A program made the position numbers and the translations under genes. DNA of 32,056 nucleotides, from contig VGEU01000029.1 in the NCBI GenBank assembly GCA_016869145.1, forward strand, positions 1 to 32,056, given 5' to 3'. The notes below the pieces were generated by a model that was not told where the DNA came from, made no database searches, and saw only the letters and a list, made by a program, of their open reading frames with translations. Positions 1-32,056 of the stretch are shown in pieces (positions within the stretch are counted from its first letter, which is position 1; each line of letters opens with the position of its first letter). The stretch is from Alphaproteobacteria bacterium (GTDB taxonomy: Bacteria > Pseudomonadota > Alphaproteobacteria > MPNO01 > VGEU01).

Positions 1-897
1 GCGGTGCGCACGCGCCTCGCCCGCACCGGCGAAGGCGCGGGCGTGCCGGTGGTCTGCGTCGGCAACGTCGTCGCGGGCGGCGCCGGCAAGACGCCGCTCG
101 CGCTCGCCATAACCGCGCGCATGCAGGGCGAGGGCCGCGCGGTCCATTTCCTGACCCGCGGCTATGGCGGTCGTGTCGCCGGGCCGCACCGCGTCGCCGC
201 CGCGCGCGACGAGGCCGAGAGCGTCGGCGACGAGGCCCTCCTCCTCGCCCGGATCGCGCCGACCTGGGTCGCCCGCGACCGGATCGCCGGCGCGCGCGCG
301 GCCGTCGCCGCCGGCGCCGGGCTGATCGTGATGGACGACGGCTTCCAGAACCCGGCGCTCGCCAAGGACGTCGCGATCCTCGCGATCGACGGCGGCTACG
401 GCTTCGGCAACGGCCGCGTGATGCCGGCGGGGCCGCTCCGCGAGCCGGTCGCCGATGCGCTCCGGCGCGCCGATGCGGCGGTCGTGATCGGCGCCGATGC
501 GGTCGGCATCGCGCGACGTCTCGGCGATGCGCTGCCGCTGTTCGCCGCGCGTCTCGAGCCGACCGATGCCGGCATGGCGATCGCGGGCGGACGCGTCGTC
601 GCCTTCGCGGGCATCGGCCGGCCCGAGAAGTTCTTCGCGACGCTGCGCGCGATGGGATGCACGCTCGTCGCGACACGCGCCTTCCCCGACCATGCGCGCT
701 ACGATCCCGACACGATCATGGACCTCGTCGACCGCGCCGCGGCCGCGAACGCCTTGCCCGTCACCACGGAGAAGGATTTCGTCCGCCTGCCGCCCGAGGC
801 GCGCGCGATGGTGCGGGCGTTGCCGGTGCGTCTCGTCCTCGCCGAGCCCGAGCGCTTCGCGGCCCTCCTGACACAGAAGCTCGCGCGTCATGGCTGA
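1..897 (+). CDS. lpxK: Tetraacyldisaccharide 4'-kinase LpxK (5' end missing)
   Basis: LpxK phosphorylates the 4' position of the lipid A disaccharide precursor at the inner face of the cytoplasmic membrane. The visible 298 codons carry the P-loop region (GNVVAGGAGKTP, near visible residue 20-32), the MDDGFQN segment and the late TTEKDFVRLPP segment typical of the family. The frame is open to the left edge. The family is usually about 320-340 residues and the P-loop normally follows a membrane-associated N-terminus, so some 30-45 residues lie outside the window and the GTG at position 4 is probably not the true start. The stop overlaps the next gene by 8 bases (ATGGCTGA), so the two are translationally coupled lipid A genes. 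Confidence 0.95.
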   Translation, partial: AVRTRLARTGEGAGVPVVCVGNVVAGGAGKTPLALAITARMQGEGRAVHFLTRGYGGRVAGPHRVAAARDEAESVGDEALLLARIAPTWVARDRIAGARAAVAAGAGLIVMDDGFQNPALAKDVAILAIDGGYGFGNGRVMPAGPLREPVADALRRADAAVVIGADAVGIARRLGDALPLFAARLEPTDAGMAIAGGRVVAFAGIGRPEKFFATLRAMGCTLVATRAFPDHARYDPDTIMDLVDRAAAANALPVTTEKDFVRLPPEARAMVRALPVRLVLAEPERFAALLTQKLARHG

Positions 898-1777
898 TTC
901 CTTGGCGCGCCGGCTCCGCTACCGCATCGAGGCGATCGCCGTGACGGCGCTGTTCGGGTTGTTCGGCGCCATGCGGCCCGAGCGCGCCTCGGCGATCGGC
1001 GGCGCGATCGCGCGCACGATCGGCCCGCTTTTGCCGGTGTCACGCCGCGCGGGTTCCAGTCTCGCGCGCGCGCTGCCCGAGCTCGGTGCCGGCGAGCGCG
1101 CGCGCATCGTGCGTCGGATGTGGGACAATCTCGGCCGCGTCGCCGGCGAGTACCCGCACGTTCAGGCGATCGCCGAGACGCCGGGCTATGTCGAGATCGT
1201 CGGCGCCGAGAATCTCGACCCGGTCATGGGCGAGGGCCAGGCGGCGATCCTCTTCTCCGCCCATCTCGCGAACTGGGAGGTCTTCGCGGCGAGTGCCCAC
1301 GCCTACGGCCTCGGCTACGCCCAGATCGAGCGTGCGCCGAACAACCCGCTGGTGCAGCAGATCATCCGGCGGATGCGCAACCTGCCGCCCGAGGAGGTGA
1401 TCGAGAAGGGGCGCGCCGGCGCGCGGCGCACGGTCGAGGTGCTGGCCAAGGGCGGCCGGCTCGGGCTTCTGGTCGACCAGAAGCTCAACGAGGGCATCGC
1501 GGTGCCGTTCTTCGGCCGCCCCGCCATGACCGCACCGGCGCTCGCCCAGCTCGCCCGTCGCTTCGCCTGCCCCGTGATCCCGGTCCGCATCGAGCGGCTC
1601 GACGGCTGCCGCTTCCGGGTCACGGTCTATCCGGCGATGACGGTTCCGCGGTCCGGCGATGCCGCGGCCGACGCGCTCGCCTTCATGACGGCAGTCAACG
1701 CGACGATGGAATCGTGGATCCGGTCCCGGCCGGACCAGTGGCTCTGGTTGCACCGCCGCTGGCCCGAGCCGGCATAG
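890..1777 (+). CDS. Lysophospholipid/lipid A acyltransferase, LpxL (HtrB) family
   Basis: A 295-residue membrane-associated acyltransferase of the LpxL/LpxM/HtrB superfamily, which transfers a secondary acyl chain to the lipid A precursor. The catalytic HX4E motif is H125-LANW-E130 (in FSAHLANWE). A hydrophobic segment lies near residues 15-28, and a WLHRRWPE-type ending, typical of the family, is present. Start is ATG 890, inside the end of lpxK, so the pair is one transcription unit. Which secondary acylation it makes, and whether it is the only late acyltransferase of the organism, cannot be told from the sequence. Its last 83 bases overlap the end of the convergent M23 peptidase gene. Confidence 0.9.
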   Translation: MADSLARRLRYRIEAIAVTALFGLFGAMRPERASAIGGAIARTIGPLLPVSRRAGSSLARALPELGAGERARIVRRMWDNLGRVAGEYPHVQAIAETPGYVEIVGAENLDPVMGEGQAAILFSAHLANWEVFAASAHAYGLGYAQIERAPNNPLVQQIIRRMRNLPPEEVIEKGRAGARRTVEVLAKGGRLGLLVDQKLNEGIAVPFFGRPAMTAPALAQLARRFACPVIPVRIERLDGCRFRVTVYPAMTVPRSGDAAADALAFMTAVNATMESWIRSRPDQWLWLHRRWPEPA

Positions 1778-2582
1778 GCGGCACGACGAGCGCCGGGTCG
1801 AGCGGCAGCGACCCGAGATTCATGCCCCAGTGGAGATGCGGTCCGGTCACCCGGCCGGTGCCGCCGAGGCGGCCGATCGGCGCGCCGCGGGCAACCTCGT
1901 CGCCCTCGCGGACCACGATGGCGTCGAGATGGGCGTAGAGCGTCGACAGCCCGAGGCCGTGGTCGAGGATCACCGTGTGCCCGGTGAAGAACATGTCGTG
2001 CGCGGCGAGCGAGACGACGCCGTCGGCGGCGGCGAGGATCGGCGTGCCGACAGGTGCCGCGACGTCGACGCCGAAATGAGGTCGGCGCGGCTCGCCGTTC
2101 AGGATCCGCTGGCTGCCATAGACGCCCGAGATGCGGCCCTCGGCCGGCCACGCGAACCCGCCAAGCCAGCGCGGCCGATCGCTGTCGCGCGACCACGCGG
2201 CGACGATCGCCTTCCGCTCGCGCGCGATCCGCTCGAGATCATCGGGCGAGGGTGTCACCTGGCGCGGCGGCAGGCCGTCGATCCGCTGGATGTCGAACGT
2301 GCGGGGTGAGATCGCGAGCGCGCGTTCGTGCCGTGTCCCGTCGCGGAAGATCACCGAGACCTTGTTCTCGGCCGGCGCCTCGCGCGCGAAGCCGAGGAGG
2401 AAATTGCCGTCGCGGTCGACGCGGACCGGCTTGTCGTCGAGCGCGACGCGCGCGCCGGACGGCACACGCCCGCGGACGAGACCGCCCTGCGTGAACGCGC
2501 CCTCGAGCACGAGCCGATCGTCGGCGGCCGCCGGGCTCGCGGCCACGAGCGCTGCGAGGAGGACGGCGAGCATGCGCGTCAC
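1695..2582 (-). CDS. M23 family metallopeptidase (exported peptidoglycan hydrolase)
   Basis: A 295-residue exported LytM/M23 zinc endopeptidase, expected to cut peptide cross-links of peptidoglycan in the periplasm. Residues 1-20 form a signal peptide (MTRM then a Leu/Ala-rich core ending AAA). The C-terminal M23 domain has H169, D173, H218 (YAHLD) and the HLH pair H249/H251 (GPHLHWG), the expected zinc and catalytic residues. Start is the GTG at 2582, which overlaps the xseA stop in GTGA and has GGGGAG upstream; ATG 2573 is an alternative. The domain would normally end near PPMPA; the last 25 or so low-complexity residues run into the 3' end of the convergent acyltransferase gene. Downstream partner of xseA in one operon. 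Confidence 0.9.
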   Translation of the reverse strand: MTRMLAVLLAALVAASPAAADDRLVLEGAFTQGGLVRGRVPSGARVALDDKPVRVDRDGNFLLGFAREAPAENKVSVIFRDGTRHERALAISPRTFDIQRIDGLPPRQVTPSPDDLERIARERKAIVAAWSRDSDRPRWLGGFAWPAEGRISGVYGSQRILNGEPRRPHFGVDVAAPVGTPILAAADGVVSLAAHDMFFTGHTVILDHGLGLSTLYAHLDAIVVREGDEVARGAPIGRLGGTGRVTGPHLHWGMNLGSLPLDPALVVPPMPARASGGATRATGPAGTGSTIPSSR

Positions 2583-4072
2583 AGGAGGCTCCCCTGATCA
2601 TCGTCACGGCCGCCACGGCGGCGCGGCTTCTTGTCGCCGTCGATCGTGGCGCGCCGCGTGCCGTCCTGGAACTGGAGCGTCACCGACATCCCCGGGTCGG
2701 TGTCGCCGGCGCGCGTGATCGGACGCTCATCGTGGCGGACGAGAACGAAGCCGCGCGCGAGCACGCCGCGATAGGAGAGCGAATCGAGGAGCCGGGCGAG
2801 CGACTCGAGCCGCAGGCGGCGATCGCGCGCGAGCCGGGCGACGGCCGCGGCGAGCCTGGCGGACGCGCCGAGCCCCTCGAAGCGGGCGATGCGGTCGCCG
2901 AGGACGCCGTGGACGCGGCGATCGAGACGGAGCGCGAGCGCCGCGAGAGCGTCGGCGCGGCGTCGGATCTGATCTTCCGGTGTGCGCAGCCGCGCCGCCG
3001 CCTGCTGCAACCCGAGGCCGCGCAGCCGGACGAGCTGGCGGATGCCGCCCGCGAGCCGGTCGGCGAGATCGTCGAGACGCTGATCGGCGAGCTCGAACAG
3101 CCGCGCCGGGACCGGCAGGCCGCGGGCGAGGCCCTCGATCCGCGCCCGCGCCAGCCGGAGCGTACGGTCGGCGGCGGCGACGAGGCGCCGCTCGTGGTCG
3201 AGCACCTGCGCGAGGATCTCGGCGCGGACCGGGACCGCCATCTCGGCCGCGGCCGTCGGCGTCGGTGCGCGGCGGTCGGCGGCGAAGTCGATCAGCGTCG
3301 TGTCGGTCTCGTGGCCGATCGCCGAGATCAGCGGGATCGCGGACGCCGCCGCGGCGCGGACGACGACCTCCTCGTTGAACGCCCACAGATCCTCGAGGCT
3401 GCCGCCGCCGCGCGCGACGATGAGGAGATCGGGACGCGGCACGGAGCCGTCGGGGCCGAGGCTGTTGAAACCTCGGATCGCGGCGGCGATCTTCTCGGCC
3501 GCGCCCTCGCCCTGGACGGGGACCGGCCAGAGGAGGACACGACGCGGGAAGCGATCGGCGAGCCGGTGCAGGATGTCGCGGATGACCGCGCCGGTCGGCG
3601 AGGTGACGACACCGATGACGGCGGGGAGAAACGGGATCGGCTTCTTGCGCGCCGGATCGAACAGGCCCTCGGCGAGGAGCTTCTTGCGCCGGTCCTCGAG
3701 GAGCTTGAGGAGCGCGCCTTCACCGGCGAGCTCGACCGCCTCGATGACGAGCTGGTATTTCGAGCTCCGCGGATAGGACGAGACACGCCCGGTGCAGACA
3801 ACCTCCATCCCCTCCTCGATTCGGAGACCAATCCGGCCGACCGTGCCCTTCCAGCACACCACATCGAGGACCGCGCCTTCGTCCTTCAACGTGAAGTAGA
3901 GATGCCCCGAGCCGTGATAGTTCGGTCGCGACACCTCGCCGCGCACGCGGACGTGCTCGAAGCTTCCCTCGAGCGTCCGCTTCACCGCGCCGGCGATCTC
4001 GCTGACGGTGTATTCGGCGATGTTGGCGACGGCCTCTCCGGCCGCCGCGCGCGCGGGCGATTCGTCGATCAT
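2579..4072 (-). CDS. xseA: Exodeoxyribonuclease VII large subunit XseA
   Basis: XseA is the catalytic subunit of exonuclease VII, which degrades single-stranded DNA to oligonucleotides in both directions together with the small subunit XseB (not in this window). The 497-residue protein has the N-terminal OB-fold (about 20-120: [37 protein letters not shown]), the conserved catalytic-core segment with [15 protein letters not shown], then [16 protein letters not shown] and [23 protein letters not shown], and a long Arg/Leu/Ala-rich coiled-coil C-terminus. Length is slightly above the usual 400-460 through an extended C-terminus. No Shine-Dalgarno sequence precedes ATG 4072, and a TAGAAT hexamer sits 11-16 bases upstream, so the mRNA may be nearly leaderless. 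Divergent from purD; followed by the M23 gene with a 4-base overlap. Confidence 0.95.
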
Positions 4073-4082
4073 GCGAGGCCGA

Positions 4083-4088
4083 ATTCTA
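4083..4088 (-). promoter_or_regulatory. Possible -10 element for xseA in the xseA/purD divergent gap
   Basis: On the minus strand the hexamer reads TAGAAT (5 of 6 match to TATAAT), inside a small AT-rich pocket in the 68-base gap between the divergent xseA and purD genes. A start site 6-7 bases downstream would be about 4-5 bases before ATG 4072. No convincing -35 is present at 16-18 bases spacing, so this is a weak call. The plus-strand TATGCT at 4087-4092 could equally serve purD. Confidence 0.35.
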
Positions 4089-4140
4089 TGCTATTCGATG
4101 CGCGATGCGCCAGGAGCGCGCGACGGAGGGCGGACGGCGG

Positions 4141-5421
4141 ATGAAGGTGCTGGTGGTCGGTTCGGGCGGACGGGAGCACGCGCTCTGTTGGGCGATCGCG
4201 GGCTCGCCCCTCCTCACCGCGCTCTACTGCGCGCCGGGCAATGCCGGCATCGCGGCCGAGGCGCGTTGCGTCCCGATCGCCGCCGACGACATCGACGCGC
4301 TCGTCCATTTCGCGCTCAAGGAGCGGATCGACTTCGTCGTCGTCGGACCCGAGGGGCCGCTCGTCCTCGGCCTGGTCGACCGTCTCGGCGCCGTCGGCAT
4401 CAAGGCGTTCGGGCCGAACGCCGCGGCGGCGCGGCTCGAGGGATCGAAGGCCTTCACCAAGGATTTCTGCACCCGCCATGGCATCCCGACCGCCGCCTAT
4501 GGCCGCTTCACCGATGCAGACGCGGCGAAGTCATATGTGCGCGCCCACGGCGCGCCGATCGTCGTCAAGGCCGACGGTCTCGCCGCGGGCAAGGGCGTGA
4601 TCATCGCCGAGCGCGTCGCGGACGCCGAGGCGGCGATCGATGCGATGCTGCGCGACGGCGCGTTCGGCGCGGCCGGGGCGGAGATCGTGGTCGAGGAGTT
4701 CCTCGCGGGCGAGGAGGCGAGCTTCTTCGCACTCTGCGACGGGACGACCGCGCTCCCGTTCGGCACCGCCCAGGACCACAAGCGGGTCGGCGACGGCGAC
4801 ACGGGACCCAACACCGGCGGTATGGGCGCCTATTCGCCGGCGCCGATCGTCACTGACGCGATCGCCGCGACCGTCATGGAGCGGATCGTCCGCCCGACGC
4901 TCGCCGGCATGCGCGCCGAAGGTGCGCCCTTCGCCGGCGTCCTCTATTGCGGTCTGATGCTCACGTCGAAGGGGCCGCAGCTCCTCGAGTACAATGTCCG
5001 CTTCGGCGATCCCGAGTGCCAGGTGCTGATGCCACGGCTCAAGTCCGACGTCCTGCCGGCGCTCATCGCCGCCGCCGACGGCGTGCTCAACGCCTTCGAT
5101 GTGCGCTGGCACGACGCCGCCGCGCTCTGCGTCGTGATGGCGGCGCGCGGCTATCCCGGCGCCTATGCAAAGAACACCGAGATCCGCGGTCTCGACGCGA
5201 CCAGAGATGCCGACGATCTCTGGGTGTTTCATGCCGGCACCGTGCGCGAGGGCGATCGCGTTGTCGCGACCGGCGGCCGCGTCCTCGGCGTCACCGCGCT
5301 CGCGCCCGGTTTCGCCGCCGCACAGGCGCGCGCTTATGCGGCGGTCGACCGGATCGACTGGCCGGACGGCTTCTGCCGCCGCGACATCGGCTGGCGCGTC
5401 CTCGCGCGGGCGCGGACCTAG
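4141..5421 (+). CDS. purD: Phosphoribosylamine--glycine ligase PurD (GARS)
   Basis: PurD joins glycine to 5-phosphoribosylamine with ATP, the second step of purine synthesis in the cytoplasm. The 426-residue protein has the N-terminal [13 protein letters not shown] signature, [10 protein letters not shown], the ATP-grasp segment [14 protein letters not shown], and the [19 protein letters not shown] and [11 protein letters not shown] motifs. ATG 4141 is chosen over the in-frame ATG 4105 because the family begins at M-K-V-L-V-V-G-S and GGAGGG lies at 4125-4130. Length is normal for the family. Divergent from xseA; its TAG stop shares the palindrome CTAG (5418-5421) with the stop of the convergent PadR gene, leaving no room for a terminator between them. 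Confidence 0.97.
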
Positions 5422-6050
5422 CGCCGCTTGCGCGCGCGCGCGGGCGCCGACTGCTCGGGCGGATAGACGAGAGCGAGCGACGGCTTCTGCACCGGGCGCG
5501 GGGATGCGGATGGCCGGGTGCGACCGCGCCCGCGTCGGAACTTCTCGAGCTCGGCCTCCATCGCCTTGTACTGCGCGACCTTGAGCCGAAGCGACAGGAG
5601 CTGGAACCGGCGCGCCTCGTGGCGGGCGCCGGGATGCGCCTCGACGCGCGCCTCGACCGCCTCGAGCGCGGCGCGCTCGTGGCAGATGCGCCCGAGATAG
5701 GCGTCGAGCTCGCGCATCGCGAGCGCCTCGTCGGCGAAATTGCCGAAGAAGATCCGGAGGAGGACCTCGTCGCGGGTGATCGAGGCGCCGATCGGCTCGT
5801 TGACGAAGCGCGCGAGCGCGTCCTTCCCGGCAGGCGTGACGGAGTGGACTTGCTTGTCGGGCTTGCCGGCCTGCGGCACGCGGCGGCTCTCGATCAGCCC
5901 CTCGTCGCGGAGCGCGCGGAGCGTGTTGTAGACCTGCGGCCCGGTGACGTTCCAGATGAAATGGATCGACCGGTCGATCGTGCGCTTGATGTCGTAGCCC
6001 GACGCCGGCTTGAGCGCGAGAAGCCCGAGGACGGCGAAACGGAGGCTCAT
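5418..6050 (-). CDS. PadR family transcriptional regulator
   Basis: A 210-residue PadR regulator with an N-terminal winged helix (residues 1-75: [38 protein letters not shown] and the wing [11 protein letters not shown]) and a C-terminal helical PadR_C-type dimerisation region (about 90-170). The last 40 residues are Pro/Arg/Lys-rich and probably disordered. It is the last gene of a minus-strand operon, 16 bases after the enoyl-CoA hydratase stop. PadR-family repressors commonly respond to phenolic or aromatic acids, so it may autoregulate the operon at the promoter near 7698-7726; that is inference. The ligand is unknown. Confidence 0.9.
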
Positions 6051-6066
6051 GCGTCGCCGCCCGGTC

Positions 6067-6885
6067 TCAGCGGCCCTTATACTGCGGCGGTCGCTTCTCG
6101 CGGAACGCCTTGACGCCTTCCTTGTGATCCTGGCTCACGATCAGCGCGCTCTGCGCCATGCGCTCGAGGATGCGGCCGGTGGTTGGGTCCATCGTGTGCG
6201 CGGCGTTGATCACGGCCTTCGCGGCGCCGAGCGCCTGGGGTGCTTTCTTGACGAGCTTGTCGGCGAGCGTGCGCGCCTCGTCGGCGAGCTTGTCCTTCGC
6301 GACGACGCGCGTCACGAGCCCGATATGGAGCGCGCGCGCGGCGTCGATGAACTCGCCGGCGAGCACGAGCTCCTTCGCCCAGCCGGGACCGATCATGCGT
6401 GCGAGCCGCGAGCAGCCGCCAGAGCCGGGCACGAGGTTGATGTTGCCCTCGGTGAAGCCGAAGCGCGTGTCGTCGGCGGCGATGCGGAAATCGGCCGCCA
6501 TCGCGAGCTCGAGCCCACCGCAGGCGCAGGTGCCGAAAACGGCCGCGATCACCGGCACCTCGACGCGCTCCAGCACGTCGAAGAAATCGTGGATCCAGCG
6601 ATACTCGGTCCGGAACCGGGAGGCGGTCCAGTCGTGCTCGAACCACGACAGATCGGCACCGGCCCCGAAGGCGCGATCGCCGGCGGCGAAGATCGCGACG
6701 CAGCGTATCTCCGGGTTGCGCTCGATCTCGAGCTGGAGCGCGGTGAAGTCGCGCTGCATCTCGGCGTTGAAGGTGTTGAGGCGTTCAGGCCGGTTGAGCG
6801 TGATCTCGAACACCGGTCCGCGCATCGCGACCTTGACGGCCTTGTATTGATAGCCCGGATTGAGGACGGGATTGTCGCCGGTCAT
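6067..6885 (-). CDS. Enoyl-CoA hydratase/isomerase family protein
   Basis: A 272-residue crotonase-fold enzyme, expected to hydrate or isomerise an enoyl-CoA. Oxyanion-hole segments are RAFGAGADLS (71-80) and CACGGLELAMA (120-130). Both hydratase glutamates are present (E126 in GGLE, E146 in FTEGN), so hydratase activity is plausible. The true start is ATG 6885 (MTGDNPVLNP); the frame stays open further upstream, but that stretch is the antisense shadow of the preceding gene. GAAGG lies 5-9 bases upstream of ATG. The gap to the preceding ferritin-like gene is 14 bases. Pairing with a PaaA-like oxygenase suggests action on a ring-epoxidised, oxepin or ring-opened CoA ester, like PaaG/PaaF or BoxC-type steps; the substrate is not determinable here. 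Confidence 0.9.
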   Translation of the reverse strand: MTGDNPVLNPGYQYKAVKVAMRGPVFEITLNRPERLNTFNAEMQRDFTALQLEIERNPEIRCVAIFAAGDRAFGAGADLSWFEHDWTASRFRTEYRWIHDFFDVLERVEVPVIAAVFGTCACGGLELAMAADFRIAADDTRFGFTEGNINLVPGSGGCSRLARMIGPGWAKELVLAGEFIDAARALHIGLVTRVVAKDKLADEARTLADKLVKKAPQALGAAKAVINAAHTMDPTTGRILERMAQSALIVSQDHKEGVKAFREKRPPQYKGR

Positions 6886-6899
6886 GACCGCCTTCGCGC

Positions 6900-7646
6900 C
6901 TACTGGTTGGTGGCGAGGATAGCGCGGGTCGACGGCATCAGCTCGGCGCCGATCTTGTCGAACGTCGCCATCGACGGGAACTTGAGCCCGACCTGGCGCA
7001 TATAGCCGACCATCTCCTCGAGATAGCGATTCACCACCGCTTCGGTCGTGTGGCGCTTGAGCCCGACCTTGATGCAGTAGTCGTTGTCGGCGCCGGTCGG
7101 CCGGCCGAAGGCGCGCTTGATGGTGACCGGCAGCATCTGGTTGTAGAGCGTCTGGAACTCGGCGAAGAGCTTCTTGTCCTTGGCGAACTCGCGCAGATTG
7201 TCGACACCGTTGCCGTAGTGGCCTTCCTCGTCGTCGAGGACCTTGCCCATCGCCTCGGCCCACGGCACGTAGCTCGAATCGCGGTATTCCATGATCTGGT
7301 GGCTGCCGGCGCGGTCGACGGTGAAGTTGAACACCGCGACATGGACCCAGTTGTCCATGTCGAGCGACCAGAACGCGGCCGCCGGCGGCCGTGAGCGGAA
7401 CACCTCCTCCGGATCGACGCCGAGGTCCTCGAACAGCTGGCACATGCGCTGGCTGTGCTCGGCCTCCTCCTCGGCGAACTCCGCGGCGAGAAGCCGTTCC
7501 TTGAGGGTCGGTGCGCAGCCGATCGAGCGCCCGAACACCTCCGCCGTCGCGGTCTCGGCATAGAACTGCCGCGTCATGAGCCGGAGCAGCATGTCGCGGT
7601 ATTCGCCGGTCGCTTCCTTCGGCGTGCGGACGGTGATGGCGGTCAT
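6900..7646 (-). CDS. PaaA/PaaC-type ferritin-like di-iron protein (phenylacetyl-CoA epoxidase-like)
   Basis: A 248-residue helical protein of the phenylacetate-catabolism PaaA_PaaC ferritin-like family, which includes the oxygenase subunit of ring-1,2-phenylacetyl-CoA epoxidase. Carboxylate-bridged di-iron candidates are E31 or E36 in helix 1, the ExxH pair E61/H64, D111, and the ExxH pair E140/H143 (DEEGHYGNG). ATG 7646 has GGGAGG 8 bases upstream. It is the first gene of an operon with an enoyl-CoA hydratase and a PadR regulator. Unlike the classic paaABCDE cluster, no PaaB, PaaC, PaaD or reductase PaaE is near, so electron delivery and partner subunits are unexplained. A different CoA-ester oxygenation or a non-catalytic role is possible. 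Confidence 0.8.
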   Translation of the reverse strand: MTAITVRTPKEATGEYRDMLLRLMTRQFYAETATAEVFGRSIGCAPTLKERLLAAEFAEEEAEHSQRMCQLFEDLGVDPEEVFRSRPPAAAFWSLDMDNWVHVAVFNFTVDRAGSHQIMEYRDSSYVPWAEAMGKVLDDEEGHYGNGVDNLREFAKDKKLFAEFQTLYNQMLPVTIKRAFGRPTGADNDYCIKVGLKRHTTEAVVNRYLEEMVGYMRQVGLKFPSMATFDKIGAELMPSTRAILATNQ

Positions 7647-7697
7647 GGGCTCTCCCTCCCGATCAGGTGCCGCGCTACGCGGCCCAGTTGGTCGAGC

Positions 7698-7726
7698 TAA
7701 TTAAAAACTAACCTAGGGGTCGTCAA
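7698..7726 (-). promoter_or_regulatory. Sigma70-type promoter of the PaaA-like/hydratase/PadR operon
   Basis: Reading the minus strand, TTGACG (7726-7721) is followed by a 17-base spacer and TAATTA (7703-7698). The spacer contains the palindrome CCTAGG (7712-7717) and an A/T run unlike the surrounding DNA. Predicted leader to ATG 7646 is about 45 bases with a strong ribosome binding site. On the plus strand CTAA, CTAA and CTAG repeat at 7697, 7708 and 7713, which could be part of a regulator site. Confidence 0.65.
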
Positions 7727-7741
7727 GCGCTTACCGAGCGC
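7727..7741. other. Short inverted repeat upstream of the -35
   Basis: GCGCT (7727-7731) and AGCGC (7737-7741) are separated by TACCG, directly upstream of the PaaA-like promoter and 33 bases after the PhyH gene stop on the minus strand. It could be an operator half or a weak hairpin terminator for the PhyH gene; no T-run follows it directly. Confidence 0.3.
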
Positions 7742-7773
7742 CCAAGCGGCCGCGCCGGGACGACGGCGTGATG

Positions 7774-8604
7774 CTACTCCGCGGCGTTCTGCGCGATCGA
7801 CTTCATGCCCTTGCGGTAGCGCGTCCACGCCTCGTCGAGCGCCTTCAGGCAGTCGGGGTCGAAGTCGTGGCGCGGATAGGGCTCGGGCTGCCAGTAGTTG
7901 TTGCGGTCGCGGCCGCGCACGACGACGGCGGTCGCGTTCTCGAACTGCGCCTGGCGGCAATGCGCCGGCGCGATGTGCACGGCGAAGCCGATGCGGACGT
8001 CGTCGGAGGCGTTCGGCTCCGAGGAGTGGAACAGCTTGTTGTGGTGGAGCGAGAACTGGCCGGCATCGAGCTCCATGAAGTCGGCGTTCGTTTCGTCGAC
8101 GTTGAGGATCGTCTGGCCGCGCGACAGGAGGTTCTTGGGATCATAGGTCTCGACATGCGGCACAACCGCCGCGCCCTTGTGGCTGCCCGGGATCACCCGC
8201 ATGCAGCCCGAATCGCGGCGCGCGCGCGACAAGGCGATCCACGCGGTGACCGATTCCGGCGGGTCGATGCCGTAATAGGTCGAATCCTGGTGCCAGGAGA
8301 TGAACCGGATGTCGTGCGCCTTCTTGGTGAACCAGCTGGTGCCCCAGATGATGACGTCGGGGCCGGCGACGTCTTCGAAGGCATCGGCGAGGCGGGGGTG
8401 GCGGATCAGCTTGCAGAGCCAGGGAAACGGCAGATGCGCCTTGATGCGGTAGCGGCTCTGCGCCTCGGCACCGATCGTCGCCTCGAGCTCCTCAAACCGG
8501 CGCCGGTAATCGGCCACCTCGGCCGGGGTCAACAGGTTGATCGGGTACGCATAGCCGTCGCGGTGGAACTTCTCGACCTGTTCCTGCGTCAAGGCCTTGG
8601 GCAT
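7774..8604 (-). CDS. Phytanoyl-CoA dioxygenase (PhyH) family oxygenase
   Basis: A 276-residue Fe(II)/2-oxoglutarate-dependent oxygenase of the PhyH family, expected to hydroxylate a small substrate with 2-oxoglutarate and O2. The facial triad is H105-x-D107 (SWHQDS) and H193 (LFHSSEPN), and R204 (DDVRIGFAVH) is the likely 2-oxoglutarate-binding arginine. ATG 8604 is chosen: AGGAG lies upstream, and the further in-frame extension is shadow of the divergent aldolase gene. PhyH proteins act on acyl-CoAs, phosphonates, quaternary amines and other substrates, so the reaction cannot be assigned. Divergent from the HpaI-type aldolase with a 136-base shared control region. Confidence 0.88.
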   Translation of the reverse strand: MPKALTQEQVEKFHRDGYAYPINLLTPAEVADYRRRFEELEATIGAEAQSRYRIKAHLPFPWLCKLIRHPRLADAFEDVAGPDVIIWGTSWFTKKAHDIRFISWHQDSTYYGIDPPESVTAWIALSRARRDSGCMRVIPGSHKGAAVVPHVETYDPKNLLSRGQTILNVDETNADFMELDAGQFSLHHNKLFHSSEPNASDDVRIGFAVHIAPAHCRQAQFENATAVVVRGRDRNNYWQPEPYPRHDFDPDCLKALDEAWTRYRKGMKSIAQNAAE

Positions 8605-8643
8605 CGCGGTCTCCTGATCCTCGCCGTCTGCACGCGCCGGCCA

Positions 8644-8673
8644 AGCATAGCCGAGGTTGTGGCCCAAGGGCAA
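8644..8673 (-). promoter_or_regulatory. Possible promoter of the PhyH-type dioxygenase gene
   Basis: On the minus strand TTGCCC (8673-8668), an 18-base spacer and TATGCT (8649-8644) precede ATG 8604, giving a leader of about 33 bases. An imperfect dyad with GGTT, GCCC, GGGC and AACC elements spans 8655-8676 and overlaps the spacer and -35. The hexamers match consensus only partly. Confidence 0.4.
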
Positions 8674-8740
8674 ACCGGGCGCGTTCTGACCGTCGCCGAT
8701 TGCGGTTAATCTCGCCCGATCCGCGACGAGCGAGGGAACG

Positions 8741-9535
8741 ATGCGCACCAACCGAATCCGCGAGCTGTGGGCAGCGGGCAAGCCCGTGGTCAACGCCTGG
8801 CTCCAGATCCCGAGCGGGTTTTCCGCCGAGGTCATGGCGCACATGGGCTGGGACGCGGTCACCGTCGACATGCAGCACGGCGTCGTCGACTACCAGGCCG
8901 CCGTCCAGATGTTCACCGCGATCTCGACGACGGCGGCGGTACCGATGGCGCGCGTGCCGTGGAACGATCCGGCGATCATCATGAAGGTGCTGGACGGCGG
9001 CGCCTACGGCTTGATCTGCCCGCTCGTCAACGACCGCGCCGAGGCGGAGCGCTTCGTCGGCGCCTGCCGCTACCCGCCGGAGGGCTATCGCTCGTCGGGG
9101 CCGATCCGCGCCGCGCTCTATGGCGGGCCCGACTACATTCAGCACGCCAACACGACCATCGTCACGATGGCGATGATCGAGACTCGCGAGGCGATCGCCA
9201 ATCTCGACGCCATCACCGCGACGCCCGGCCTCGACGGCATCTATATCGGGCCCTCGGACCTTTCGATGACCCATGGCGGCAGCCCCGGCCTCGACCAGAC
9301 CGACCCCAGGATCGTCGCGCTGATCGAGAAGGCGCTCGCCGCGGCGAAGCGGAACGGCATCAAGGCCGGCATCCAGACCAACAACGTCACCTATGCCAAG
9401 AGGATGGTCGCGCTCGGCTTCGATCTCGTCACCATCTTCTCCGACACCCGCCTGATGGTCGCCGCCGGCGCGCGCATGTTCCAGGAATGGCGTGAGGAGG
9501 CCGCGGCCGCGGCGAAACCGGGCTCGGTCTATTGA
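8741..9535 (+). CDS. HpcH/HpaI family class II aldolase
   Basis: A 264-residue metal-dependent pyruvate aldolase of the HpcH/HpaI family, whose best-known member cleaves 4-hydroxy-2-oxoheptanedioate to pyruvate and succinate semialdehyde at the end of homoprotocatechuate degradation. The catalytic set is visible: D43 and H46 (TVDMQHG), R71 (ARVPW), and metal ligands E147 (MIETRE) and D173 (GPSDLS). GAGGGA at 8732-8737 supports ATG 8741. The family is promiscuous and the actual substrate is unknown. In this context it could be the terminal C-C cleavage step for products of the neighbouring oxygenases. Divergent from the PhyH gene; 140 bases upstream of the molybdenum hydroxylase operon. Confidence 0.9.
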   Translation: MRTNRIRELWAAGKPVVNAWLQIPSGFSAEVMAHMGWDAVTVDMQHGVVDYQAAVQMFTAISTTAAVPMARVPWNDPAIIMKVLDGGAYGLICPLVNDRAEAERFVGACRYPPEGYRSSGPIRAALYGGPDYIQHANTTIVTMAMIETREAIANLDAITATPGLDGIYIGPSDLSMTHGGSPGLDQTDPRIVALIEKALAAAKRNGIKAGIQTNNVTYAKRMVALGFDLVTIFSDTRLMVAAGARMFQEWREEAAAAAKPGSVY

Positions 9536-9578
9536 GATTTGATGGCCGGCCCCGAGCGGCGATGGTGACCGGACCGCG

Positions 9579-9607
9579 TTGATGTTGTAGGTTCAACCAA
9601 CAATAAC
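9579..9607 (+). promoter_or_regulatory. Promoter of the two-subunit molybdenum hydroxylase operon
   Basis: TTGATG (9579-9584), a 17-base spacer and AATAAC (9602-9607) match sigma70 hexamers at 4 of 6 positions each. It lies in the only AT-rich patch of the 140-base gap after the aldolase gene. The predicted leader to ATG 9676 is about 60 bases, with the ribosome binding site GGGGAGGA at 9663-9670. Confidence 0.5.
9585..9603. promoter_or_regulatory. Operator-like dyad, GntR/FadR-type consensus
   Basis: The 19-base site TTGTAGGTTCAACCAACAA is symmetric about 9594 except at positions 5 and 15. Its core AGGTTCAACCA fits the FadR-subfamily pattern TNGTNNNACNA at all fixed positions but the first. 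It fills the spacer of the promoter at 9579-9607, so bound repressor would block RNA polymerase. No GntR gene is in the window. Confidence 0.5.
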
Positions 9608-9675
9608 GACCCAGACGCGGACGTCCGCCTCGGGTGGGCGATACCGCCGGTCATCGCGCCACGGGGAGGATTCTC

Positions 9676-10128
9676 ATGGTCGCCTTCACCATCAATGGCC
9701 GTCCGGCCGACGTCGCCAAACCGCCGGCGACCTCGCTTCTATGGGTCATCCGCGAGCATCTCAACCTCACCGGCACGAAATTCGGCTGTGGTGCGGGGCT
9801 CTGCGGCGCGTGCACCGTGCACGTCGACGGCAAGGCCCTGTTCTCCTGCCAGACGCAGCTCGGCGAGGTCGCGGGCAAGGCCATCACAACGATCGAGGGC
9901 CTCTCGCCCAACGGCCAGCACGCCCTGCAGAAGGCATGGGTCGCCGAGCAGGTGCCGCAATGCGGCTACTGCCAGTCGGGCCAGATCATGAAGGCGGCCG
10001 AGCTCCTCGCCGCCAACAAGGCGCCCTCGCGCGAGGCGATCGTGCGCCACATGGACGGCCATCTCTGCCGCTGCGGCACGTATCTCCGGATCGTGCGCGC
10101 GATCGAACGCGCGGCGAAGGAGGCCTAG
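9676..10128 (+). CDS. (2Fe-2S)-binding small subunit of a xanthine-oxidase-type dehydrogenase (IorA-like)
   Basis: A 150-residue electron-transfer subunit with two [2Fe-2S] clusters. The plant-ferredoxin-like cluster uses the cysteines of GCGAGLCGACTVHVDG and the later FSC. The second uses CGYCQSGQ and CRCGTY near the C-terminus. ATG 9676 has GGGGAGGA just upstream; the longer in-frame GTG start at 9634 has no support. It is 2 bases before the molybdopterin subunit gene, the IorA/IorB order of isoquinoline 1-oxidoreductase. It has no signal peptide, so if the complex is periplasmic it would travel with the Tat-targeted large subunit. No FAD subunit is present, and the electron acceptor (cytochrome c or other) is not encoded here. 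Confidence 0.92.
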   Translation: MVAFTINGRPADVAKPPATSLLWVIREHLNLTGTKFGCGAGLCGACTVHVDGKALFSCQTQLGEVAGKAITTIEGLSPNGQHALQKAWVAEQVPQCGYCQSGQIMKAAELLAANKAPSREAIVRHMDGHLCRCGTYLRIVRAIERAAKEA

Positions 10129-10130
10129 TC

Positions 10131-12371
10131 ATGGTAACAAAGATTCGGGCAACAAAGATTCGGGCGACACAGACTCGAAAGACGGACCTCACGGTCGGAC
10201 GGCGCGGCTTCCTCGCCGGCGCCGGCGGGCTCACGGTCGCGATCGCGATCGGCGGAGGGACCGGCCTCGTCAACGCCCAGAGCGGCGCGGCCGACGCCAA
10301 GCTCAACGCCTGGGTGACGATCGGCGCCGACGACAGCATCACCGTGATGGCGCCCGCCGCCGAGATGGGACAAGGCATTCTGACGACGCTCGCCCTCGTC
10401 ATCGCCGAGGAGCTCGACGCCGACTGGTCCAAGGTGAAGACCGGGTGGGCGCCGCCCAATCACGCGATCTACGGCAATCCGCGCGCGGGCGGGTTCATGG
10501 TGACCGTCGCCTCGGTCGCCGTCGCCGGCTATTTCACGCCGCTCCGGCTCGCCGGCGCGCAGGCGCGTCGCATCCTTCTCGATGCGGTCGCCGAGGAATG
10601 GAAGGTCGCGCGCGGCGAGCTCACGACCGAACCGGGCCGCGTCGTCCACGCCGCCTCGAGCCGGCGCATCACCTATGGCGACATCGTGAAGTTCGCCAAG
10701 GTGCCGGCCGAGCCGCCGAAGATCGAGGAGGCCGAGCTCAAGCCCGCGAGCGCGTTCCGGTTCATCGGCCGCGACATGCCGCGGATGGACGTGCCGGCGA
10801 AGGTCGACGGCCGGGCCCGCTATGGCATCGATGTCAAGGTGCCGGGCATGGTCTACGCCGCGGTGCGGCTCGCGCCGCTCACCGGCGCCAAGCCCGCGAC
10901 CCTCGACGAAGCTCCCGCCCGGTCGGTCGCGGGCGTGACGCGCGTCCTCACCATGCCGTTCGGCGTCGCCGTGCTCGCCGAGACCATCGAGGCGGCATTT
11001 GACGGCCGCGACCGGCTCAGGCCGACGTGGAACACCGACGGCCTCGCGGGCGCGAGCTTCGACAGTGCCGCAGCACCCGCGCGCTATGCCGCGGCCGCGC
11101 GCGAGCCGGGCGGCAAGCCGCTCGTCGCCTGGTTCGAGAAGGGCGATGCCGCGAAGGCAATGGCGGAGGCGGCGCGGCGCATGACGGCCGAGTACGTCAC
11201 CGAGCACACCTATCACGCCCAGATGGAGCCGATGAACTGCACGGCGCAGGTCAGCGCCGACGGCAAGTCGGCCGAGGTCTGGGTCGGCACCCAGTCACCG
11301 ACGCCGCTCGTGGTCGCGGCGTCGCGCGCGCTCGGCACCGAGCCGCGCAACATCCGCCTCCACCAGCATTATCTCGGCGGCGGGTTCGGACGCCGGCATC
11401 TCCCCGACGCGGTCGTCCAGACCGTCCTCCTCGCCAAGGAGGCGGGCCGGCCGGTGAAGCTCGTCTGGACGCGCGAGGACGACTTCGTGCACGCCCAGAT
11501 GCGGCCCTTCACCTATCACCGGATCGAGGCCGGACTCGACGCGAAGAACGACGTGATCGCCTGGCATCATCGCCTGGTCGCCGAATCGGTCGATGCGCTG
11601 GTTACGCCGGCCCGCCTCGAGGCGAGCAAGGGCAAGGACCTCATCCTGCAACGCGGCCAGGAGCAGCCGTTCTACGGCATTCCGCACATGCTCGCCGACT
11701 GGGTGCGCGAGAACCACGGCACGCGGCTCTGCCCGTGGCGCGGCATCGGCGCCGGCTACAACAAGTTCGCCTCCGAATGCTTCCTCGACGAGATCGCGCA
11801 CGCCAAGGGCATCGACCCGCTCGACTTCCGCCTCGCACTGACCGAGGGCCAGCCGCGGGCCCAGGCGGTGATCCGCGCGGTAGCCGAGCTCGCCGATTGG
11901 CGGCGCAAGCGCGACGGCCGCGGCCTCGGCCTCGCCTTCACCGACTATCACGGCACGTTCTCGGCCGGGATCTCCGAGGTCTCGGTCGACCGCAACACCG
12001 GTCTGATCCGTGTCCACAACTACTGGCTCGCGATCGACGCCGGGCTCCCGGTGCAGCCGCAGAACATCGAGGCCCAGCTCGAGAGCGCGGCCATCTTCGG
12101 CATCGGCGCCGCACTCAAGGAGCAGGCCACGCTCAAGGCCGGTGCGGTGCAGGAGACGAATTATCACGACTACCCGCTGATCCGGATGAGCGAGGTGCCC
12201 GACATCCGGGTGCGCGTGCTCGCCACCGCGAACGCGCCGACCGGGATCGGCGAGGTCGGCCTGCCGCCGGCCGCGCCCTCGATCGGCAACGCGGTCTTCG
12301 CGCTCACCGGCAAGCGGCTTCGCCATCTGCCGATGACGCCCGAGCGCGTGCTCGCGGCCATGCGAGCCTGA
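10131..12371 (+). CDS. Molybdopterin-binding large subunit, xanthine dehydrogenase family (IorB-like), Tat-exported
   Basis: A 746-residue molybdenum hydroxylase subunit of the isoquinoline 1-oxidoreductase beta type, which hydroxylates carbons next to ring nitrogen or oxidises aldehydes using water. A Tat signal is seen: an n-region rich in Lys/Arg, GRRGFLAGAGG (about residues 23-33), a hydrophobic stretch, then NAQSG. Molybdenum-cofactor segments include EMGQGILTTLALVIAEEL, GGGFGRRH, and the late GIGEVGLPPAAPSIGNA, whose Glu is the expected catalytic base. ATG 10131 lies 2 bases after the small subunit stop. The frame stays open far upstream, but that is shadow of the small subunit. The n-region carries a 15-base duplication. 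The substrate cannot be predicted; family members include aldehyde and N-heterocycle dehydrogenases. Confidence 0.92.
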   Translation: MVTKIRATKIRATQTRKTDLTVGRRGFLAGAGGLTVAIAIGGGTGLVNAQSGAADAKLNAWVTIGADDSITVMAPAAEMGQGILTTLALVIAEELDADWSKVKTGWAPPNHAIYGNPRAGGFMVTVASVAVAGYFTPLRLAGAQARRILLDAVAEEWKVARGELTTEPGRVVHAASSRRITYGDIVKFAKVPAEPPKIEEAELKPASAFRFIGRDMPRMDVPAKVDGRARYGIDVKVPGMVYAAVRLAPLTGAKPATLDEAPARSVAGVTRVLTMPFGVAVLAETIEAAFDGRDRLRPTWNTDGLAGASFDSAAAPARYAAAAREPGGKPLVAWFEKGDAAKAMAEAARRMTAEYVTEHTYHAQMEPMNCTAQVSADGKSAEVWVGTQSPTPLVVAASRALGTEPRNIRLHQHYLGGGFGRRHLPDAVVQTVLLAKEAGRPVKLVWTREDDFVHAQMRPFTYHRIEAGLDAKNDVIAWHHRLVAESVDALVTPARLEASKGKDLILQRGQEQPFYGIPHMLADWVRENHGTRLCPWRGIGAGYNKFASECFLDEIAHAKGIDPLDFRLALTEGQPRAQAVIRAVAELADWRRKRDGRGLGLAFTDYHGTFSAGISEVSVDRNTGLIRVHNYWLAIDAGLPVQPQNIEAQLESAAIFGIGAALKEQATLKAGAVQETNYHDYPLIRMSEVPDIRVRVLATANAPTGIGEVGLPPAAPSIGNAVFALTGKRLRHLPMTPERVLAAMRA
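10136..10165 (+). repeat. Perfect 15-base tandem duplication in the Tat signal n-region
   Basis: The unit AACAAAGATTCGGGC occurs at 10136-10150 and again, identical, at 10151-10165; a diverged third copy follows at 10166-10180. It encodes KIRATKIRAT then QTRKT, lengthening the basic n-region ahead of the twin-arginine motif. It is AT-rich compared with its surroundings. Confidence 0.9.
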
Positions 12372-12390
12372 GTAACCTGCCTCGTCGCGG

Positions 12391-12419
12391 CGAGGCCCCG
12401 GCGCGATGCCGGGGCCTCG
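12391..12419. terminator. Strong hairpin between convergent genes
   Basis: CGAGGCCCCGGC (12391-12402) and its exact complement (12408-12419) form a 12-bp stem around a 5-base loop. It lies 20 bases after the molybdoenzyme stop and 123 bases past the end of the convergent FAH gene. Neither side has a clear T-run, so it may act as a bidirectional but imperfect intrinsic terminator or an mRNA 3' end stabiliser. Confidence 0.6.
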
Positions 12420-12541
12420 GCAAGGCGTTAACGCCCGAGGTCAAGGATGGCTGGGTGGCCGTCTGGACGCTCTTCGACGGCGCGCGCAGCGCCAGATGCA
12501 CCCGGGTGATGGTGAGCGCGATCGCGGATCGAGGCCGCCGA

Positions 12542-13477
12542 TCACGGCGCGGGTGCGTATTTCCCCGAAAGCTGCGGCGTCGTCACGCCGTCGCGCTTCT
12601 TCTCGGCGTGCTCGAGCCGCGTATCGCGCGCCCAGGTCCGCTTCAGATCGTCGCGCACCGCGATCGACAAACGTCCGATGCGCTCGATCTCGAGCTCGAC
12701 CCGATCGCCGTCCATGAACGCCGACAGCCCGCGATGGTTGGTGCCGGTCGCGAGGATGTCGCCGGGATCGAGCGGGTGGATCGCGCTCACCCAGGCGATG
12801 CAGCGCGGGATCTTGTGCGCCATGTCGTCGGTGTTGAAGTCCTGCTTGAGCGCGCCGGCGACCCAGAGGCGCACCCGCAGCCTGTGCGGATCCGGCACCT
12901 CGTCCGCGGTCACGATGAAGGGGCCGATCGGCGCAAAGCTCTCGCGCGATTTCATCTGGTAGAACGTGTTCCCAGCCGGCGGTAGGCCACGCGCGGAGCC
13001 GTCGATGAAACAGGTATAGCCGAATACGTGGCCCATCGCCTCGGTCTCGCGCACGTGACGCGCGCGGCTGCCGATCACCACCGCGAGCTCGGCCTCGCCC
13101 TCGAAAATCGTCGCCGGCACGTCGGGCAGCACCATCGTGTCGCCGGGGCCGATCACCGAGCCGGGCGACTTGTGGAAGGCGTTGATCGGCGCCGGCTCGG
13201 CCCGCGTCCCGTCCTCCATGTAGTTGACCGCCATGCAGTCGATGTTGCCGGGCCTCGGCAATGGCGGGCGGATGCGGACGGACGCGAGCGGCTTCGCCGT
13301 GCCCTTGGCGGCGGCGTCCTCGAGGCGCTTGCGGTAGTCGGCGAAGCGCGCGATCAACCCGTTGATCAGATCGCCGGGCCCGAGATGCGGGATGTCGCGG
13401 ACGGCGTCCATGACGTCGACGATGCCGTCGCCCTTGACCACGCCGAGGCGGAAATCGTCGAAGTAGCCGATCCTCAT
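12542..13477 (-). CDS. Fumarylacetoacetate hydrolase (FAH) family protein
   Basis: A 311-residue FAH-fold enzyme. The family holds metal-dependent acylpyruvate hydrolases, 2-keto-4-pentenoate hydratases and oxaloacetate decarboxylases that finish ring-cleavage pathways. Metal-binding acids are visible as E128-x-E130 (EGEAELAVVIG) and D159 (CFIDGSAR, the usual NDVSAR site). Start is ATG 13477 (MRIGYFDDFR), preceded by GAGGAGGGG; in-frame upstream sequence is shadow of the dioxygenase beta gene. It is third in the minus-strand operon after the ring-hydroxylating dioxygenase alpha and beta genes, 20 bases after beta, so it probably acts on a ring-cleavage or keto-acid product of the same pathway. 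Confidence 0.9.
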   Translation of the reverse strand: MRIGYFDDFRLGVVKGDGIVDVMDAVRDIPHLGPGDLINGLIARFADYRKRLEDAAAKGTAKPLASVRIRPPLPRPGNIDCMAVNYMEDGTRAEPAPINAFHKSPGSVIGPGDTMVLPDVPATIFEGEAELAVVIGSRARHVRETEAMGHVFGYTCFIDGSARGLPPAGNTFYQMKSRESFAPIGPFIVTADEVPDPHRLRVRLWVAGALKQDFNTDDMAHKIPRCIAWVSAIHPLDPGDILATGTNHRGLSAFMDGDRVELEIERIGRLSIAVRDDLKRTWARDTRLEHAEKKRDGVTTPQLSGKYAPAP

Positions 13478-13497
13478 GGCAGCGCCCCTCCTCTGGT

Positions 13498-13998
13498 TCA
13501 GATGTTGTAGACGTCGAGCGCGCCGACGATGCGGTCGTCGTGGACGTAGACGGTCTTTCGCGCGATGCGAAGCCCGTCCGGCGCGCGGCGGAACACATAG
13601 TCGTAGCGCCCGCCGCGGAGCGTCGCACCGCGCGTCCGCGCGAAGCTGCGGACGAGCCAGGCCGCACTCGCCTCGAGCTCGGCGCCCCGGGTCGCGGTCA
13701 CGAGCACGCTGGTCACGAGATGGGCGGTGAACGGCAAGGGCTCGGTCGCCCATGAATCAGCGCTCTCGATCCGGAACACGCGCGCCTCTAGCCCGGCCTT
13801 GTCCATGTACATCAGGCTCACGTTGTTGTCGGGATCGGTCGTGAATCCGTCGTCGGACGCCCACGCCGGAACCCAGAAGATCGCATCGTCGGCATAGAGC
13901 GCGAGCCAGTCCGCCCAGCGTCGCGTATCGAGGAGGAAGGCCTCGCGCGCGACGATCGCCTCGACCTCGGCGGCGACGGCGCGATCGACCGGCACCAT
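13498..13998 (-). CDS. Aromatic-ring-hydroxylating dioxygenase, beta subunit
   Basis: A 166-residue small subunit with the NTF2-like fold found in Rieske non-heme iron oxygenases. Family segments are FLLDTRRWADWLALYADDAIFWVPA, the residues around DPDNNVSLMYMD, and a C-terminal VYVHDDRIVGALDVYNI. It has a structural role, forming mixed hexamers with alpha. Start is ATG 13998, which overlaps the alpha stop by one base (TGATG) and implies coupled translation; an upstream in-frame ATG at 14022 would add eight residues and is less likely. Length matches the family. Electron donors for the system (reductase, ferredoxin) are not encoded nearby. Confidence 0.92.
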   Translation of the reverse strand: MVPVDRAVAAEVEAIVAREAFLLDTRRWADWLALYADDAIFWVPAWASDDGFTTDPDNNVSLMYMDKAGLEARVFRIESADSWATEPLPFTAHLVTSVLVTATRGAELEASAAWLVRSFARTRGATLRGGRYDYVFRRAPDGLRIARKTVYVHDDRIVGALDVYNI

Positions 13999-15329
13999 CA
14001 CGACGCCAACCGCCGCCGCCACTCGCGGTAGAAGCCGTCGAAGGCGGTCTCGCTCTCGCGCCCGGGATTGCTGGTCAACGGCTCGACGCCGAGCGCGCGC
14101 GCCGCCTCATCGGCGCCCGCGATCATCGTGGCGCGGCCGAGCGCGAGGTCGTTCCACACGTGAGCGGACGCCTGCGAGCCGGCATGCGCACCCTCCATCG
14201 CCGCGACGTCGTCGGGGACCGCGAGGCTCGCGGGGAAGAAGAAGTCCTCGTATTTCCGGATGCGGGCGCGCCGGGCCGCCGCGCTTTCGCCGATCGGGGC
14301 GAGGCACCAGGTCTCGATCTCGGTGAGATCGACGGCGATCGGGCGCCAGATGCGGATGCAGGTAGAGGCCATGTCGTTGAGCAGGAGGTTGGGAAAGATC
14401 GTCACGGTGCGGCCGCGATCGATCATCCAGCGCACTTTCTCCGCCCCGTGGACGGCCTCGAGGCGCGCGCGGCGCTCGTGAAGCGGCACCGCCTCCGGCA
14501 TGCCGCGCGTCGACCAATTGATCATGTGGCCGTTCCGGAGCGTGTAGGCACCCGAGACGATCTTGTCGAGGGTGAGAATGCGCGCCGCCTCGGTCTTCTT
14601 CATGGGATCGTCGGCGCCGGTGCCGAGGAGCGAATCGCGGAACGACAGCGCGGTGCCGAAGCTCCGGTGCACCGTGGCGACATGATAGCCGTCGGTCGAA
14701 TTCTCGGTCTGGAGCTTCCAGTTGGCGCGCATCATGTAGACGCTCTCGCCCTTCAGGATCTCCATGCCCTGCTCGGACTGGTCCGCCATCAGGTCGATGA
14801 ACGCCCGCGCATCGCCGAGGAACTCGTCGAGCGGATCGACGGCGGCATCGAGACAGCCGAACACGAAGCCCTTATAGGTCGCGACCCGCGGCACCGCGGC
14901 GAGGCTGACCGACGCCCGTTCGATCGCCGAGCCGTGGAAGCCCTCCTCGGCGCGGATCATCACGCAGCGCCCGTCGGCGGCGTAGGACCAGCCGTGATAG
15001 CGGCAGGTGATGGTTCGCGCGGTCCCCGACCTGCGCGCGGTCAGCGCGGCGCCGCGATGGGCACAGGCGTTCAGGAAGGCCTTGATCGATCCGTCGGCCT
15101 GGCGGATCACGAAGACCGGCTGGCGGCCGATCGTGGTCGCGACATAGGCGCCGTGGGCCCGGATCTGGCTCTCGTGGCAGAGATAGATCCAGGATCGCCC
15201 GAAGATCCGCTCCATCTCGCGCTCGAACAGCGCCGGATCGAGGAACACCGACCGGTGAACCCGGAACACGCCTGGCCGCTCGTCGATATAGCCGGTCGGA
15301 TCGAACTCTGACGGCGCCGTGTCGGGCAC
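13998..15329 (-). CDS. Aromatic-ring-hydroxylating dioxygenase, alpha subunit (Rieske)
   Basis: The catalytic large subunit of a ring-hydroxylating dioxygenase, 443 residues from the GTG at 15329. The Rieske [2Fe-2S] ligands are C89, H91, C109 and H112 (CAHRG, then CRYHGWSY). The mononuclear iron site has H216 and H221 with bridging D213 (STDGYHVATVH), the same spacing as D205/H208/H213 of naphthalene dioxygenase. The carboxylate ligand is probably in the late PDDVAAMEG segment. GTG 15329 is chosen because GGGAGG sits 5 bases upstream and a TTGACA promoter lies further back; the longer ATG start at 15446 would overlap that promoter. Head of an operon with beta and FAH genes, divergent from the UbiD pair. 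Benzoate/anthranilate/phthalate-like substrates are possible; the specificity is not readable. Confidence 0.92.
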   Translation of the reverse strand: MPDTAPSEFDPTGYIDERPGVFRVHRSVFLDPALFEREMERIFGRSWIYLCHESQIRAHGAYVATTIGRQPVFVIRQADGSIKAFLNACAHRGAALTARRSGTARTITCRYHGWSYAADGRCVMIRAEEGFHGSAIERASVSLAAVPRVATYKGFVFGCLDAAVDPLDEFLGDARAFIDLMADQSEQGMEILKGESVYMMRANWKLQTENSTDGYHVATVHRSFGTALSFRDSLLGTGADDPMKKTEAARILTLDKIVSGAYTLRNGHMINWSTRGMPEAVPLHERRARLEAVHGAEKVRWMIDRGRTVTIFPNLLLNDMASTCIRIWRPIAVDLTEIETWCLAPIGESAAARRARIRKYEDFFFPASLAVPDDVAAMEGAHAGSQASAHVWNDLALGRATMIAGADEAARALGVEPLTSNPGRESETAFDGFYREWRRRLAS

Positions 15330-15359
15330 CCGCGCCTCCCTCGGATTGACGGGGCTCGA

Positions 15360-15388
15360 ATCGTCCTCGACCGCCTCGGGCCTGTCAA
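15360..15388 (-). promoter_or_regulatory. Promoter of the ring-hydroxylating dioxygenase operon
   Basis: On the minus strand TTGACA (15388-15383, perfect -35), a 17-base spacer and GACGAT (15365-15360) precede the GTG start at 15329 with GGGAGG in between; predicted leader is about 24 bases. The -10 is poor (3 of 6). The promoter supports the GTG start over the upstream ATG. Confidence 0.5.
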
Positions 15389-15467
15389 CTCGCGCGGTTT
15401 GCGATGGACGGCCCGTCGGGATGACCTTAGAAACGGGCCGACCCAACGGGACCGAAGGGATATCGAG

Positions 15468-16994
15468 GTGTCGACGAGCGGTGGATTGAAGCGCGACAAG
15501 GCGGCGTTCGTCGATCTCAGCGGCTGGATCGAGGCGCTCAGAAAGGCGGGCGAGCTGCAGGCGATCGACGCCGAGGTCGACTGGGACGTCGAGCTCGGGA
15601 CGATCATCCGCATGGCCCAGGGCAAGGGCGACGGTCCGGCGCTCCTGTTCAACAACATCAAGGACTACAACCGGAACGACACGATCTGCCGCCAGCTCTT
15701 CACCGGCGGGCAGGGATCGTATTCACGGCTCGCGATGATGTTCGGCCTGCCGCGCGAGACGCCGCCGCGCGAGCTGGTCAAGATCTGCCGCACGATCTTC
15801 CAGGAGCGCGTCGCACCGCGCGTCGTCAAGACCGGCCCGGTCAAACAGAACGTCCTCAAGGGCGATGACATCGACCTCCTCAAGTTCCCGGTGCCGAAGT
15901 GGAACCGCGGCGACGGCGGGCGCTATGTGCTCACCTATGCCGGGTGCGTGACCAAGGATCCCGAGACCGACGTCCACAATGTCGGCATCTATCGCGGCGA
16001 GGTCGCCGGCCGCGACCGCATCCCGGTCCTGATGTGGCGCGCGCAGCATTGGGGCGGACACTTCGCGAAGTGGCAGGCACAGGGCAAGGACATGCCCGTC
16101 GCCTATGTGATCGGCTGGGAGCCGTCGATGGGCTTCACCGGCGGCGCGCCGGTGCCGCGCGGCGTTTCCGAGTATGACGTAATGGGCGCGATCCGCGGCG
16201 AGCCTGTCGATCTCGTCAAGTGCGAGACCGTCGATCTCTACGTGCCGGCCAACGCCGAGATCGTGATCGAGGGCTATATCTCCGGCGATCCGGCGAGCTT
16301 CACGCCGGAAGGACCCTATGCCGAGTTCACCGGCTATTACGCCGTCGAGCGCACCAGGAAGCCGACCACGCGCGTCACCTGCATCACCTACCGAGACAAC
16401 CCGATCTTTCGCGGCACGGTCGAGGGCGCGCTGCCGGGCTCTTATTCGGAGAACCCGATCATGAGCTCGGTGCAGCGGAGCGCGACCGCGTGGAACGCGC
16501 TCGAATCCGCCGGCGTCCCCGGCATCACCGACGTGTGGGGCCCGCCGATCCATGCCGGCGTCAATCTCTTCGTCCGCATGAACCAGACCTATCGCGGCCA
16601 GGCCAAGCAGGCGGCGATGGCGCTGTGGGGCAATTCGGCGGCGCATGTCCGCTACAAGCACGTCTGGGTCGTCGACGACGACATCGACATCCACGACTAC
16701 GCCGCCGTCGACTGGGCGTTCGCGTGGCGCGTCAACGCGGGCGAGGGCGACGTCCTGATCTATCCGGCCAATTTCGGCGCCGGGCTCGATCCCTCGACAC
16801 GTCGGCGCGACCGCGATCCGCTGCGCTTCGGCACCGGCAAGTGGGCGCGTGTCCTGATCGACGCGACGATCAATCTCGACTACGAGCCCGATCCCGACCT
16901 CGACGGCAAGCGCTATCCCCCGACGGTCGCGCCGACCGAGGCCGATCAGGCTGCCGTGCGGGCCCGCTGGGCCGAGTTCGGCTTCAAGAAATAG
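15468..16994 (+). CDS. UbiD family (prenylated-FMN) decarboxylase, copy 1
   Basis: A 508-residue UbiD-family reversible (de)carboxylase of aromatic, heteroaromatic or alpha,beta-unsaturated acids. The catalytic R-E-E triad of the family is intact: R176 (NVGIYRGE), E281 and E286 (EGPYAE), matching R173/E277/E282 of fungal Fdc1 in spacing. Start is the GTG at 15468 with GAAGGGA seven bases upstream; ATG 15399 lies inside the divergent control region and has no ribosome site. Followed 132 bases later by a close paralogue. The enzyme needs prenyl-FMN made by UbiX, which is not in the window. It lies divergent from the Rieske dioxygenase operon, pointing to aromatic acid metabolism rather than ubiquinone synthesis. 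Confidence 0.93.
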   Translation: MSTSGGLKRDKAAFVDLSGWIEALRKAGELQAIDAEVDWDVELGTIIRMAQGKGDGPALLFNNIKDYNRNDTICRQLFTGGQGSYSRLAMMFGLPRETPPRELVKICRTIFQERVAPRVVKTGPVKQNVLKGDDIDLLKFPVPKWNRGDGGRYVLTYAGCVTKDPETDVHNVGIYRGEVAGRDRIPVLMWRAQHWGGHFAKWQAQGKDMPVAYVIGWEPSMGFTGGAPVPRGVSEYDVMGAIRGEPVDLVKCETVDLYVPANAEIVIEGYISGDPASFTPEGPYAEFTGYYAVERTRKPTTRVTCITYRDNPIFRGTVEGALPGSYSENPIMSSVQRSATAWNALESAGVPGITDVWGPPIHAGVNLFVRMNQTYRGQAKQAAMALWGNSAAHVRYKHVWVVDDDIDIHDYAAVDWAFAWRVNAGEGDVLIYPANFGAGLDPSTRRRDRDPLRFGTGKWARVLIDATINLDYEPDPDLDGKRYPPTVAPTEADQAAVRARWAEFGFKK

Positions 16995-17012
16995 GCGCGC
17001 GCGAGCCATGCA

Positions 17013-17074
17013 GCTTGTGCCGGCGTCCATGCCGGAAAGCCGGTTGACGGCCGCACCCGCGGCCGGTCACAAGC
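17013..17074 (+). other. Structured intercistronic region between the two ubiD-like genes
   Basis: GCTTGTGCCGG (17013-17023) can pair, with one bulge, with CCGGTCACAAGC (17063-17074). Inside lie a CGGCCGC/GCGGCCG hairpin (17048-17054 with 17059-17065) and a CCGG/CCGG mini-hairpin near 17020-17035. No T-run follows. It may be an mRNA processing or attenuation element; a TTGACG at 17044-17049 could also be a -35, but no good -10 follows. Confidence 0.4.
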
Positions 17075-17126
17075 GCGCAGCCTGAACGGCCCTTCGTTTC
17101 CATCCCTCTCGCAGAGGAGACAGTCC

Positions 17127-18677
17127 TTGGACCGGCTTGGTGAGATCAACAACCTGATCCGTCCGCGCGCCTTCGGCGACCTGCGCGGCTGGATCGAGGC
17201 GCTCCGCGAGGCGGGCGAGCTCCACGAGATCGACGTCGAGGTCGACTGGGACTGCGAGCTCGGCACGATCGCGCGCCGCACCTTCGGCCAGGGCGACGGA
17301 CCGGCGCTCCTGTTCAAGAATCTCAAGGGCTACAACCACAAGGGCGCGCCGTCCTCGCAGGTCTTCACCGGCGGGCTCTCCAACTATTCGCGCATCGCGA
17401 TGATGCTCGGGCTGCCGCGCGATGCCGGCGTGACCGACCTCGTCACCGCGACCCGGCACTACTTCAACCAGCGCGTCAACCCGACCGAGGTGAAGTCCGG
17501 CCCGGTGAAGGAGAACATCCTGAAGGGCAAGGACATCAACCTGTTCAATTTCCCGATCCCGAAATGGCATCGCCAGGACGGCGGGCGCTACATCAACACC
17601 TACCAGGCGACGATCACCAAGGACCCCGACACCGGCGTCCACAATCTCGGCATCTATCGCGGCATGATCGGCGCCAAGGGCGACACGCTGCCGGTCCTCC
17701 TGTGGCGCGCCCAGCACTGGGGCCTCCATTTCCAGAAATGGGCCGCGCGCGGCCAGAAGATGCCGGTCGCGCACGTGATCGGCTGGGAGCCGGCGCTGCC
17801 CTATGCCGCCTCGGCGCCGATTCCGACGGGCGTCTCCGAGTACGAGGTGATGGGCGCCATCCTCGGCAAGCCGGTCGAGCTCGTGAAATGCGAGACGGTC
17901 GACCTCATGGTGCCGGCCTCGGCCGAGATGGTGATCGAGGGCTATATCGATCCCGATCCCGCGACCTACGAGGAAGAGGGTCCGTTCGGCGAGTACACCG
18001 GCTATTTCGGTGGCGACCAGGGCAAGAAGCACTCGACCAAGATCACCTGCGTCACCTACCGCAACGGCTGCATCCACCGCGGCACGCTCGAGGGCACGAT
18101 GCCCAAGATGTACAACGAGAACTCGGTGGTGAGCTCGATCCAGCGCGCCGCCGTGGCGTGGAACGTGCTCGAGCGCGCCGGCGTGCCGGGTGTCACCGAC
18201 GTCCATTGCCCGGCCGCCAACAACGGCACGACGCTGTTCATCCAGCTCAAGCAGACCTATCGCGGCCAGGCCAAGCAGGCGGCGGCGGCGATCTGGGGGT
18301 CCAACTCCTCGCACCTCCGCTACAAGCACATCTGGGTCGTCGACGACGACATCGACATTCACGACTACGCCTCGGTCGACTGGGCCTTCGCCTATCGCGT
18401 CAATGCCGCCGAGGACGACATCGTGATCTTCCCGGGCACGTTCGGCTCCTCGCTCGATCCCTCGACGCGGCTCAAATACCGCGACACGATCAAATACGGC
18501 ACCGGCAAGTGGGCGCGGGTTCTGATCGACGCGACCATGAACCTCGACTTCGACGAGGAGGAGCAGTACGGCGGCAAGCGCTATCCCGACACCGTCATGC
18601 CGCACAAGGAAGACTGGGCGCTCGTCGACAAGCGGTGGGAGGAGTACGGCTTCAAGAGGCCCAAGAAGGGCCGCTGA
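17127..18677 (+). CDS. UbiD family (prenylated-FMN) decarboxylase, copy 2
   Basis: A 516-residue paralogue of the preceding UbiD protein, clearly more than half identical by eye over the full length. The R-E-E triad is intact: R178 (NLGIYRGM), E284 and E289 (EGPFGE), so neither copy looks like a degenerate subunit. Shared blocks include TYRGQAKQAA, YKH-WVVDDDIDIHDYA and GTGKWARVLIDAT. Start is TTG 17127, with GAGGAGA seven bases upstream; no better ATG or GTG exists before the conserved GWIEALREAGELHEID. Tandem UbiD-like subunits occur in phenylphosphate carboxylase (PpcA/PpcD), so a hetero-oligomer is possible; two decarboxylases for successive or alternative substrates is the other reading. 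A Rho-independent terminator follows. Confidence 0.93.
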   Translation: MDRLGEINNLIRPRAFGDLRGWIEALREAGELHEIDVEVDWDCELGTIARRTFGQGDGPALLFKNLKGYNHKGAPSSQVFTGGLSNYSRIAMMLGLPRDAGVTDLVTATRHYFNQRVNPTEVKSGPVKENILKGKDINLFNFPIPKWHRQDGGRYINTYQATITKDPDTGVHNLGIYRGMIGAKGDTLPVLLWRAQHWGLHFQKWAARGQKMPVAHVIGWEPALPYAASAPIPTGVSEYEVMGAILGKPVELVKCETVDLMVPASAEMVIEGYIDPDPATYEEEGPFGEYTGYFGGDQGKKHSTKITCVTYRNGCIHRGTLEGTMPKMYNENSVVSSIQRAAVAWNVLERAGVPGVTDVHCPAANNGTTLFIQLKQTYRGQAKQAAAAIWGSNSSHLRYKHIWVVDDDIDIHDYASVDWAFAYRVNAAEDDIVIFPGTFGSSLDPSTRLKYRDTIKYGTGKWARVLIDATMNLDFDEEEQYGGKRYPDTVMPHKEDWALVDKRWEEYGFKRPKKGR

Positions 18678-18701
18678 TCGAGACCCGATCGCGGAACGAA
18701 G

Positions 18702-18734
18702 GAACGGCGGCCCGAGGGCCGCCGTTCGATTTTT
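18702..18734 (+). terminator. Rho-independent terminator of the ubiD-like pair
   Basis: GAACGGCGGCC (18702-18712) pairs perfectly with GGCCGCCGTTC (18717-18727) around the loop CGAG, followed by GATTTTT (18728-18734). The stem is 11 bp and very stable. It stands 24 bases after the second UbiD stop. On the minus strand the hairpin follows the chemoreceptor stop but lacks a T-run. Confidence 0.9.
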
Positions 18735-18737
18735 CGC

Positions 18738-20921
18738 TCAGGCTGCCCGCACCTCGGCGAGGAAGCCGCCGACCGCGGTCTTGAGCGCATCCGCCTCGCT
18801 CGTCAGGCCGCGCGCGGCACCGAGCACGTCGTTCAAGGCGGTGCCGGTCTGCTCGGAGGCCTGCGACACGCCGGCGATGTTGGACGAGACGTCCTGGGTG
18901 CCTTGCGCGGCCTGGGTGACGTTCTGGGCGATCTCCCTGGTCGCCGCGGTCTGCTCCTCGACCGCCGAGGCGACAGACGCGGTGACCTCGTTGATCGAGC
19001 CGATCGTGCCGGCGATCGATTCGATCGCGGTCACGGCCTCCCGGGTCGCGGTCTGGATGTCGGCGATCTGCGCCGAGATCTCGCCGGTCGCCTTGGCGGT
19101 CTGGTTGGCGAGCGACTTGACCTCGGAGACGACGACGGCGAAGCCCTTGCCGGCCTCGCCGGCGCGCGCGGCCTCGATCGTGGCGTTGAGCGCGAGAAGG
19201 TTGGTCTGGCTCGCGATCTCGGTGATCAGCCCGACCACCTCGCCGATGCGCTGCGCCGATTCGCTCAGCTTCTTGACGCGCTGGTTGGTCGTGGCCGCAT
19301 CGTTCATCGCGGTCGCGGTGATCCGCGTGCTCTCGGAGACCCGTGCGCTGATCTCGCGGATCGAGGCGGAGAGCTCCTCGGCCGAGGCCGCGACCTTCTG
19401 CACGTTGTTGGTCGCCTGCTCGGCCGCGGCGGCGACGCCGGTCGATTGGCGCGAGGTCTCCTCGGCGATCGCCGATAGAGTCTGGGCGGCGCTCTCCATC
19501 TGCGAGGCCAAGGACGACACCGACTGGATGACGCCGCCGATCCGCTGCTCGAACCCGTCGGCGAGCGCGAGCATCGACTGGCGGCGCTCGGCCGCGGCGC
19601 GTTCCTCGGCGAGGCGCTTCTCCTCCTCGCGGCGCTTCTCCTCCTCCCGCGCATGTTCCTCCGCCGCGCGCTGCTCGGCCTGAAGCCGGTCGTTCTCGAG
19701 CATACTCTCCTTGAACACACCGACCGCCGCGGCCATGGCGCCGATCTCGTCGTTCCTGTCGAGGCCGGGGATCGCCACGGTCTTGTCGCCCTGGGCGAGG
19801 GTTCCCATGGCCGAGGTCATGCGCGCGAGCGGCTTGGTGACGCGCACCGTCGTCACCCAGAACGCGAATCCCGCGATTGCGAGGATCACCAGAAGGACCA
19901 TGATCTCTAAGGTCATGGTGAATTCGGCATGCGACTGCATCGAGGACGCATAGGCCTTGGTCTCGTCCGCCGCGACGTCGCCGACCTTGAGGAGCGAATC
20001 GATCCCGGTCGTGGCGGCCGCAAACCACTGTTGACCGGCGACCGGATAGGGATCGCCGGCGAGGCCCGCCTTGAGCACGCCCTCGCGCAACCGGCTGAAC
20101 TCGCCGAAATAGGCGCGATCGGCATCGGCGACGGCGGCCCTGATCGGCGCCGGTGTCGTCGCACCGGCCGCGATCATCTTCACCTCCGACCACGCGAGCT
20201 CGATCCGGCCGCGACCGTCCGCGAGGGTCTGCGCAAGGCCCGGCTCGATCGGTCGGTTGGCGCCGATCACGCCGGCGACCGCGGCCCGCTCGCGGCCCGC
20301 ATATTCCGCGGCGACCCAGGCGAAGTGCTTGAGCGCCGAGAGACTGGCGACGAGCCCTTCGAGGTCGGCCGCGACGCGAGCGAGCGCGGCGCGGAGCTCC
20401 TGGCTCTTCATGATCGCGGTGGTCGCGATCGGCACCAGGCGGCGCGCCAATTCCGGATCACGTTCCGCCGCGGGCTTCGCGAGCGCCGCGTCGAGATCGC
20501 GGCGAAGCGCCCGCCAGGCGGCGACCGCCTGCTCGGTCTCCTGGATGAGACGGTCCTTCTCCGCGAACGGCCCGATCTCACCGAGCTCGGCGATCGCGGC
20601 ATCGAAGGCCTTGTCGGCTTTTTCGCGCCGGGCGCGGATCTGGACCTGCACCTCGGCGGAAACCGGTGACGACGCATGCGCCGCCGTATTGGTCAAGCCA
20701 CGCTCGACCGCCCAGGAGCCCGCAGCATCGAGAAGGTGGTTGGTCGTCGCGTTGACGGCCTCGATGCGTGAGGCGCGCTGGCTCTTCGACATGGCGCTGG
20801 CGATCTCGAGCCCGGCGAGCGCGACGGCGATCGTCCCGATCACGACGGTGATGCCGAGGAGCGACTGCTTGACCCGGTTGCTGTAGCGGCGCGAGCCAGT
20901 TGCGGCGTGTGATGGGGGCAT
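18738..20921 (-). CDS. Methyl-accepting chemotaxis protein, probable NIT sensor domain
   Basis: A 727-residue transmembrane chemoreceptor that controls CheA. TM1 is about residues 21-43 and TM2 about 338-357. Between them is a 290-residue periplasmic domain containing WAVERGLTN (70-78), a hallmark of nitrate/nitrite-sensing (NIT) domains. A HAMP domain follows (357-410), then an unusually Glu/Arg-rich charged helix (418-448), and the signalling domain with hairpin tip [19 protein letters not shown] (571-589). No C-terminal CheR/CheB pentapeptide is visible. ATG 20921 (MPPSHAATG) with upstream GGGGGAA is preferred over an in-frame start at 20966. It is monocistronic and convergent with the UbiD pair, so it may report on the catabolic substrate; the ligand is unknown. 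Confidence 0.93.
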
Positions 20922-21014
20922 GTTGGGAGTTCCCCCGATCGGACAGAGCGTGTCGGCGAACAACACGATCCGATCGTCGCGACCGTTCGTCCGGGGACCA
21001 CGATCGGAGGGTGC

Positions 21015-21042
21015 TGTATATGATCGAAGTCCTAGGATAGAA
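21015..21042 (-). promoter_or_regulatory. Weak promoter candidate for the chemoreceptor gene
   Basis: In the 135-base gap between tadA and the chemoreceptor, the minus strand reads TTCTAT (21042-21037), a 16-base spacer and TATACA (21020-21015). The patch is AT-rich and contains CCTAGG (21031-21036). Hexamer matches are partial and no sigma28-type motility promoter was seen. Confidence 0.35.
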
Positions 21043-21056
21043 GAATTGAGGGAGGG

Positions 21057-21536
21057 TTAATCCGTCTCGCCGCCTTCGCTGGAGCGGCGGCGGGCGAAGA
21101 ACGCGCGCAGGAGCTCGCTTGCGCGCGCGGCGCCGATCCCGTCATAGACCTCGGGCCGGTGATGGCACGAGGTCGAGGCGAAGATGCGGGGGCCGTGGAT
21201 CACCCCGCCGCCCTTGGGGTCGGATGCGCCGAAATAGAGCCGGCGAATGCGAAAGAAGGACATCGCCTGGGCGCACATCGGGCAGGGCTCGAGCGTCACG
21301 TAGAGGTCGCAACCGGGCAGCCGCGGCACGCCGCGCAGCGCCGCCGCGGCGCGGAGCGCGAGCATCTCGGCGTGTGCAGTCGGATCGGCGAGCGCCTCGG
21401 TCCTGTTGCCGGCACGGGCGAGGATCGCGCCCGTCATGCCGTCGACCACGACCGCGCCGACCGGCACCTCGCCGCGCCGCGCCGCCGCCTCGGCCTCGGC
21501 GAGCGCGATTTCCATGAAGCTCGACATGTCGGCCAT
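21057..21536 (-). CDS. tadA: tRNA adenosine(34) deaminase TadA
   Basis: A 159-residue zinc deaminase that converts A34 to inosine in the tRNA-Arg(ACG) anticodon. The zinc and catalytic residues are H55-A-E57 (TAHAEM) and C85-x-x-C88 (LEPCPMCAQAM), numbered almost as in E. coli TadA. RIRRLYFGASDPKGG and HHRPEVYDGI are further family landmarks. ATG 21536 (MADMSSFMEIALAEA) is chosen by family length; ATG 21527 or 21515 is also possible, as none has a good ribosome binding site. A TTGACG at 21571-21566 could be its -35. The gene is commonly next to the RluB-type synthase and rsmD in related bacteria; here an 8.5 kb block separates them. Confidence 0.93.
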   Translation of the reverse strand: MADMSSFMEIALAEAEAAARRGEVPVGAVVVDGMTGAILARAGNRTEALADPTAHAEMLALRAAAALRGVPRLPGCDLYVTLEPCPMCAQAMSFFRIRRLYFGASDPKGGGVIHGPRIFASTSCHHRPEVYDGIGAARASELLRAFFARRRSSEGGETD

Positions 21537-21634
21537 CGGCGAAGCTTCGGCCCACCGTCCCCGCGCGTCAAGCCGGCGTGACCCCGGTCGCCGGTTGCGA
21601 TAGGCTTTGGCGGATACTGGAACAGGAGACACCG

Positions 21635-22150
21635 ATGCCCGGGCTCGAAGGTCCGCGCGGCAGCGAGATCATCGCCGCGATCAAGGCTGCGGGCGTCACC
21701 CATGTCGCGGCGCTTCCCGACATCACGACGAGCGCCGGCCTCCTGTGGCCGCTCTCGAAGGACACCAGCCTCAAGCTGGTCCGCCTGTCCAAGGAGGACG
21801 AGGGTGTGTCGATCTGCGCCGGTCTCTCCTACTGCGACGTCCGCGCCGTCCTCCTGATGCAGCACACCGGATTTCTCGATTCGATGAACGCGATCCGCGG
21901 CATCGCTGTCGAATACGGCCTGCCCATCTGCATGGTGGTCGGGCTCCTGCAGAAGGAGCCGGACCGACCGCCGGCGCAGTCGGCGCGCTTCGGCGTCCGC
22001 ATCATGGAGCCGATCTGCGCGGCCATGGGTATCGATTATTTCTGCATCGAGGGCTCGGAGGACGTCGCGCGTCTTGCGCCGGCGATCGAGCGCGCCTATG
22101 CGACCTCGCGCCCGCTGGTCGCGATGATCGGACGGACGGTGCGGCCATGA
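21635..22150 (+). CDS. TPP enzyme, N-terminal Pyr-domain subunit (sulfopyruvate/phosphonopyruvate decarboxylase alpha-like)
   Basis: A 171-residue stand-alone pyrimidine-binding (Pyr) domain of a thiamine-diphosphate enzyme, like the ComD subunit of sulfopyruvate decarboxylase. The motif LSKEDEGVSICAG (51-63) carries the glutamate expected to activate the cofactor. ATG 21635 has AGGAG at 21624-21628; the longer in-frame start is unsupported. The stop overlaps the start of the PP-domain subunit by 4 bases (ATGA), so the two are co-translated halves of one active site. 2-Oxo acid decarboxylation is likely. The substrate (sulfopyruvate, phosphonopyruvate or another 2-oxo acid) cannot be decided, and no partner genes of coenzyme M or phosphonate pathways are present. 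Confidence 0.85.
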   Translation: MPGLEGPRGSEIIAAIKAAGVTHVAALPDITTSAGLLWPLSKDTSLKLVRLSKEDEGVSICAGLSYCDVRAVLLMQHTGFLDSMNAIRGIAVEYGLPICMVVGLLQKEPDRPPAQSARFGVRIMEPICAAMGIDYFCIEGSEDVARLAPAIERAYATSRPLVAMIGRTVRP

Positions 22151-22725
22151 TGCGGCGCGACGAAGCCTTCCGCACCCTCGCCGAGCTCCGCGGCGACGCG
22201 GTGGTCGTCTCGACCTACACATCCGCCTTCGAGTGGATGAAGGCGGCGCGGAGCCCGCTCAACTTCGTCAGCGTCGGCGTGATGGGCCAGGCCTCCTCGC
22301 ACGGCCTCGGCCTCGCGCTCGGCATGCCGGACCACAAAGTGATCGTCCTCGACGGCGACGGCAGCCTTCTGATGAATCTCGGCACGTTGGTAACGATCGC
22401 CAACGCGGCGCCCAGGAATCTCGTCCATTTTGTGGTCGAGAACGGCTGCTACGAGGCGAACGGCAGCCATCCCATCCCCGGCCAGGGCCGGGTGAGCTTC
22501 GCCGGCATGGCGCGGGCCGCCGGCTTCGCGAAGGTCTACGAGTTCGACGGCCTCAACCGCTTCGCGGCCGAGCTGCCCGAGGTCCTGTCGGTACCCGGTC
22601 CGGTATTCGCGACCCTCAAGGTGGTGGCCGGCGATCCGCCGCCGCAGGACTACGAGCTGATCCACGGTCCCGGCGTGCGCGCGGCGTTTCGCGCCGCGAT
22701 CCGCCCGTTCCTGAGCCGGTCATAG
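22147..22725 (+). CDS. TPP enzyme, C-terminal PP-domain subunit (sulfopyruvate/phosphonopyruvate decarboxylase beta-like)
   Basis: A 192-residue diphosphate-binding (PP) domain of a split thiamine-diphosphate decarboxylase. The cofactor motif begins at GDG (70-72, VIVLDGDGSLLMNLG) and ends at N99 (FVVENGCYEANG), the usual magnesium/TPP binding stretch. VGVMGQASSHGLGLALG precedes it. Start is ATG 22147 overlapping the stop of the Pyr subunit; the adjacent ATG 22150 would differ by one residue. The two chains should form an alpha2beta2 enzyme. It is followed after 17 bases by the first TPR-glycosyltransferase, so the pair heads a long plus-strand unit. Confidence 0.87.
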   Translation: MMRRDEAFRTLAELRGDAVVVSTYTSAFEWMKAARSPLNFVSVGVMGQASSHGLGLALGMPDHKVIVLDGDGSLLMNLGTLVTIANAAPRNLVHFVVENGCYEANGSHPIPGQGRVSFAGMARAAGFAKVYEFDGLNRFAAELPEVLSVPGPVFATLKVVAGDPPPQDYELIHGPGVRAAFRAAIRPFLSRS

Positions 22726-22742
22726 GGTCCGGCCACCGCGCG

Positions 22743-24620
22743 ATGGCCGACCGACCGCGACCGACCGCGCCCGCGCTCGCGCGCCTGCTTGAGGAGGCCG
22801 TCGCCCATCATCGCCGCGGCCGGATCGGCGAGGCGGAGCGGCTCTATCGCCGCGTGCTCGATGCCGATCCAAGCCAGCCCGACGCACTCCATCTCCTCGG
22901 CGTCGTCGCCCAGCAGGCCGGCCGCCCCGCTGATGCCGAAAGCCTTATCGGGCGCGCGATCGCGATCGATGCGCGCGTGCCGCTCTACCACAACAATCTC
23001 GGCGTCGCGCTCCGCACCCAAGGACGCCACGCAGAGGCGATTGCGCATTACCGGCGCGCGGTTGCGCTCGACCCCCGCTACGGCGAGGCGCTGGTCAATC
23101 TCGGCAACGCGCTCGATGCGACCGGCGCATCCGAGGACGCGCTCGTCGCCTACCGGCGCGCCTTGGCCATCGATGCGGAGAGCGCGGCGGCGCGCACCGG
23201 CGCCGGCCAAATGCTGGTGAAACTCGGCCGGGCCGCGGAGTCGATCCCGCATTTCCGCGCCGCCGCCGCCGCCGAGCCCACATCGGCGCGCGTCCATCAC
23301 AATCTCGCCAACGCGCTGATCCAGGCCGGCGACCTCGACGAGGCGATCGCCGCGCTCGAGCGTGCCGTCGCGCTCGATCCCGATCTCGTCGATGCGCGCC
23401 GCCATCTCGGCCTTCTGCTCCGCGAACGCGACCGGCCGGCGGACGCCGAGCGCCACCTCCGCGCCGCGATCGACGCCGCGCCCGATGACGTCGCCGCGCT
23501 CCATGCGCTCGCGCTCTGCTGCAAGGACCTCGATCGGCCGGACGAGGCCGAAGCGCTCCTCGCCGCGGCGATCGCTGCCGCGCCTGCGGATGCGATGCTC
23601 CATGGCGACCGCGCCAATGTCCTCAAGGAGCTCGGCCGCGCGGCAGAGGCGTGGCAGGAGTTCGATGCCGCCCTCGCGCTCCGGCCCGACCTCGACAGTG
23701 CGCGGGCGAACCGCGCGCTCATGCGGCTCGCCGCCGGTGATTTCGCCGCCGGCTGGGCCGACTATCTCGCGCGCGCGACGGTGCGCGACAAGCGGGTCAC
23801 GCTCGCGCGCGCCCCGCTCGGCGCCGATCTCGGCGGCCAGCGCCTTCTCGTGCTCCGCGACCAGGGCCTCGGCGACGAGATCTTCTTTCTTCGCTTCGTC
23901 GCGACGCTCAAGGAACGCGGCGCCTGGATCGCCTATCGCGCCGATCCGAAGATCGCTCCCCTTCTCGCCGGCCTCCCGTTCATCGACCGGCTGGTCGGCG
24001 CGGACGAGACGCCGGAGGCGATCGATGCCGTGCTCTCGATCGGCGATCTGCCGGCACTTCTCGGCCATGCCGCGTCGGCCGATGTGCCGCCCTCGATCCG
24101 GCTCGCGCCCGATCCGGAACGGCTCGCGCGCGCGCGCGCGCAGATCGCCGCGCTCGGGCCCGGCCCGGCGATCGGCGTCACCTGGCGCGCCGGAATCCAG
24201 CGGCGCAACCGATTGTCCAAGATCGGCCCGCGCGAAGGCATCGCCGCCGCGCTCGCGACGACGGAGGCAAACGTCGTTGTCCTTCAGCGCGCGCCGGGCG
24301 AGGGCGAGCTCGCCGCATTCGCGGCGGGGCTCGGGCGGCCGGTCCTCGACCTAACCGCCCTCAACGACGACCTCGCCGACATGCTCGCCGCCCTCGCCGT
24401 AATCGACGACTATGTCGCGGTGAGCAACACCAACGTCCATCTTCGCGCCGCACTCGGCCGCGCGAGCCGCGTGCTGGTGCCGCATCCGGCGGAATATCGC
24501 TGGATGGATGCGGGCGCGACCTCGCCGTGGTTTCCCGACTGCGCGCTCTATCGCGAGACGGTCGATCGCGGCTGGTGGCCCGCGCTCGATCGGCTGTCGG
24601 CCGATCTCCGGCGCGGCTGA
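22743..24620 (+). CDS. TPR-repeat protein with C-terminal glycosyltransferase-like domain, copy 1
   Basis: A 625-residue protein. Residues 10-360 are about ten tetratricopeptide repeats (recurring A-IAHYRRAVALDP-type helices). Residues 365-625 form a GT-B-like domain of the GT9/GT41-related kind, with RDQGLGDEIFFLRF (372-385), GVTWRAG, SNTNVH (561-566) and YRWMDAG..SPWFP near the end. TPR arms normally select a protein acceptor; the architecture resembles FlmG of Caulobacter, which glycosylates flagellin. First of three tandem paralogues, separated from the next by 6 bases. The start lacks a strong ribosome binding site, so translation may be coupled to the TPP subunit gene. The donor sugar and target are unknown. 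Confidence 0.87.
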   Translation: MADRPRPTAPALARLLEEAVAHHRRGRIGEAERLYRRVLDADPSQPDALHLLGVVAQQAGRPADAESLIGRAIAIDARVPLYHNNLGVALRTQGRHAEAIAHYRRAVALDPRYGEALVNLGNALDATGASEDALVAYRRALAIDAESAAARTGAGQMLVKLGRAAESIPHFRAAAAAEPTSARVHHNLANALIQAGDLDEAIAALERAVALDPDLVDARRHLGLLLRERDRPADAERHLRAAIDAAPDDVAALHALALCCKDLDRPDEAEALLAAAIAAAPADAMLHGDRANVLKELGRAAEAWQEFDAALALRPDLDSARANRALMRLAAGDFAAGWADYLARATVRDKRVTLARAPLGADLGGQRLLVLRDQGLGDEIFFLRFVATLKERGAWIAYRADPKIAPLLAGLPFIDRLVGADETPEAIDAVLSIGDLPALLGHAASADVPPSIRLAPDPERLARARAQIAALGPGPAIGVTWRAGIQRRNRLSKIGPREGIAAALATTEANVVVLQRAPGEGELAAFAAGLGRPVLDLTALNDDLADMLAALAVIDDYVAVSNTNVHLRAALGRASRVLVPHPAEYRWMDAGATSPWFPDCALYRETVDRGWWPALDRLSADLRRG

Positions 24621-24626
24621 GGATCG

Positions 24627-26591
24627 ATGCGCGCGACAATAGAGACCGCGGCGCAGGCGTTCGGCGCCGGACGCCTCGACGAGGCGGAGGCCGATTGCCG
24701 GCAGATACTCCTGGTCGAGCCCGAGAACGGCGATGCCCTCCACCTCCTCGGTCTAGTCGCATTGCACAGGGGTCGGACCGGGGAGGCCGTCGACACGCTT
24801 CGCCGCGCCGTCGGGCGCCTCGGGCGCGACGCACGGCTCCGCGCCAATCTCGGCACCGCGCTCCTCGAGCATGGCGACACCGAGGGCGCGATCGGCGCGT
24901 TTCGGCGCGCGCTCGATCTCGACATCCGGCTCCCCGACGCGCTCTACGGCCTCGGCAGCGCGTTGGCTCGGGCCGGACAGGCGGTCAAAGCCGTGCCGTG
25001 GTTCGAGCGTCTCGTCGCCCTGCAGCCCGACCACGCGCCCGCGCTGAACGGCCTCGGCCTCGTGCGCGCCGCATCCGGCGATCCGACGGGCGCGATCGAG
25101 GCGTTCCGCCGCGCGCGCGCCGCGGCGCCGCGTTTCGCGCCGGCCTCGTACAATCTCGCCCTCGCGCTCCGCTGTGAGGGCCGTCTCGACGAGGCGATCG
25201 CCGTCCTCGTGCCGCTCGTCGAGGCCCTGCCGGACGAACCGCGCGCCCGCGCGCTTCTCGCCGCGACACTCGGCGACGTCGAGCGTCTCGACGAGGCCGA
25301 GCGTCATCTCGAAGCCGCGCTCCGCAACGCGCCGGCGCTCCCCGAAGCGCTCGTCGCCGCGGCCGAGATTGCCCGCCGTCGCGGTGCTTTCGATCGCGCC
25401 GCGACCTATTGCGAGAGCGCGCTCGCGACCGCGCCCGATCACATCCCGGCGCTCGTCAATCTCGGCAACGCACGCGTCGCGCTCGGCCGGCCGGCGGCGG
25501 CGCTGGCGCCTCTCCGCCGCGTGGCCGCGCTCGAGCCGCGATCGGCCGATCACCACGCCAACCTCGCCCGCGCGCTCCGTGCCGCGACCGAGAACGATGC
25601 GGCGATCGCGGCTGCCGATGCGGCACTCGCGCTCGATCCCGGCCACACCGATGCCCGCTTCTGCCGCGCGCTCGCCCTCCTCCTCGCGGGACGCTACGGC
25701 GAGGGCTTTCGCGACTACCGCGCGCGCGGCGCGATCGGGGCGGCGGCCGCACGCTTCCACCGCGACGTGCTGCCGGACCGGCTCGACGGTCGGAGGCTTC
25801 GCATCGAGCGCGACCAGGGCCTCGGCGACGAGATCTTTTTCCTCCGCTTCGTGCCCGCGCTCCGCGCGCGCGGCGCGCATGTCACCTATCGTGGCGACCC
25901 GCGGCTCGTGCCGATGCTCGCGCGGAGCGGCATCGCCGATGCGGTCGTCGCAGCCGACGCGCCCGACACCAGCGCGCCCGACGCTGGCGCCGAGCTCCTC
26001 CTCGCGGTCGGCGATCTCCCATTCCTCCTCGGCATGACCGACGCCGACGCGCCGCCACCCTCGATCGCGCTCGCGCCGCTCGCCGCGGCGGTCGAGGCGA
26101 TGCGCGAACGGCTCGCCGCGGCCGGTCCGCCGCCCTATGTCGGTCTCACCTGGCGCGCCGGCACGCCCGATAGAGAGGCGACACTCTACAAGGAGGTCCC
26201 GCGCGATGCGCTCGCACGCGCGCTCTCGGCGACGACCGCGACGCTGATCGCGCTCCAGCGTTTGCCGGCACCGGGCGACATCGACGCGCTCGCCGCCGCG
26301 GTCGGCCGGCCCGTTCACGACTTCTCCGCCGTCAACGATGATCTCGAGGCGATGCTCGCGCTCGTCGGCCTCCTCGACCGCTATGTCGCGGTGAGCAACA
26401 CGAACGTGCATCTCCGCGCCGCCCGCGGACGTTCGTCCTACGTCCTGTTGCCGAGCCCGCCCGAATTCCGCTGGATGGCGAGGGGCGAGGAGAGCCCCTG
26501 GTTTCCCGGCACCCGCCTCTTCCGCCAGACGGCGGACGGCGACTGGTCGACCGCGATGGCCGCACTCGCGGGCGCGCCGATGGCCGATTAA
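24627..26591 (+). CDS. TPR-repeat protein with C-terminal glycosyltransferase-like domain, copy 2
   Basis: A 654-residue paralogue with TPR repeats over about residues 5-370 and the same C-terminal domain: RDQGLGDEIFFLRF (395-408), GLTWRAG, SNTNVH (590-595) and EFRWMARGEESPWFPGTRLFRQ-like ending. GAGG overlaps the previous stop and serves ATG 24627, only 6 bases after copy 1. The repeat region differs from copy 1 much more than the catalytic domain does, as expected if each copy recognises a different acceptor protein. Cytoplasmic: no signal peptide or membrane segment is seen. A role in protein or surface-polysaccharide glycosylation is inferred from family only. Confidence 0.87.
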   Translation: MRATIETAAQAFGAGRLDEAEADCRQILLVEPENGDALHLLGLVALHRGRTGEAVDTLRRAVGRLGRDARLRANLGTALLEHGDTEGAIGAFRRALDLDIRLPDALYGLGSALARAGQAVKAVPWFERLVALQPDHAPALNGLGLVRAASGDPTGAIEAFRRARAAAPRFAPASYNLALALRCEGRLDEAIAVLVPLVEALPDEPRARALLAATLGDVERLDEAERHLEAALRNAPALPEALVAAAEIARRRGAFDRAATYCESALATAPDHIPALVNLGNARVALGRPAAALAPLRRVAALEPRSADHHANLARALRAATENDAAIAAADAALALDPGHTDARFCRALALLLAGRYGEGFRDYRARGAIGAAAARFHRDVLPDRLDGRRLRIERDQGLGDEIFFLRFVPALRARGAHVTYRGDPRLVPMLARSGIADAVVAADAPDTSAPDAGAELLLAVGDLPFLLGMTDADAPPPSIALAPLAAAVEAMRERLAAAGPPPYVGLTWRAGTPDREATLYKEVPRDALARALSATTATLIALQRLPAPGDIDALAAAVGRPVHDFSAVNDDLEAMLALVGLLDRYVAVSNTNVHLRAARGRSSYVLLPSPPEFRWMARGEESPWFPGTRLFRQTADGDWSTAMAALAGAPMAD

Positions 26592-26639
26592 CAACTCGTA
26601 ATCATCGCAAGACCTATGCTGCCCGCCTGTCGAGGACGG

Positions 26640-28568
26640 ATGGTCGGCGTGGTGACACGGAAGGGCCGCTGGAACCGGAATGCCGAGCGCGCGCCGACGG
26701 TCGATGCGCTGATTGCGCGCGCCGTGGCCGCGCTCCGCGCCGGCGATCCGGTGACGGCGGCCGATCTCGCGGCCGATGCGCACGTGCTCGTGCCCGACGA
26801 CCCACACGTGCTCGAGCTCCGCGGCGTCGCGGCGCTCAACCAGGGTCGCGTCGCGGAGGCGATCCGCTGGCTCTCCGCCGCGCGATGGGTCGATCGAGAC
26901 AATGCCGGCGTCGAGACCAATCTCGGCATCGCCTATTTCGCCGCCGGCCGCCTCGACGAGGCCGAGGCGATGCTCGTCGCCGCGACCGCGCGCGGGCCCG
27001 ATCTCGCCACCGCCCACCGCACGCTCGGACAGGTGCTCGCGGAGCGCGGACGACCGGCCGAGGCGGCCTCTGCGTTCCGCGCGGCGATCGCGCTCGCTCC
27101 CGACGACGCCGAGGCATGGCACGGCCTCGGCCTCGCGCTCGACGATGGGGGCGACCGCGACGGAGCCGAGGCGGCCTTGCGCAGGTCCGTCGCGCTCGCA
27201 CCCGAGTGCATCGCGGCGTTGAACGACCTCGCGACCCTTCTGCATCGGGCCGCGGGCGCGGCCGAGAGCGTCGCCCTTTTCGAGCGCGCCCGTCGGCTTT
27301 CGCCGCTCGATGCGGCAGCCCAGAACGTCTACGGCGCGGCGCTGTTCGATTGCGGACGGCCGGCCGACGCCGAGCGCGCCTTCCGCCTCGCGATCGCCAA
27401 GCGGCCCGATCTCGCCGATGCCTGGATCAATCTCGGCAACACGCTCTGCGCGCTCGACCGCCCGCTCCAGGCGGTCGCCTGCTACGATCGCGCGCACGCC
27501 GTCGACGCGGTCGATGTTTCACTCTGGATCAATCGCGGTCACGCCAACAAGCAGGCGGACCGGCTCGACGACGCCGCCGACGACTATTCGCGCGCGATCG
27601 CGCAGGCTCCCATTCACGACAAGGCGCGTTTCGCGCGCGCGCTCCTCGATCTCGCGCGTGGGCGCTTCGACCGCGGATGGCAAGGCTATGCCGCGCGCGA
27701 GAGCATGCGCCGCCACCGCGCCGGCGCGCATCAACGCCCATTGCCCGACGATCTGTCCCGGCGCCGCATCCTGATCCGCCACGATCAGGGCCTCGGCGAC
27801 GAGCTCTTCTTTCTCCGCTTCGTCGCGCGCCTGCGTGCGCGTGGTGCGCACGTGACCTATTGGCCGGATCCTCGGCTCGCCGCGATGCTAACGCGGGCGG
27901 GCATCGCCAATAGGATCGCCGACGATGGCGCCGGTGCGTTCGACTACCGGCTGTCGGTCGGCGATCTGCCGCTCGCGCTCGCCATGGCGTCGGTCGACGA
28001 CATCCCGCCCGCGTTCCCGATCCCGCCGGAGGCCGCGTGCGACCGCGCGGTCGCGGACCGGCTGGACGCCGCCGGACCCCCCTTGCGCATCGGTGTCGCC
28101 TGGCGCGCCGGAACCGAGGCGCGCGGCAGACTCCTCCACAAGGCGGTCCCGCTCGAGGCGCTGGCGCACGCGCTCGCCGATCTGCCCGCGACCATGGTGA
28201 TCCTGCAGCGCGACCCCGATCCGGCGGAGATCGTGCGTTTCGCGGCCCTCGTCGGACGCCCGGTGCTCGATCTCTCCGGGCTCAATGCCGATCTCGAGGC
28301 GATGCTCGCCCTGGTCGGCCGGCTCGATGCGCTGGTCGGCGTCAGCAACACCAACGTCCACTTCCGCGTCGCGCGGGGCCGCCCGTGCCACGTCCTCGTG
28401 CCGCGGCCACCCGAGTTCCGCTGGATGGCCGCGGGGCGCGAAAGCCCGTGGTTTCCCGGCTCGCCGGTCTATCGCCAGGCGCTCGACGGGAGCTGGGACG
28501 CGGCTCTCGCCGCCCTCCGCGACGATCTGGCGGCCGCGCTCGGCGCTCGCGACTCTGGACAAGGATGA
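26640..28568 (+). CDS. TPR-repeat protein with C-terminal glycosyltransferase-like domain, copy 3
   Basis: A 642-residue third paralogue. TPR repeats span about residues 20-360, then HDQGLGDELFFLRF (381-394), GVAWRAG, SNTNVH (569-574) and EFRWMAAGRESPWFPG. It differs from copies 1 and 2 in having VGVSNTNVHFRVARG, and is the most diverged at this site. ATG 26640 is preferred over the in-frame ATG 26616 because GAGGA lies directly upstream of it. The 48-base gap before it is AT-rich relative to neighbours and begins TTAACA, a conceivable -35 for an internal promoter. It is followed after 39 bases by a small GT-A glycosyltransferase. Confidence 0.87.
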   Translation: MVGVVTRKGRWNRNAERAPTVDALIARAVAALRAGDPVTAADLAADAHVLVPDDPHVLELRGVAALNQGRVAEAIRWLSAARWVDRDNAGVETNLGIAYFAAGRLDEAEAMLVAATARGPDLATAHRTLGQVLAERGRPAEAASAFRAAIALAPDDAEAWHGLGLALDDGGDRDGAEAALRRSVALAPECIAALNDLATLLHRAAGAAESVALFERARRLSPLDAAAQNVYGAALFDCGRPADAERAFRLAIAKRPDLADAWINLGNTLCALDRPLQAVACYDRAHAVDAVDVSLWINRGHANKQADRLDDAADDYSRAIAQAPIHDKARFARALLDLARGRFDRGWQGYAARESMRRHRAGAHQRPLPDDLSRRRILIRHDQGLGDELFFLRFVARLRARGAHVTYWPDPRLAAMLTRAGIANRIADDGAGAFDYRLSVGDLPLALAMASVDDIPPAFPIPPEAACDRAVADRLDAAGPPLRIGVAWRAGTEARGRLLHKAVPLEALAHALADLPATMVILQRDPDPAEIVRFAALVGRPVLDLSGLNADLEAMLALVGRLDALVGVSNTNVHFRVARGRPCHVLVPRPPEFRWMAAGRESPWFPGSPVYRQALDGSWDAALAALRDDLAAALGARDSGQG

Positions 28569-28607
28569 GGGCCTTCGGGCACAAACGGCCGGTCTTCGGA
28601 TGATGCG

Positions 28608-29318
28608 ATGAGCGCCGCCCCGTTTCCCGTCTATGTCGGCTGGGACAGCCGCGAGGAGATCGCCTACGAGGTGTGCCGCTTCTCGATCGAGCGGCGCGCG
28701 ACGGTGCCGGTCGCCGTCGTTCCGTTGAACCAGGCGGCGCTCCGCGCGCGCGGGCTCTATGACCGCCCGGTCGACCCGCTCGCCTCGACTGAGTTCACCT
28801 ACACCCGCTTCCTGGTGCCCGCGCTCGCGGGCTATAGCGGCTGGGCGATCTACTGCGACTGCGACTTTCTGTGGCTCGCCGATATCGGATCGCTGATCGC
28901 CTGCGTCGACGACCGCTATGCCGTGATGTGCGTCCACCACGACCACCGCCCGTCCGAGCACATCAAGATGGACGGGCGACAGCAGACGCTCTATCCGCGC
29001 AAGAACTGGTCGAGCCTGGTCCTCTATAATTGCGGCCACCCGGCGAACCGCGCGCTCACCGTCGCGGTCGCCAACCGAGAGACGGGCTCGTTCCTGCACC
29101 GCTTCCAATGGCTCGACGATGCGCAGATCGGCGCCGTGCCCGAGACCTGGAACTGGCTCGAGGGCTGGTCGACACCGCCGGCCGACGGCCCGCCCAACGT
29201 GGTACACTACACCCGAGGCGGGCCGTGGTTTCCCGAGTGGATGGACGTGACCTACGGCGCGCTCTGGATCGAGGAACGCCGGGCGCTCGAGGCGGCCATG
29301 GCGCGAGGTGCGAGATGA
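28608..29318 (+). CDS. Putative GT-A-fold glycosyltransferase (DxD)
   Basis: A 236-residue protein with the look of a small nucleotide-sugar-dependent glycosyltransferase: N-terminal VYVGWDSREEIAY, then STEFTYTRFLVP, and IYCDCDFLWLADI with D84-x-D86 as the likely metal/nucleotide-sugar site. VVHYTRGGPWFPEW near the end resembles acceptor-side loops of GT8-like enzymes. No signal peptide or membrane anchor. It stands directly after the three TPR-glycosyltransferases and overlaps the next gene by 4 bases (ATGA), so it probably works in the same glycosylation process. The exact CAZy family is uncertain from sequence reading alone. Confidence 0.75.
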   Translation: MSAAPFPVYVGWDSREEIAYEVCRFSIERRATVPVAVVPLNQAALRARGLYDRPVDPLASTEFTYTRFLVPALAGYSGWAIYCDCDFLWLADIGSLIACVDDRYAVMCVHHDHRPSEHIKMDGRQQTLYPRKNWSSLVLYNCGHPANRALTVAVANRETGSFLHRFQWLDDAQIGAVPETWNWLEGWSTPPADGPPNVVHYTRGGPWFPEWMDVTYGALWIEERRALEAAMARGAR

Positions 29319-30025
29319 GCCTTCCCGTCGTTGGCATCACGCTCGACTGGGAGCCCGCCGGGGGGTACTCGAAGCTCCCCTGGTACGCGCTCCGCGAGAA
29401 CTACGCCGCCATGGTCGCGGCGGCGGGTGGACTTCCGGTCCTCCTCCCGCACGAGCCGGAACGCGCGGCCGACTATCTCGCGACCATCGACGCGCTGATC
29501 ATCACCGGCGGCGCGTTCGACGTCGATCCGGCGCTGTTCGGCGCCGCGGCGCGCCATCCGACGGTCTCGACCAAGGACCGGCGCACCGCATTCGAGTTCG
29601 CGATCACGCGGGGCGCCATCGAGCGCGACATGCCGGTCCTCGGCATCTGCGGCGGCGAACAGCTTCTCAACGTCGTCCTCGGCGGCACGCTCATTCAGCA
29701 CATCCCGGACGAGATTCCGGGCGCGCTCGCGCACGAGCAGCCGAACCCGAGGACCGAACCCGGCCACAGCGTCGCCGTCGCCGCCGGCACGCTCCTCCAC
29801 CGCGTCACGGGGCGGGCGGAGATGCACATCAATAGCGCCCATCACCAGGCCGTCCGCGACGTCCCGGCCGGCGTCGTGGTCAATGCGGTCGCGCCCGACG
29901 GGGTCATCGAAGGGATCGAGGCGACCGGCCGGCGGTTCGTGATCGGCGTGCAGTGGCACCCCGAATACGCGATCGATCCCGGCGACCGCAAGCTGTTCAC
30001 GGCGCTGACCGCCGCCGCGCGCTGA
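29315..30025 (+). CDS. Class I glutamine amidotransferase-like hydrolase (gamma-glutamyl-GABA hydrolase, PuuD family)
   Basis: A 236-residue peptidase C26 protein; the family releases GABA from gamma-glutamyl-GABA in putrescine breakdown or hydrolyses other gamma-glutamyl amides. The catalytic triad is C112 (LGICGGEQLLN), H215 and E217 (GVQWHPE). ITGGAFDVDPALFG and INSAHHQAV are further hallmarks. ATG 29315 overlaps the glycosyltransferase stop in ATGA. No other putrescine-pathway gene is near, so the substrate may be different. The following pseudouridine synthase gene starts 13 bases downstream. Its tie to the glycosyltransferase genes through overlapping codons is unusual and may be only transcriptional. 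Confidence 0.88.
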   Translation: MSLPVVGITLDWEPAGGYSKLPWYALRENYAAMVAAAGGLPVLLPHEPERAADYLATIDALIITGGAFDVDPALFGAAARHPTVSTKDRRTAFEFAITRGAIERDMPVLGICGGEQLLNVVLGGTLIQHIPDEIPGALAHEQPNPRTEPGHSVAVAAGTLLHRVTGRAEMHINSAHHQAVRDVPAGVVVNAVAPDGVIEGIEATGRRFVIGVQWHPEYAIDPGDRKLFTALTAAAR

Positions 30026-30038
30026 GGGGCGCGGGCGC

Positions 30039-30833
30039 GTGAGCGAGGAACCGGCCGAGCGCGGCGAACGGGTCGCCAAGCTGATCGCCCGCGCGGGTCT
30101 CTGCTCGCGCCGCGAGGCCGAGCAGTGGATCGCCGACGGCCGCGTCGCGGTCGCCGGCAAGCGGATCGCAACGCCCGCGGCCCTCGTCGCCGATCCCGCC
30201 ACCATCCGCGTCGACGGCAAGCCGCTCGCGCTCGCCGAGCGGCCGCGGCTCTGGCGCTACCACAAGCCGCGCGGGCTGATCTGCACCCACCGCGATCCCG
30301 CGGGCCGCCCGACCGTGTTCGACCGCCTGCCGCCGGACCTGCCGCGTGTCGTCTCGATCGGCCGGCTCGATCTCGCGTCCGAGGGGCTCCTCCTCCTCAC
30401 CAATGACGGCGCCCTCGCGCGCAAGCTCGAGCATCCGGCCAATGGCTGGGTACGGCGCTATCGCGTGCGGGCGTTCGGCGCGATCGACGATGCTGCGATC
30501 GCGGCACTCGGTGCCGGCATCACGGTCGAGGGCGTGCGCTACGGCCCGATCCGCCTCGCGATCGACCGCCGCCAGGGCGACAACATTTGGCTGACCGTCT
30601 CGCTCGCCGAGGGCAAGAACCGCGAGGTCCGGCGTGCGCTCGATCATGTCGGGCTCACGGTGAACCGACTGATCCGCCTCGCCTACGGCCCGTTCCAGCT
30701 CGGCCAGCTCCCGAAGAATGCGGTCGCCGAGGTCCCGGGCAAGGTCCTCGCCGAGCAGCTCGGCGCGCCGCGGCCCGCACCTTTGCGCCCGCGCCCGTCG
30801 CGCGGCCACGCCGATGCGCATCGTCGGCGGTAG
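30039..30833 (+). CDS. rluB: 23S rRNA pseudouridine synthase, RluB/RsuA family
   Basis: A 264-residue pseudouridine synthase. An N-terminal S4 RNA-binding domain (residues 10-60: RVAKLIARAGLCSRREAEQWI) precedes the catalytic domain with D111 in SIGRLDLASEGLLLLTNDG and the RALDHVGLTVNRLIRLAYGPF segment. RluB modifies U2605 of 23S rRNA; RluE/RluF/RsuA-type specificity cannot be excluded. Start is GTG 30039 with GAGGGG nine bases upstream. The Arg/Pro-rich C-terminal tail overlaps rsmD by 20 bases in another frame, the usual neighbour of this gene in alphaproteobacteria. Confidence 0.88.
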   Translation: MSEEPAERGERVAKLIARAGLCSRREAEQWIADGRVAVAGKRIATPAALVADPATIRVDGKPLALAERPRLWRYHKPRGLICTHRDPAGRPTVFDRLPPDLPRVVSIGRLDLASEGLLLLTNDGALARKLEHPANGWVRRYRVRAFGAIDDAAIAALGAGITVEGVRYGPIRLAIDRRQGDNIWLTVSLAEGKNREVRRALDHVGLTVNRLIRLAYGPFQLGQLPKNAVAEVPGKVLAEQLGAPRPAPLRPRPSRGHADAHRRR

Positions 30834-31377
30834 GCTCCGGGGCCGCGCGATCGCGGCGCCTGCGGGCGCCGGGATCCGACCGACCGCCGACCGCGTGCGC
30901 GAGGCGGTGTTCAACATCCTGACGCATGGTGCGCTCGACCGACCGCTCGAGGCGCTCGTCGTGCTCGACGGCTTCGCCGGCACCGGCGCGATCGGGCTCG
31001 AGGCGATCTCGCGCGGCGCGGCGCGCGTCATCCTGATGGAACACGATCGCAACGCGCTCGCGCTCTGCCGCGCCAACGCGCGGAAGCTCGGCGCCGACGG
31101 GGTCGAGATCATCGCCGGCGACTGCACGCATCCGCCGCGGGCGCGCGCGGCCGCCGATCTCGTGTTCCTCGACCCGCCTTATCGTAGCGGCCTCGGCCCG
31201 GCCGCGATCACCGCGCTCGCGCGCGCGGGCTGGATTGCCGACGGCGCGCTCGTCGTCGTCGAGCTGTCGGCCGCCGAACCGTTCAAGCCACCGCCCAGAT
31301 TCGCGATCGGCGACGAGCGCCGCTATGGCGCCGCCCGCATCGTGTTCCTGAAGGGAAAGGGCGCGGCGGACGCCTAG
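30814..31377 (+). CDS. rsmD: 16S rRNA (guanine(966)-N2)-methyltransferase RsmD
   Basis: A 187-residue SAM-dependent methyltransferase acting on G966 of 16S rRNA in the assembling small subunit. Hallmarks are the N-terminal [13 protein letters not shown], the [15 protein letters not shown] stretch, SAM-binding [13 protein letters not shown] (52-64) and catalytic DPPY (120-123). ATG 30814 lies inside the end of the pseudouridine synthase gene (20-base overlap) and fixes the family's usual start. Its TAG stop shares the palindrome CTAG (31374-31377) with the stop of the convergent mutL, so the two coding regions overlap by four bases. Confidence 0.95.
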
Positions 31378-32056
31378 CCGCGACGGCCGAACAGGTGCTC
31401 GATGTCGGCGAGCTTGAGCTCGATGTAAGTCGGGCGGCCATGCGTGCACTGGCCGGAATGGGGCGTCGCCTCCATCTGGCGCAGCAACGCGTCCATCTCG
31501 GCGGGCGCGAGACGGCGCCCGGCGCGAACGCTGCCGTGACACGCCATCGAGCCGCACACGGCCTCCAGCCGATCCTTGAGCGCGAGCCCGTCGCCGAGCG
31601 CCGCGAGCTCGTCGGCGAGGTCGCGCACGAGCCCGGCGGCATCCGTCCGGCCGAGCAGCGCCGGCACCTCGCGGACGAGAACCGCGCCGGTGCCGAACGG
31701 CTCGATGACGAGGCCGAGCTCGGCGAGCTCAGCGGCGCGCGCGAGGACACGTCCGGCGGCATCGGGATCGAGCTCGACGACCTCGGGAACGAGAAGACCC
31801 TGGCGCGCGACACCGCCTTCGAGGAGCGCGGCCTTGATCCGCTCATAGACGAGGCGCTCGTGCGCGGCATGCTGATCGACGATGACGAGCCCGTCGACGG
31901 TCTGGGCGACGATGTAGGTCTCGTGCAGTTGCGCGCGGGCGACACCGAGCGGGGGCGCATCGGCGGTCGCAAGCGAGGGCTCGGCCGCGGGCGGCGCGGA
32001 GGCGACGTCGAGGCCGGGGAGCCTCGCCGGCCCGTCGCGCGGCGGACCCTGGAACG
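31374..32056 (-). CDS. mutL: DNA mismatch repair protein MutL (C-terminal part, 5' end outside window)
   Basis: The minus-strand frame is open from the right edge to the TAG at 31374, about 227 codons of MutL: part of the variable linker (FQGP then Pro/Ala-rich), then the C-terminal dimerisation and endonuclease domain. [18 protein letters not shown] leads to [12 protein letters not shown], which fits the metal-binding endonuclease motif DQHA(X)2E(X)4[13 protein letters not shown] and [15 protein letters not shown] near the end complete the zinc/metal site. This form of MutL nicks DNA itself, as in organisms without MutH. The N-terminal ATPase domain lies beyond position 32056. Convergent with rsmD. 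Confidence 0.95.

Follow-up and report, generated by a model that had tools for sequence, protein, structure and literature searches.

The locus lies within a window (the whole stretch of DNA analysed) of 32,056 bp and 70% GC, on contig C29 of a 3.93-Mb assembly that is 99.2% complete. Three consecutive forward-strand genes encode TPR-glycosyltransferases (TPR-GTs), here called A (22743–24620, 625 residues), B (24627–26591, 654 residues) and C (26640–28568, 642 residues). A smaller gene on the same strand (28608–29318, 236 residues) encodes a putative GT8-like GT-A glycosyltransferase, hereafter the partner. The intergenic gaps are 6 bp between A and B, 48 bp between B and C, and 39 bp between C and the partner gene. 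Starting C at an upstream ATG, 26616, would give a protein of 650 residues and reduce the B–C gap to 24 bp; 642 residues is the likelier length because GAGGA stands before the start at 26640. The reading frames of B and C pass a codon-position GC filter. A 914-residue antisense reading frame, 24753–27497, is absent from the frames that pass and was set aside as a high-GC artefact.

A two-gene TPP-dependent decarboxylase (21635–22725, forward strand; alpha 21635–22150, beta 22147–22725) ends 17 bp upstream of A and is possibly co-transcribed with it. The pair matches NCBIfam models of sulfopyruvate/phosphonopyruvate decarboxylase below their cut-offs, was not found at the TPR-GT loci of relatives, and is probably not part of the glycosyltransferase system. 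Genes for LpxK and a lipid A acyltransferase are also present in the window. Promoter and terminator scans of the locus found none, though such scans are uninformative at 70% GC.

All three large proteins match Pfam TPR families. In A the TPR array spans approximately residues 15–340 and precedes a predicted GT9-like GT-B domain at approximately residues 360–625; B holds one additional 34-residue repeat, and the C-terminal domains (CTDs) of B and C are as in A. The Pfam and NCBIfam matches of A, B and C are to TPRs alone, with no model for the CTD. The motifs QGLGDE, T/AWRAG, SNTNVH and SPWFP occur in the CTDs of all three, and C reads QGLGDEL, with one substitution just past the first of them. 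In A, QGLGDEI lies at 23862–23882 and SNTNVH at 24423–24440, both on the forward strand. Reading frames and motifs alike confirm the initial annotation's description of three consecutive genes with a TPR array and a common CTD.

The CTDs are 50.6, 48.3 and 59.1% identical in pairs, with alignment scores of 558–686 against about −40 for shuffled sequences. The TPR parts, aligned in register, are 33–39% identical. When the arms are slid against one another by whole 34-residue repeats, identity is still 22–35%, and off register it is about 11%; only the A–B pair slightly exceeds the slid values. Since in-register identity is barely above that of the repeat-slid alignments, the arms appear to have little in common beyond the TPR consensus. 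The earlier claim that the TPR parts differ far more than the CTDs thus holds, and the raw figures (33–39% versus 48–59%) understate it.

To place the CTD, that of A (23751–24617) was modelled by AlphaFold2 with 30 homologues in the alignment, giving a mean pLDDT of 93.5. The closest structure is the GT9 protein 3tov (Z 19.1; 3.0 Å over 249 residues), followed by WaaF (Z 17.8), TibC (Z 16.9) and WaaC (Z 16.2), while unrelated GT-B-like proteins trail at Z 12–13. With Z scores of 16–19 to several GT-B enzymes over 233–249 residues, the CTD is predicted to adopt a GT-B fold of the GT9 type. The initial annotation had named the lack of such a fold as grounds for abandoning its proposal, and the TPR-glycosyltransferase architecture survives, with Pfam TPRs followed by a predicted GT-B domain. 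It had left the CTD between GT41 and GT9, of which the present evidence favours a GT9 likeness. No GT41 enzyme is among the structural matches listed for the CTD, and phmmer matches to OGT span only the TPR part of the proteins.

At the sequence level, the homologues form a subfamily that Pfam GT9 (PF01075) matches in one of 30 members, without significance (E 0.11). The same model matches, weakly, all 20 of 20 members of a broader TPR-GT9-like family (QGLGDT...DTAxAH), to which the subfamily CTD aligns by hhalign with an E-value of 5.6e-44 over 270 columns. Searches of PDB sequences with profiles of the CTD, the partner and the broad family gave nothing significant. An HMM alignment to 3tov places Asp378 of A, within the conserved QGLGDEI motif, opposite the Asp of the GT9 LGD motif, albeit weakly (E 0.81); by analogy, Asp378 would occupy the position of WaaC Asp13 and TibC Asp110. 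This Asp is retained in 97% of the 30 members. A Lys, present in 93%, occupies a site where the broad family has Arg, and its residue pattern suggests that it may match TibC Lys230. Sixteen residues are invariant across the 30 members and many more near-invariant, the Asp, an Arg and the Lys being included. At the GT9 sugar site, S-N replaces D-T, so that SNTNVH stands where the broad family has D-T-A-x-A-H. The CTD belongs to a distinct subfamily (QGLGDE...SNTNVH) that has no name in the current models of Pfam and NCBIfam.

The partner carries DCD at residues 84–86 and ends in HYTRGGPWF. Glyco_transf_8 (PF01501) matches 11 of 13 partner homologues weakly, at best with E 1.8e-4, and scores 12 bits on the window protein, below the cut-off of 24.3. 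The AlphaFold2 model (pLDDT 87.1) superposes on the GT8 enzymes LgtC (1g9r, Z 17.4) and GlyE (5gvv, Z 17.1), which argues for a GT-A enzyme near GT8, with the DxD motif of that fold. Its C-terminal H...GGPWF resembles the GT8 HxxGxxKPW, whereas its identity to LgtC and GlyE is 11–16% and no GT8 Pfam model matches it above cut-off.

The initial annotation had tied this small DxD enzyme to the TPR-GTs, and the tie extends well beyond the window. At 12 related loci (L013, L016–L020, L026, L030, L034, L035, L070 and L116) a subfamily TPR-GT is followed immediately, in the same orientation, by the partner gene. Two of these loci, L017 and L026, also share a wider arrangement: deaminase, TPR-GT, partner, C26 peptidase, RluB. 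We assessed co-occurrence in 289 genomes of the class that are at least 90% complete, where the subfamily is present in 12 genomes (best score 298 bits or more; scores then drop to 165 or below). The partner is found in all 12 and in 18 of the 277 others (Fisher p=1.5e-13, phylogeny ignored). A broad-family TPR-GT occurs in 17 of those 18. Strong as it is, the link has exceptions: on plasmids of Paracoccus, Phyllobacterium and Mesorhizobium the stretch shown includes the partner but no TPR-GT, and on the Mesorhizobium plasmid pMESCI01 the partner is near a GT9 gene.

A genome scan found the subfamily at 22 loci, all proteobacterial; those classified further are alphaproteobacterial, mostly Rhodospirillales. 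In a maximum-likelihood tree of CTDs the subfamily forms a separate clade on a long stem (100/99 support). A falls within a 14-row subclade (97/92), and B groups with C, apart from A. Because A and B/C sit in different supported subclades, the two paralogue types appear to predate this lineage, and recent tandem duplication was ruled out. Copy number varies among relatives: four subfamily copies are clustered in genome G309 (L007/L117), and G235 has three, with the partner gene between them (L116). In Magnetospirillum moscoviense, a culturable relative that also carries a GT8-like gene, two copies are fused (L010). In G204 (L120) a subfamily gene adjoins genes for an ABC transporter of the type I secretion kind, an HlyD protein and a glycosyltransferase of group 4. 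In G014, whose genome is only 79% complete, the syntenic TPR-GT frame is intact, QGLGD is lost and the partner gene is absent.

Two precedents bear on how such proteins might act. TPR-directed protein glycosylation in the cytoplasm is established for FlmG of Caulobacter crescentus, a presumed cytoplasmic protein of 596 residues with an N-terminal TPR part that binds the acceptor and a C-terminal GT-B part of about 290 residues (PMC7591256); the likeness to the window proteins is one of domain layout. Protein glycosylation by GT9-type enzymes is likewise known from TibC, which, with the other BAHT protein heptosyltransferases, O-glycosylates proteins in the cytoplasm (PMC4358343). TibC shares the GT9-like GT-B fold, and its Asp base and Lys have candidate equivalents in the window CTDs. 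In contrast to the BAHT enzymes (PMC4358343), A, B and C have TPRs in place of an N-terminal β-barrel and contain no four-cysteine iron finger, their CTDs having zero to two Cys. WaaC and WaaF (GT9, PF01075) share fold and catalytic Asp position, but the window CTD is shorter, quite apart from its near-absence of PF01075 matches. OGT and SPINDLY (GT41) similarly place a GT-B domain after a TPR superhelix, yet the window CTD aligns best with GT9 structures.

The FlmG precedent had led to the proposal of one enzyme per flagellin, and a search of the genome for flagellin copies and nonulosonic acid genes speaks against it. Flagellin (PF00669), FlhA and NeuB (PF03102) have no match in this genome, and the control searches do match in known flagellates; flagellin as acceptor and nonulosonic acid as donor were accordingly rejected for this genome, unless the 99%-complete assembly has missed the flagellar genes. 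FlmG is a single enzyme that serves six flagellins with pseudaminic acid (PMC7591256), whereas the present genome has neither flagellin nor NeuB, and its locus combines three paralogues with a GT8-like partner. Across the class, flagellin is encoded in 9 of the 12 subfamily genomes and in 172 of the 277 others, no association (p=0.54), and G148 and G204 have the subfamily and lack flagellin. Tandem TPR-GT arrays do stand beside FliS, FliD-like and flagellin genes in G101 (L111), and one lies inside a flagellar locus (L110), but these are of the broad family, outside the window's subfamily. At L113 and L114, TPR enzymes judged from sequence to be GT41-type flank flagellin arrays. A search for FlmG itself next to the flagellins of G054, G101, G120, G214, G217 and G293 gave enzymes of the broad family or of GT41 type, none of which could be recognised as FlmG. 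That each TPR-GT transfers a nonulosonic acid to a flagellin, as the shared layout and the flagellins of related genomes might suggest, is therefore very improbable.

Two further explanations dispense with protein acceptors or with catalysis. The nearest folds are the LPS heptosyltransferases WaaC and WaaF and, for the partner, the LPS galactosyltransferase LgtC, and both the GT9 neighbour of the partner on pMESCI01 and the lipid A genes in the window would suit enzymes that build an LPS core or capsule with their TPRs as scaffold. LPS heptosyltransferases are not known to carry long TPR arrays, however; three paralogues with diverged arms are not expected of glycolipid assembly, and neither Wzx/Wzy nor ABC polysaccharide export genes are among the window's Pfam matches. 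We consider this explanation unlikely, if a serious competitor. In the GT9 DTA motif Ser has replaced Asp, which could mean that activity is altered or lost, and the G014 copy retains an open frame after losing QGLGD; the TPR-GTs might then serve as scaffolds or as chaperones, leaving the GT8-like enzyme as the only active one. The conservation of the 16 invariant and many near-invariant residues, and the absence of the partner gene alongside the very copy that lacks QGLGD, argue against this, and we regard it as improbable.

With moderate confidence, we favour a cytoplasmic protein O-glycosylation set, acting on non-flagellin proteins, in which three initiators with different acceptors share a single extender. 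Each TPR superhelix would bind its own acceptor protein or protein group, and the GT9-like GT-B domain would transfer the first sugar from a nucleotide-sugar to it; the GT8-like enzyme would then add a further sugar, whichever TPR-GT began the chain. Activity, protein as the acceptor, the sugar donor, the order of action and one specificity per paralogue are all parts that we infer. ADP-heptose is a possible donor in principle, because the genome encodes an HldE-like kinase. The acceptors are plausibly exported or surface proteins, and secreted proteins are candidates. RTX proteins are encoded in the same genome; nothing ties them to this locus. In favour of the glycosylation set, beside the predicted GT9-type fold and the partner's linkage, we count a CTD that was conserved while the TPR arrays drifted almost to TPR background, and the G014 copy in which QGLGD and the partner gene are missing together. 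Against it stand the negligible sequence similarity of the CTD to solved GT9 structures, the altered sugar-site motif, and the partner's occurrence on plasmids of rhizobia and rhodobacteria where the stretch shown contains no TPR-GT.

TPR-guided cytoplasmic glycosyltransferases (FlmG, PMC7591256) and GT9-type protein glycosylation (TibC, PMC4358343) are already known. A literature search of partial coverage, hence a weak negative, did not find the combination of a TPR arm, an unnamed GT9-like CTD, several arms per genome and a conserved GT8-like partner in an organism that lacks flagella. We tentatively suggest that the locus represents a two-tier, flagellum-independent system, in which several TPR-GT9-like initiators of an unnamed subfamily, with separate arms, would feed one GT8-like elongating enzyme. 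The analysis also identifies the partner enzyme, which is conserved, and a subfamily of CTDs unnamed in Pfam and NCBIfam. What sets acceptor specificity in cytoplasmic O-glycosylation is poorly understood (PMC7591256), and a natural trio with a near-constant catalytic part, almost unrelated TPR arms and no flagella offers a setting in which domain swapping can test that specificity.

The first of the three tandem TPR-glycosyltransferase genes lies 17 bp downstream of a two-gene TPP-dependent decarboxylase (window 21635-22725), which resembles sulfopyruvate/phosphonopyruvate decarboxylases, with NCBIfam scores under the cut-offs. No counterpart of this pair was found at the TPR-glycosyltransferase loci of relatives. 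Further upstream lies the gene of a methyl-accepting chemotaxis protein with HAMP and MCP signal domains (18738-20966). The genome that encodes it is without flagellin and FlhA, and the protein may be used in another motility or signalling system. A gene cluster of catabolic appearance occupies 5418-18677, comprising a PadR regulator, PaaA/C-like, PhyH and HpcH/HpaI genes, a molybdopterin hydroxylase, an FAA hydrolase, a ring-hydroxylating dioxygenase and two UbiD genes. The TPR-glycosyltransferase locus L026 of another genome likewise has a UbiD-like pair as its neighbour.

Sulfotransferase genes adjoin TPR-glycosyltransferases of the window's QGLGDE subfamily in several relatives (L007:11627-12640, L122:3404-4282 and L006:8109-8909, the last called from its sequence alone), a hint that the products may be sulfated. 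In three relatives, the subfamily gene is accompanied by a carbamoyltransferase and a second TPR protein (L021:13771-15591, L023:5799-7625 and L024:12651-14495; the Pfam check covers L023 only). At L120:522-7195, the subfamily gene stands next to genes for an ABC transporter of the type I secretion type, an HlyD protein and a group-4 glycosyltransferase. One subfamily member, L048:1468-3456 on the reverse strand, has an intact frame with RNLSE in place of QGLGD; its locus is the syntenic one, and the gene of the GT8-like partner is missing there.

TPR proteins also occur beside flagellin genes in other genomes. L113:5392-19859 and L114:1-16601 each hold an array of about six flagellin genes, together with FlaF-like genes, and on the flanks lie GT41-type (OGT/SPINDLY-like) TPR proteins of roughly 830-980 residues. 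At L111:2521-11960, a tandem of three broad-family (QGLGDT-type) TPR-glycosyltransferases and a fourth long TPR-like ORF directly adjoins FliS, FliD-like and flagellin genes. The initial annotation had suggested perhaps one enzyme per flagellin or surface protein, and L111 is a better site than the window for testing the flagellin version of that idea.
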